A stretch of 64,000 nucleotides of DNA from Pseudocercospora fijiensis CIRAD86. Its lineage: Eukaryota > Ascomycota > Dothideomycetes > Mycosphaerellales > Mycosphaerellaceae. The notes beneath the pieces are model-generated. The model did no database searches, was not told where the DNA came from, and saw only the letters and a program-made list of their open reading frames with translations. How positions within the stretch are numbered: position 1 is the first letter of the stretch; each line of letters begins with the position of its first letter. Made by a program: the position numbers and the translations under genes. Of this stretch, positions 1 to 64,000 are shown in pieces. The stretch spans positions 1,054,001 through 1,118,000 of the forward strand of contig NW_006921543.1 of NCBI RefSeq assembly GCF_000340215.1, in the 5' to 3' direction.

Positions 1-2415
1 TAGCACGAAGGAGTTAGAGGCTAGGAGGGCGGTTAGATTGCGGTATGCTTTAGCAACCTAAGAGACTATTAAGTTCTCGTAGCCCTCAACCTTAGTGCCG
101 TTAATAACGCGAGAGTAGCCTAGGTTAATTGATATACGGTTGCTCTTAGTCTTTAGATTACTATATAGCAGGTATAGTATCTAAATAGAGACCTCGCACT
201 CCTTTAGAGGGTTGAGGATCCACTCCGCTTTACGCCCCTTACTGTTAGGCTAACTATCGAATATATAGTCGAGGTCGTCGTCGGTAAGGTGCTTGTTAGT
301 AATCTTGCCGATCTTGCTTAGTAGGACTAGGCTACGAGCCTTAAGCTTCTCAACCTAGTTCGCAAAGACCTCGGGCTAATGCATGCCTTCAACAATAGTA
401 GAGTAGCTAGTCTTATCCTTAGACATAAGGCAGACCTTAATACGTAGGTAACTAGCACCCTCGCTAGCTACGAGCTTGACTATATCTTGTCCGAGACGAG
501 CAGACTCCTTAAAAGGACAGTTTTCGTAAGTACCGCTAACCTTAAAGAACTTAGTAGGCTTAGGGACGGAGATAAGCTCGTATACGTAATCAGGTCGAAG
601 GGCGATAGGTAAGAGCTATAGGGCAGGGTGCTAGCGGACGATTTAGTTGCTTACACTATAAGTTTAAAGGGCATTACGGCCTTCTTGCTTAGACTTAGGC
701 ATCGTACGCATATACTAAAGGTACATTTTAAACTCCTCCTATATTAGGTCGATAAGGAAAGGAAGATATGCTCTACGAGGCTCTTATAACTAACTAAAGA
801 CTTAAGGGAAGATAGCATTACTAGTCTAGCGAAAGCGGTCGAAGGAAGTGCCTTAGCTAAGGATGCCGGTAACGAACTTGCTCTAGCGATCCGTTAGCGT
901 AAGGGCGCGAGTAATAGTACTAGTAGGGTTGAACGCGTAGAGTCCTAGAGATGTCGGGGCGGCAACAGGGCGTCTAGGAAACCAGTTAGTATAGGCCTAA
1001 TTAGCCTTAAGGGTAGCGAAGGCGTCTAGATTAGGAACCTTGCGACTAATCTTTAATAGGCGACCGACGAGGACACTCGCCTTAGTACTAGCATAGAGAC
1101 TACAGACCTTAGCGGCCTTCTTAACATAGTTGGCATATATAGAGAACGGCTCTTCTCCTAGCTTGCTAAGGTCGTCGAGCTATTAATAGATAGAGAGGGC
1201 GGTAGGAGCTTCGCCTATTACGGCTTTAGGAACTATATCGATCTTAGTAATAAGGTACGCAATAGAGTCGCCCTTGTAAGAACTATAGATGTTCTTAGTT
1301 AATAGGATCGGCGAGAGCCCTCTATCTCTACGCTCGCTAAAGGAGCCTTCGGAGGAGACATCTTCTAGTAGTACATCTAGCATATTAATATCCGAGTTAC
1401 TATAGTTAGTACTATAGTTAGTACTAGAAGGGGCGCTATACTTCTTAGTAGCCTTACGGAGGGCCTAGCGAGTATGCAATGCCTTCTTGCGCGCTACTTC
1501 GGCCTTAGCGCGCTCGTCTTTAACTTCCTAAGGGACCTTACGGTTGCGGGTCGAGCGACGGTCTTAAGCCTACATCTCCGTAGCGAGCGCGAGACTAGCA
1601 GCCGTATCGGCCTCTATTTCTAGGCGAAGAGCCTTGCGTTTAAGGACATTAACGATAGGAGCCTCTTAACCTTCAATAACGAAGCCTGTACTATTAATAC
1701 GATAGCCCTTCTCTTTTAGTAGATCCTTAGTTGTCTATACGTTAAGATCGACCTAGACAATTGCATCGTAGTACCGCTTCTAGTAGGATGTCGTAAAGTT
1801 GTTAAGCGTAAAGGACAAGTTAAGCGACTGCTTGCCTACCTTCTTGCTAGCGGTAGATATATAATAGATTATAGTGCGGGAAAGGTACTCGGCGCCTTAA
1901 CGACGGACCTTGTACTTGTTAACGAACGAAGAGACCTACTTTATACGCTCTTGTCTACTATAGGCGAAGTTAACAAGGCTCTTAGGAAGACTACTTAGTC
2001 CTCCCTAATATTCGAAGGCCTAGTCGAGGGTCTTAAAGCGCAAACGAATCTAGGTACCGGCAGTCTCGAGGCTATAGACGATAGGAAAGGCTTGTTTAAT
2101 ATCTATATCGTTAAGAACCTCGCGCTTAAAGATACGCTTACCGATAGACTAACGCAAGTTGTTTATACCGTATACAACTAAGATAGCAGCCTTCTTAATA
2201 TTCCTATCGATAACGCGTAGTAGGGTGCGAGCGTTCTAGATCTTCTCTTAAGGATCTTTAAGGGCGGTAACGATCTAGAAGTAGTGCTCGAGGCTAGTTG
2301 TAGCAGCTAAGGCGCTATCGGATAGGGCTTCGATCGGGACTAGTACGCCTAGGTTTAGGGCTCGTAGGTTGCCGCTACTACTAGCGCCTAGCGGATTTAG
2401 GGCGCCGGAAGACAT
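1..2415 (-). pseudogene. Unrecognised repeat-borne ORF, RIP-mutated
   Basis: Reading the minus strand from an ATG at about 2415 gives a nearly continuous frame of roughly 800 codons running off the window, starting M-S-S-G-A-L-N-P and interrupted almost only by TAG/TAA. The stops are what CAG, CAA and TGG become under RIP. One stop-free stretch is 1183-1383. The predicted protein has a charged Arg/Lys-rich middle (about 1440-1600) and no motif I can name: no zinc knuckle, reverse transcriptase or DDE signature. Length and repeat context suggest the Gag-like or first ORF of an element continuing to the left, but that is inference. Base composition matches the neighbouring repeats. Confidence 0.45.
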
Positions 2416-2839
2416 CTTAATCGACCGGAGCGGAAAGGAGTTAGTAACGAGCTTGCAAAAACGTTCGTAGCTTATTAATAATAATTGAAGGGTTTAGATA
2501 GAAGAGGGGGGGAGGGGTAGGCGGTAGTAAGTTAGTTAGTGTTCGAGTGGAAGAAAGGGCTTAGAAGGCTCGCCTTAAATAGGGTGCGAAGGTAGCGTAG
2601 TCCGTATGTTCCGGTAAAGCAAACGGATAACGATTATATATAGACCCTAAAAAGTGAAGCTATATACGAGACTCCTTTATTAGTAGGGCGGCTAAAGTTT
2701 AACAATCGATCTAGCTAATTGCTAGTAGCGACTACGCGCCTTTATTAACCTCTAGCTTTCGTAGATTCCCGCGCACTCGAAATGTAACTAGTCAGTTCGA
2801 GTACCTAGTAGTAATCTATAGTAGTAAGGCTAGCGGGAC
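2416..2839. other. Non-coding repeat sequence
   Basis: No coding frame seen. It includes a short purine-rich run near 2500-2520 and RIP-like composition. It separates the unknown ORF from the LTR-like block to its right. Confidence 0.4.
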
Positions 2840-3296
2840 TAATAACACCCCCGGGGTAGTATTAGCTTTTCTCTAGAGATGCTCGGCAACTAGGAGCAAA
2901 TCGCCTAGGCCTAGCGTAGCTTGTATTGGCCTATAGCACTATCGTTATAGATGCAGCATTACCTTTCGTAGTAGTAGGCATATAAACGTAGCCCGTGCGT
3001 TCTTCTTTCTTCTAGACACTAAGCTTAGCGGCCTAAGGTCCCTATTCTTAGAGGCTATAGGCCTAGGTTGCTGCGTCTATCTAAGAGCTAGGAAGGGAGA
3101 GGGATCCTCCCTTTCTTAGTGTCCTACGTAACTAATACTAATTAGGGCAGGAACAATCTTCTCTAGCGGAGTATCTTGTTATCGTTGCTACCTAAGGGCG
3201 GTTGCTAGAGACTAGGAATCTAGAGGGAAGTAGTCCTAGAAGGGTAGAGGGGTTAGGTTCGGCTATCTTCCTAATACTATTCCCGGGATGTTATTA
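2840..3296 (-). repeat. LTR-like block with inverted 25-bp ends
   Basis: A 457-bp block bounded by two versions of one 25-bp near-palindrome built around CCCCGGGG (2840-2864 and 3272-3296), lying just downstream of the integrase end of the minus-strand Ty3/gypsy element. Position and inverted ends fit the 3' LTR of that element, but no matching 5' LTR could be found beyond 10544, so a solo LTR of another family remains possible. Confidence 0.5.
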
Positions 3297-3559
3297 GGAA
3301 AATACGCCTCGTACAGTTCTATCTAAGGAAACAAGAGCGAAGGAATAAAGTTATAGCAACATTAATCGAAGGTAAAGGCAAAAGTAAAAGACAATAATAG
3401 GATAAACTAAAAGCAACAAACGAGAGCATAAACATTAGTAGGAACAGACAATAGGTAAGGACTAAAGGTATAGGGCGGCACTATATTAATAGCGCGGAGA
3501 ACGATCGACAAGAGTAAGGAAGCAACGTAGTAGAGGCAGATAGAGGCAAGGAAGAGCAA

Positions 3560-6500
3560 GCAATTATTTAGTCTCGGGGTCGTCTAGCTATAATTCTAGG
3601 CGGTCTTTATCGCTAGACTAGTTAGGTTCCTCGGAGTTAGAGTTAGATAGCTAGAAGTCTAGTTCACTATTAGAATCGGAATTAATATCGGAAATGCTCT
3701 ATATATAGTTAATCCGTATATAACCCTCCCTTTGTTCTTAAGTTATTCCTAATAGCTTACTAAGAGGAATCTAGGGATAGGCATAGTTCTTAGGTAGAAC
3801 AGGATCTATAATAGCGGTAGGATCCTCCTCCCGATAGGCATCTAAGGACGGTAGAGGGTCTATAGAGGCACTAACTTCCTCCTCGGTCGGCGGAGGGCGG
3901 GCAGGTTCGCGCAACTTAACGATCTTCTTTAGATTAGCCCGAGGGTAAGAGTGCTTCAAGGTAGCACTATCTAGCTCCTAAAGAAGGTATACGGAACCCG
4001 AGTAAAGGACCTCCTTTACTCTATAAGGACCCTTCTACTTAAAGGCTAGCTTATAGGAGTAACTATACTCTAGTTCGGACCGGTATAGAAGGACTATATC
4101 GCTAACCTTTAGAGGTTCCTAATCAATAGCATTATAGTTATCAAAATACTGCTTAGCTTCCTCCCGAAGGCGACGTTGTCGAGCAAGACCCTCCTAAGAA
4201 GTCGTAGTTATATCCTTAAGAGCCTTAGCCCGTAGGGCAAGAAGATCTGCCCTAGTACGAACAGACCCCTAATCGTAAACGCCGTGCGTACGGTAGGACA
4301 ATTTAATAGGAAGAACGGCGTCCCTCCTAATTATAAGTTCCGCTAGTATAAGTCTAGTCGTGTCGACAATAGTAGTTCGGTCCGCCTAGAGAAGGGCTAG
4401 GACGCGGGTAGAAATGGGAACTAATCTGTCGCTACTATTAGTTATCTTAGATAGGGTATCAATTAACGACCGATAGCTGCGCTTAACAATAGCATTCGAC
4501 TAGGGATAGTACGGGGAGATACGAACGTTCTTAGCCCTATACGAAACAAGTAGCGCTTAAACTTCCTTAGCTATATTGTTCGTAGCGTTGTCTAAGATAA
4601 TCTCGTAAGGTGTTCCCTAGCGGCAAAACAGATCCTTAAATAGGAAGGTAGCTATATTACGGGCATTAATAGCACCGCAACCCTTATAGAAATAATAGGC
4701 CTCCGGCTATCGAGAAAGACCCTCTCGAATAATATATAGGCTATTATTGCGGCTAAGATAGACCCTATCGCTATACTACCGCTCCCTAACTAACTAGGCA
4801 GTAGGGATACGCAGCTCTCCTAGACGCCGGTAGCTGTTCCTAAAGTTGCACTTAGGACAGCTCTTATAGTAGCGGGAGACATTAGCCTATACGCCGTCCT
4901 ACTAGTAGCGTCGACGAAGGACATCGAAGGTGCCCTCTGCCGCCCGATAGCCGAGCTTATCGTAAACGGAACGAAGGATTTCTTATCGGGCTACTAGATC
5001 GTTAATAACACGCTAGAGCGGTATATTAACTATAGCCTATCGCTAAAGGATACGATCCTTAACAAGGAACCTCCGAGAATAGCGAATAATACGACGGTAT
5101 TAACTCTTTAATAGACCGGGAGCTCTCTTCGTATAGGTAAGGAAGTAGGCGATGTTATAGGAGTCGTCGGAGTAGACCCTATTAAGGATATTATCCCTAC
5201 CTAGTTCGCCCGCCTTAGTATCGTCCTAGCCCTCGTCGTTAGCAGTAGGGTCTTCGTTAGGCTAGTTACTAGGTTAGTCGTCGGCAGTAGGCCTAGTAAT
5301 TACCGGTATAGCATTAATATAGAAGGCAGTAAAGAAGGTGCGGTTAATAACCGCGTCGACATCCTCTTCTTCTATTATCTCGGCGATGTCCTCTTCTATA
5401 GCAGGCCTTCTAGAAAGGCTATCCGGCCTAGTATACTTCTTACTAGGAATATAGAAGACGTCGAAATCAAACAAATAGATCTAGGTAACCTACCGAGCTA
5501 TCGCAGAGTTAGGCAGGTCGGAGGCTATACGGTTAAGTTAATAGACTAGCGTCTAAGCGTCGACTTCTAGGCGAAAGAATACTCTAAAGAGCTAAGGTCG
5601 GAACTTCTTGAGAGCCTTATAGATACTAAGGCACTCTCGCTTACTAGTATCGTATCGGGCTTCGATAGGTTTCTATAGACCGGACTCGTACCGGATAGGG
5701 TAACGTAAGGAGGGCTCCTTACGATTACACTATATTAGTATCTCGCCGTAGCCTTCCCCGCTCGAGTCGATAGTAACAATTAGCAGACCTGCGCCTTCCG
5801 AGTAGTTAATAGAGGTAAGCGCAGGCGCGCTAACAAGCGCCTTAGTGACCTTGTCCTTAGCGGCTTAGTAAACGGAGGTCTATACAAACTCTGTATCCTT
5901 CTTAAGCAAGGCGTATAGAGGCTTATATACTAACGCAAAGTTTTCGACCTAGATACGGAAGTAGGAGACTACTCTAAGCTAGATCCGGACATCTTTCTAA
6001 TAGGTAGGGTCTAGCTAGGAGACAATCTTTAGGACCCGTGCATTATTAGGATAGCGGCCGTTCTTATTAGTTATAAACCTAACAATGTTTATTTGTTTGT
6101 ATAGGAGCTAAAGCTTCTCCCTATACACCGTTAGGTTAGCTCGCTCTAGGTCGTAGAGGACACTATCGAGGTTCTAAATGTGTTCGAGAAAGAACCTGCG
6201 GATGCTAGGCTCTACTTCTTTATTGTCGTACCTAGTTTTAGGGCCCTTAATGCCGATGTCGTCGAGGAAAGGCATCGCTATATAGGAGATATAGGCCGCG
6301 AGGACTTAGTTTATAATGCGAACAAACTAGGCTACGGAGTTAGTTGCCCCTTAGGGAAGGGTAGTTTGTCTATATAGCCTAAGAGGTGTCTCGAAACTAG
6401 TAAGGTCCCGGCTATTAGGGTAGAGAGGTATCTAGTCGTAGCCCGAGAATATATCAACTAGCGAGGCTACTACATAGTTAGCAAAGGCTTCTAAGAACCT

Positions 6501-7260
6501 ATTAGTCTCCGGAGGAAGATTAGCATCTCTAATCGTAACTGTATTAAACTTCTATATAGCGTTAATTAGCCGATACTTCTTTAGCTCCCTAGGGGCTGTC
6601 TTCTTCTAAACTAGGAAGTATAGATTGCGATACGAGGCATAGGAAGGCTCTAAGGTGCTAGCCTTCACACGCTGCCGTATTATGTCCTTAACTATACCTC
6701 TTAGGCTTAGGTTTAGCTTGAACCCTAGGTGAGCCTAAGGCTTATACTCGATCGTTCGGATCCTCTATAGAGGGGCAACCTCCGGGTTAATCCTACCTAG
6801 ATACGTGAAGTTATATACTAATACGGCTTCGCGGTTGTATAGAAGCTCGTATAGCAAATCTAGTTCAAGATCCGAAAGCTCGATACTAGGTTTGATATTC
6901 GCTAGTCTCTCCGGCGTTAGCCTCGATCCCCTAGGAATAGCGGAGAACTTTTTAGTAATATACCTCTAGTCGTATAGACTATCCCTAGGTGTTAATATCG
7001 CTTCGCGGTTAAGGCACTTTTGTCGCTAGTTAGGATTTCCGCTAGGATTAGACCTATCGGTTATATATACGCTGCCTTTTACGGGCTTGATCTTGTTAGC
7101 TACCCTCTTATATAGGGTATATATACTAACCGCTCGTAATACCCGAGCCCTCTCCCTTTAACGTTAGGCCCGGAGATTAGCGCAATAGAACAGCGCGTAA
7201 ACTTTATTAGAAGTCTCCTTAAGTCGGTAGGTATATAGCTAGTAATCCTAATTCATAATT
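3560..7260 (-). pseudogene. Ty3/gypsy Pol: RT, RNase H, integrase
   Basis: Reverse transcriptase is shown by the active-site segment FLDDIGIKGP near 6241-6268 and the upstream palm motif LIDIFSGYD near 6440. The RNase H end is marked by TRPDSLSRRP (about 5400-5440). Integrase shows its zinc-binding end SCPKC (about 4860), a core with LDNATNN (about 4590) and YYP-S-N-A-I-V-K-R (about 4480-4510), where family members have E in place of K. A C-terminal tail with an LKHSYPRANLKK segment follows near 3900-3960. Stops are TAG/TAA at expected Gln/Trp positions. The catalytic Glu to Lys change fits a G-to-A mutation. Not functional in this copy. Confidence 0.82.
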
Positions 7261-7829
7261 CCGGCGAAAACGTTAGATTCCTAATAACACCCCCGGGGTA
7301 GCATTAGCTCGGCGCTCTAATTAGTTAGTTCGGATTCGGGCTCGGGTAGATCCGCTTCCGGCGGCGATGCCTACGATAGCATTATTACCGAGATTCGTGT
7401 ACTAGGTAGTCGTTGTACTATTATACTCGCTATTGCTTCGAGCATTCGTCTCCTTAGTATAGAGCCTAGAAACTAGCCTTATCGTACGGAGCGGCGCACC
7501 TCTAGATATAACCTATTTAAGCTACATTGACTTATAGCGCAGATTGCCGGTCTTACAACCGCGCTATAGCGTTTCCCGAAGAGCGCTTAGAAGCAGTAAG
7601 GATATCCTCGTAGGACTTATAGCTAGTGTTTCCGATATAACTAGTAAACACGACTCGGTTGCCCTTCTAGTTAGCGATAGTTCCTTCCTAGGAGCTATCG
7701 TCGCAGTTACGCTAGATACCCCGGGTTATGCGAGACTATAGACGACCTAGAATAATTAGCGTGTTCGGGTCGGCGGCAATCTAGAAGGTAAAGGAAAAGC
7801 ATATACCGAAAGCGTCTACTATAATATTG

Positions 7830-10410
7830 TAGCAGGCACCTACTAGCGCAACCTCCCTATTTACTCCCTATATACTAAGGGAAATATCTCTGTTTATTAG
7901 CAGTCGGAGCTGTTTAGCCTAGCGCTTACTTATAATAAGTAACTCTAAGCTATTATCAAGCATTGCTAGCAACTGCTAACTATAGCTTCCGATAGTAACT
8001 TGAATATAGATAGCGGGAACGACGGCAAAGGAACGGGTAACTGCGGAAAGGTCTATATTATTAGGGATAGAGTAAAGTTCCTTAGGTCGAGGAGGTCCTA
8101 CTCGACCGATTTGTTAGCTAGTAAATCGGACAGCCTTAATAGAAACTAAAACCGAAGCAGAGTCGGTATTATTATTATCCCCTCGGCCTATCTCCTTAAT
8201 CCCCTCTTCGTTAGCATTATCGATAGTCTCCTAGCTCTCGTAGGTTACTAATTCGCCTTCTACTAACTCCTAGGCCCCTGAAAATTCAGGAAGGAACTAT
8301 AGGGAAGAGACGTCGATATAGTCCTCTCGCCCCTGTTTGCGTCGGAGGGCTGCAAGGTCTTTTATAAAGGTAGCATCGTTAGGAATCCGGCTCTAGAACA
8401 GGTTAGTAGGCAAACCGTATGCTAGAAGCTCCCCTATAGACACGTTAGACTTAAGGTCTAGGAACTATAAAGCCTAGAAGAGAGCATTTGCCTTTGTATC
8501 GTAAGAGTTAGTAGGCCCGGCACTATACTTCTTTATATACCTATTAAAGCGAAAGCTCTTTAGGTCGGCTGACTTTCGCTTATAGGCCGGCGGGTTAGCT
8601 AGGCCTAGGGTACTACTAATGTCGGTAGCAACATCCTCTATATCGATATCGGGAGTCTCTAGGACCTCCGGAGTAGCTATACTAGCTCGGGTTGTACGGT
8701 CTTCAGCTGTCTAGAGTGTCTTAGTCTTAGCGACTGATTCTCGCTGTTTCTTAGCCTTATTAGCTGCCTGCTTCTTAAGTATCCTAGTAGGGGCTGCCGT
8801 ACTAGGGCGGGTAGGGTTCTACAGGCTCTTACCCTTGCCCTAGGACTAGGTTTAGGACGACTAAGTTTAGGACCTTATAGTAGCGTAGATATCTACACTG
8901 TTCTTAGTAACCGCGTAAACATTAGTGACTGCGTCCGGGTCCTAAGACACAAAGTTGACTTTAATAGGCTTAGTAGTACCGTTACTGCTTCGCTCCTCAA
9001 CCTGTTTTGCCCTAACCTTCTAAGTCTCTCGTTTAGCAATAGCGGCGAGGGTACTGTTCCTAGTGTCCTTAAACTCGATCTTGCTACTATACTTCTTCTC
9101 TAGAAGACTCCTAAGTTAAGGCAGCTTCGGGGCTCTACGATCCCACTCGAAGTCAATCTTGTCGCCGGTATCGGTATAGTAGAACCGACTATTTACTTGT
9201 ATAACGAGCTTCCTCTTAAGAAGCTCCTTCTAGATAGGGCAGTCTAATTGAATATGTTTAAAACCGCCGCATATCTAGCACTTGCTATCTAAGTCCGAAT
9301 AGATCTTCCGTATAGCGTAGACGTTAACTAAAGGGGCCTTAGGGTAGTTAGGATCGGAGACCTAGTAGACTAGTAGTATATCCTTTAGTATACTAGTATT
9401 AAGGACCTCCCTAACTCGCTGTAGTGCTTTCGCATTAAGGTTAAGCTAGGCTAGGGATTCAGCTAAGTCCGCAACGTCCTAAGAATACTTAGTAATAGTA
9501 GGAGTTACGGTACTAGGACCACTTTGCGATTTAGGAAGAAACTTAGGCCCTCTAGTTCCCGAGGCATCGTTCCTTACCTAGGCTAGGTTATTCCGGTCCT
9601 TACCGTAAATGAACTTCTTTACGTCGGCGGAGCTATTAATATCGTCCTTAACAGCCTCTAGGACCTCTTTGTACTTCCTAAAGGTCTCGGGATTAGCTTC
9701 GCTAAGCTTGTAGCGACGGAAGACACGCTTAGCCGTAGACTACGGCAACCCTTTAAGGAGCAGCCTCGTTCTCTAAGAATTCTCGAGGTCCTACTAGTCG
9801 ATGCCGTCCGCTAACTTAACAAACTCGCGGACGTACTCCTTTAGGTCGTTATCTTCGGTGCGCCTCTCTATATAGAGGTTCTTAAGCTACGTACGACTAC
9901 CTTTAATGCGACGGCTATCGCGATCCCGATACTCCCTTATAAAGGCCTACTTAAAGACCTCCTAGTCGGCATTAGACTTGTCGTCCTTTTCTAGGTAGCT
10001 AACTAGGGTTCTAAGGGTTCGGTAAAGCTTAGTAATAGTAGTCCTCGTAAGGGACCGGACCTTATACTAGTCCGACTCCTCTTCGAGTCCGTACTCGGCT
10101 AAGTTGTCCTTAAAGCGTTCTACGTGCGCCGTAGCGTTCCACCCTTCGAATAGAGGGTTCCTACTACTTCCTAGCTCTAGCGGGCGACGCCTGTTCTAAC
10201 GGAGAAGGTTAGTTTGCCCTTGAATCATCTTTATAACGACATTGTAGAGGGCCTCGGGCGTAGAAGGCTCGATAGCCCCTAGTTCGATAGCGCTTATAAC
10301 AACTAGTCGTCGCCTAATTTCTTCGTTAATAGGGTCCGGTAGGTTATTAGATTCCGAAGATTCCGCTAATTCGTAATGCTCGCTTTCGCTAGAGCTTATT
10401 CGATTGTTAT
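7830..10410 (-). pseudogene. Ty3/gypsy Gag with zinc knuckle and protease
   Basis: The minus-strand frame starting near 10410 encodes an acidic N-terminus and a capsid-like region containing NPLFEGWNATAHVERF near 10120-10170. A CX2CX4HX4C knuckle lies at about 9240-9285, where the residue after the first Cys is now TAG (former Trp). After a Lys/Arg-rich linker comes an aspartic-protease-like A-M-L-D-N-S-L-E segment near 7945-7970, where D-x-G/S is expected. Gag therefore leads directly into protease, with RT further downstream. Broken by RIP stops throughout. Confidence 0.75.
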
Positions 10411-10544
10411 AAAGTAGTTAAAATAAAATACTATAGGAAAGTGTTTTTAGTATATATTGTAGGTTTGGTTTGTTTCGATATTGCTATGCGAGAAAATAGT
10501 ATGCTAGGCTGTTTTCTTCTAATGTTACCCCCGGGGTAGCATTA

Positions 10545-11600
10545 GAGTTTGGCCTCCTAGGGGTCGCCTATATACCCCTAGGAGCTAAGTTTAGTATTAG
10601 ACGAAAGCCGCTCGGAGGGAGAGACTGCAATCTCTATTTACACCTAGATCCTAGAAACTAGCTCGTATCTCCTTTAGCTAGGCGGGGGGGCGGGGACCTT
10701 CTTTTTCTAGTAGAAGGCTAAGTACTGTCCGAACGAGGCAGCGAATCCCGAAACAATCTACCCGGTTAATAGGGGAACTGTCTAGGCATCCGACCTGCAA
10801 TCTAGAAATTGCTATCGTATAGATAGTCTTAGCAAACTAAGCAAGGCCGATAGGTAATTAGTCTATCTCCTCCTTAGGCGTACGGTAGCTTATCTCGAGC
10901 AAGCGGTACTAAATAGGTCTTCGACCCGGAGCCGAGTCCTTAGAAGCTAGCTATAGTTATAGACTAGGCCCTAAGCTGTAACAGTCCTAAGGGTTTGTAG
11001 CTTTTCGGGGTCAAAGCGATGCCCTTATTAAGAGGTTTCTCTGCTTATCGTAACGGCCCCTTAAGATACTTCGGTATCGTCCGTATCGTAGGCTCTTATC
11101 GTGCCCTCGCTTCGGTTATAGCTATTCGTGCCTAGAGACTACCTTTAATATACCCGAACCTGTTAGATATAAAGAGATAGCCCTACCTTCGGCTCTAATA
11201 AAGGACGGAAACCAATACTACTACTACTACCTATAGCAATAGTATAGGCTACCGAGGGTAACATAACCTATAGCAATATAGGCAGCTATGTTTAGCAAGA
11301 TAGGATAACGAGACTGTCGCTTAGGCTAATAACTAGAGCCCTACAATATAGGCATTATAGAAGTGTAATATAAACAATGTGCTATACGAGGTTAATGCTC
11401 TATCTACAATGTAGAAGGAGGCCTCTTATATAGGCTCAAAACTTAGCCTAGGTGTGTGGGGCCGGTTACTAGCTAATAATAGTTATACTTAGTACGAAGA
11501 ACCTCCGCATCCGTAAACACCCGTCGCCTAATAGTAAAACACGCCCTAAATTAGCACTACGGTTTATTAGCCCCTTCCGAGTCCGAGAACCGAAGGGCAA
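10545..11600. other. Repeat sequence without recognised gene
   Basis: RIP-like composition and no recognisable protein in either strand. It lies between the Ty3/gypsy upstream end and a truncated chromodomain element. If the gypsy element had an intact 5' LTR it should be here, but I could not align this stretch to 2840-3296. Confidence 0.35.
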
Positions 11601-11941
11601 TAGTTAGGCCTACTAGTTATAGCTTCTACTACACTATACTATCTATAATACCTTCTATATCTCCCTCCTTAAACTATATTACTACCGCGGAGGCCTTAAA
11701 GAAGCCCCTGCCGAACACGAAGACATACTAGCTAATAGTAAAGAGCTATAGTCTATAGAACGCATCCTAAAGCACTAAACTAGATAAGGTAAGAAGGAAT
11801 ACCTATTAAGATAGCAAGGCTATTTACCTAAATAGGACTCGTAGGAGGCTAAGGACTCGTTTAAGGATATAACCGAGTTGTTAGATAAGTATTAGACTAG
11901 TATAAAGAATAAGAAGAAGGCTAAGGGCCTATAATATCGCC
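11600..11941 (+). pseudogene. Truncated Pol C-terminus with chromodomain
   Basis: Plus-strand frame reads NTFYISLLKLYYYRGG, the end of a Ty3/gypsy integrase, followed by a chromodomain with S-I-E-R-I-L-K-H, K-K-E-Y-L-L-R and Q-G-Y-L-P-K, then a Lys-rich tail. Former Trp residues of the chromodomain are TAG. It is a near copy in inverted orientation of 24620-24890. Only the last part of Pol is present; the element is truncated on its left at about 11600. Chromodomains of this class read histone marks and bias integration into heterochromatin in characterised chromoviruses. Confidence 0.8.
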
Positions 11942-11947
11942 TAGGAA

Positions 11948-12248
11948 TAATGCTACCCCTAGGGTGCTATTAGCTAACTAATTAGAGGCAAGGTAATTGT
12001 TAGTAAGGGACAATAAGACTATACTACTATAGCGAATATATACCGAGTGTTAACGAGCGTACTATAACTGTTAACTAACCGCCTACTCTTTTAAGGAGTC
12101 TACCTCTTTACTAGCGTACTCTATAAGACTCTTCTCTTAGCGCCCTCTCTCGTTTATTTATTCTATAGAGCCTCGAGGCCTAAGCGATCGATAAGGGCGA
12201 TACGCGCGCGTACAAATAACGGTAATAAGGATAATAGTGTCGCGCTAC
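11948..12248 (+). repeat. Chromovirus LTR, left half (split by hAT)
   Basis: Starts with the 25-bp palindrome TAATGCTACCCCTAGGGTGC... (11948-11972) directly after Pol and matches in inverted orientation the sequence from 24601 downwards. Continuity resumes at 22183, beyond the inserted hAT element, where the same LTR continues to about 22400. Confidence 0.75.
12241..12248. repeat. 8-bp target-site duplication, left
   Basis: CGCGCTAC immediately precedes the left TIR and is repeated exactly at 22175-22182. Eight-bp duplications are characteristic of hAT insertion. The paired empty site in the inverted LTR copy is near 24383-24392. Confidence 0.9.
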
Positions 12249-12268
12249 TAGACCCCGTAGTAGTTCGG
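12249..12268 (+). repeat. hAT terminal inverted repeat, left
   Basis: TAGACCCCGTAGTAGTTCGG. It matches the inverted right end with a single T/C difference that RIP would explain. Similar T-T-T-G-G-T-T-T runs follow on the inner side of both ends. Confidence 0.9.
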
Positions 12269-12390
12269 TTTCCGAACTACCAAACGTATATAGTTTGGTT
12301 TCTTAGCGGCGAACTAGCTCCCTAGTTCCGGTTTGGTTTTTTCGAACTATATAGATTCCTAGTTTAAACTAGAGACTATATTAGTTTTAC

Positions 12391-12700
12391 TATAAGGATA
12401 CTCTTATTCGACTGCCGGCTACAATTGCCGGCTATAATAGTAACTCTATTACATTTACTACGCTCTTTTGCCGTTACTAGGGCGTAGTTATCGTTGCTAG
12501 GGCGTAGTTGCTATTGCTAGGGCGTAGTTTTGCTATAAGGACACTCTTATTCGACTGCCGGCTACGATTGCCGGCTATAATAGTTACTAGGTTGTATTTA
12601 CTACGCTCTATTACCGTTGCTAGGGCGTAGTTGCCGTTGCTAGGGCGTAGTTACCGTTACTAGGGCGCAGTTGCTATTACTAGGGCGTAGTTGCTATAGT
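12391..12700. repeat. Sub-terminal tandem repeats in hAT left end
   Basis: Two copies of an approximately 143-bp block starting at 12391 and 12534, each beginning TATAAGGATACTCTTATTCG with one base change. Each contains a GCCGGCTA pair and then several copies of a 20-bp unit close to GCCGTTGCTAGGGCGTAGTT (12470-12530 and 12610-12700). Sub-terminal repeats often bind hAT transposase; that role here is inference. Confidence 0.8.
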
Positions 12701-13164
12701 TACGAAAGCTTACCTATATAACGTTACGTAGGCGGCAACAATTAGGGCTTCGCGATATTCTTATACTTTTAACTTCTTCCTCTATACCTATACCGATAAC
12801 AACTACTATACGCTACGCCCCCGCCCCTTTCCCTTACAATAGTAAGAGAGAAGCGCGCCGCGCGCTAAACAGAAGATAGAACTAAAGACCGCGAGTTTGT
12901 TTTACCTAAGCGTCTAACTAAAAAGCGCAAGACTAAAGAGGAGTACTCTACGAAGAAGAATTCCGTACGAGACCGCGAGAGAAAGGAGAAGATAGATAAG
13001 GATAAAAGAGCTAAGAATAAGAGAAGAAAGGCGCGGAATAAGGCATTCTATCGATAGCTAGCGCCTATAGAAAAAAGTGAAGGTTAAAATAAGAAGACAA
13101 CCTAAGAGAAGGCTAAGAGGAGGAAAGAATTGCAGCTAGTTTTCGAGCGTAAAGTTCTAGTAGC

Positions 13165-13264
13165 GTAAGTTAATCTAGCTAGCGGCCGTAGCTAGCAGCT
13201 ATAGCCGGCAGCCGTAGCCGGCAGCTATAGCCGGCATATTTTTCTTTAACACGTTAACTAATAG
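13165..13264 (+). other. Probable intron carrying AGCCGGC repeats
   Basis: GTAAGT donor, TTAAC-like branch region and TAG acceptor. The interior holds four or five AGCCGGC or near-AGCCGGC units in alternating spacing. Removal joins two open frames of the basic-protein gene. Confidence 0.6.
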
Positions 13265-13770
13265 TATTTAGACCTATAGCCGCTACCTCTATCGATACGA
13301 CCGATAGTAACGGAGATGTTTAGATAGCCGAGAACAATAATACTAGAGTTTAGGATACCGCGATAGAGCTTAATACTACGAATAAAGGAACTGAAAAAAG
13401 CGAGGAGATACTATACGTCGATCTAGTAATAGGTGCAGTCTTAGGGCCTAACGCTATAGACGATAAGCGCTAGGAGTAGATCGAGTATAGTTAAAGAGAC
13501 GAGATACTAGTAAAGGGCTAAGGTATAAGTCCTATTAATCTAGAAAATTATAGTTAAAGCTACTACGAAAAGCTAGCAAGGATTGGAATCGAGACTAGTC
13601 GTCTTTATATCCTCGATATAGAGTAGAAGTTTCTTTATTAGTATTAGAGCGAAGCCTTTACGTCTATAAAGGCAAAGTAGCTTACGATTAATGCGATCGG
13701 GGCTAGGTATCTAGGGACGGTAGAAGTGTTACTATAGGAGGAAGGGGTATAGGTAATTATTCTATACTCG

Positions 13771-13818
13771 GTATATATAGCCGGCGTTCGTAGCCGGTAG
13801 ATACTAATAGTTAAATAG
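13771..13818 (+). other. Probable 48-bp intron carrying AGCCGGC repeats
   Basis: GTATAT donor, two AGCCGG units, TACTAAT branch site and AAATAG acceptor. A typical minimal fungal intron. Confidence 0.55.
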
Positions 13819-14244
13819 AAAGCGTTTCTCGAAGGCAGAGTGCTACTACTATATAAAATCTTTACTAAGGTAGAGAGGGCTTATATCCGGAATCTAAGCT
13901 ACTAGTAGGATAGGTTAGCGTTAGAATTCTCTAAATCTCTATATAAGCCTCCGAAGGATTACCTATTTTAGCGATACGGCTTTATCTTAACTACTCCGTA
14001 GGCATCCGAAGAAGCTCGAGCGCTCTTTAAGGTCTTTACTAAGAAGCGGAAGGAGTTCGAGGATTAGGATTGGTTAATAGAGCTATTAGTTAGTCTTAGG
14101 TTTCGTAGTTAGACTCGGCCTAAGCATTTGCTTATCGAGTATCTTATACCGAAAGAGGATAGATTAAGACTAAAAACGAGCTTAGATTCGTTAGGTATAG
14201 TAGCTCGGTTCCGTTAGTAGGAGAGAGCCGCCGTATAGAAGGCA

Positions 14245-14345
14245 AAATTTAGGTAGTTAGGGTAGCTAGGAAAGAAATTCTAGTAGTTAGGCTAGCTAGG
14301 GTAGCTAGGAAAAAAAATCTAGTAGTTAGGTAGCTAGGAAACAAA
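14245..14345 (+). repeat. Low-complexity tandem repeat
   Basis: Repeated TAGTTAGG/TAGCTAGG units separated by A-rich runs. If CAG was the original codon they encode Q-L-G repeats at the end of the preceding gene. Confidence 0.55.
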
Positions 14346-15147
14346 AAAAAAGGTAGCTAGCTATTTACTGCCTAGCTGTTCCTAACGATACGATGCTATA
14401 AAAGAAAGGGTGTTTCCCTATAGCTACTAGTATATATCTACTACTCCTAAGTCCTTACCTTACCGTACGAAACCTTAAAACATGCCGACCGACATTATAT
14501 ATATACTAGGCGCTATACTAGGAAGGGTAATAACGAGACGATAGTCGAAATAGTCTAGTATACGAGCGAGATTGCGACAACGTCGAGAGGAGGTCGTACA
14601 CTTACCTTCGAGCCTATCGAGTCCTAGACGACGATTAGGGCTAGATTTATCCTCTCCGAATCCTAGTAGTAGGAATTCATTATAGGGTACTACTACGTAG
14701 TCCTTACCTTTACGGAGTCTAAGTAGAAGGTTATTCGGAGATATAAGAATATCGAGTATTAATCCGGAAATCTTCGAAAAGGCTAGCTAGGCGTATCTTT
14801 AGAAACCCGAGTATATAGAGCAGTTTAATTAATAGGTCTATAAGATATAGTTCCCTTTATACTTATATTCGAAGGAGTATAAACTCTAGAAGTACTCGAT
14901 GCGATAGGGGAGTAAGGAGCGAACGGATACATTCTAGAAGTTCTTTATAAAGGGGGCATTATACCGTTATACGACTTCTCGACTTAAAGGTTAACTAGTA
15001 ATTGTCTATAACTTCTACGGTTTAATCTTAAAATACCCGAAACTAGGGGATAGGAACTTATCGCCTACGAACTATCTCTATTCTAAACGGTATCGGGAAT
15101 CTTAAGGAGAGAGGAGAGTTAATATAGATATAGCGTTCTAGAAAGAG

Positions 15148-15213
15148 GTATATCTTCTAAAATGCCGGCTATAGCTGCCGGCTATAGATTCCGGCTACTT
15201 TAATTAACCGTAG
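15148..15213 (+). other. Probable intron carrying GCCGGCTA repeats
   Basis: GTATAT donor, three GCCGGCTA-type units, TTAAC branch and GTAG acceptor inside the transposase gene. Confidence 0.6.
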
Positions 15214-16168
15214 AGATCTAGCTAATTATTATAGGCTACGCTTAAGGAAGCTCTAGGATTAAAGGCTACCGATTTCTCCCCCGAAGACTTTAAGCAACTA
15301 GCAAACGAAATACTAGCTATAAACGGTCTTCCGGAAGACTTCTACGAAAGGGAGTCTATATAGAAGATATACCTATATCTTATAAACTACCCTCCCCTAT
15401 TTCTCGGCGCGACAACCTAGCGTATTATATTCGAAAAGAATAAAGAGGCTACGTTAGACGACATTCGGGAGATCCTCCGTAATACTCGCCGAGTAGCTAT
15501 TACTATCGATAGCTAGTTAAGCCGGACTATAAGAGCCTCCTTCCTCTCGATTATACTATACTTTATTAATTCGGATTAGAAACTCTAGGAACTTATAATC
15601 GGATTCCCTAAAATTCTAGGTTCCTATACTAGTAAGGATATAGCGAAGCTTGTCTATACGGCAATAGATAGGGTTAGCGTAACAACGAAACTAATCTCGA
15701 TTACTACGGATAACGCTAGTAATAATCGAACATTGTATAAGGCGTTATATATACAATTTACTCGCATATATCTTTAAAATTACTAATTATATCGATAGGG
15801 TCGAGTATATAGAGGAGATTATAAGGTCTACAATCTAGCTTAATCTTCCGAATATTAAGCTCGCTACGATTCCGGATACGTACGATAATACGTACGACGA
15901 TAACGATAAAGAGGAGCCTAGTAATAGCCCTAGCCCTATTAAATCGGAGCCGACGTCGTTACTAGTTGTATCCCTATAGAAGTTTCCCTACCTCGCTTAT
16001 ATAGTTCAAATCGCGATCCGAGCCCTCTTTAAAACGCTTAAAATTACACTATTAAACGACGACTAATAGAAGATCCTAGATAAGGATAAGGCAAAGTCGA
16101 AAGTCGAGAAACTCGTTATAGCAATAAGATAGGATAAGGTAGAGAGCCTCGCTCTCGTTTTGTATAAG

Positions 16169-16237
16169 GTATAACTTTTGTCCGTAGCCGGCACCTATAG
16201 CCGGTAACCTAGTATAGTTCTAACTCTTTTTCTCTAG
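16169..16237 (+). other. Probable intron carrying AGCCGG repeats
   Basis: GTATAA donor, AGCCGGC and AGCCGGT units, a strong TTCTAAC branch site, a polypyrimidine run and TCTCTAG acceptor. It is among the best-formed introns in the element. Confidence 0.7.
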
Positions 16238-17902
16238 CTTCGTCGTCTAGCAATATATACGAACTCGAGCTTATAGAGATATAACCGATTCGAGGCTATT
16301 TAAAAGAACCTAATCGAGCGCCCTAAAACTGATACCTAGAATATCGTATAGAATAAGCGATAGCAAAAGCGGCCTCCTTAGCGCCTACTCCGTTTTACCT
16401 AAGACGTTAAGACCTAGTTCGATTCGACTTTCTATATAGTTACGAGGGGATATACTTTACGTACCGCTCTCGAGATCTATTAGAGTTCCGAGGGTATTAA
16501 GTAGCTCGGCCTTACTACCGCCGAATAGCGCTAAGTAGAGTATCTCGTCGATATTAGTAAGTATTACGCGAAGGTTACTACTACGATTAGAAGAACCCGA
16601 GGACCGACGATCTACCTTGTCTTTACGTACTATAACTAGCTCTTTAACGAGCTCGAGGAAACCGTAGCTAAGCTAGCTAAGAAGAGCGTTCCCTAGAAAG
16701 TAGCTATAACGAAAGCTATAGATAGCTCCTATACTAAGTTACATAAATATTATAGTACTACCTTTAAGTCGTTCGGGGATATCTATAGCGTTGCGTACTT
16801 ACTTAACCCGGTAGAAAAGGATATATACTAGTAGAGGCCGGAATAGAAGGCGGACGAGGTATAGCCGAAGCATTACTAGACTATTCTAGAAAAGATGTTC
16901 TACGAGCGTCGGAAAGAAACTAGTCTAAATACAGCTCCTACGAAGAAAAAGAAGGTTTAGAGGGCTCCGATATTATATCTGTTTCGTAGGTAGGAAGTAG
17001 AGGCAGAAGAGGAAGCAACTACTAAAGGGAATAAAGAAGAGTTCGATCTCTATCGGCGCGCGAGTAAGTACAAACCCGTAGGCTCGGAAAGAGGGCTAAT
17101 AATCTCTAGATCTTACCGGTCTTCTAGACGAATTCGGTAACGATATTCTCGCTATATAGTAGCGATTAGAGCCTAAGTTTCTAACGATAGCGTCGGTCGC
17201 TCGGGACGTCCTCGCTATCCCGAGCGTAGGTATAGGCTATAAGAGGTCTTTTAGTATCGCTCGTTACTAGGGCCGCTTTAATCGAATATACTCGCCTACT
17301 ACCTTCGAATCTATTATAGTATTCCGATACTATCTCCTCTACTAGAATCGCTAAGGTAGGTTACTAAAGATTATACTAAAGGACTCGGAGTTAATCGAGG
17401 AATTAGAAAACCTTAAGATCGAAGAAACTTAGGAGCGCGAAGAGAATACGAAATTTAGTCTAAGCGAAACCCTAATTAGCGATAACGAAGAGAAGGAGGG
17501 CGGAGGCAGAAGGCGATACCGAGTCGAGAAGCGGAAACGTATATAGGCTTAGAGCAGCTTTAAGGAGACGAAGCGTTTATATATAAGGTAATATAGCCGG
17601 CGTATATAGCCGGTATATATCCGAAATGTATTTCGAATTCCTAGGACCTAAACAGACTAGTTACTATAGCAACCGACCCCGCTTACCTACGGACTATTTC
17701 TAATTCTCTATTCGCTCTTCCTCTCCTTCTTCCCTTTCCCTATATTCTTAAAGACAAATATACCTTAAGGATTCGGCTCTTCGGGCCTTCCTAAGCCGGC
17801 TACCTCCCCTTCCTTAAGCTACTATCCTTTATTCGAATCTAACGATAACCTACTAAGGCGGTTTAATAGAAGACTATTTATTCTAAAAGGCAAGAAGTAT
17901 TA

Positions 17903-19070
17903 ATGTCTTCTTACAATTATATACTTATTAATTTTCTAGGTCCTACCGATATACCCTCGTCGCCTAAACGTATAGATAAATATCTTTAGAGGCTAAAGGG
18001 TAAGGGTAAAGCAAGCTAAGTATAGGGAGACCGTAGCGAGAACGAGATATTAGAAGAGTAAGGCTCTCTATAGTATATACGAAGGAAGGGGGTTCCTCGG
18101 AAAATAGTACCGAAAAACAAGAAGGCTTTAGGTAGATAGGAGAAGGCTAAAAAGAGTAGGCGGACGAAGACTATCGCGAAGAAAAGTTATCTTTCTATTA
18201 AAAAAAAGGGAATAAGGTAGGACTCGACGATAAAGAAGCGGCGCTTTAAACTAGGTACTATTGCCCTTCGCTAAATCCGGCTTTTCTAAAACAAAAGAGG
18301 GACCGAGCTTTTAATCCCTAAGACTCCCTTCTAGCGACTCGTCCGAGAAATTATATTAGATTTTCGGTCTAGTATGCGATTTACGGCTAAGGCGATTAGT
18401 GCTCTTTAGGAAGCTATAGAGGCATTTCTCGTAACCGAGCTTAAGCTTTTAAACCTCCTTACTATCTATACGAAGCGGGTTACTCTTTAAAATAAAGATA
18501 TATAGCTTCTAGCTAAAATTCGGCGTCGGTTTATAGCGGATTAGTTAGAAATTGTATTTAGTCGTTAGATTAACCTAGGAGGAGGCCTATTTTCGTATCC
18601 TTTTACCGGCTATAGGTGCCGGCTATATTTCTGATTTTATCTCCGCGCCGTCCCTAAATCTAAGGTACGAAGTAGAAACCTAGTGCTCTATATTCACCCG
18701 GCTATTATAGAGACGAGCTACATTTAGATTAGTTTCTTCGTATATCGCGACCTAGCGGGTAGTAAGCGAAAGGGCGATAGAACGTTTATAATACGTCTCT
18801 ATTTAGACCTAAAATACAAAGGTCCTAAGGAGCCCTAGTATTCTAACTATAAGGAGATTCTTTAGTATTAGCACTTTAATCCTCTATACTACGAGGTAGA
18901 TAGTAAGCCTACGAGAGAGAAACTTCAACGAGAAATTCTCTATAATACGTAGCGCTATTGTATAGCTATAGATACGTACTAAGTCCGGCAACTCGAAGAA
19001 GAATTAAAATAGCGTATTAGCGACCGAGGAGGAGATCGATAGTATACTAGTAGAGTCGAGGTCTTATAAG
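17903..19070 (+). pseudogene. Histone H3-fold protein, CENP-A-like
   Basis: From an ATG at 17903, about 117 codons of basic tail lead in one frame into a histone fold at 18254: GTIALR-x-IRLF, then T-E-L-L-I-P-K-T-P-F, RLVREIILDF, M-R-F, A-I-S-A-L-x-E-A-I-E-A-F-L-V and KRVTL-x-NKDI. Each interrupting TAA/TAG lies where H3 proteins have Gln (PFQ, ALQEA) or another RIP-prone codon. Compared with canonical H3 there are two extra residues before T-E-L-L. LLIPK in place of LLIRK, and EAFLV in place of EAYLV, both recall CENP-A. The H3-type spacing of loop 1 argues against a typical CENP-A. After a possible donor at 18595 a downstream frame (FVYRDLAGSKRKGDR, about 18730) may be a C-terminal extension; I do not recognise it. 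Confidence 0.72.
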
Positions 19071-19650
19071 CGAAGCACAAGATAATATAGGCTCTTAGTC
19101 GTATAGAGTAACGTACTATATAAATAACTAGGCGTGCTACTCTTATTTACTTACGACCTATATCCTAGGATACTCTTATCGTACTTTTTATACTCTTTTC
19201 TAATACCTTACCTATAATCGCTCCGCGATAACCGAGTAAATATAAGCTATAGGATTTCCGCTCGGTACCTTAGCCTTTAAGATACGGCGGAGTTGATTCT
19301 CTATAATACGTAGCGCTATTGTATAGCTATAGATACGCACTAAGTCCGGCAACTCGAAGAAGATTTAAGACAGCGACCGAGTAGGAGAATAATAGTATAT
19401 TAGTAGAGTCGAGGTCTTATAAGCGAAGTACGAGATAATATAGGCTCTTAGTCGTATAGAGTAACGTACTATATAAATAACTAGGCGTGCTACTCTTATT
19501 CACTTACGACCTATATCCTAGGATACTATTCTCGTACTTTTTATACTCTTTTCTAATACCTTACCTATAAGCGCTCCGCGACAACCGAGTAAATATAAGC
19601 TATAGGGTTTCCGCTCGGTACCTTAGCCTCCGAGATAGGGCGGAGTTGAA
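18935..19650 (+). repeat. Tandem duplication of about 361 bp
   Basis: 18935-19295 is repeated at 19296-about 19650 with scattered substitutions and small deletions. Both begin ATTCTCTATAATACGTAGCG. The duplicated unit covers the tail of the CENP-A-like gene and the sequence behind it. Confidence 0.85.
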
Positions 19651-19924
19651 TTTAGAGCGATAGCCGGCACTCGTAGCCGGTATATAGAGACGGTAGTAGG
19701 CCTTTTTCTACTAAATAACTAGCTTGTTTAGTATAGCCTACCTAATATTTCTTATATTTACTAGCAATAGGCCTAGGTTACTTATAAGATTACTATAGCT
19801 AGTAAAGGCATTACTAAAGAATATCTATACTATAGTAGGATACTATTATTACGCCGGCTATTTATTAAAAGGAGGCTTTCGCCTATTACTATACCGGCTA
19901 TATATGCCGGCTATATTTTAAAGT

Positions 19925-19985
19925 CTGCCGTACCTACCTTTTTTAGCCGTACCTACCTTTTTTAGCCGTACCTACCTTCTTTCCT
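19925..19985 (+). repeat. Three copies of a 20-bp repeat
   Basis: GCCGTACCTACCTTTTTTAG occurs three times in a row, the last copy slightly changed, next to a pair of GCCGGCTA units (19892-19915). Confidence 0.8.
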
Positions 19986-20460
19986 TGCTCTAACGTTACT
20001 ATAATATAGGCTTACGCGAAGCTTACTCTATTGCCTAGCAATACCGCGATACTACCTCTCTCGCTATATTCAACCTTCGTATCGATACCTATACCTCTAC
20101 GCTCTATATCTACTACCTCCCCAATACCCTCGCTCTACGCGCGCCTTCGTATACCTTCGTAACGCACTTTTTTCCTTAATTCGACGACTTTTATAATACC
20201 GAGTCTACTTAACTAAGTTATAACGCCTCGTAAGAAGGAACCTACTACTTCTACGGGTCGTAATAAGACCGGAAATAATAGAACGAGCATAGTATATTAA
20301 CGTAAGAGGGCTGCTACTACTACCGCTAGCTCCGGTACTAGAAAGGGCGTCGCGAGTAAGGCTCCGCGTAAGACAACGGCGGGCAAGGCTCTACGCAAGA
20401 CGATAACTAGCGCTTCTACTACTAGTAGCAATCGTATAAAGCGTCGATAGCGCCTAGGAA

Positions 20461-20575
20461 GTAAGTCCTATTTATAGCCGGTAGCGTAGCCGGTAGCGTA
20501 GCCGGTAGCGTAGCCGGTAGCGTAGCCGGTAGCGTAGCCGGCATTCTTACTGTCTTTTTACTAATCCTTCTTTAG
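20461..20575 (+). other. Intron with 12-bp AGCCGGTAGCGT array
   Basis: GTAAGT donor, five to six tandem copies of a 12-bp unit (20475-20543), TTTTTACTAAT branch site and CTTTAG acceptor. Its removal restores the conserved G-T-V-A-L-R junction of histone H3, which independently supports both splice sites. Confidence 0.85.
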
Positions 20576-20758
20576 CCGTAGCCCTCCGTTAGATTCGGCA
20601 GTATTAGAAGAGTTCTAAGCTCCTAATCCGTAAAGCTCCTTTCCGACGACTTATTCGCGAAATTGCCTAGATTTATAGAACGGACCTTCGCTTCTAAGCC
20701 TCCGCGATAGACGCCCTTTAAGAGGCTATAGAAGCCTACCTAGTTCGTATCTTCGAAT

Positions 20759-20806
20759 GTATGTTTCTCTCCTACCTCTTTTCGGACTATACTAATACTA
20801 CTTTAG
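20759..20806 (+). other. 48-bp intron without the repeat
   Basis: GTATGT donor, TACTAAT branch and TTTAG acceptor. Removal places N-L-I-A-I-Y-A-K directly after R-I-F-E, as in H3. It lacks AGCCGGC units, so the repeat is not required of every intron in the element. Confidence 0.8.
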
Positions 20807-21084
20807 CGGTTAACCTTATAGCTATCTACGCGAAGCATATAACGATTATAGATAAGGATTTCAAAGCACTCGATTAGATTCTAAAAGGCTAGAATGTCTA
20901 TATTCGAGATAGTGCTAGGTAGGATAGATGTTCTAGTAGGAAGGATGTTCGTAGTGTCGTCTATAAGCTTTTCTATATACGAAATAAGCCGCGGTTATAC
21001 GGCGCTATATACCGCGCTCTAAATACTCTCTAAGCATATATATATAGTATAGTATGCTTTATTAGCCGTACGGAATAGAAGTCT

Positions 21085-22020
21085 TCGAAAATCCCGTTAG
21101 TACTAAGGAGTTAAAAGGCCGGCTACGCTGCCGGCTACGCTACCGGCTACGCTGCTAGGTCTTATAAAGAACTAAAAGAAGATAGACATTCTAGTTAATT
21201 TGTATTAGTTTAGATTTTTAGAAAAAGAAAACAAGGAAAAAAGGAAGAAGATTAAAGAACCTAATACTTATAGTTATAGGCATTATCCCTGTTCTCTAGA
21301 CTATATTATATACCTGCTTTCGCAACTCTACCTAATACTCCTACTAAATATCCTTATACTCTACCTACTAGAAATTCAACTAGGTACCTAGACCTATAGC
21401 TGCCTCTATATCTTTTACTATCTTCTATAGGTTGAAGGACTCCTCTATAGCAGCCTCTACTTCCTTATATAATACGAAGTTACTACCTGCCCTATCCTTA
21501 ATATCTACTAAATAACCTAGAGTTCTAAGGAACGAACTAGTATTCGGCCGTAGTATAGCGAGTAACTAGTAGAACGCCCTATAGAGCTACCTTATAGCTG
21601 TTTCGTATATAGTACCGATATCGAGGGAGGAGCTATCCTAGTACTTAATGTTAGAGTATAGTTTAGTAGGAAAGTATATAAACTTCTTACGGAGAGCTTC
21701 GACGGAAATCGATAAGTTCTGCCTAGATCTAGATAAAGACATTCTACTAAGCAGTTAGGGAATTAAACCGTAAACGAAAGGATAAAATTCATACCTAAGG
21801 AGTACAGTTTCCGAACTAAACTATAATGCCTTGTATATGTGTATATATGCTTTTAATTAGTTAGTGCCCTTAGCTAATTGTCTATAGATTTGAGGTTATA
21901 TAAGTACCTTTATACAACTACGTAGCCTAAGTAGGATTCGAAAATTCTATAAGTACTAAGGACTAAAAATGCCGGCTACGCTGCCGGCTACACTACTGAG
22001 TCTTATAAAGGGCTTGCTTA
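21085..22020. repeat. Direct repeats with GCCGGCTACGCT units flanking an ORF
   Basis: About 90 bp at 21085-21175 and 21930-22020 share a frame of TCGAAAAT..., TACTAAGGA, GCCGGCTACGCT units and then GTCTTATAAAG. The pair brackets the minus-strand ORF at 21290-21742. Confidence 0.7.
21290..21742 (-). pseudogene. Small helical protein of unknown function in hAT
   Basis: An ATG at 21742-21740 opens about 150 codons (MSLSRSRQNLSISVEALRKK, later Y-E-T-A-I-R, LYKEVEAAIEESFN and KDIEAAIGLGT). About ten in-frame stops, nearly all TAG, fit former Gln/Trp codons. Leu/Ile/Ala/Glu-rich segments suggest a mostly helical protein. It runs opposite to the histone-fold genes and close to the right TIR. I do not recognise the family. 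Confidence 0.5.
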
Positions 22021-22154
22021 AAGCTACGTATACATTCGTACACTTCTTAAAAACCGATAAATTATATAGTTCGAACCAGCTACTTATATAGTTGCTTAGC
22101 AAACCAACCCAAACCAAACTAGAGTTTCGGCTTAGTAAACTAAACCAAACTAAC

Positions 22155-22174
22155 CCGAACTACTGCGGGGTCTA
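22155..22174 (-). repeat. hAT terminal inverted repeat, right
   Basis: Inverted copy of the left terminus, with C where the left end has T at position 10 of the repeat. Confidence 0.9.
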
Positions 22175-22182
22175 CGCGCTAC
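22175..22182. repeat. 8-bp target-site duplication, right
   Basis: CGCGCTAC, identical to 12241-12248. Confidence 0.9.
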
Positions 22183-23231
22183 GAGCTAGTAGTATACCGA
22201 CAGCCGATACGGCTATATTAGTAACGGTATTATAGAGTATATTACTAGTTAAAGCGTTGCTAGTTAGAGAAGGAAATAAAGGACAAGGTAAAGTTAGCGC
22301 TAAGACGGCTCGCGCCGCTATTATTAATATTACCTACTCGCCGCTATTATTAATATTACTTGCTATTATTACTACGCCGTAGATACAACCTTACCTATAC
22401 TATAAGCCTAAAGCACTATACTAACTAAGTTAAAAGATTAAACCTGCTAAGGGTTTAATCAAAACTTTAAGCCGCTTAAAAGATTAAGCGACTAATAGAC
22501 TAACTAAGGGCAAAAACCATAGAGCTAAGCTAGCCGGGGTCGATCTTGCGGATAATAGGTTACTCCTCGATCTTTCCGATCCTTTAAGCGAGGCGAACCT
22601 TAACTATTATACTTATAATAGCCTTTACCTATAGAAACTAGACGAACTGTGTTTTTTAAAAAGATAAGATGAGATTAACAATTAAAGGCTACTAAACCTA
22701 ACTAATTAGGGCTAGTAAAACTACGATAGTAAATAATAGCCCTTATAACAATAAGAACAATCCCTCGGAAGCGGACAAACCCTCGGAAGCGGACATTTCT
22801 AGGTCTTTTAGAGTAGACGTAAAGAACTCGGACAACCTTACTTAGAACGGGGGCAGTACTACAATACCCCGTATACCTACCTATTGCAGTAGGGAAGGTG
22901 CGCTCGTATTGTAATTAGTTACTAGCCTTTAATTCGTATAGCTATATAACCCCTTATTGTTACTATAGTAGTAGTAATAGCGTAGTTAGAAGTTAGACAT
23001 TGCCGGAGGTAAGGTTTAGATAGGATAATATAATTAGTTGTTTAGCTATTAGTTAAGCGTTTAATTTAGCGCGGAGCGAGTTAGTTATTAGACTTGCTAA
23101 GTTAGCCTAAGGAGATTAGAATAGGGATATAGAGGGCTACGAGGGCGTAGCCTTTAGAAGGGAGGCGTATATTAGAGGCTATACGTAATTAGTATATAAC
23201 TAGCTCGAGTAAAGCTAGGGTCCTAGTGCCT
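22183..23231. repeat. Left arm of large inverted repeat (resumes after hAT)
   Basis: Starts with the rest of the LTR split by the hAT (to about 22400). It then carries sequence that reappears inverted at 23362-24370, for example CTCGGAAGCGGACA (about 22790) against its complement near 23790. Together with 11600-12248 this arm is about 1.6 kb. No coding frame seen. Confidence 0.75.
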
Positions 23232-23361
23232 TCGTGTAAGAAGGGTTATATTAGCAGGTAGATAGGGTAGTAGTAAATTAGTATAGTATTCGATAGAGAG
23301 CTAAGAGGAGAGGGAGGAAGGCAGGCAAGTTAGCCTAACGCTAAGCGCTAAGCCCTGCCTA

Positions 23362-24890
23362 AGGCACTAAGAACCTAGCTTTACTCGAGCCTAGTTATAT
23401 GCTAATTACGTGTAACCTCTTTGGTCCTAATACACGCTTCCCTTCTAAAGGCCGCGCCCTCGTAGCCGGTCTTTGTTCTAACCTCTATCGCTACTAACTT
23501 AGTAGGTCTAATAAGCTGCTCGATCCGCGCTAAATTAAATACGCAACTACCGATTATATAACTATATCAAACCTCACCTCTAATATAATACAATATCTAA
23601 CTCTAACTGCGCTATCCTTGTATATAATAAAGTAATATATAACTATAAGAATTAAGGACTATCGACTAATTACAATACGAGCGCACCTTCCCTACTATAA
23701 TAGGTAGGTATACGGGGTATTATAGCACTGCCCCTGTTCTAAGTAATGTCGTACCGAGTTCTCTACGTCTACTCTTAAAAGACTTAGAAATATCCGCTTC
23801 CGAGGGTTGTCCGCTTCCGAGGGTTATTATTCTTATTGCTACGAGGACTATTATTTGCTGTCGTAGTTTTGCTAGCCCTAATTAGTTAGGTTTAGCAGCC
23901 TTCAATTGTTAATCTTATCTTATCTTTTAAAAACACAGCTCGTCTAGTTTCTATAAGTAAAGGCTATTATAAGTATAGTAGTAGAGGTTCGCCTCGCTTA
24001 AAGGGTCGGAAAAATCGAGGAGTAACCTATTGTCTACAAGATCGACCCTAGCTAGCTTAGCTCTATAGTTTTGCCCTTAGTTAGTCTATTAGTCGCTTAA
24101 TCTTTTAGGCGGCTTAAAGTTTTAATTAAAGTTTTGATTAAAGGTGCCTTAGGCTCGTAGTATAGGTAAGGTTATGTCCGTAGGTATAGTAATAATAGCA
24201 AGTAATATTAATAATAGCGGCGCTAGTCGTCTTAGCGCTAACTTTACCTTGCTTCTAATTTCCTTCTTTAACTAATAACAACTTAGTAATACCGTTACTA
24301 GTATCGCCGTATCCTTCCTTTCTTAAATAGCAATACACTCCGCAATACCGTTACTAATATAGCCGCGCCGGCCGCGCCGTTACAAGCGCGACGCCGTCCT
24401 CGCTAATCGCCTAGGCCTCGAGGCCTTAATAGAATAAAGGAATAAGAGGGGGCGTTAAAGAAGGGTCTTATAGGGGCGCTAGTAAAGAGGTAGCGTTAAC
24501 ACTTAGTGCGCATTTACTATAGTAGTATAGTCTTATTGTCCCTTGCTAACAATTGTCTTGCTTCTAATTAGTTAGCTAATAGCACCCTAGGGGTAGCATT
24601 ATTCCTAGGCGACATTATAGGCCCTTAGCCTTCTTCTTGTTCTTTATACTAGTCTAATACTTATCTAATAACTTAGTTATGTCCTCGAAGGAACCTTTAG
24701 CTTCCTACGAGTCCTATTTAGGTAGATAGCCTTACTATCTTAGTAGGTACTCCTTCTTGCCTTGCCTAGTCTAATGCTTTAGTATACGCTCTATAGACTA
24801 TAGTTCTTTACTATTAGCTAAGACTTCTTCTAACTCGGCAGGCGCTTTATCGCCTTTACGCTAGTAGTATAGTTTAAGGAGGGATATATA
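23362..24890. repeat. Right arm of large inverted repeat
   Basis: Inverted counterpart of 11600-12248 plus 22183-23231, RIP-diverged. The 130-bp centre (23232-23361) holds a GTAAGAAGGGTTATATTAG motif also found at both sides of the assembly gap near 30.2 kb. Confidence 0.75.
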
Positions 24891-27800
24891 GAAGGTGTTA
24901 TAGATAGTATAATAGGGTAGAAGCTATAACTAGTAGGCCTATATGCCCTTAGCCTCTCGAATGCGGAATAGGCTAATATATCTTAGTGCAAGCTTAGGCC
25001 TTGTTTTGCTATTAGGTAATAGGTGTTTGCGGATAGTAATACGGAGGTTCTTAGTGCTTAGCATAACTATATCGCCTTATTTAAAGGTTATTAGTATATA
25101 GCGCTTATCGTAGTAGGTCTTTTAGTACTCTTAAGCCCTTGTTAGCTTCTTAGCTATCTTAGTATAGATTTCTCGCATCTTCTAGACACGTTCTATTACC
25201 GCTAGTGTTTCTAGTACTTAACGCGCTTCCCTTTCTATACGCTCGGCCTCGAGCGAGGTAAATAGATCTTATAGTAGGGCAGCGTTTTAGCCTATTATAG
25301 CTATGTATAGTAAAACCTTAGCAGATAAGTGTACGCTATTGTTATATACGAATTCTATAGGCTATAGGAGATTGACCTAATCCTCGGGGTTCTTATTAAT
25401 ATAGCTACGCAGGTACTACTATAGGGTAGTATTCTGCCTCTCTGTTTAACCGTTAGTCTATAGATAGAAGGCTATCGATAGCCGATGCTTTAGTCTTAGC
25501 TATAAGCAAATCTCGCTCTAATAGTGAGATATTAGTATCGATCTACGATTAGATACTATCCCCTTAGGGGTTCCCTAATAGGTATAGAAGATATTAGTCT
25601 ATAGCGCTTCTGCTATATTAATAGCAGTCTAATCTTTCCGCGCCGGGATATATCGAGCGCCTTTAGTAAATCGATCTACTACAACAAGGACAGCATTATA
25701 CACATCCTTGCTGCCCCTACGCTTAGTAGGAGGAAGGCCTATAATGAAATCTATTGTAAGTTCTACGAATAGCTTCCTAGGAATAGGAAGTGAAGACAAC
25801 TCGCTAAATAGCAGATATTTTAGTGCTTTAATACGCTAGTATACTATATAGGTCTGTATATATTCTTTTATATGCCGCTTACTATTTAGCTAGTAGTATA
25901 TACGCGATAGTAGCTCGTACGACCTCTCTATACTATAGTAACTAGCGAGCTTACTATTATAGTGCCTCTTTAAAAGCTCTTGTCTAATCGATTGTTTAGC
26001 GGGGATACAGTATCTGCCCTTAAACTTTAAGTAACCTTTGTTATCGATCGACTAACTATTACTCTTACTAGATCGAGTCGCTCGCCTACTTACAAGCCTA
26101 TTAATACGTTTAACAGCAAAGGCGTCCCTCTACTAAGCCCGTAATAGCTTATCTATAAACGATTAACTATCCCTATTTGTAAGGTTATTTAATAGCACCC
26201 TCGCTATTAAACGAGGTACGCATTGTATACATCTAATAGTACTAGTAGCCGGAACTACTATAACCTCTTCTATAGTGCTATCGCTATATAGGCTATTACT
26301 ATAGATAGCAATGTCTTTAATCGAGTTATTATAGCTCGAGCGATCTACGTCCTTTCTAACGCGTACTAGAAGAACAACAACTCCGCTATAGTATTTGTTA
26401 CCGCCGCGGGGTCTAGAAGTCCGCTTATCCTACGCTTGCTTATTAATAATACGGGCTATAGCAATCTTATACTATAGGGTTAGAAACAATGAATTAATGT
26501 AGTAAGTCTCGCTATCGTAATTAGGTCGCCTCGATAGGCTATTAGTAGGGTTACTTACGCCTAGCCGATATAGTATATTAAAATCGAACCTAGCGAGGTA
26601 GACGGCCTATCTAGCCTATCGACCTATAACCCTAGTAACCTTCGTAATTCTACGGAGGTTGTTATAGTCCGTATAGACCTAAATGGTATACTATACACTA
26701 TCGAGATAGTAGCGCTAGTGCTTAAAGGCTTCTACGATTGCTAAGAGCTCTTACTCGTAGGTCTCGTATCGACGCTCTATATCGATTATCTTCCGTAAAA
26801 AGAAGGCAATTAGGTGCTAGTAATTGTCCTTATCTAATTGCTGTAATATAATAGCCGATATAGCAAACTGTAAAGCGTTAGTCTTAATACGGATCTGCTT
26901 GCTTAGTATAAAATAGTGTAATAAGGGGACTTTAGTAAAGCGTTGCTTTAGACCGTTAAAAGCGGCTTATGTTTTGTTAGTCTATTTAAACTCTCTAGAC
27001 GGGTTGGCCTTGGTTTTAGTAAGCTTATTTAGTAGCATTACATGCCTCGAATAACCCTTAATAAACCGACGGTAGAAGTTAGTAAAACCTAGGAGTAATT
27101 GAAGCTCCTTAATAGACGTAGGAATAGGCTATTTAGCAATTGCCCCAATCCGGTTAGGATTAGCCTTAACACCCTCGGTTAATACGAGGAAGCTAAGGAA
27201 TAATACCTCTTTAGTAGCAAAGGTGCATTTAGAAGGTTTATAATATAGTCTATAGGCTCGTAGGCGGTCGAGGACCTTACGTACTGCAGCCTAGTGTTCT
27301 ATAATATTAGGTAAATGTGTGTAAACTAGGATATTATCTAGGTAAACTATATAGAGATAGTCTAATAGGCCCGAAAGGGCCCGATTAATATAGGACTAGA
27401 ATATTGTAGGGGCATTAGCTAAGCCGAATAGCATAACTAAGTACTCGAAATAGCTATAGCGAGTATAGAAGGCCGTCTTCTATTCGTCGCCCTTACGAAT
27501 GCGGATACGATAGTACGCATCCTTAATGTCTAGTATAGTATAGAAGTAGGCCCTAGAAAGGCGATCGAAGGTCTTATTAATAAGAGGGAGTAGATAGCGG
27601 TCTTTAATAGTAACAGCATTAAGCCCTCGATAGTCGATATATAGGCGTAGGCTACTATCCTTCTTTAGTACGAATAGGATAGGTGCACTAGTAGGGCTGT
27701 TACTATACCGAATACGACTATTAGCTAGGTTTTCCTCTAGGTACTTACGCAATATAGCAAGCTTACGCTTACTAAGGTTGTAAAGGGGTCTAAAAGGAAC

Positions 27801-28480
27801 CTCCTTGCCCTCTATAATATTAATCTTGTAATCCGTCTCTTTAAATATAGGCAATGTCGATGCTAGGTAGTGTTTGAATATATTAATATAGGTCTCTCGA
27901 ATAGGCTCTAGTATGCGAGCAAGCTAATTAGGGTCTATACTATTAGGGGGCACAGGTTCTTCGTTATTACTACCGAGTAGGTCGGTAGTCGGGTTAGCTA
28001 AGGCGGAGGCTAGTATTAGATTGCTAATAAACAGGACCCTAAGATTATTAGGGCACTCGCTAACATTAATGTGTTTAATGTCCTCTCTCCTAGCGATTCT
28101 AAATCGCTATTATTAACTGCCTAAGTCTATAACTATAGCATAGTACTTAAGAATAGGGTTGCTAATAATAATATCGGATAGAAGGCTATCTATATCTACT
28201 ACGTAGGTAGTAAAATCTAGTAAGCGCTCGTTGCCGAGGTTATCTCTTAGAACTATATAAATATAGTAGGCTCTATAGGTTAAGTGCCGAGCGTTATTAA
28301 ACTAAGCAAGGACTAGCATGTTAGTCCTAGGCAATTGTCGGAGGTCTAATTGCTTAGCTAAGCGATAGTTAATAAGGGCGCTAACTGAATTTCCGGGGTC
28401 TAGTATAACCTTAGCCTTATAGTTAGTGTCGTGCCTAGATATAAGACAGGTACGTATAATAGCTAGCACAATGTCGATAG
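24620..28480 (-). pseudogene. Chromovirus Pol: RT, RNase H, integrase, chromodomain
   Basis: The stop-free stretch 27480-27854 encodes a Ty3 reverse-transcriptase N-half: P-F-R-P-L-Y-N-L-S, LYIDYRGLNAVTIKDRYLLP and Y-T-I-L-D-I-K-D-A-Y-Y-R-I-R-I. The active-site box near 27340 reads Y-L-D-N-I where Y-x-D-D is expected, a G-to-A change typical of RIP. RNase H (K-Y-D-S/DNILYRLG region), integrase zinc domain (ELLKRHYNSKLASYYSIERS, about 25900-25960) and core (VVVDRFTKGARYIPARKD, about 25660) follow. The chromodomain is at about 24660-24800 (S-I-E-R-I-L-K-H, KKEYLLR, GYLPK-x-DS). Inactive. Confidence 0.85.
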
Positions 28481-29990
28481 TCTTACGCCGTATAAGGCTA
28501 ATAGTTAGTACGGCGCTTACTCTTTTTTCGAAGGTTGGCCTATAGGGGTAGCGTTAGCCGCTAAGAGGTGCTTTCGGTATTTAGCGGAAGTACGATTAAT
28601 TCGGGCCTAGTCCTTAGGTTTGTCGTATTAGCCTAGTAGATAGCTAGTGCTATTATAATTAAAGCACTTCAATCCGGTTAGTAGACTACCGTAGCTATTG
28701 TTATTATTAGTAGAGCGGTTAGTATTATAGGGATACGAGCCCCTTCTACGGCCCCTATCGCGGCCTCCTCTATATAGCCGCCGGCTACGGCCTCTTCTAT
28801 AGTCGTTACTGTTCCTATTGTTAGCATTATTGTTATAGTAGGAACCTTAGTTTCCTCCGCAGCTACGGTTGCTACGGTTAGTACTAGCTAGTCGGATCCT
28901 CGATTCTAGTCGTTATTAGAGCTAGATAGCTCGTTCGGCTGTTTCTACTTCGACTATAAATTAAATACGTATTAGGTTAGCTTGTTCGAATATACGGCGA
29001 CGGTCTAATTCGAGGATAAGTTCCTACCTAAGTTTTAGGCGTATCTCGGAGATCTATATAGAATTAGTCTTAGGCGGAAGGTCGTCTTTAAGGGTTTTTA
29101 AGTAGGCCTCGAATAAGCGAGCCGATTAATTAGTCTTTTATTTAGCTCGAAGATACAGGTCCTAAGCATATTATTGCCTTAGTATAGGGTTTCTAAGGGT
29201 ATCTAGTATAATAGTTTTATAGGTTTGCTACTAAATAGCGGTTTGATTATCGAGGGAATCGAAATAGTTATCCTAGGTACGCTTCAGGTCGCTATTAATG
29301 TACTATATAGCGTAGACAACTAATAAATAGTCGTCTAAAAGAGCCCTTAGTGCGTTTCGCTAGTTAAGCTCGTAGTTACGAATGTAGTCGTTATATTGCT
29401 TCCGACTAGAGCTATTAAACATAGTGCAGTCCTTAAGTTTAGCATCCTTCTTCTAGACTAATAATAAGGAAGGTCCTACTATTAGTTTAGTAGTAGTTGT
29501 TAGGGCTTCCTAAAGGCGACGGAGCTCGAGGAGGTTATCCTTTAGCTACTATTCTTAACGTAGGGTAGTAAGCCTATTTTAGGTGGCTTCTTGAAGTCTC
29601 GCTACTAGCTAGGGGCTAAAGGCTAGTTAGCTATATCGTCGATTAACAATGTTGTTAAGTATATCGTTAATAGGCAACTCTAGGTCGTTACCTAGAACTA
29701 TAGGTTCTTCGGTAGGCCTAGTAGTAGGCTCTTTAGCAGGTGCTTTAGTAGGCACTTTAGTAGGCACTATGCTACTAGCGTTGTCGTTGCTAGCGCTGCT
29801 AGCGGCGCCGCGGTTGTTATTACTTCGTAATAAGCCGGCTATTGCAATAAGGGATAGTACCGATAATGTATTATAGGCCCCTAAGATACGGATATAGCGG
29901 AATTAGTAGATATCGGCTTAGTACGATTAATTTAGTGTAATAGGCCGTATAGAAGGCCTTGCTTAATAATTGGTACGGTTGTTTTAATAG
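28481..29990 (-). pseudogene. Chromovirus Gag with destroyed zinc knuckle
   Basis: The frame upstream of Pol holds an Arg/Gly/Tyr-rich segment and, at about 28630-28680, C-F-N-Y-N-S-T-S-Y-L-L-G-x-Y. This is a CX2CX4HX4C knuckle in which two Cys and the His have become Tyr (TGC/CAC to TAC), exactly the changes RIP causes. The capsid region upstream (about 28900-29900) is riddled with TAG/TAA. Confidence 0.65.
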
Positions 29991-30115
29991 AATAGTACGT
30001 ATAGGTCCCGTTCTTCGGACGCAATATAGTTAGATTAGTCTTGTTCGTAGCTATACCGCTAAAAGCTTGAAATAAGGACTATCTAGCTACTACCCTTAAA
30101 GGGTAGATCGAATAC

Positions 30116-30342
30116 TATATAAGAAGGGTTATATTAGCAGGTAGATAGGGTAGTAGTNNNNNNNNNNNNNNNNNNNNNNNNNNNNNNNNNNNNNNNNNNN
30201 NNNNNNNNNNNNNNNNNNNNNNNNNNNNNNNNNNNNNNNNNNNNNNNNNNNNNNNNNCCTCCCTCCCCTCTTACTTCCCTCCCGCCCACCACCCCAACTT
30301 CCTACTACCCTATCTACCTACTAATATAATCCTTCTTACAGA
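30116..30342. repeat. Inverted TIR-like sequences around assembly gap
   Basis: AAGAAGGGTTATATTAGCAG... at about 30118-30157 and its inverted partner ending in CTTCTTACAG at about 30302-30342 face each other across the gap. A third copy lies at 23238-23276. This looks like a MITE or transposon end pair whose middle is unresolved. Confidence 0.6.
30158..30257. other. Assembly gap (100 N)
   Basis: Exactly 100 N, so its true length is probably unknown. It falls between inverted repeat ends, a likely assembly obstacle, and truncates the 5' end of the chromovirus. Confidence 0.95.
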
Positions 30343-30419
30343 AGGTAAAATGCTAGCACTATTAAGTAGTAACTTACTAGTAAGTAGTATAAGAGGTAGA
30401 TAAAGAAGTATAATATTAA

Positions 30420-31830
30420 GGAGATTAGAAGGAAGCCTATTAAGTTAGTAAGGAAGGAAGTATATAACCCTTAGTTTATCGTCTCGTAGTTTAATAAGCT
30501 ATACTAGTTAATATAGGTCTATAAGATTAGTCTCGAGAACTACTAGAATATAGATAAGACAGGTTTGCGGATTAGTATTAGAGATACCGAGTAGGTAGTT
30601 ATAATAGATCTAAAGACTCGGAGGCAGTTATAAATAGTAACTAATACTAATAGAAAGCATATAACCTCGGTAGAAGTAGCAAATACCTATAGAGCCTTTA
30701 TTAAGCTAATACTGCTAGTATAAGGCAAGGTCCTTCTTAAACACTAGTTTAACTAGTTCCTAGTATACTATCTTATTAGTATAGTAGATAGTAGCTATTT
30801 AAACGACGAGTTTGCCTTCTACTAGACTAAGCACTTCGAAAGGTTAATAAGGCCTACTAATAAAGGCTAATTTGGCTTCTAATACTAGTAAAGTAGTAAT
30901 AGACAACATTAGAAGCTACGAGTTCTTTAAGTTTATTAACTTCGCTCGGAAATACCGCATCCTAATCTTTACCCTTCTACTATATACCTTATACTTTTTA
31001 TAGCTATTAGATATAGTCTTATCCTAGGTCTATAAGTACTACGACTACTAGGTAGTAATATAATATACTAGGCTCGGTATAGGCAAATTTAAAGTAACTT
31101 AGTTTATAGATACTACTAATACTATCTAGTAGAATACCCCTAAAAGCGATAATATTTGCTCGGCCTTCTAGAAGACTATAATTGCCCCTATAAGCGCTTA
31201 ACGAGCGCTAGACTTCCTCCGAGACGAATACGGCACGTATATAGTCGCCTATATAAAGCGTAAAACTAACGAGAAGGCGGACCTCTTAGTATAGGACCTA
31301 GATAGGCTCTACGAGGCCTACGAAATAGGCAAGCTATTCGAGATCTCGTATCTACTAGATTTACTACCTCTAGTGGATATAAGCCTATATAAGCTAGCCT
31401 TAACTATCTATACTATAAAGCGATAGGTTAACGTACCTAACGAGCGATTAAATAGATATAGACCGCTATCGTTACTAATATAACTTTATATAAGGTCTTC
31501 TTAAAAGCGTAACAACTTCGGTACTACTCTATACTAATACTAGAGTATAAGCCCTTTACGACCTCTTAGAGATAGAGATAGCTACTAGGGTACGTAAGGC
31601 GTAGAAAGCTGATACTAGCAAATAGTAGAAGATTAGAATAGCCTATGCCTATAAGGTCTAGTCGCGGATAGCTTACCGCGAGTTATTAGCTATTAAGAAG
31701 GCTTAGAAGTTAGTTAATAGTAAGGCGGTAAAGATAAGGAGATAATAGAAGGTCTATTATAGGCGCTAGCGGAAGACAATTAGTACTATAATAACTAGAA
31801 GGGGCTATACTAAGGATAAGAAGAGGCCCC
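30420..31830 (+). pseudogene. Fot1/pogo-type DDE transposase
   Basis: Plus-strand frame: NPQF-type segment and W-F-N-K-L-Y around 30470-30500, then N-I-D-K-T-G-L-R-I at about 30545-30580 (family N-x-D-E-T-G-F-x-x-G, first catalytic Asp; Glu to Lys here). Further on come the ILLVxGKVLLKH and H-F-E-R-L-I-R-P-T segments and the C-terminal S-A-F-x-K-T-I-I-A-P-I-S motif (about 31170-31200), which in this family reads SAFxKTGxxPxNP. The DNA-binding N-terminus is missing or lost toward the gap. TAG/TAA stops throughout. Its own TIRs were not identified. Confidence 0.72.
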
Positions 31831-32837
31831 TTCTTAAGCGTACCTTATAGTTACTATTTAAGCCGTTTCTACCGTTACTTCTAGGTAGTATTTATAAGAC
31901 CGGACCGCTTGCTAGTTATTATAAGCAAGGCCCGATTAAGAAGGTCTTCTACTAGTAACCTAAGAGGCGCGAGTTAAGACTAGTTAAATATAGCGCTAGT
32001 GCTAGCCGCTATCTATCTAATAACTTAGAAGACAAGGCTCTACTAAAAGTCTTTAAATTAGCTAATTCAAATAGTAGCAACGAGTCTATTAGTAATCTAT
32101 ATCCTTATTTCGCTAATACTATACCTTTAAAGCTACTATGCCGGAAGAAGGCCGCTCGGTTTAGACTAGTAGATACGTCGCTATTAGACTAACGAGTATT
32201 ACTAGAAGATAGTAATTAAGCTTAGTTATATATAAAGGACAAGGGCGTAGAAGAAGCTACTTTTAATAGAAGTTGTCGCTTATAGCTAGTAGTTGTCGTT
32301 CTTCGAGAATAATAACTCGCTAATTAGTACGAAAGTAGACGACCGAGCGCTATCTAATAAGGAAGACTTATCAGACTCGTAGTACTATAGGTCCTTATTT
32401 CTAGTAAGAATAAGACTAAAGGACCTTACCTTACTTACTAAGGAGATATAGAGGTAACGTAGGCCTAAAGACCTTGTTAAAGAAGAGTCTAATAGCGATA
32501 GTAGGGTATTATATATATAGTCTATAGGTCCTAGCTCTTAATTATAGCTATATAAGATAGAAGGGGAAATAGGGTTAGGTTAGGTACTAGACCTATTACT
32601 CGAGAAGGATATAGAGCTACTAGAAGTATTAGATAATAATTAATAGGCCTTATAACTACGTTATTTAATAGTTCTTAATATATAAATATATAGTATATAC
32701 TACTAGAACGAGCTAATCTCTTGTATTAGTATAGAAAGTAGAAAGTAGTAGATTTATATCTACTATGCCCGCTAAAGCTATATATACCGACTTTCTACGT
32801 ATTTGCTAAATACTAGCTATATTAACCCTATATAGAT
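31831..32837. other. RIP-mutated sequence, no gene recognised
   Basis: A plus-strand frame with a Lys/Arg-rich part may be the remote C-terminal tail of the Fot1-type gene, but nothing specific can be read. Confidence 0.35.
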
Positions 32838-33187
32838 ATATACGATTTATAGTCTTAGTCTGCTTACTCTAGGCTTTTATATAGTATAAAAATTATATAT
32901 ATACGATAGGTAGTTATTTTATAAATAGGTAGTAAAGGGTCGACTAGGTAGGCTATAAAGCTAACTAAAATGCGACTTTATACTACTATATAACAACCCC
33001 CTTACTATAGACATATACGATATATAGTCTTAATCTACTTACTCTAGGCTTTTTTATAGTATAAAAATTAGAGATCTACGATAGGTAGTAATCTTATAAA
33101 TAGGTAGTAAAGGGTCGACTAAGTAGGCTATAAAGCTAACTAAAATGCGACTTTATACTACTATATAGTAACCCCCTTACTATATAT
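32838..33187. repeat. Tandem duplication of about 175 bp
   Basis: 32838-33012 and 33013-33187 are near-identical. Both contain TAGTCTTA, the CGATAGGTAGT segment and AAAATGCGACTTTATACTAC, and both end in ACCCCCTTACTATA. Confidence 0.85.
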
Positions 33188-33940
33188 AATTATAGAACGC
33201 TCTACTACTATTAGAATAACCTAGAATCGGGTAGATAATAAGATAACTATATAAAATAACTTCCTATACGATCTATAGGCATTTTATAGATAGATACTAG
33301 TTCTAGGGCTAGTTTTGTAGATAGGTATAGACTACTTATAGAGTAAGCGGCGTTTGCCTCTAATTTAGCTATAGATATAAGTAGTACTTACTTAATTGCA
33401 AGCGAAGCTCGCCTTATAATAATAAGCTCTCCCTAGTAGCTAAATTTCTATCTAGCTATACGTAACCGCTAAGCTAACCCCGGATTTTAGAAATCCTATA
33501 ACCTAATTAGCTAAATCCTATAAGGTAGAGACCTCGGCTAACTCGGCCTTCGAGAAAGATAGACTTGCTGCGACTAGCGACCTACGACGCTATCTCTACT
33601 TAGACTAGTAATAAAGGGTATTCGTATATATAGTATAGAATTCCGTATTCCGTAGTAGACTTTTCTAACCCTATAACAAAACTTTCTGACCCCTCTACTA
33701 ATAAAATAAACTCCCGTATAGACTATATAACACCCTTTAAGAATAGCGATTCCTGCATTCCGCAGCCTAATTAGTAGAAAATTGTGCTTAGCTCCGTATA
33801 GTTTCTATCTAAGCCCGCTACGGAGTAGTCTATATATAGGACGTAGACCGCTATATTCCGCAAAGGTAGATTATCTAATAATAAAACGCACTTTAGAATA
33901 TAAAAGCAGGAATCGCTAACATTCTCGTCTAGTCTCGAGA
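33188..33940. other. Non-coding repeat DNA with short inverted repeat
   Basis: No coding frame. AGCGATTCCTGC (about 33747) and its inverse GCAGGAATCGCT (about 33906) are about 150 bp apart and could be ends of a small foldback element. Confidence 0.4.
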
Positions 33941-33944
33941 TAGC

Positions 33945-34146
33945 CTACGACGACTAGCGACCTACGACGACTAGCGACCTACGACGACTAGCGACCTGCG
34001 ACGACTGACCTCGATAGCGGCCTACGACGACTAGCGACCTATAACGACTGCCGACCTACGACGACCGACCTCGATAGCGGCCTACGACGACCTGCGACCT
34101 ACGACGACTAGCGACCTACGACGACGAGCGACCTACGACGACTAGG
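33945..34146. repeat. 17-bp minisatellite
   Basis: About a dozen copies of a unit near CCTACGACGACTAGCGA with variants (GACTGACCTCGATAGCGG, GACCTGCGA). The unit keeps CpG while CpA is absent, as expected after RIP. Confidence 0.85.
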
Positions 34147-34239
34147 AGTGCCTCGCTTTATAGGTACGCGGAGCCGCCTATAAGCACATATTACAACCTA
34201 CCTTAACCTCTACACTTGAAAAGCAAAAAACACTATACG

Positions 34240-34520
34240 CTCTATACTTACCTTCGCTACGACAATTCTCGCTCTAGTATTAACTATTTCGGCAACGACT
34301 TACGGAGGAGTTTAATATAACTATAGAAACCTCGCTATATACAAGGGTAAAAAAGCGGACAGATGTATAGCACTTGCAGTTCTATCCTATATAATCGATA
34401 CTTTAGGTTAAGACTGTAAAGTAGAATGCCCTAGTTTATATTTTACCTATGCCTATAGGGTGTATAGGCAAGTAGCGTATCGTATTTGCGAATTGTTAAC
34501 TAGTTGCTAATATAAGATAT
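34240..34520 (+). pseudogene. Possible relic of a small secreted-type protein
   Basis: A frame starting at an ATA (possible former ATG) near 34243 gives a hydrophobic run TFATTILALVLTISATTYGG and then a stretch with four Cys in D-R-C, D-C-K-V-E-C and I-C-E-L. Stops are TAA/TAG. The pattern recalls a signal peptide plus a small Cys-containing domain. I cannot name a family and the frame may be chance. Confidence 0.25.
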
Positions 34521-36040
34521 AGTAGTTCGGATAACAAAGATTGTATTTGTATATAGAAGCCTACTAGCTAGTATTTATAGCGGACTACTACCCGTTATAG
34601 CAACGACTGCTATTCTAGTCTTATTAGGGTTGTATGCAAGTTAATACGTCGACTAGAGTAAGAGCTATTACTAGGCTTACGGTATCGACTAGCGTAGGAA
34701 GGCAGATAGTAGCGTAAAGGAATACTTAATTTGTTCTACGTAGAGTTTATAAGGCTTTAATATAACAATAACAACAATATTGTTATTATTAATAATAATA
34801 ATAGCTTCGACGAGAGCTTCGGATAGCCCGAAACAAGGGGATTAGCTTATATACGTAATTAGCTTGCTAGGTAAGCATAGCGACGGATATAACAGTTCCT
34901 ATCTATTATAGTATCGGAGTAATAGAGAATCGATAGTCCGCGTTTAATAGCTAGTACTCTAATACGTACAGTGCTTTTTCTTTTTAAAGTAGATCGGACT
35001 CGTACGTCTCCCGGGGGCAGTAATACTTTTTACTTCCTCCGAGAACTGTATTAAAGCTGCTTTTACCTATTCGGCGTACGAGTAAGGACTATCTTATACT
35101 CGGCAGATAAGTTCCTAGGCCTACCTCTATAGGTAGCCTATTATTAGAAATTCCTATTATTAGAAATCCCTATTATTAGAAATCCCTATTATTAGAAATC
35201 TAGACATAGTAGATAGTTGATTAGTGCTACGATAAACTAAGGCAGTAACGTAGAAATTAGCGTTAGTGCGGATTTCTAGAATGTATACTAATTCGATACT
35301 TATTTGTCTGCTCTTATTTAATCGAGAGAAAATTCGAACCCTATTTGTAGCTAACTATCGCAGATTCCGACACTAATCTAGCCTTTACTGCAATTTTTAC
35401 GCGTCTAAAGCGAACTTCGACATTCTTTTAAAGTTGTAGGATGTTATTATATCCTGTTCGCGAAAGAAGCGTATATAAGAAGAAAATTGAGCTAAATCTA
35501 GTCGTATAGCTAATACTACTTAACCTAAAGCTTAGCATAATTGACCTACTTATATATATCCGTATACCGAGAAGCTCTCGTAATTAGAAAAGTTAATAAT
35601 TAGCCCTATACCTATAGAATATAGCGACTCGTAGCAAATGCCGTAAAACTAGGGCTAAAGACGCTACTAAGAAAGCCGGATTAACCTGCCCTAGGAGATA
35701 CTAAGTCTATATATACGACGGCGGTCTTAGTATATATAGCGTCTATACGCATCGGAGGGCTATCTCTTAGCGGATTCGCTAATTTTACGCCCCTTGCTAG
35801 GTTATACGCTTTGCCTAATAAAACTTAGTAAGTAGGGATGCCGAGAGCTAATCGTAGTAGGTAGCTAGAACCTTAGTCGACTATTAGGTCGATTAGTAAC
35901 GCTTAGGGTTAAGAACGAGGCATAACTAGAAGCCGTATAGAAGGCGCTAATACCGTATAGAAGGCTTAAGTTAAGTAGACTATAGATAACAAAGTAGACT
36001 CTATCTAATTACTAACGAGTGTGTCCGCTATTAGCATTAA
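34521..36040. other. RIP-mutated repeat DNA, no gene recognised
   Basis: Contains an AT-rich AAT/AAC simple repeat at about 34762-34803 and four repeats of TATTATTAGAAAT at about 35138-35200. Otherwise nothing identifiable. Confidence 0.4.
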
Positions 36041-36049
36041 TAACTACTT

Positions 36050-37230
36050 AGTAGCGCTCTAGCATACTGTTAACCTATACTCTTATCTGCTAAGTCGTAA
36101 TCTTATTATATTCTTCGAGGATTGCGAGTGCTAGCTTACGGCTAACTAGCCTGTCTCTACGCCGTTTAATAGCTTCTTTTATAACGCGCTAGAGGTTCTT
36201 AATAGGGTTCAAATCGGGTAAAGAAGGAGGCTAGATTATACGGACAATGCGGTAAAGATTAAGTGCCGTTATAGTGTAAGCCGCTCGGTATAAGGAAGCG
36301 TTATCTTGCTAGAATAAGGCAAATTCGAGGTACTGTGCCCTCGTATAGTAAAGGCTCGAGTTGTCGCGAATAAGGGTATTTAAGCGGTCTATTTCTTTGC
36401 GCACTTTAGGTACAATACGTTAAGAATAACTAGCGGCATTAATATTGCCCTAATCTAATGTATTCTATAGAATAAGAGGTCCTTTACCGGCACGGCTACT
36501 AATACAGGCCTAGATTATCTAATAAGGTAGACGTTAGAAGCGCGGCCTCGAATACACGTCTCAGTTGCGCTTACTAACTATTCGAGTAACGAAGAGCCGT
36601 TTATGTAATCTATTACGTATAGTACACTTGTTAGACTATAGAACGTTAGCCTAGTTATTAATAGTCTAGTAACAGTGTAATTGTGCCTATTCTAGCCTCT
36701 TAAGTTGTATTAGGTTGCTATAGAAGGGGCGAGGGCGTACTATATAGCGTCGGAAGCTAAATCGACGGCAAATTCGAGACACAGTTCTCGGGTAGCAAGG
36801 CAGGTTTAGAGTGTCCCTTATCTACCTAAAAGTTATCCGTCTCGTAGTAGCATTTTATATAACGAAGCTAATAATAGCTCTCTCTTGCTAGGTCGTAAAG
36901 ATCGTCCGTCGCCGGCGTAGTACGTTAATAAGAATTAGGCTTCTCGAGTATAGATTATCGCCCGAATTAGGTACGAGATCTAGATCTTCTTACGGTCGAT
37001 AGCGATACACTCTTAGAGTCTGCTCTTTACGATATATATTGTAAATAGTCTTGTAGGCTCTCTTTAACTATTTAGTAATGCGAGAAACCGACTATCCTAC
37101 CGCTTAGTAGAGGTGTTTAATAGCGTAGCGAAGTTTATATAGTAAGACGACTCTCCGATAGATTTAGTATTCTAGGCTCTCTTAGGTAGCGATTTCGTAC
37201 GACGGAAGCTTATACTAGGTCCTAAACAAG
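36050..37230 (-). pseudogene. Tc1/mariner-type transposase
   Basis: The minus-strand C-terminal part reads D-N-A-S-L-Y-R-A and then PPSLPDLNPIKN (about 36205-36240). This is the D-N-A...P-x-x-S-P-D-L-N-P-I-E-N-L signature carrying the second Asp and the last acidic residue of the DDE/D triad; the final Glu is now Lys. Upstream lie a catalytic-domain region with many TAG stops and, near 37000-37200, a helix-turn-helix-like S-R-L-T-I-x-T segment. TIRs not located. RIP-inactivated. Confidence 0.75.
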
Positions 37231-38500
37231 AGCGTACGCAGTAATAGAAGTAATAGCTATCTAGTAGGTCGATTAGCGAGTAGTAGAAAGCGCTAGAGTA
37301 TTTATTATATCGATTAAGAGAGTAATTTAAACCCGGAAGATTAAGAAGAAAGTCTAGTAGTTGCCTCTTCTAGACTAGTAGCTTTACTAGTAAGTGCGGA
37401 TAGTTCCTAGCGAGCTAGTAAGATCGATTAAATACGGGGTATAACGTCGATTCTCGGTGTTCTTAGCGTTAGACTTTTAGGCTTAGAATCGCTAGAATTA
37501 AGGTCTATAACCTTAATAGGTAGATTATATCGCTATAACGCTTCTTATTAATTAAGCACTTGCTACTAAGACTTATTATAATTAGGCGGACGATTATATA
37601 CTAGTAGTAGAAGGCTTAGTATACGATCGCGATAGTAGAAGTATAGAAGACCGCCGTAACGCAACCTAGCGGGTCTAGCTAACGCTACGCCTACCCTTAT
37701 CGCCCTTACTACGACTTCGTGTTCTTCTTATTCTTCTATACTTAACTAAGGCAACCGACGGATAGATGCGTCTATAGTACGCGCGGTATAAGCGACGGTA
37801 TTATTAAAAGTCGAAGGACTAGTAGAAATAGGTTAAGAAGAGCCTATAGCGGCCGTAGAGCTAGAAAGACGAGGTAATAGCATTCGAAGGCCTATAGGGG
37901 TCGATTATCGCTAGAACGTAGGCGAGGATATAATACTAGATATAGGACTTCCCCTTATCGATCTGCCTACCTTAGAAGCTAGGTCTCGAAGTATAACTAT
38001 TAAGTTACGCTCTCGCTAGCTACTATCGAGTCGATTAAGTAAGAACGGCCTTTCTAGCGTACTAATACCCTCCTATTTAGCTAGAGGTCTAAATATCTCT
38101 AGAAGATTAGTATATCGTTAATCTCGAAGAGGCCTAGCGCTACGAGTATAGATATAGCCTAAACAACCCTTTCTACGACTATACTAAGCATAATACGCGT
38201 TAGAGTAAGTATACGGTATTGCGGAGGAACGAGAGAGTAACTAACTATTTAATAGGTATAGAAACGCTAATAAAACTATCTATTTATCGACTACTACTCC
38301 TCCGCGCCCTTTCTATAATTATACTCGAGTTCCCTCTCTAGTAGGGCTAGCGACTTTAATCTAGTATAGACCTACCCCTAATTAATTAATAAAAACCTCT
38401 CTCGTAGTTTAGAAGTGCTTCTTCTTCCTTTTATTTACCTATAGATACTACGTATTATATAATATATTATGAATCTATAGAAAGATAGTTGTCTTAAAGC
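37231..38500. other. RIP-mutated repeat DNA up to gene island
   Basis: No recognisable gene. Composition changes from TpA-rich to normal at about 38500-38560, marking the left edge of the unmutated island. Confidence 0.45.
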
Positions 38501-38889
38501 CTAGTTAGGTAGTTTTAGTGACATACGTAATGCTAATCGGCCTCTTCCGGTAGTCGGGTATACCTCTGAATTAGGAATGCGATAACCAGGGTTACACTCG
38601 GTCCGCAATTAGAGCCTGTCTACGCCTACTTTGTATAGCAAAGCGCTTCTCGCGTAAAGGAGCCGTAGCGCTGAAAATCGCGCCGCGGAAGAGTGTGTAG
38701 CCTTCCGATGCGTGCAGATGCTGTATGGAGGTATCGATGATCTGCCGCATTCTTGTACGACAATACTTCAGCTACTTATAAGGACCTGCAGTGTCTCATC
38801 ATTGAGAGATTTTCCATTGAAAAAGCCGATATCAGAAGAGCGCATCGTAGGCGACAAATTCCAGAACTAATACCTGGAGGAACATAGAG

Positions 38890-40420
38890 AAATCAGAAGC
38901 CACAGTCCTGGAAAATTGTGGAGATACTTCCAGCTTCCAGATATATGAAGACAACCCCAAGATTCGGCGGCGTTTGCTACGAAAAATTGACCTGCACGTG
39001 CTCCTACCGCTATGGATCCTCCTCTTCCTATCCTTTCTCGATCGTATCAATCTGGGCAACGTTGCAGTCCTAGGAATTATGGAAGACCTGGATTTGACAG
39101 GCAACGCATTTAATATCGCTCTTCAAGTCTTCTTCATACCATTCGTTCTGCTAGAAGTGCCGAGCAACATTGTGCTGCGCAAAGTACGGCCATCGCTGTG
39201 GCTCTGCTCTTTATGCTTCTTTTGGGGGATTGCTTGCCTTTGCCAAGGTTTTGTGAAGAGCAATGGCAGTCTCATCACATGTCGTGTCTTGGTCGGAGTC
39301 TTCGAAGCTGGATTTACGCCAGGATCTTACTACCTGATGTCGATGTATTATCGCAGATATGAGCTCCAGCGAAGGGTCTCGATCTACTGGTGTGCGGGCG
39401 TGTTCTCGGCAAGCTTTGGAGGACTTCTAGCTTATGCGCTTGCGCAGATGGACGGTATGGGAGGGCTGGCGGGCTGGCGGTAAGTGGGCCGATCTTGACT
39501 TGGTATTGGACGGACAGTAACTTTGGATAGATGGGTCATGATCATGGAAGGTCTGCTCACCGTGGTTATAGTGCCTCTTGTCTATCTCGCACTCGCGGAC
39601 TGGCCTGAGCAGGCAACTTTCCTCACATCAAGCGAGAAGCAGCATATCCACTGGAGAATGGCGCAAGACATCCCGACGACAGCCAGAATGGATCGTTTGG
39701 ATAGACAAGCGTGGTTGCGCATTTTGAAGGACTGGAAGCTGTGGCTCTGGGGCATCATGTACGTGGGTATCGGCGTCTGCATCTATGCAACGGCATTGTT
39801 CCTTCCCAGCATCCTCTTCAGCCTAGGGTACAGCGGGATTCAGGCCAATGTGCGCACCATTCCCATATGGCTGGTTGCCGGTGTGGTCACAATCGTCGTT
39901 GGTTTCGGATCAGACTGGACGAAGCACCGGTGTGGCTTCATGGTGCTGAGCGCAATGGTGGCCCTGGTCGGACTCGTGATCCTCTTCTGCCAGGGCGACA
40001 CGCCTACACCACTTGTACCAGATGCAGGCCTGGATGTCGGTGTCCGCTACATGGCGTGTTTCTTCATCGCAGCCGGCACGTATGCAATCAACCCGCCCCT
40101 GATAAGCTGGACGAGCTCGAGTTTTGCAGGCCACTACAAACGTGCCATCGGCATCTTTCTCATTGGCATCTGGCAACTCTGCTGGTTTCATATCCAGCAA
40201 CATTTTCGTTCGCAGCGAGGCGCCGAGGTACTTCGTTGGCTACGGCGTGTGCATTGGGGCAATGTCACTCCAGATCGTAGCCACGGGTATGTTCGCGTTG
40301 GGCCTGCTTTGGGAGAATCGGGAGCGCGATCGCGGCGAGAGGGATGATAGAAGGCTGTTGCCGGAGAGGGAAGCACAGAATCTTGGTGACGATGAGCCAA
40401 GCTACAGATTCACGCTGTAG
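38890..40420 (+). pseudogene. MFS transporter, Dal5/allantoate-permease-like, frameshifted
   Basis: The exon reaching 39479 encodes LRKIDLHVLLPLWILLFLSF, then L-D-R-I-N-L-G-N, the start of transmembrane segment 1 of the anion:cation symporter (Dal5) family. Later come V-P-S-N-I-V-L-R-K-V-R-P-S and G-V-F-E-A-G-F-T-P-G. An intron at 39480-39530 (GTAAGT...ATAG) rejoins G-W-R-W-V. The second exon gives the remaining segments. At 40171 one extra T breaks the frame: before it reads A-I-G-I-F-L-I-G-I, and after removing it G-N-S-A-G-F-I-S-S-N-I-F continues to L-W-E-N-R and a stop at 40418-40420. The start is not settled: no in-frame ATG lies upstream of 38974 before a stop at 38848-38850, so a further 5' exon or a lost start is needed. 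Function: probably uptake of an organic anion or vitamin. It may be a recent pseudogene or a sequencing error. Confidence 0.8.
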
Positions 40421-40937
40421 ATCGAGACCAGCAGCACATCCAGTGGTATATCCAGTAGCATGTCCAGGATGTAGTCCGTAGAACCTAGTCCAGCGGTCCC
40501 AGAAATCCCCCTGCCAAGCAAAATCCTCCACCTCCACCTCCACCTTCTCTCTCCTCACGACAAGCAATGAGTCTACAATGTTCCATTCGTCACATCAAAC
40601 TCGATGCATATCAGCAGCAACAGTGCTCACCCACGAACGAGACCCAACCATACATTGCACGCCTCAGCACGTACCACATCGTCAACCCGACAAATGAGTA
40701 GCTAGAATACAATGTGCATAGCGAGACATCAGGGCCACTGCGCAACTCAGAGACTGTGCTGAATGAAGAAATGTCATTGATTCTATGACTTATTACTTTT
40801 GTCCTTTCATATTGACTGCAGCCTAAATGTTCTAGTAGCCTCAAAATCCCCAGCATTCGACCCATTATTCGAACGCCTACCAAATGCGTCAGAATTCATA
40901 CCTCGCTCCATGCCACATCACGATTGCAAGAACGTGT
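40421..40937. other. Intergenic region, convergent 3' ends
   Basis: Lies between the MFS gene (plus) and the secreted protein (minus). Unmutated composition; no gene seen. Confidence 0.5.
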
Positions 40938-41510
40938 CTATTTAAGAATGAATGGGACACCGAGAGCCACACCGAGACCATCGACCACAAGTCCGAGACC
41001 ACTAAGAAGACCGGGTTGGTAGCCGCCGAGGCTGTAGAAGAGAGTCGACAATCCGCATCCGTATCCCAAACGACCATAAAACGGTGGGCCCCCGCAGTAG
41101 TAGACTACAGGCTTGACTGTCGAACGGCCAGTGTGAGGGTTCGGGTCGTCGTTCTTCTTATCATTAAGTTTGGACAGCTCTTCGGCTTCTTCCTTCTGGT
41201 CGCCTACTTTGAATTCGATGTGGCGGCCGGCGAAAGCTGCCTTCAGGTCTGCCTCGATGTCCTTCGCATCGCGTTCGGAGTAGATTTCGGCGAGGTCGAC
41301 GTTTAATTCGACAGAGGAGCGGTCTTTGACTGCCTCAAGAATCTTGTCGTAGTCCTGGGCTTTGATAGCATCTGCCAAGGCGTTGCCGTCGTGGATTTGA
41401 CAGCCTCGTCGCGCTAGCGGAATGATAGAGTCGGAGGATGAGACCGGTGAGGGTACAGCAAGGCTGAGGCCTGCTGTGGCGAGAATTGCAGCGAAGTACT
41501 TGAGTTGCAT
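40938..41510 (-). CDS. Small secreted protein, candidate effector-like
   Basis: 190 codons from ATG 41510-41508 to TAG at 40938. I chose this start over one 17 codons upstream because it places a typical signal peptide at the N-terminus (MQLKYFAAILATAGLSLAVP). An A-R-R-G site near residue 34 could be cleaved by a Kex2-type protease. The middle (about 40-125) is acidic, helical and lysine-rich (RDAKDIEADLKAAF, EEAEELSKLNDKKNDD). The last 50 residues are Gly/Leu/Tyr-rich with Y-Y-C-G-G and G-Y-G-C-G-L. Only three Cys are present. No known domain recognised. It sits alone between RIP-mutated repeat blocks, a common setting for effector genes; a role in host interaction is inference. Confidence 0.7.
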   Translation of the reverse strand: MQLKYFAAILATAGLSLAVPSPVSSSDSIIPLARRGCQIHDGNALADAIKAQDYDKILEAVKDRSSVELNVDLAEIYSERDAKDIEADLKAAFAGRHIEFKVGDQKEEAEELSKLNDKKNDDPNPHTGRSTVKPVVYYCGGPPFYGRLGYGCGLSTLFYSLGGYQPGLLSGLGLVVDGLGVALGVPFILK

Positions 41511-43129
41511 GTTCGCTGTGGCTGTGTATTGACAGGCTGATGTATGATATGTAGTGAGCACCGCCTGACGGGGCCTTGGATGAGAAGGGTGTGTTCGGAA
41601 GAGGAAGAACTTGATCTTGTCGATCCAGTGGCTTGCTTCTCGTGGTGGCGAGCGGTCTGCCTCTCTTCGAGCGGAGAACTTCCTTCACTTTATAGCATCG
41701 TCTAGCATCGAGATGCTGGCAGCCATCATCTAACATTAGCGTTTTATCGAGCATCCATCGCGGGCTGAAATTCCCAGGCAGTCCGCTTGTGCCTGTGTAG
41801 AGCTGGTTGTGATGAAACGCTTGGTCAAAGATCAAATTTACAGTTCTACCGTGCCCCTGCCGAACTTCAGGAACCAGAGAAGCATGATAGGCAGAACCGA
41901 AAAGAGGTTTGATATGCTACCAGGAGTGTTTCTATCTTTGATCAAACCAACAATGGCGCACAAGGTATCAAGCTTTTTTTGGCGAATTTAAACCCTAGAC
42001 TGCCTTTATTGCCGAGCCTGGTGCGGGATTACGCTTGATTTCTTTACTTTGACCGCACATGGTAGAGAGGCCCACAATGTGGTGCCATAGATGGGTGCCT
42101 CTAATGGAGAATCAATAACGAACCTGGCGAGAAAAGGCCATTGACGGGAACAACGACGAACTACCATTTGGCGAGGAAACCAAAGAAGCCGAACGAGGAC
42201 TTTGCTGCATTACTAGAACCACTTATTAGTTCTACTCGACGTCCTACGATCTCCAAACCAGACCGATTGAACTCGGCCAGAAACCTAGGCCACCATTCGG
42301 AAGAAGAAAGTTCAGTCACAGGCGTGCAATTTCACGGCTGTTGGTTCTCAAGGCATGTCGACAATCTCCTTGGTCGATTCGATACTTTAGGTTGTGAATG
42401 TGAATCTGATAACGGAGTACCTGCTGTAGGTACTGTATGTACTACAGTACCTAATAGACCAAGGTTCGGAAATTATCTGGACGCCGGTCTCTCCGCCGTG
42501 TGGGCTCATCACAACCAAAGACGTTCAGTACGCTATCACCAGATTGGCAGGAGCAAGATATGTATGTCACTGAGGTATACTTCATTATCTCGAACCTTGG
42601 GACCAGGATATGAGTGACGAATGCGAAGTACTCAGGTCATCGCCGACGGCTGCCGGCCGTGCTATCTTGGGCAGCTCAATTTATTAGCGGCCTGGTTGAT
42701 GAAGTACCATCAGGTGATGTGATGAACGGGCTCGAGATAATATCGCCATCTACGATCAAGAGCCGTACAGTACAGCTTTTCGTGAACATGTACATTTTTC
42801 CCCAAATCTTGGTAAGTCGCATGCCGATGACTGGAGTCTCAAACGGCAGACGCAGAGGCATCGCTGGCCGATAGAATATCGAGTCTTCATCAGCTCAGAT
42901 ACATACATGTAGTTAGCTCAGAGATTATTCTACGTTCAGCAATGACAATACCACATGCCTGTCCGCCATATCTCAAGATGCAGTTGCCCAAGATGGAAGT
43001 GCAATTAAACTTGAACAGAGGTGAACGACGCTCGGATAGCAATGTTGGTCAAAAATGTGCTTGTAGGCGGCTGCGCGTGCCTACTAAGTGCGAGCGAAGC
43101 TTTCGTACTCCGCAGAGCCAATAGAATGC
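41511..43129. other. Unmutated intergenic DNA, no supported gene
   Basis: Open frames such as 42141-42617 lack recognisable motifs, introns or codon bias and I do not support them as genes. It contains a 10-bp inverted repeat with 5-nt loop at 42428-42452. The promoter of the secreted-protein gene should be at its left end. Confidence 0.5.
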
Positions 43130-43132
43130 CGT

Positions 43133-43195
43133 CGTCGTTATCGTGTTAATCACTTTTGCTAGCGTGGTTTGCTAGAAATGTGCTCAATCGACTAG
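43133..43195. repeat. Direct repeat flanking Helitron, left (unmutated)
   Basis: About 63 bp (TTATCGTGTTAATCACTTTT then GCTAGCGTGGTTTGC and AAATGTGCTCAATCGACT) recurs at 53383-53448 with TG to TA and CA to TA changes. The left copy is RIP-free. Confidence 0.8.
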
Positions 43196-43320
43196 AATAC
43201 AGTTAGGCTCGAGCAAGTTAGGCTGCCTTAAGCCTTACGATAATAAGCAAGCTATTAGTACCCACTAGGCAACTTATACTAAACGGGCTTGTTATAAAGC
43301 ATAGGACTAACTACATACTC

Positions 43321-43381
43321 GCTATAAGCGATCGCGATTATAAGCGGCTTGCCGCTTATAATCGCGATCTGTGCTTATAGC
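43321..43381 (-). repeat. Long perfect hairpin near Helitron 3' side
   Basis: 19-bp perfect stem (43330-43348 with 43351-43369) and 2-nt loop, extended by an outer 9-bp stem GCTATAAGC/GCTTATAGC (43321-43329 with 43373-43381) after a 3-nt bulge. Helitrons carry a hairpin near their 3' end that acts as terminator of transposition, but usually about 10 nt from the end; this one is longer and its distance to the end is unknown. Confidence 0.8.
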
Positions 43382-43599
43382 TTTATAGTAGCTAATTAGA
43401 GTAAAAGTCTGTATTTAATCTTCTAAGCAGTTTAAACTATAACATTTCTATAGTTTTATAAACAAGCGATTAATCAATTAACTAGCTATTAATCTTATTC
43501 TAACTATATTATCCCGTTTATCTTATTCTGTCTATCTTATCCTATCCTATCTATACTATTGCTTAATGCGACAATTACCTATTATCTACTACTAAAGTC

Positions 43600-45640
43600 T
43601 TCCTCTTCCTCGTTACTATTATAGAAGTCCTATAAGCCTATTAATATATCTAGATTGTTTAAGGGTTGTGCGGCTAGTATACGGCCGTACTAGCGTCGGA
43701 ATGCCTCTAGAGCGGCCTTACGCGCTATTTCCTCTTCTACTTCTCGTATATTACGTATACGATCGAGAGATTCTTAGCGGTCCTCTTTAATCTAAGTATG
43801 CCTATCCTAAAGGCCTTGTTAGAAGGCAGCCGAGAAGTCGTTAGGCTATAGGAGCTGCTTTGTCTAGATCTAACGTAGTTAAAGCTAGACCTTATTATCG
43901 ATACTATCGTAGATAATACGGAGATATCGACGGCGGAGATCTATATAATACTTATCTAGGTTCTGCGTCTTCCGTAATAGTGTCTTACCTTCGAGAGAGA
44001 AGATAAGATATTAGATAGCAAGCGGGCTATAGCTATAAGCATTAGGCTGCTATATTACATCGTTGTCTGCAGTTTCGACATGTGTCTAAGTGCCTAGTTA
44101 TAGCTAACTAGCATGCTATACATATAGAAAGCAAGATAGCAGATCGGTAAGCGTAAGGATAAATTAACCTCTAAGAGGTCCGATAGTACGCTTACTATCG
44201 AGACCGGCTTCTGTGTTCTATATGCGTATCGTACCTATACTTAGATTGACCTCTATAGCAACTAAGTAAGAGGCTAAGTAGGATATAGTAGAGATACGGC
44301 GGGTTACTATAAAGCCTAATTGCCTAAGATATAAGAGCAGTATATTAGTATTATACTAATGCTACTGCCGAATGTTCTCGACCTAATTAGCATCCTACTA
44401 TTCCTTAGAGATAACCTTATTATCGGATGTAACTAGAAAGCTAAAATACTCGATAACCCGAGTCGCTATTCGGAGCATTGCGATTGCCTCCTTCGTACTA
44501 TAGTTAATCTCCTCGTACTATACCGTCTCTCGATCTTTATACATTAGCGATATAAATTAGTAACCTTAAATAGGGTAGGCGCTTAAGCGTATAATTCTAT
44601 CGATGTCTTCTATAAAGTACTAGGCATTATTATAGTCCTTGTCGCCTAGTTTTAGATATAGAGCTATACGTATATAGGACTAGAATGAGATAGGAAGCAC
44701 TGCCGGCTGCTTAAACGGGAACGTTATATCCGGATCGACGCTTAAAGGATGTGTACCGTAGACCCGCTCTTTGCTAAATTCTATAGCAAGATCTGCAATG
44801 TCGTATAACGGATAATTAACAGGATATTGCTATATGATTTCGAGGCACTACTTGCGACTAGTAGTAGCATCTCGCTCGGAGCGGTAAAGTGCCTCTGCTC
44901 TAAAGACCTGCTAGAAGACATATTCTACTTCTTAGTCCTTACTAAAGATACTAGAGCGATAGAGCTAAGAATAGAACGACTTAGCAAGAGCGAGAACCTT
45001 GTTAGAACGATTATCTAAGTCCTTCTTAGGAAGCGCTAGTTTAACGTACGCACGACGATAAGTATAAGTTGCTAGCTTAAGGTCGTTAAGGCCTGTTCGT
45101 ACGGGTAGAGCTGCCGATAGACGTACTACCGGTAGAGCTGCTAGTAGAGCTATATACTCGACGATAGAAGTCTTACTACGGATAGAGATTGGATATTCAG
45201 CTTTAATAGGAGCTACCGGAGGATTAGCAGCTTAAAACTGTTGCTATACTTGTCGCTCTTAGTCCTACAACTAGCGAATAAACAGTTGATTGTTAATTAC
45301 AGCCTATCGCTCGCGCTATACGTAGGAATGATGCTAAGCTCTAGGTAGTACTAGGCCAACTTTAGAAGCGAGAAAAACCTAGCTAGAGCCTAGAGGGTAG
45401 CCCTAGACTTCGCGCTCTAGGTTACCTAGAGCTGCTACTCTACTATCGGCAAGATCGATCTCTATCTCGTCGGAGGCAGGAAGGTCTACGCTAACTAAAA
45501 GCGCTATAGCTGCTACGGCCGGTGCATCGGATACTAGATCTAACTAATTGTGCCGAATATTAGGTATAGGAGTTATGCCTAGCATATTAAGAATAGTATC
45601 TAAAAAGCCGCTAAAGTCGAATATGCGAGAGCTTAGTACT
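43600..45640 (-). pseudogene. C-terminal ORF of Helitron, unknown function
   Basis: A frame downstream of the helicase motifs continues with P-R-M-R-A-I-D-K-E-R-R-R-N (about 45690), then segments such as P-L-S-V-D-P-D-I-T-F-P-F near 44720 and LDRIRNIREVEEEIARKAAL near 43720. The last is charged and coiled-coil-like. It may be a C-terminal extension of RepHel or a separate cargo gene; I do not recognise it. Confidence 0.4.
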
Positions 45641-45699
45641 AGTAATATAGCAGGCTTAGGTAGAACCTAGTTGCGACGTCGCTCTTTATCTATAGCCCG

Positions 45700-48600
45700 C
45701 ATTCGAGGTATAGCACCCTTAGTTAGCTCCTTTGCAAGCTAATCATAATCGAATGCGCCCTCGATTATAAGTCTATAATAATCTTTAATACGAGAGAAGG
45801 CGATATATGTTAGTCTAGAAGAGAACTCTAGGCTAGTCTTAATTACCGCCTTGTTAAGTGTTATACCCTAAGCTTTATACACTATTAATGCATATAAGAC
45901 AGTAACAGGAAATTGTAGACGCTAATTACTCTTACTGCTATCGATAGTACGCTAAACACGGAAGATTAGGACAACCTTGCGGTTGTTAGTTCTAAAGAGC
46001 TCCGGAGCATTGTCTTTAAGCCTATCAAATGCGACTAAGAGGTATAGAGGTAGCTCTTCGCGAAGGTTCTTTCCTACCGCATCCTAGGCCTATACGATAT
46101 CGTATAGAATGCCTTAACGACTATTAACAAGGCCAAACTCAGTCTATAAGTTAGTAAGAAGCATTAACTTACAACCGATACTAATCTTTAACTTACTCTC
46201 TAGATTATAGACTAGCTTCGAGCTAACCGAGGCGACTTCCGGGCAGTTGTAAGAGGCAGACACTAGAAGAATAGCATTTCCAATATTACGGAGGCGCTAA
46301 TAGTTTAACTTATTAACGTCGGCATTCGTAAAGTAGAGCCGAGTAGCATCGTTAAAGGAGGTAACCTCGGCAATATCGAGATTGGAACTAGACCGCTTAA
46401 TAAGAGTCTGCTAGTAGTCCTTACTAAATCGACTAACGCGTAGTGCGGCAAGTGCGTTACGGAAAGCGACTTAACTAGGGTCGGCGCCTTCTTATCGTAT
46501 ATTAGCTTTAAGGACTAGAGTCTATGTAAAAGCGTAGTACATAGCTTGTACTAAGATGCTCTTAATTCCCTTAGGCCGACTCTAGAATAGTAGTTGTGCG
46601 AATACCGGGGCAAGCTAATAGAAATCACTAAACATAATAATAGACATGCCTCCGAACGGAAGATCCTAGTTAGGAGGGAAGATTTAGCGTAGGCGTGTAT
46701 TAAGGAAATGCAGAAGCTTAAGTCCGATTATAGACTTCTTATCGATAATAAGGTACTACATATACCGGAGTTGGTTTTGTATATATATTAGGCGTATACC
46801 TTAAAGCTTATTAAGAGAGCCTCGTATAGGAAGCTTAAAAGCCGAATGCATTGTTAAGCTATTAATATTGCTCGCCGTAGTGCTAGTTAGAGCGGCACGT
46901 ATAATAGGATTGCCCTAGTAGTTAGTAGCCTTTACGTTGCTCTAAAGTCGCGTATAGAGCATTTAAATTAGGAATGATTTGCTAGTACCGCCCGCGCTAT
47001 CGACATTAAGAAGAAGCTAAGCTAGCGTAGTATCGATAGTCCTATCTCGATAGCGGAGAAGGTAATCAAAGTAATTAACTACTATATCGAAGCCCTAGCG
47101 CTAGTATCGGTTAAGCTGCTCGAACTATACTATAGACTAAGATTGAACCTCTATCTCTACCGTGCTATAAGCTCGCTTCTTAACTTGCTACTAGTCCTCG
47201 GAAGTGTCGTAGATCTCTAGGTATGTGTCGCTGTATTTGCTAATTCGTAACTCCTAATATATAGCTCTATTAACATTACGATCGCTAAGATTGTTCGGGT
47301 CTTCGTCTTAAATGCTAGGGTTCTATAAAGGTCTATAGAGTGTATCGAAGTTAGCAGGTTCTCTAAGGTTCTAAAGCTCCGGATTTATAAACTAATCGTC
47401 GTCCTCGCGGTTAATATCTTAGAGGTAATTATTAGGATATCGCGAGTGCCTATACTCGTCGATATAATGCTAATAGCAGTACTATAAAGTAGCTACCTAA
47501 GATATAAACTATATATCGGGCTTATTAGGGAACGAGTATAGTGCTTTATCGGAGTACTATAGCAATTCGCGGAATAGATAGTATGCCTAGATCTTTATAC
47601 GCTAATAGTTAATAAAGCTAGGCTTCGTAGGATCGGACGTGTACCGCGGGAAGTAATTAAGTAGGCGGCGATCTCGAGCTATATTCCGAAGCTTACGAGG
47701 CTCTCTAGCGATTTGTAGGTTCCACTTAGTAAGATACTTAAACAGGCTCTCTTACTTAGCTAACTCGGGGCGTTGTATATACTTCTAGATAGAAGTCCGA
47801 GGTAGTACTCGTATCTACGGTCGCGGTTAGCCTTCCTCGTCTAGTTCCCTAGCGTTATCGGCTATAGGATCTTTATTATCGATCTAGACTACTACAGTCT
47901 GCTCTGTCGGTAGCCGACAATCTATATTAATTACGGTCCGGCTGCCTTTCTATAAGGGAAGATGCAAATTGAGGTAAGCAACTTGCTAAGCAGACTAGTC
48001 CCGCTTAGTAATTAGGATGTTAAGAAGCTTGGCTACTATCGATAGAAGAGGCTTGTTATAATTAATAAGCGGAAGTAGGCCTTTTATAATGTCGTCGTAG
48101 GACCGACTCTTGACTTCTATCTTACTGCAGTACTTCAAGATATAGTTTATTATAGCGTAAAGAGTAGTGTAGGGTATAATATCGCAATTCGCACGCTAGG
48201 CTATCGACATTAAGCGATTATAGTAATTGAGGAACGAGTCGTTATAGGCTGCTATAAAGCCGAGATACCGATTGTTGTATTTATAATTAATATTAGCCTC
48301 GCTACGGTGCTTTCGTAGGAAGTGGAACCGATAGCATAGCTCCCTATTTGGATCGTCCTTACGCTTAGCCTAGTAGTAGTCGCTATGTACATAGTATTAT
48401 ATACGATTAATAATATTAGCGAGGTCTTCTTAGATATTTATTAGCTTACTAGTGCTAGACTAGATAGTCGCTCCTTATCCGAGGTCGCGGCCTAGTTCGG
48501 GATTTAGGGCAGTGATGTATATGCCCTATTGCCGCGCGAATACTTAACGACTATCTAGAGTCGACATTTTATACGTCGGAAGACCGCACTAGAGGAAGAA

Positions 48601-51300
48601 GTGTATATAACAGCTTCTACGGCTCTGCTACTCGAATCGATACTAGTAATCTGTTATATTAAACTTCGGCTTCATTACTTTCTTAAGTAGCTACTAGAAG
48701 CGTCGGACAATGTAGGCATCCGTAATATATAGGTATTTACGAAGGTTCTCGCGTACTATCTTAATACGCTCGAGTAGTCTAAGCTGCTTCTACCGAGAAT
48801 ATCTAGGCATTAGGCGTACGAGTGAGTCCTATTACAAATTAGCAGCGCTAATAGTATAGAACAATGCCGGCTTTCTAAGCGTACGTATATACGTCTCTAG
48901 GTTAATACGTCGACCGTTCTAATAAGGACGAGTGCTACGTATTTAGCTACCTACCTTAACAATCGAGTTGAGCAACTTCTAGGCCTCTTTGTCTTTAGGA
49001 TCGGCCGCGAGTGCAGCTTCTATCGTCTCTATAGTAACTTCTGTACCGTTATTCTAAAAACGGTTTGCGAAGAAGGCGGTAGCGTTAAGTACTTAGTAAC
49101 GTATACTCTTATTAAATACGAAGTATAGCTAGCGCTTATAAGATGCGAATCGGTTGTCCTAATAGCGCATATAGTAATTAATAGCATCCTTATACGATAC
49201 AGTCCTAGGGCGCGGCTAGTTAGGATCTCCCTTGCCCTATAGAAGCAATATCGGAAAAGCTATTGCTATAAGTAGGTATAAGCGATCAAGCTTATTAATC
49301 GGGATCTTAGAATAATCCGGCTAGGTAATGTATAACAATTGCAGAGGCTGCTAGGGACCTTCTTCGGGTGCGTTACTATATCGGTTGCGGAGACGGTCTC
49401 GTAGTTGCTCTATAGTATAGTACTAAGGGTGCAAATTAGGAATAGCGGCGTGCTCGTAGCCTAGGTTCTTATCTGTATCTAGAACACTAGCGCCCTAAGT
49501 AGGACCTTAATCGATACGTTAAGGTAGTGCTTCTACTATAGGAGCAGGAGTAGGAGCGACAACAGCTAGCTAAGCGTAGATATAGTCGATATAATTATCG
49601 CGATTACATATACTACTATTATCGAATTGCTAGATAGGTACGAGTTACGGTCCGTTTTAACTACTAATATATAAGAACTAGGCGCGAGTACTAATATAAT
49701 CGCTAACAATATAGTATCGCTACTCTCTATCCTAATCGTTGTTAAGAGTACCTGTTTCGCAATACTAACACTCTATAGTATTTTAACTACGAGCTGCATT
49801 TAGCCGAGGGTAGTAGCACCCGTCGCATATAAAGTACTTCTAAGTAGGCGCTAGGGCAGATAGATAATTATTCGTAGGTACTATAGTCTCGATATACTCT
49901 ATAGACTCGAGCTGCTCCTTAATCGTATTATCGTCTAGCAGCTACGACAAAGCTAGCTAATCGATAGCAATCTCGCGATAGTATCGGTTATTCGCCTTAA
50001 GCTAGTTAAGTATATTAAGAACCTTCGAACGTCGGATACGGAAGTCTTGTTAGAACTAACGCCGCTTTCGCTATTTATCTTTAGCGGCGGCGGCGGCAGT
50101 AGTCTCTGTCTCTGCTACCTACGTTTGTGCTTAGTCTTAAATAGGCTACTTTAGACGAAGGACGACTAGGTCGAGCTCTTTTAGAATACGCGGAAGCTTG
50201 TAGTAGACAGTAACAACGTCCTTTAAGAAGTTGTAGATATAGCCGCGATATTGCTACTACTGCCTACGTACGTAGAAAACAGATATCTGTATATAAACGC
50301 GGGCAATTAGCAACTCTTCCGCTATAGTAAGGCCTGTAAGTTCCTTAGGTATACGGCTAGGATCTATATTGTTGCTATTACTAAACAGGAATGGGTCCTT
50401 AGGTTCAATATTCCTATCTCGATTAATATATCTACTATAGACTCTATTGTTTTAAGCAATGTATATACTAAACTATCGCTCCGAGCAACAACTACAGGTT
50501 TTAAGCGTGTCCTCGTCGATTGCCCGACAGAAATCGTACATTAATTGCTTATCTTTAATATCTAGTATATTAGTTACGGCTTGCTAATTAATTAGAGCGA
50601 GAGCTGGTTCCTAATAAGTAAGGAAACGCTCTCGTCGATCTTGTAGTACTCTGTCGGCGCGAGAAAATGCGTTACGGGGTACGCGAGTGCCCTACTAAGC
50701 TTCGGAAGATATAGAGTGCTACGTACTATCGAGTAGCGGCAAGTTAGATAGCGTCGAGCCTAGAAGGAAACTACTACCGTTAGATAGCGTCGAGCCTAGA
50801 AGGAAACTGCTGCTACTACCTATACCTGCTTATATACGCTAGCTTCCTAGACCGCCCTAACCTAGTATAGTAGGACTACGACCTAAGCTAATAGTAAACC
50901 TAGGGAAGTGCTGCAAGCAAGCGGTCTTTAGTTCGGAAAGCGGTAGGCGCTAGAAGCTAAAACGATTGCTGTTATGCTTTCTATCGATATACTACTTATT
51001 CTTAGTAATAGGATCCTCGTCGAGAAGGTAACTATTATACTAGAAGCACTAATCTTGCTAGTTCTCGCTTTGATCTTCTTATAGCCGCGGATGTCTACAT
51101 TCGACGTATATAAACTAAGGCTGTACTTCGTGCTAACCTTTAATCTATTAAGTTTGATATGTAGATGCCTATTACTAAGTCGGACCCTCTCCTTTAGCCT
51201 AACGAGCAGAGCGTGCCTCGTATCGTAACTGTCGACTAGCAACTATAGCTATATACTAAGCATGCGACGTCTATAAGCTAGGCTAGCTTAAAGGATAGTA
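45700..51300 (-). pseudogene. RepHel: Helitron Rep plus PIF1-like helicase
   Basis: A zinc-type segment (F-I-C-D-G-C, then E-C-Q-Y-C-E) is at about 49760-49830. The Helitron_like_N domain is at about 48990-49290 (RPRTVSYKDAINYYMRYQDN, FASYKR). The Rep domain is at about 48540-48870: S-A-A-N-L, YRFE-x-QSRRSCYIHFFL, where the family has an H-x-H metal site; the first His is Tyr here (CAC to TAC). PIF1 helicase covers about 45770-46950: SLTMHSAFKLPIRG, LIIDKKSIIGLKLLHFLNTR, LPFGGMSIIMFSDFYxLAPV, and the terminal V-Y-K-A-x-G-I-T-L-N-K-A-V-I and FSSRLTYIAFSRIK. The Walker A site was not clearly readable. TAG/TAA stops throughout. Confidence 0.8.
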
Positions 51301-52699
51301 GGGACGCGGTAGTAGCGCTATAGGCGTAGCACTTATTCTAAGAGTAGCTAGAGCAGGCCTAGCTAGTATAATTAGTACAATTAGTCGAGTTCTAATTGCA
51401 GGCGCAAGACTACGTAGTAGACGAGATAATATATCTACGGCGGAGGGTCTACTCGCTACCGTAGCTGTCCGCTTTGCAATCTTAGTAATCTGCTAGTTAC
51501 TATAGTTGTTCTTACTAACGACTATGCTACGATAAGTAGCGCATCTCTTAACTAGAGGGCTACCCTTCTTTCTAGCGTTAAGGAACTAGATCGTATCCTT
51601 AACTTGTGCGCAACCTATACACTTTAATATAGGCGCCTAAGTGCGATCGGCCGGAAAGGGCGGGTTTAGTTCCTACTAACTAGACGGCGGCGGTTGTAGA
51701 GAAGGATTAGGCTGCTAAGCTAGCGGTAGCGGTATATCTCTAAATCTACTAAGTCGCATTGCCTAGAGCCGACTACTACCTATAAATCGTAGTAGGTCTA
51801 GTATAGCGATACGGGCAATAGGTATAGTATCCTCTATACTACTAAGCGCCGAGTCGGCGAAGATAGCATAGTATACGTAGTTATTCGTATGTTTATAGTT
51901 ATACTCGAGGCTATAATCTATCTTATATTCTTTATTTCTAGGCTAGATCTTAGCCTAATCTATTTCATTCTTAATACTATTAAGCAGCGCATCCTAGCGG
52001 CGATACTACTTAGAGACGAAGGTCCGACTAAAGTTACTTATACGTCGAGGGCGGCGGGTATACTGTCGGAGAATATCGCGAATAGACTAGCGACGATATA
52101 TACGGAGGCGGCGGACAATACTACTCTTAGACTTGCCCTCGGTCTGCTTCTAGCTCTATCGCGTAAAGCATCGAATAGAATACTTAATACGGCGGTCGTA
52201 ATCGAAGATGCGCTTGTCGTCTACAAAGTAGCTATTCGACGATAGACGCGGCTTTAAGCACATGTTGTCGGCTTATATAGTAGTATCGAGTATACTTAGG
52301 TATCGGTATACTTAAATCGGTATGCTTGAATCGGTGTACTTAAATCGCAATATATAGCTATTCTCTAACTAATAGCTTAGTAGACAGAGTGTAGTATATA
52401 GAAGCATAGAAAGCGTAGATATACGGAAGGTTAGATATATAGATATAGGAAGGCGGAAGTAGGTTTAAAGAAGGAAGTAATCGCGAGTAGAAGGGACAAG
52501 GTAACGCAAGAACCTGCCTTAGGTACCTAATAGTTTTCATATTACTAGTAAATAGACCCATTTACGTTGCTATTGCTCCTACTGTTTCGTTTGCCTATAT
52601 ACGGGTCCGCTCGGTAACTAGTATCTACCTATAGGTCGTTCGCATTACCCCTTATAATACTATAATCGTATAGCTTGAAGCCTATATATAGTTAGTACC

Positions 52700-53300
52700 T
52701 ATATGCCTTTGCTAACGTTGTCGCTTAGAGGCTAGGGGGATAGTCGTTCCTCCTAAACCCCCTATAGCCTTACCGCTTTAGTACCTATATACCTTTCTTA
52801 ACGTTAGCGCTTAGAGGGAGGGGGATAGTCGTTCCTCCTAAACCCCCTCCCTTACTGCGTAGAGTGTTCCTCCCTTTACTAACGTTAGCGCTTAGGGCAG
52901 GGGGGAATAGTCGCCGTAGGCTCCTTCTATACCCCCTATACCTACTGCGCGGAGTGCTCCTCTCTTTGCTAGCGTTAGCGCTTAGAGGGAGGGGATAAAC
53001 CCTATCCCTTACCGCGCGGAGTGTTCCTACCTTTGCTAACGTTAGCGCTTAGGGCAGGGGGGAATAGTCGTCGCAGGCTCCTCCTATACCCCCTATACCT
53101 ACCGCGCGGAGTGCTCCTCTCTTTGCTAGCGTTAGCGCTTAGAGGGAGGGGATAAACCTCTTCCCTTACCGCGCGGAGTGTTCCTACCTTTACTAACGTT
53201 AGCGCTTAGGGTAGAGGGGAATAGTCGTCGTAGGCTCCTCCTATACCCCCTATACCTACCGCGTAGAGTGTTCCTCCTTTGCCGACGTTAGGCTTAGTAC
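52700..53300. repeat. GC-rich tandem array
   Basis: Alternating subunits of about 80 bp built from GCTAACGTTAGCGCTTAG, a G-run (GGGCAGGGGGGAATAGTCG or GGGAGGGGGATAG), C-runs (TATACCCCCTATACCTACC) and GCGCGGAGTGTTCCT. The higher-order unit is about 160 bp, with three to four copies. It includes the 10-bp palindrome CTAACGTTAG and runs of five or more G. Confidence 0.8.
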
Positions 53301-53382
53301 TCCTTAATCGCCTACGTTATTTATCTTATATATCGTATATATAGTACTTAGCGTACGAAGTTATATTAGCCTAAGGCTGCCG

Positions 53383-53448
53383 TCGTTATCGTATTAATTA
53401 CTTTTGCTAGCGTAGTTTACCGGAAATGTGCTTAATCGACTTAACTCG
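53383..53448. repeat. Direct repeat flanking Helitron, right (RIP-mutated)
   Basis: Same orientation as 43133-43195, with CpA and TpG sites changed to TpA. Confidence 0.75.
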
Positions 53449-53539
53449 GTCGGCTTCGGTTTAGTCTGAAATTAATCGACTAAAGTTAGGCTAAGGACTG
53501 CTTATTTATTAAAAGAATCAATTATGCTTCTAGTACGTA

Positions 53540-54150
53540 GATTAAACGCTTAATCTATAGCATTGTCTAAACCTTACCTCGCTACCTAACCGCCTTTTAC
53601 GCTTCCAACTGCGCTACTATAACGCTAGCGATAGTAAAGGGATATTAGTATATAAGAATGGCAGCCGTGCGTCTAATTACAATACGAGCGCGTCCTTCTA
53701 CTACAATAGTCGGGCGTAAGAGGTATTATAGCACTGCCCCCGCTTTAAGTATATTAGGTTCGAGTTCTTTGCGTCTACTCTAGAATAAACAGACCTAGCC
53801 CCCTCTTCTTCTTAGACGTACGCAGATTACATAATCTATCTAAACTAAGCTAGGGTGCCGAGTCGTGATTTTAGCAGGTTTCTTAAACCGCCGTAAGCCG
53901 ATCTTTATTGTCGAGGTTTCTTCGTAAGGTCTTATAGTTGCTTTAGCTATTAATTAAATAGGTTTAGTAGCCTTAGATATCTAATTAAAAAACTTAGTTC
54001 GTCTAGTTTCTATAGATATACTGCGGTATAAGGGGAGTAAGCGCAATAGGTATATTTACTTAGTTGACTTGTAATATGTCTCGAAGGGCTAGGTATAACA
54101 ATATTTAACCGCTATAAAGCCCTAGCCGATTCGCTCTATAGTTTTGCTCT
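53540..54150 (+). repeat. Dispersed repeat, third copy
   Basis: Shares CTAATTACAATACGAGCGC, TATTATAGCACTGCCCC and TTCTTTGCGTCTACTCTA with 23640-24200 and, inverted, with 22380-22960. No protein is encoded. Probably part of a non-autonomous element or a long LTR. Confidence 0.6.
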
Positions 54151-54733
54151 AGTATTATCCTTCTCTTTTACTGCCTATATCCCTTTTGCTACCCTTTAAT
54201 CTTTCTCTTTTGCTACCTATAGTCCTGCCTATTCTGCTTCTCTTTCTGTTTCTTACTGCATCGTATTACGTAGTACGTAGCGCGTATAAATTGCGCCGTC
54301 TAGTTATATCGTATTACGCGGTACGTAGCGCGTATATATCGTGCTTTAGAGCGGGTATTGTAGGCGTATAGTATTGCTATTATTAGCGCGTAGTTTGTCC
54401 TTTGTTATTGTTATATTATCTAGAAGTCGCGTAAAAGTTAATGCCTAAGGGTAACTGTGTAGAATTCAGCTAATCAGACAATCGTATTCTAGAATCCGGG
54501 GAGTTACGTAGTAGCTAAACAGCATATTAAACTACTAGCGAGCGAGACTGCTATAGTAGTGCGAGCTTCGCTCGCAATAAGTTGCGGATTTTCAAAGTTA
54601 TACTACGGTATACCTTATAGATAGCAGTAGACTATTAGTAGACTATTTTGTAACGTCGGTTAGTACGGGCCTTACGATAGCTAGGTAAAGAGGCTCTTAA
54701 GGGTCTCTTAATGCCTACTAATATCCGCCTAGA
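54150..54733. other. Repeat DNA without recognised gene
   Basis: RIP-like composition. ATCGTATTACGCGGTACGTAGCGCGTATA appears twice as a 50-bp near-duplication at about 54250-54340. No gene seen. Confidence 0.4.
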
Positions 54734-55038
54734 GTCTTAGGCCTTAAATACCTCGCGCTGTCTTATTAATAAGACAGACTCCGGATTTATAAAGTATATA
54801 CAAAGTAGGTAGGTCCGCGATAAGACGGATTAAATACCTTTTAGATAGAAAGGGGCGAAAAGACGGCTATCTTTTCGATCGATCGCTTAAAAAGTCGCCT
54901 ATCTTTCGAAAGACAGCCTAAAGCGAGTCGTGCTATCTTTTATAAGACAAGCTTCGGTAAGATAGATTTTTCTAAAAGCTGTCTTATAAAAAGATAGTGT
55001 CTTATTAATAATTCAAACTAAGGTATTCAAGGCCTTAG
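54734..55038. mobile_element. MITE-like element, about 305 bp
   Basis: Ends match as inverted repeats: CTTAGGCCTTAAATACCT on the left and its counterpart ending AGGTATTCAAGGCCTTAG on the right. Inside are several GTCTTAT/ATAAGAC palindromes (GTCTTATTAATAAGAC) and no ORF. It marks the right edge of the repeat block. Confidence 0.65.
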
Positions 55039-56402
55039 AAATGGTCTATAGTAGAAATTCGAGCATACCAATGTAAACACTTTAGTCTACGAGCTTAATA
55101 GAGTTTGTGGCTCGTGGTTCTCCATCCCTACGCTCGGAGCACGGGTTCATTATTCAGAGCCTCTCCGCCGTCTCATGTTCATCGGAATGCTCTCTGTCTC
55201 TGGAGTAACTTAGGCTTTCCCGCGATGGTGGGTCTCACTACTCATCACACTACTGTCAGCGAAAGATCGTCTTGCTTCCTTTGAATTCGCGCTGGCAAAG
55301 GAGGACGTGATGAGGTTGGAGAACATCAGAAGCCACCAAAAATTTCATTCCATTCTTTCGCCTGAGATCCTTCGTACGACCGGCGCGGCTGGGACATTCA
55401 TCAGGCTTGCCGGCCGCAAGCTTTTCCAGCACACCATCCCTTTAATCTCCTCCTCTCTACAGCAAGTGGTCGCTGCGTCGCCGCCAAGCTCCCATCCAGA
55501 GTCTTTTTGCTTTTCTCGGACTGAGAAGAGCGTGACGATTTTATACTGTCGGCGATACTGGTTGCTCAGAAGCCGCGCTGAAGCGGAGTCAAGTCATACC
55601 GGCGCTATACCGTGCTGGAGGAGGTTATACTGTGGTAAATGAGATTGTATAGTCACTATAGTGTAGTTTAGTGATGCTGTGGTGAGACGGAGAGATGGGA
55701 AGCTTGAGAGCAAGAGTCAAACAGTGGTACGTGTTTGCTGCACAATGTCATTTGCCAGGCGTTTGTTTCTGTATGCAACGATGCCCTCAAACTTTCCAGA
55801 ATGCCATGGTTTGGGGATGAACAGCCTAGTCTGCCATCGAACGATCCATCATTGGCAATAATGAAGCCTCTCAACCTCAAGGAAACCCAATGCGAAACCC
55901 TCTGGGATCGAAGCGATCTGGGTCTTGGACCTTGGCATTCAAGGCATTGGCTTTTCTGTAACGCGATTCTGCATGTGTAAGATTCTCGAACTCCCTGCCG
56001 CCTGCGGGCCTGGGGTTGAGCTCGCCATTCAGCTCTCGTGCCCTCCGGAAGAAAGTGTCCGCTGCATGTGTGGCTCTCGTTCTCTCGCAAAAGACACCGC
56101 GGTCGCTGGCACTGAAATCCAACTTTTTATTGCTTCGTCCCAGCTTAGAGACGTTCAGACGGGCAGCATCCAGCTTCTTGGCCGACTCATTTGCATAGTC
56201 ACCACTATGGACGCAATCAGCGTACAGGTTCAGCGTGATGGTAATAATGATATGCGTAGTTGATTTCGTCGTATCGAGGGTGTAAGTGCAAGTATGTGTC
56301 TTCTCTCTCATGCAAAGTGGTATCATGATCATCGAAGAGGAGGAAAAAGAGATATCCTAGACCAGATCCAGGTAGATAAAATCCGGGAAGATCAGGCAGT
56401 AA
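55039..56402. other. Unmutated intergenic region
   Basis: Normal composition. Several open frames on both strands overlap each other and none has recognisable motifs. It would contain the 3' flank of the Rpc31 gene at its right end. Confidence 0.5.
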
Positions 56403-57258
56403 TTACCAAGCGTCTTCGCCACCGCCGTCATCTCCGCCATCGTCATCGACTCCATCGCCGTCGTCGAAGTACTTCTCTGCATTGTAGTCGTTGCCCAGAT
56501 CATCATCGTCTTCGGAGAAGTCGTCGTCCTCGGGGATGTCGATGCCATCTTCGTCACCTTCTTCGTTCTCATCGGCATCGTCGTCATCATCCTTGTCAGC
56601 GGCAGCGGTCTCGTCGTCAGCGCCTTCATCGAACTGAGCAAGCTTGTCGACGCGCTTCTTCTTGATTTGAGTCATTTGCTTTTGTACGCGGTTCTGGCGG
56701 ACTTCCTCTTCCTCGTCATCGCTAGGGGCCAGGTCTTTCAGCTCATCTGGGAGAAACTCCCGAACTGTTGACGAGTCAGTAAAATACGGCATCTCGATGT
56801 CTCAGGTGGCGCATACGCATGACAGTGTTCTTCAGATTTGGCAGACCAGTCGTGCGCTTTTGGCGCTTGCTGCTGAAAGTCGCTTGATCCTCAAAGGCAT
56901 TGAAATCGGCTGGATTGCGCTTGCCAGTCTGTGGGTTGTCGATGAAGAATGAGCCGTCACGCCTCTCCTTTCTGAGGGTGCGATAATCTCGGACACGCTG
57001 TCTCTCCCAAGGAGTTGGTGGTGGCGGTGGGCGAACTTTCATGTCCTGCCATTGACGTTAGCAGACCGAGAAAGCACTTTGAGAACGACAAGATCATCGT
57101 GCCATATGGCCACATACCGGGTAGAGCGTCTTCAACCAGTCCTCATCATCGACCTGGTCGGCGCGGTACTGAGCGATTTGGTTTTCGAGATCGGCGTCAA
57201 CTTCGAATGGCAGGTCTTTGCCGCCCATGCGACCGGCACCACCTGGACCACGCGACAT
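56403..57258 (-). CDS. RPC31: DNA-directed RNA polymerase III subunit Rpc31
   Basis: Three exons: 57258-57118, 57045-56817 and 56764-56403. Introns 57117-57046 (GTATGT, GCTAAC branch, GGCAG) and 56816-56765 (GTATGC, TACTGAC branch, CAACAG) give 732 nt, 243 residues, in frame. The N-terminus M-S-R-G-P-G-G-A-G-R-M-G-G is the Gly/Arg-rich start typical of C31 proteins. A middle L-P-F-E and P-P-P-P-P-T-P-W-E-R part follows, then a long acidic tail ending D-D-D-L-G-N-D-Y-N-A-E-K-Y-F-D-D-G, the conserved C31 end. Rpc31 belongs to the Rpc82-Rpc34-Rpc31 subcomplex needed for Pol III initiation at tRNA and 5S genes in the nucleus. Housekeeping gene in tandem with the helicase upstream. Confidence 0.88.
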
Positions 57259-57652
57259 GTTGGCGGTCGTCGCACTGGCCGTGTGTGGTGGTGATGATGT
57301 CTTGGTGGAATGGTGAAGTTGATGGAAGTGGAATTTATCGAGTCGCAACTATGATTTCGTAGCGCAAACCTTGATTTTGGTCGAGCCTGAGGCCACAAGT
57401 CCTTTCTTGGCAAGCATGTGACGCGATGAGAAGACCACTTGCGAAGCAGAATGCTAGCATACAATTGTATTCTAATCTATACAGTGGCGTGTCTTAATGC
57501 TTGAGCTGAGTAGCCGCGGCATCCCAAAGCCATTCTCCGTCGCTATGCACTCCGAAGCGCGAATATCCACACATAAATGCCCAGTCCTGATGCGCAACAC
57601 TGCCGCCATCAAGACTGAGTCCTTGAAAGGCAGCCGCAGTATGATAGCCAAG
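57259..57652. promoter_or_regulatory. Intergenic region: Rpc31 promoter, helicase 3' flank
   Basis: A 394-bp spacer between two minus-strand genes. It includes AT-rich sequence near 57455-57480 but no defined element I can name. Confidence 0.4.
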
Positions 57653-60600
57653 CTAGGATCTATCGTTGCGGACTTCCTTTCTCATTCCCCAACCCTCAGG
57701 GACCCAGTCCTCCCTTTCTGACCGCCGCCCGTTCGCATCCAACAATGTCACAAGTCCCTTGGCAAGAATTTCTCTAACCGGGTCGTGTGCCAGACCTCTG
57801 CCAGTTTGTTCGGATAAAGAGCGGAAAGCTCTATTCAACATCCTGTCCTTAGCTTTCCTGAACTCCAAGACCAATTGCAACGCGTGTGCGCCGTGACCCA
57901 AGGTCTTGAAAGGCAGCCAGTCATCCATCATCAATTCCTGGAAGTTTCTCCTTGCTTCCAAGCGCCCGCCAAAGAGAAGAGCAGCTAGAGGCGGAACGAG
58001 GGTGGTGTCGCGCATGAACAACGTATTGCCGCTGACGTTGCGAGCGAGGGTTGTGAAAGCGTAGACTTGATCCTCAGCCGGCGCAGAAGGCCTGCCTTGA
58101 ATCGCATTCAAGGAGCTCGGGTGCATCATAACTTTATCTTCGGAGGCTGTGCGATGCAGGGGACCCCTTACATTCGTACCTCTGACGCCTATGTTGGGAT
58201 AGACTCCTGCCAGTAGTAAACATTTGACCAGATCTATGTTGCCCGAGTTCCGATTCAGCGCCCTGCCTCCGAATTCATGGCTCTCCGCAGTCATGTACGA
58301 TGGCACGTTCAGCAAACCTGCATCGACCAAATTCTGCTCGATCAGTTTTGCAGTCTGGTGAATCGCGCGGAACGCACCGAAATGTAGGAAACGTTCCTGA
58401 GCTCGGCTGAATGCTGCAGCTTGTCCATGGCGGTTCAAATAATGTCGCAACTCTTGAAAGCCCTTCAAGGCAGCAATGTGGTCTGAATCGGCCACGTTCA
58501 GATCCTCTCTCGCTCGTTTGGCTCGCACTCGTTCAGCCATCGGAGTCACGAACAGCGACCTCTCAGTACCCATTGAGCTAATGATAATCATGGGATCAAG
58601 ACAGCGGAAGATGATACCCAGCAAGACCATTTTCCCCAATGCGGGATGAACAGGGAGTTTGGAAAGCACAGCGCCCAGAGCAGTCAAGCTCTCATCAGAC
58701 GTCAGAGCTTCGATTGCTTTCAGATTCTCCAGGGCGACTTCTACGGCGTTGGAAGGCGGTGGCTCGATAGCCGCAGCAAGAAAGCTTGAGACTGATTCTT
58801 GAAAGCCCTGAGCCTTGATGGACAAGCACGTCTCCTGCAGGTCGGCGCGAAGCAACTCCGGCAGCCCAGAGGCTGACATGGCTTTCCTCCGCTCGAGGGA
58901 GTAGAGGGCGTAGTAATTACCACTCGACACGCGACCGGCTCGACCGGCTCGCTGTCGAGCGTTGGAATTGCTTTCCCATACTGTCTCTAGTGATGTGATG
59001 CGCTGAATGTGGTCATAACGGTTTTCTCGAAGCTTTCCAAGGTCGATAACATGTTTGACGTCAGGAACAGTGACGCTTGTCTCGGCAATGTTCGTCGAAA
59101 GAATGATCTTGCGACATCCGATTGGACTTGGCTCGAAGATTTGCCGTTGATTTTCCACAGGAACCGTTGAATGTAGCGAGTGGATCTGAAACGCATCTGC
59201 GTTCGCGAAGTCGACATCGAAGATTGGGCTTCGCATCAACAACTCCTCAGTCGCTGTGATTTCCTGGAGGCCTGGAAGGAAAGCCAGGATGGCTCCGTCA
59301 GAGGTCGTTTTGCAGATATGTGCTATGGTAGCGACAAGGAGTGCCACAGGTACAAGCCCCTCCTCTTTCCGCACAGCTTGTGACGTGGCTTCCTCCTGAT
59401 TAACGACTTGCGTTTTCTTCCAATCAATGCCCGATGGTGCAGAGCTTTCGTCGAGATCGAGTCTCGCGCGCTCAAATGCGCCCTCAGACTCAAGGTAGGC
59501 AGTCGTAGCATCTTTGTCGAAAGTGGCTAGATGCCAAAACTCTTTGGGGTGAGCTGTCAACAGTTCACCCAAGACATTACCTAGATATTTTTCTTTGACA
59601 GGGAACGTGCGACCGGGTACATCAAGGTGTGGACACGGCGCGAGCCTTCCATCGACCTGGTTCGGTAGATACGCCGAGAAGAGTTTGGTGTCCATTGTGG
59701 CCGACATCAGAATGACTTTGGGTATTTTCCGGCCCGCAGCTTGTCTGGCGCTGATTGCCTTTTTCAGCACTATGAGCAGGAAGTCGATAGAGATGTCGCG
59801 TTCGTGCACCTCGTCTATGACCAGATGCGATGTGTTGTCCATTACATCGTCAGCATCCCACTTCAGGCGCTCCAACAGCAGACCAGTGGTGCAGTAAGTG
59901 ATACTGCCTCCTAATTCAGGAAGCTTCGAATCTCCTCGAACCTGATAGCCAACCGACTGTCGTAACTGTTCACCTCGCTCTGCGGCCACTCGCTGAGCCA
60001 CAGAAGACGCGGCAAGACGTCGTGGCTGAGTGCAGATGATGTCGCAAGATCCTCCGTCTCCTCGCCGGATAGCGTCGTTGAGGATGATTTGAGGTACCTG
60101 TGTCGTCTTGCCTGAGCCAGTGGCGCCGACCACGATACTGTACACATGATCAGATACGAGATCAAGCACTTTGGACGAGTACTGGCTCATTGGCAATGCT
60201 GCCCTTGTCTCGCGCAGATTCACAGTGTCCGGGTCCTCCTCAAATCGCTTCAGGCGCTGTAGGAGCTGTTCGCTAGCCAGAGCTTTTGACGCTCGAACAC
60301 GTTGGCGGTCTCTGGGCTTTCCGACAAGTGTCTCAACTGCGGTCAAACTCTCTCGCTCATCTGGTAGACCTGCGTCTCTGGCCTCAACAAGAGTCTGTCG
60401 CATGATATCAATGGCATCAGAATCAACCCTTGCACGCACGGCGGCATGAGTTCCAAGAGATCTAGCAAGATTGCCATGGTTCAGATCCGTGGCGAATTCG
60501 GCAAGTATATCAGGCTCTCTGTGCGCAAGGTCAATTGCAGCCGTCAAGCATGCCACCTCTTCAGCAGCTTTCTTGGACTGCATTGTAACCCATCGACCAA

Positions 60601-62464
60601 CAGGCACGCCATCCAAAGTCAATAGACTCCTGGTACCAGTCCTACCGCCATAGCCAGTACTTTCGGTTTCGAATTCGAGGAAAGTTCGTCCCTTCCGCTT
60701 TCGGTAATATTCAATGAAGTCCCGAGCTGTTTTGGTGCTCAAAGCATGAAAGTTGCTGGGAGAGTCGAAGACCTCCCCTTGCCTGGAATGAAGCTCCTCA
60801 GCAGCGCGTTTGAAGGCGAGCAATGCGGCTACTTCAGCTTTTACGGTGGTGTCGCCATATGTGCTGACCTGGATGTTCTGCTCCGGCAGCTTGATCGAGA
60901 CTTGGACGACAGACTTCGCCTTGCCCCTGGCAAATTGGCTACGTATCCTACGCTTGAATAAACGTATGTCAAACTCAGGAACAAGTCCGAATTTCGCAGC
61001 GTAGTTGTACACTTCGACCTTGCCATCCTTCTCCTGCTTTATGAGGTCTTCCTGCACATCAACGAGCTCGATGTCTTCATCCGCCGCCAATGGCTCCGGA
61101 GTATTTTCTTTTTCCAAATCAGCACGTTTCCGCTTCGCAGCCGAAGCAGAGAAGAGCTCGGATATCGCGCCATTAGCATCCAACTTGGCCAGCATTGCCA
61201 CCCATGCGTCTTTCTTCGCTGTTTGTCTACTGCTACCGCGTCCAGTGCTACTCTCGTTGCAAATGCCGGGGATCCGCAGGTTGAGGGTGCAAATGAAATC
61301 GGTGTCTTCTGACGATATGGTGATCTGAGTCTCATGCGCCAAGTTCAGGGTTTGGCATCTGTTGTTGATCTCGGTTGAGATCATCGAAGCCTGAAACAAC
61401 CGGGAAGTGACATGGGCGTACTGCTCCTTCTCTTTGATGCTGTTCAACAGCGGGTACTCTTGCGCTTCTGAGTTTGTGACCTCCGACTTTGCGACCTCCG
61501 ACGTTGCGACCTCCGACTTTGTGGCTTCCAATTCGGCAAGAGCGCTGGTCTTTAGAGAGACCAACCGTTGCAAGACCCCTGACAAGTGACACTTGGAAAG
61601 AGCCAAAAGCCAGGCCGCAGATTCTGCCTTGGCCTTTGCTGGTCCAGCTCCAGTCACACTTAGGTGTCCATCATCAATGTGAAGTTTTAGAGAGCAGCGC
61701 CATTGGCTTTCGGTACCCAGCGAGTGAAATTCATAGTCGCAGCTATGTGTGATGCGAATGCCGGCATCAGAACACAGCTCGTACAGAGACGCTCGGGCCT
61801 GCCCGCCGGGAATCAGACTCTTCGTCAGACTTCTGGGATATCCCAAAGCTCGATGCTCCACTGCAGGCAATGTCAAATTTTGAGTGGCATAGATGTCAAT
61901 CACCCCTGACTCCTCGGAGGCAGCCTCTTCCAGGAGCTCAGCAATAGAAAGATCGGGATTGGGGACCAACGCTGCGATAGAATCTGGTGCCCGACTCGCC
62001 TTCGAGGAGGGGCGATCTCGAAGCATCTGTCGAATAGCAGCCGCAGGGTCTCGCGATGCCTTCGCCAGTATGAAGCTGCGTTTGAAACTGCGCGCCGAAG
62101 CGCGATTCGTGGGTCTGGTCAGCACACGACTCTGCAAATCGGCCAAAACGGCATTTTTTTCTGCTACAGTGGCCTTCGAGTGCCGGTGCAGAGCTTCTCG
62201 TGCAGCGTCCATGATCTCGTCCCATCGTAGTCGCGAGCCATCTTCGTCCGATCCCTTCTCCGGAGGAGGCTGGAAGACCTTGTCATTCTCACTGATATGG
62301 AGAGTTGCGTATGCGCGAGCCGAAGTCTCTAAGAATGATGCTTTCTTGGATGAGAGTCCGGCTGTGAGTCGTAGCGGGCCACGAGCCGATGCAACAATGC
62401 CAGACTTGATACATCTTGACCATAATTGAACCCGAACCGCTGGAGGCAGGTTGAGTAGGTTCAT
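57653..62464 (-). CDS. DEAH-box RNA helicase with dsRNA-binding-like N-terminus, probably mitochondrial
   Basis: 1603 residues, intronless. Helicase core: Walker A GATGSGKTT (780-788), D-E-V-H (884-887), S-A-T (921-923), NIAETSVTV (1125-1133) and QRAGRAGR (1171-1178), followed by HA2/OB-type C-terminal regions, as in the DHX9/DHX30/DHX36 group. The N-terminal half has at least three dsRNA-binding-like segments (about 225-290, 345-430, 485-555; e.g. A-K-A-E-S-A-A-W-L-L-A). The first 55 residues are rich in Arg, Ser, Ala and Leu with no acidic residue until position 46 and end R-A-Y-A-T-L-H, which looks like a mitochondrial presequence. A role in mitochondrial RNA or ribosome metabolism is inferred from that. 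Residues 314-333 are a short S-E-V-A/T repeat. The start is the first ATG of the frame. Confidence 0.85.
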   Translation of the reverse strand: MNLLNLPPAVRVQLWSRCIKSGIVASARGPLRLTAGLSSKKASFLETSARAYATLHISENDKVFQPPPEKGSDEDGSRLRWDEIMDAAREALHRHSKATVAEKNAVLADLQSRVLTRPTNRASARSFKRSFILAKASRDPAAAIRQMLRDRPSSKASRAPDSIAALVPNPDLSIAELLEEAASEESGVIDIYATQNLTLPAVEHRALGYPRSLTKSLIPGGQARASLYELCSDAGIRITHSCDYEFHSLGTESQWRCSLKLHIDDGHLSVTGAGPAKAKAESAAWLLALSKCHLSGVLQRLVSLKTSALAELEATKSEVATSEVAKSEVTNSEAQEYPLLNSIKEKEQYAHVTSRLFQASMISTEINNRCQTLNLAHETQITISSEDTDFICTLNLRIPGICNESSTGRGSSRQTAKKDAWVAMLAKLDANGAISELFSASAAKRKRADLEKENTPEPLAADEDIELVDVQEDLIKQEKDGKVEVYNYAAKFGLVPEFDIRLFKRRIRSQFARGKAKSVVQVSIKLPEQNIQVSTYGDTTVKAEVAALLAFKRAAEELHSRQGEVFDSPSNFHALSTKTARDFIEYYRKRKGRTFLEFETESTGYGGRTGTRSLLTLDGVPVGRWVTMQSKKAAEEVACLTAAIDLAHREPDILAEFATDLNHGNLARSLGTHAAVRARVDSDAIDIMRQTLVEARDAGLPDERESLTAVETLVGKPRDRQRVRASKALASEQLLQRLKRFEEDPDTVNLRETRAALPMSQYSSKVLDLVSDHVYSIVVGATGSGKTTQVPQIILNDAIRRGDGGSCDIICTQPRRLAASSVAQRVAAERGEQLRQSVGYQVRGDSKLPELGGSITYCTTGLLLERLKWDADDVMDNTSHLVIDEVHERDISIDFLLIVLKKAISARQAAGRKIPKVILMSATMDTKLFSAYLPNQVDGRLAPCPHLDVPGRTFPVKEKYLGNVLGELLTAHPKEFWHLATFDKDATTAYLESEGAFERARLDLDESSAPSGIDWKKTQVVNQEEATSQAVRKEEGLVPVALLVATIAHICKTTSDGAILAFLPGLQEITATEELLMRSPIFDVDFANADAFQIHSLHSTVPVENQRQIFEPSPIGCRKIILSTNIAETSVTVPDVKHVIDLGKLRENRYDHIQRITSLETVWESNSNARQRAGRAGRVSSGNYYALYSLERRKAMSASGLPELLRADLQETCLSIKAQGFQESVSSFLAAAIEPPPSNAVEVALENLKAIEALTSDESLTALGAVLSKLPVHPALGKMVLLGIIFRCLDPMIIISSMGTERSLFVTPMAERVRAKRAREDLNVADSDHIAALKGFQELRHYLNRHGQAAAFSRAQERFLHFGAFRAIHQTAKLIEQNLVDAGLLNVPSYMTAESHEFGGRALNRNSGNIDLVKCLLLAGVYPNIGVRGTNVRGPLHRTASEDKVMMHPSSLNAIQGRPSAPAEDQVYAFTTLARNVSGNTLFMRDTTLVPPLAALLFGGRLEARRNFQELMMDDWLPFKTLGHGAHALQLVLEFRKAKDRMLNRAFRSLSEQTGRGLAHDPVREILAKGLVTLLDANGRRSEREDWVPEGWGMRKEVRNDRS
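61470..61535 (-). repeat. Coding microrepeat in helicase gene
   Basis: Repeated GCGACCTCCGAC units encode the S-E-V-A/T repeats between two dsRNA-binding-like segments; a candidate for length variation between strains. Confidence 0.7.
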
Positions 62465-62803
62465 TATGGAAGTCTTCCTTCAAGCGTGTACATCCAAACC
62501 TCATCGTCCTTGAGTGGGAGATGTCAGAACCCTGATCTTATCATCGAATTAGCTGTCTTTGATGGTACAAAACCGTGTGTGGATGCGACTGAGATTCTTG
62601 GATTTCAGAAACGAGGTGGCGACAAAAAAGCAGTTTCGGCCGAGAATTCGCCGCTAGCCGAAGTACAAATCTACACGTATCAAACGCGCTAGAACGCGCG
62701 GCGATGTGATAGATGGCACACACACACACACACACACACCGGCACAGAATACTGTGTACGTAGAGGAGTTCGAGGTTGATAGAACAAAATAGGATACAGG
62801 CAT
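62465..62803. promoter_or_regulatory. Helicase promoter region and CDK 3' flank
   Basis: A 339-bp spacer with a (CA)n microsatellite. No specific promoter element identified. Confidence 0.4.
62717..62739. repeat. (CA)n microsatellite
   Basis: About 11 CA dinucleotides in a row, in RIP-free DNA. The intact CpA run shows directly that this block escaped RIP. Confidence 0.95.
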
Positions 62804-64000
62804 CTAAGCCAACTTGAGCTGGAAACCGCCACCTTTCTCTTCCGCCTCTCTGCCCTTGAATATGCTGCTGAAGTCCACCTCGCCTTGCAGGCCAGGCGCA
62901 GCACCACGAACGGGAGCATTTGGACTCGCGTGACGTCGTCTCCTCTCTTGGCCTGCCTTTGATGGGAATGTCGGAAACATCGCCGTGGGCTTCGGCCGCG
63001 GATCTTCTCTGAAGTATGCATGTTCCAGCATCTCCTTCGCAGTCGGTCGCTTCGAGGGGTCCAGGCTCAGCAGAGAGTCGAGAAGCTTGACACCAGCGTT
63101 CGTAAGATTTGAGAACTTAGAACGAATGATACTTCCTTGTGCGGTGCGGGAAGAAGGTAGTCGGAGACTCCGTGCGTTTGGTAGGCGTTTGAAACCAGGC
63201 CAGGTCTCATCGCTGGGTACACCGCAGAGCTCAAATATCTGCAGCAAAGAACGTTAACGGGGAAGGACAAGCAATAGCTATCTGTAAATTTCCAGTCGTC
63301 ATGACTGGATGTTCAACTCACCTTACTCAACTGGTCGACTTCATTCTTGCCTTGCAGAAGCGGATTCCGAGTCAGTAGCTCGCCAAATATGCAACCGATG
63401 CTCCACACATCGATTGCGGCGCCGTATGTAGTAGCTCCAAGCAACAGCTCTGGGGAGCGATACCAGAGCGTGACCACAAGCTGCGTGAGATTGGACGGCG
63501 CAGGCTCGCCCACGAACCGTGCCATGCCAAAATCCGCCAGCTTGATTTCGCCGCGATTGTTCATGAGTACATTGGACGTCTTCAGATCGCGGTGCAAGAT
63601 CCAGTGATCGTGTAGAAACTCCACTGCGCTGCCTAGTTGTAGCAAGAGCGTCTTGACTTCGCTCGGCATGAATGGCTCCTGCATCTCTTCTTGCAGTGTC
63701 TTCAGATCGTGTTCCAGAAAGTCCATAACGAGGTAGACGTCGCCTCTATTCTCCCGCTCGCCAGTCACCACCTCGCGCAAGTTGACAATGTGTCTATGCT
63801 TGGCGGCTTGTAGACATTGAATTTCGCGCAAAGCAGTGACTGGAAATCCTCCATCTCTTAACGGGTCGAGTTTCAGCTTCTTCAAAGCGACAATCTCACC
63901 CGTCGCCTCTTCTTTGGCTCGAAAGACGTAGCCATAGCTCCCCTCTTCGATGGCATTCAGCTTATCAAACCTCTCGACGGATCGGCATGGCTGCCAATTA
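62804..64000 (-). CDS. PITSLRE-type cyclin-dependent kinase (CDK11/Ppk23-like), 5' partial
   Basis: Exon 64000-63322 (continuing beyond the window) and exon 63238-62804, joined across an intron 63321-63239 (GTGAGT...GCTGCAG). Visible residues: C-R-S-V-E-R-F, glycine loop E-E-G-S-Y-G-Y-V, lysine in I-V-A-L-K-K-L, the PITSLRE-equivalent helix F-P-V-T-A-L-R-E, H-R-D-L-K-T-S-N, D-F-G, T-L-W-Y-R-S-P-E-L-L-L-G, and K-R-P-T-A. The C-terminal P-T-A-M-F-P-T-F-P-S-K resembles the CDK11 end. CDK11 proteins act with cyclin L in pre-mRNA splicing and transcription; S. pombe Ppk23 is the closest characterised fungal type. The N-terminal extension, if any, is outside the window. Confidence 0.88.

What the first reader, a model, noticed from the sequence alone, without database searches (positions are those of the whole stretch)
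12249..22174. hAT transposon carrying two histone H3-fold genes
A precisely bounded hAT element (20-bp TIRs, exact 8-bp CGCGCTAC duplication) contains, beside its transposase, two genes with clear histone H3 folds plus two unknown ORFs. I know of no described hAT that carries H3 or CENP-A-like genes. A transposon that supplies its own nucleosome subunits could alter chromatin or centromere identity at its copies, or counter silencing. The sequence shows the genes and boundaries; the function is inference, and this copy is dead through RIP.
Basis: partly seen in the sequence, partly recalled or inferred. Interest (0 to 1): 0.92.

Follow-up and report, generated by a model that had tools for sequence, protein, structure and literature searches.

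The report
Known histone-carrying fungal transposon, RIP-killed
This is a dead copy of a mobile DNA element carrying two histone H3-like genes; the element is already described in a banana-pathogen fungus, but its histone genes look older and more gene-like than the published account suggests.

Summary
In detail: a 9,926-bp hAT-type element with 20-bp ends (one mismatch), an exact CGCGCTAC duplication and two histone-H3 genes, heavily mutated by RIP. The novelty claim fails. Dhillon et al. 2019 (PMC6710886) describe this family in Pseudocercospora fijiensis: 9.5-9.9 kb, 20-bp TIR, 8-bp TSD, two H3-like genes per full-length element, 471 elements, all RIP-inactivated. Manning et al. 2013 (PMC3538342) describe another H3-carrying hAT in Pyrenophora. 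The genome here is unnamed but matches P. fijiensis in implied size and in its one intact H3 gene.

Three points go beyond what I read there. (1) H3-2 has two intron-like insertions, one of them the paper's '16-amino-acid insertion', so a pure retrocopy origin is doubtful for that gene. (2) RIP cannot explain 32 of 91 (H3-1) and 23 of 86 (H3-2) fold differences from host H3. (3) Both genes occur in three diverged subfamilies although DNA between them turned over. They had diverged long before this amplification. Neither shows CENP-A hallmarks, but deep trees are unresolved. RIP-proof selection is significant for the transposase, not for the histone genes taken whole. A counter-silencing role is a testable guess.

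The parts
12249..22174 (+). hAT-type element, 9,926 bp
   Evidence: ends and duplication; repeat family
12241..12248 (.). target-site duplication CGCGCTAC, left
22175..22182 (.). target-site duplication CGCGCTAC, right
12249..12268 (+). terminal inverted repeat, left
22155..22174 (-). terminal inverted repeat, right, one mismatch to the left one
12842..14349 (+). unknown gene A (read by eye in the frames; limits approximate; intron-like stretches near 13165-13271 and 13753-13818)
   Evidence: frames; intron-like pattern scan; no Pfam match
14379..17372 (+). hAT transposase region in several frames, limits approximate; dimerisation domain within 17112-17372
   Evidence: frames; Dimer_Tnp_hAT E 0.005, 17 bits, below cut-off; transversions by codon position 27/21/41 over 15250-17345, p 0.008
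18092..18540 (+). H3-1: H3-like tail and fold in one frame, no intron seen; basic N-terminal extension upstream in the same frame
   Evidence: PF00125 at 18152-18523; PDB H3; tails
18650..19650 (+). block between the histone genes, with a tandem duplication of about 355 bp (18935-19295 / 19296-19649); not shared with subfamily B
20226..20460 (+). H3-2 tail part (exon a, start approximate)
20461..20575 (+). H3-2 intron-like insertion A, 115 nt, one codon from host intron 2
20576..20758 (+). H3-2 fold, first part (exon b)
   Evidence: PF00125 at 20578-20757; PDB H3
20759..20806 (+). H3-2 intron-like insertion B, 48 nt (the published 16-residue insertion)
20807..20892 (+). H3-2 fold, last part (exon c)

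Best explanation
The feature is one full-length, RIP-inactivated copy of the published histone-carrying hAT family of Pseudocercospora fijiensis. It moved by cut-and-paste transposition with its own hAT transposase (8-bp duplication). It carried two diverged H3-like genes as resident genes, multiplied them with itself, and was then destroyed by RIP. Shown: structure, copy number, RIP, two H3 genes, divergence that RIP cannot explain, both genes in three subfamilies. Inferred: the species, the introns of H3-2, and any role. My best guess for a role while the element was alive, at about 0.3: the surplus H3 proteins enter nucleosomes with tails that are poor substrates for H3K9 methylation and so weaken silencing of the element. 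The confidence below is for the description, not for that role.
For: Ends, duplications and copy number. Size, ends, two H3 genes, the 16-residue insertion in the second, and CpA>TpA bias as in Dhillon 2019. Intact host H3 with three exons, 411 nt and 136 aa on contig C6, as that paper gives for scaffold 6. 32 of 91 and 23 of 86 fold differences from host H3 not explainable by C>T or G>A. Both genes readable in 8 of 9 copies from three subfamilies. The H3-2 tail exon changes length only in multiples of 3 in 7 copies. [quoted passage not shown] H3-2 keeps K9 but not S10 in the four copies with a clear register.
Against: Selection on the histone genes since the subfamilies split is not significant for H3-1 (6/4/9, p 0.15), the H3-2 tail (6/11/4, p 0.95) or its first fold part (6/5/7, p 0.39), only for the last part (2/1/7, p 0.02), and that is one of 14 regions tested. 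S10G, the residue read in this copy, was recessive in Neurospora. No expression data. Residues read from RIPed copies may themselves be RIP products. The silencing role has not saved any copy seen from RIP.
Confidence: 0.8

Rival explanations
1. Passive transduplication: the element once picked up host H3 sequence (in the published view a transcript or retrocopy) and multiplied it as ballast; the genes never did anything for the element.
For: The published reading. H3-1 has no intron where host H3 has its second. RIP-proof transversions show no significant constraint on H3-1 or most of H3-2. The ratio of non-degenerate to four-fold transversions against host H3 is about what a neutral branch beside a constrained host would give (my inference and Table 1).
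Against: H3-2 has intron-like insertions, one within a codon of host intron 2. Both genes persist in three subfamilies while the DNA between A and B was replaced. Length changes in the tail exon keep the frame. Hosts of H3-carrying hATs recur (Pyrenophora).
Confidence: 0.45
2. Insertion B of H3-2 is a coding insertion of 16 residues, not an intron.
For: It keeps the frame (48 nt in 7 of 7 copies) and has 0-1 transversions in each of 6 pairs compared, fewer than the fold part beside it. Dhillon 2019 reads it as an insertion.
Against: GTATGT, a TACTAAT branch-like motif and TTTAG lie at its edges in this copy, and leaving it out gives the canonical H3 length. The 5' GT is AT in the other 6 copies, the TG>TA kind of change that RIP makes.
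Confidence: 0.2
3. One or both genes are CENP-A-like and tied the element to centromeres.
For: The AU tests do not reject H3-1 with CENP-A (p 0.45) or H3-2 with CENP-A (p 0.12). The H3-2 fold varies around helix 1 and loop 1 between subfamilies (rows), a part in which CENP-A also varies (recalled).
Against: No loop-1 extension and no RW signature as in the six CENP-A rows; the best tree puts H3-2 beside host H3 (92/83) and H3-1 away from the CENP-A rows. PDB best 60 rows are H3 for both.
Confidence: 0.05

Closest known systems
H3-carrying hAT family of Pseudocercospora fijiensis (Dhillon et al. 2019, PMC6710886)
   Same: Length 9.5-9.9 kb, 20-bp TIR, 8-bp TSD, two H3-like genes with a 16-residue insertion in the second, CpA>TpA RIP, hundreds of copies, one intact host H3 of three exons, 411 nt and 136 aa on scaffold/contig 6.
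   Different: The paper infers an intronless transcript or retrocopy and could not find the dimerisation domain; here H3-2 looks intron-bearing and a sub-threshold dimerisation match is seen. Not aligned directly: its consensus was not available to me.
H3L-carrying hAT of Pyrenophora tritici-repentis (Manning et al. 2013, PMC3538342)
   Same: hAT with an H3-like gene and an unknown ORF between its ends; tail altered, neither H3 nor CenH3.
   Different: About 5.6 kb, one H3L, tens of nearly identical copies with little RIP; Dhillon 2019 reports no nucleotide similarity to the Mycosphaerellaceae elements.
Viral histones, e.g. bracovirus H4 (search listing only)
   Same: A mobile genome that brings its own nucleosome subunit with a modified tail.
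   Different: Virus, H4, and a reported effect in the host; here a transposon, H3, and no function shown.

Membership tests
hAT superfamily | 8-bp target-site duplication | tested here: met
   exact in the window; 5 exact and 1 with one mismatch of 11 facing pairs, 0 of 110 swapped
hAT superfamily | short terminal inverted repeats | tested here: met
   20 bp, one mismatch; 449+454 in the genome against 2+1
hAT superfamily | transposase with C-terminal dimerisation domain (Dimer_Tnp_hAT) | tested here: inconclusive
   E 0.005, 17 bits, below the cut-off of 21.4, in the window; E 0.0077 in L063; no DUF659 match
P. fijiensis H3-hAT family (Dhillon 2019) | 9.5-9.9 kb, 20-bp TIR, 8-bp TSD | tested here: met
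   9,926 bp, 20 bp, 8 bp; 7 of 18 facing pairs on C1 are 9.3-10.05 kb apart
P. fijiensis H3-hAT family (Dhillon 2019) | two H3-like genes, 16-residue insertion in the second | tested here: met
P. fijiensis H3-hAT family (Dhillon 2019) | sequence identity to the deposited consensus | not testable with these tools
   consensus is in a supplementary file; no look-ups in supplements were allowed
Intronless retrocopy of host H3 | no introns in the captured gene | tested here: inconclusive
   H3-1: none seen. H3-2: two intron-like insertions, 115 and 48 nt; no transcript to prove splicing
CENP-A | longer loop 1 and RW signature | tested here: not met
   absent in the 6 H3-1 and 7 H3-2 rows against six CENP-A rows
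Functional H3 gene | open reading frame | tested here: not met
   stops in the window's H3-1 and H3-2; 148 of 150 scored genome matches have stops, the 2 without are host H3 and host CENP-A; 772 candidates

The most novel reading that the evidence does not exclude
hAT elements of dothideomycetes carry long-lived H3 variants of their own, with tails altered around K9 and gained at least twice, which act as built-in antagonists of H3K9-methylation silencing: a mobile element that supplies a dominant-negative nucleosome subunit. Not excluded by: H3-1 and H3-2 being about as different from each other (43 of 86 residues shared) as from host H3 (46 of 91 and 49 of 86); both genes in three subfamilies; altered residues around K9 in H3-2 copies; and surplus tail-mutant H3 genes breaking silencing in Neurospora. 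One common origin of H3-1 and H3-2 is not rejected (p 0.31).
Probability: 0.25. Interest if true: 0.85.

Novelty: already known. Interest (0 to 1): 0.42.

Why it matters
As a discovery the element is already in print. What would matter is whether its histone genes are ballast or a tool. If they are a tool, this is a transposon that attacks silencing through the nucleosome itself, and Neurospora reporters for H3K9-dependent DNA methylation, with the intact Pyrenophora gene, make that directly testable. The intron reading also bears on how host genes enter DNA transposons: by DNA capture or through a transcript.

Tried and rejected
Minus-strand genes: no Pfam match at E<=1 in three minus frames; the only stop-to-stop frame of 80 aa or more listed is a 103-aa minus frame at 14475-14786, which I treat as chance.

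Protein relatives: an X-masked H3-1 query of 255 aa gave none of 309 candidates, and an X-masked transposase stretch none of 7,990 scored, at E<=0.001. The subfamily-B H3-1 gave 33 of 70 candidates. I fetched 17 of the 33; they read as H3 or CENP-A without the H3-1 tail. By name the rest include a histone-like protein of a clam virus record. No Pyrenophora H3L was recognised among the names.

Unknown gene A and the middle block gave no Pfam match; two other transposase pieces gave weak chance-like matches (SelB-wing_3 E 0.012, Glutaredoxin2_C E 0.17). The intact-looking hAT locus L064 showed no DNA similarity to the element and no Pfam match in the 5 of 6 frames scanned. The deep tree is unresolved: none of five AU tests rejects. 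One search printed the right-hand duplications wrongly because I assumed reversed loci; one search replaces it. Related species could not be searched: the whole genomes offered for cross-species search are prokaryotes, and G000 has no relatives there. Structure prediction was not run.

Papers: (20 of 55 listed) led to Manning 2013, (2 of 2) to Dhillon 2019; others (20 of 13,785 listed; 20 of 165 listed) showed no later paper on this element among the rows listed. Seen: Dhillon 2019 abstract, Results, Methods and part 1 of 2 of the Discussion; Manning 2013 outline and passages; PMC3248561 passages; the bracovirus and viral-histone papers as a search listing only.
Full report
What is there. The element spans 12249-22174 (9,926 bp), with 20-bp inverted ends that differ at one base and an exact 8-bp duplication CGCGCTAC outside them. 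The end pattern occurs 449+454 times in the 73.9-Mb source genome with up to two mismatches, against 2+1 for the reversed pattern. Of the places one search lists, 52 lie on contig C1; 18 neighbouring pairs face each other, 7 of them 9.3-10.05 kb apart and 4 under 450 bp. Of the 11 facing pairs with flanks in hand, 5 have an exact duplication and 1 has one mismatch; swapped pairs gave 0 of 110. Base composition shows saturated CpA>TpA change (CA 0.20, TG 0.18, TA 1.68 of expectation).

Genes. With stops as X, two histone matches lie on the plus strand: H3-1 (18152-18523, 73 bits) and H3-2 (20578-20757, 54 bits). Both match H3 chains of the PDB. Ahead of them lies the hAT-type transposase, whose dimerisation domain is seen only below the curated threshold, and before that an unknown gene A (frames). 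A search of the genome with the histone family scored 150 of 772 candidates: 148 have stops, and the two without are exons of host H3 and host CENP-A.

Prior art. Dhillon et al. 2019 (PMC6710886; sections read) describe this family in P. fijiensis: 784 H3-like sequences in 471 elements, 133 full-length elements of 9.5-9.9 kb with two H3-like copies each, 20-bp TIR, 8-bp TSD, all inactivated by RIP. They put the elements at 3 Mb or 4.1% of the genome, which implies about 73 Mb, the size held here. The host gene they describe (411 nt, 136 aa, three exons, scaffold 6) matches the intact H3 gene here on contig C6. The assembly here has 30 contigs, theirs 56 scaffolds. Manning et al. 2013 (PMC3538342; outline and passages) describe another hAT with an H3-like gene in Pyrenophora. 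The finding is therefore known, and very likely from the same species.

What looks different from the published account. The paper infers capture of a transcript or retrocopy. In H3-2 the tail and the fold are in different frames, separated by 115 nt that begin GTAAGT, hold TACTAAT and end TTTAG, one codon from the position of host intron 2. The paper's 16-residue insertion in the second copy corresponds to 48 nt with GTATGT, TACTAAT and TTTAG. In seven copies from three subfamilies the tail exon part is 269, 239 or 284 nt, always the same length modulo 3, while insertion A varies from 69 to 115 nt and is not constant modulo 3. Against this, insertion B shows only 0-1 transversions in 48 nt in each of six pairs, fewer than the fold beside it, and its GT reads AT in the other six copies, a RIP-like change. 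I put the intron reading of H3-2 at about 0.75. No intron is seen in H3-1.

Age and selection. 32 of 91 residues of the H3-1 fold and 23 of 86 of H3-2 differ from host H3 in ways that C>T or G>A changes cannot give, and H3-1 and H3-2 share 43 of 86 residues. The paper's own table points the same way, with 55-56 non-synonymous transversions at 233-234 non-degenerate sites. Three subfamilies (A: window, L066, L071; B: L063, L065, L068, L069; C: L067, L070) differ from each other by roughly 9-28% in aligned stretches. Both genes were readable in 8 of the 9 copies; L069 did not match my text pattern although its DNA aligns. These copies were picked from the histone hits (and L063 from its neighbourhood), so H3-1 is present by choice; H3-2 is not. 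Between the genes about 1 kb is not shared by A and B.

RIP-proof transversions by codon position (1/2/3) between the window and L063, 14 regions tested: transposase pieces pooled 27/21/41 (p 0.008); two pieces ahead of it 7/4/3 (p 0.89) and 2/2/12 (p 0.0008); gene A 9/6/12 (p 0.15); H3-1 tail and fold 6/4/9 (p 0.15), its fold alone 4/1/5 (p 0.21), the stretch before it 5/4/4 (p 0.68); H3-2 tail 6/11/4 (p 0.95), first fold part 6/5/7 (p 0.39), last part 2/1/7 (p 0.02); insertion B none. So selection is shown for the transposase and only hinted at for the histones.

Trees. With 24 rows, H3-1 forms one clade on a long branch (0.82), H3-2 forms one clade beside host H3 (92/83), and the CENP-A rows lie apart (89/97). 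AU tests reject none of five alternatives: H3-1+H3-2 (p 0.31), H3-1+CENP-A (0.45), H3-2+CENP-A (0.12), H3-1+H3-2+host H3 (0.39), H3-1+host H3 (0.10). Neither gene has the CENP-A loop-1 extension (rows).

How it may have worked. Shown: a transposon with a transposase and two H3 genes. Inferred: that the histones were made and incorporated. In the four H3-2 copies with a clear register (window, L066, L063, L065) K9, K14, K18, K23 and K27 are kept and position 10 is G, G, Q and Q. In subfamily C a tail deletion makes the register ambiguous, and L067 and L068 lack the anchor motif. [quoted passage not shown] Surplus variant H3 could thus have weakened silencing of the element; I give this 0.25-0.3. 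Plain ballast (0.45) is at least as likely on present evidence.

Verdict. The open and interesting part is whether the histone cargo was selected.

Noticed in passing
window 12415-21990, e.g. 13202-13240, 16185-16207, 20475-20541: Thirteen clusters of a 12-13-bp TAGCCGG / CCGGCTA motif in both orientations: 36 of the 44 sites in the window lie in the element; a paired form occurs 471+467 times in the genome against 0+0 for the reversed pattern. They seem to lie in intron-like or intergenic stretches. Function unknown.
   Followed up: partly
L056/L057 (C1:8853279-8853651), L059/L060 (C1:8896685-8897057): 373-bp elements with the same ends and 8-bp duplications (exact; one mismatch): short non-autonomous relatives.
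   Followed up: partly
window 18650-19650 and L063 about 5030-5880: The DNA between the two histone genes is not shared between subfamilies A and B; in A it holds a tandem duplication of about 355 bp.
   Followed up: partly
H3-2 fold of L063, L065, L067, L068, L070 against window 20578-20757: H3-2 varies most between subfamilies around the N-terminal helix, helix 1 and loop 1 (rows), while H3-1 is more uniform. Diversifying selection or recombination was not tested.
   Followed up: no
window 39001-43000 and 55001-64000: Stretches of about 48-54% GC beside the RIPed 31-46% GC of most of the window: probably gene-bearing islands.
   Followed up: no
G000:C2:4666571-4666819 (in L064): A hAT dimerisation domain in an 805-aa frame without stops inside the match: a seemingly un-RIPed hAT in the same genome, with no DNA similarity to this element.
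   Followed up: partly
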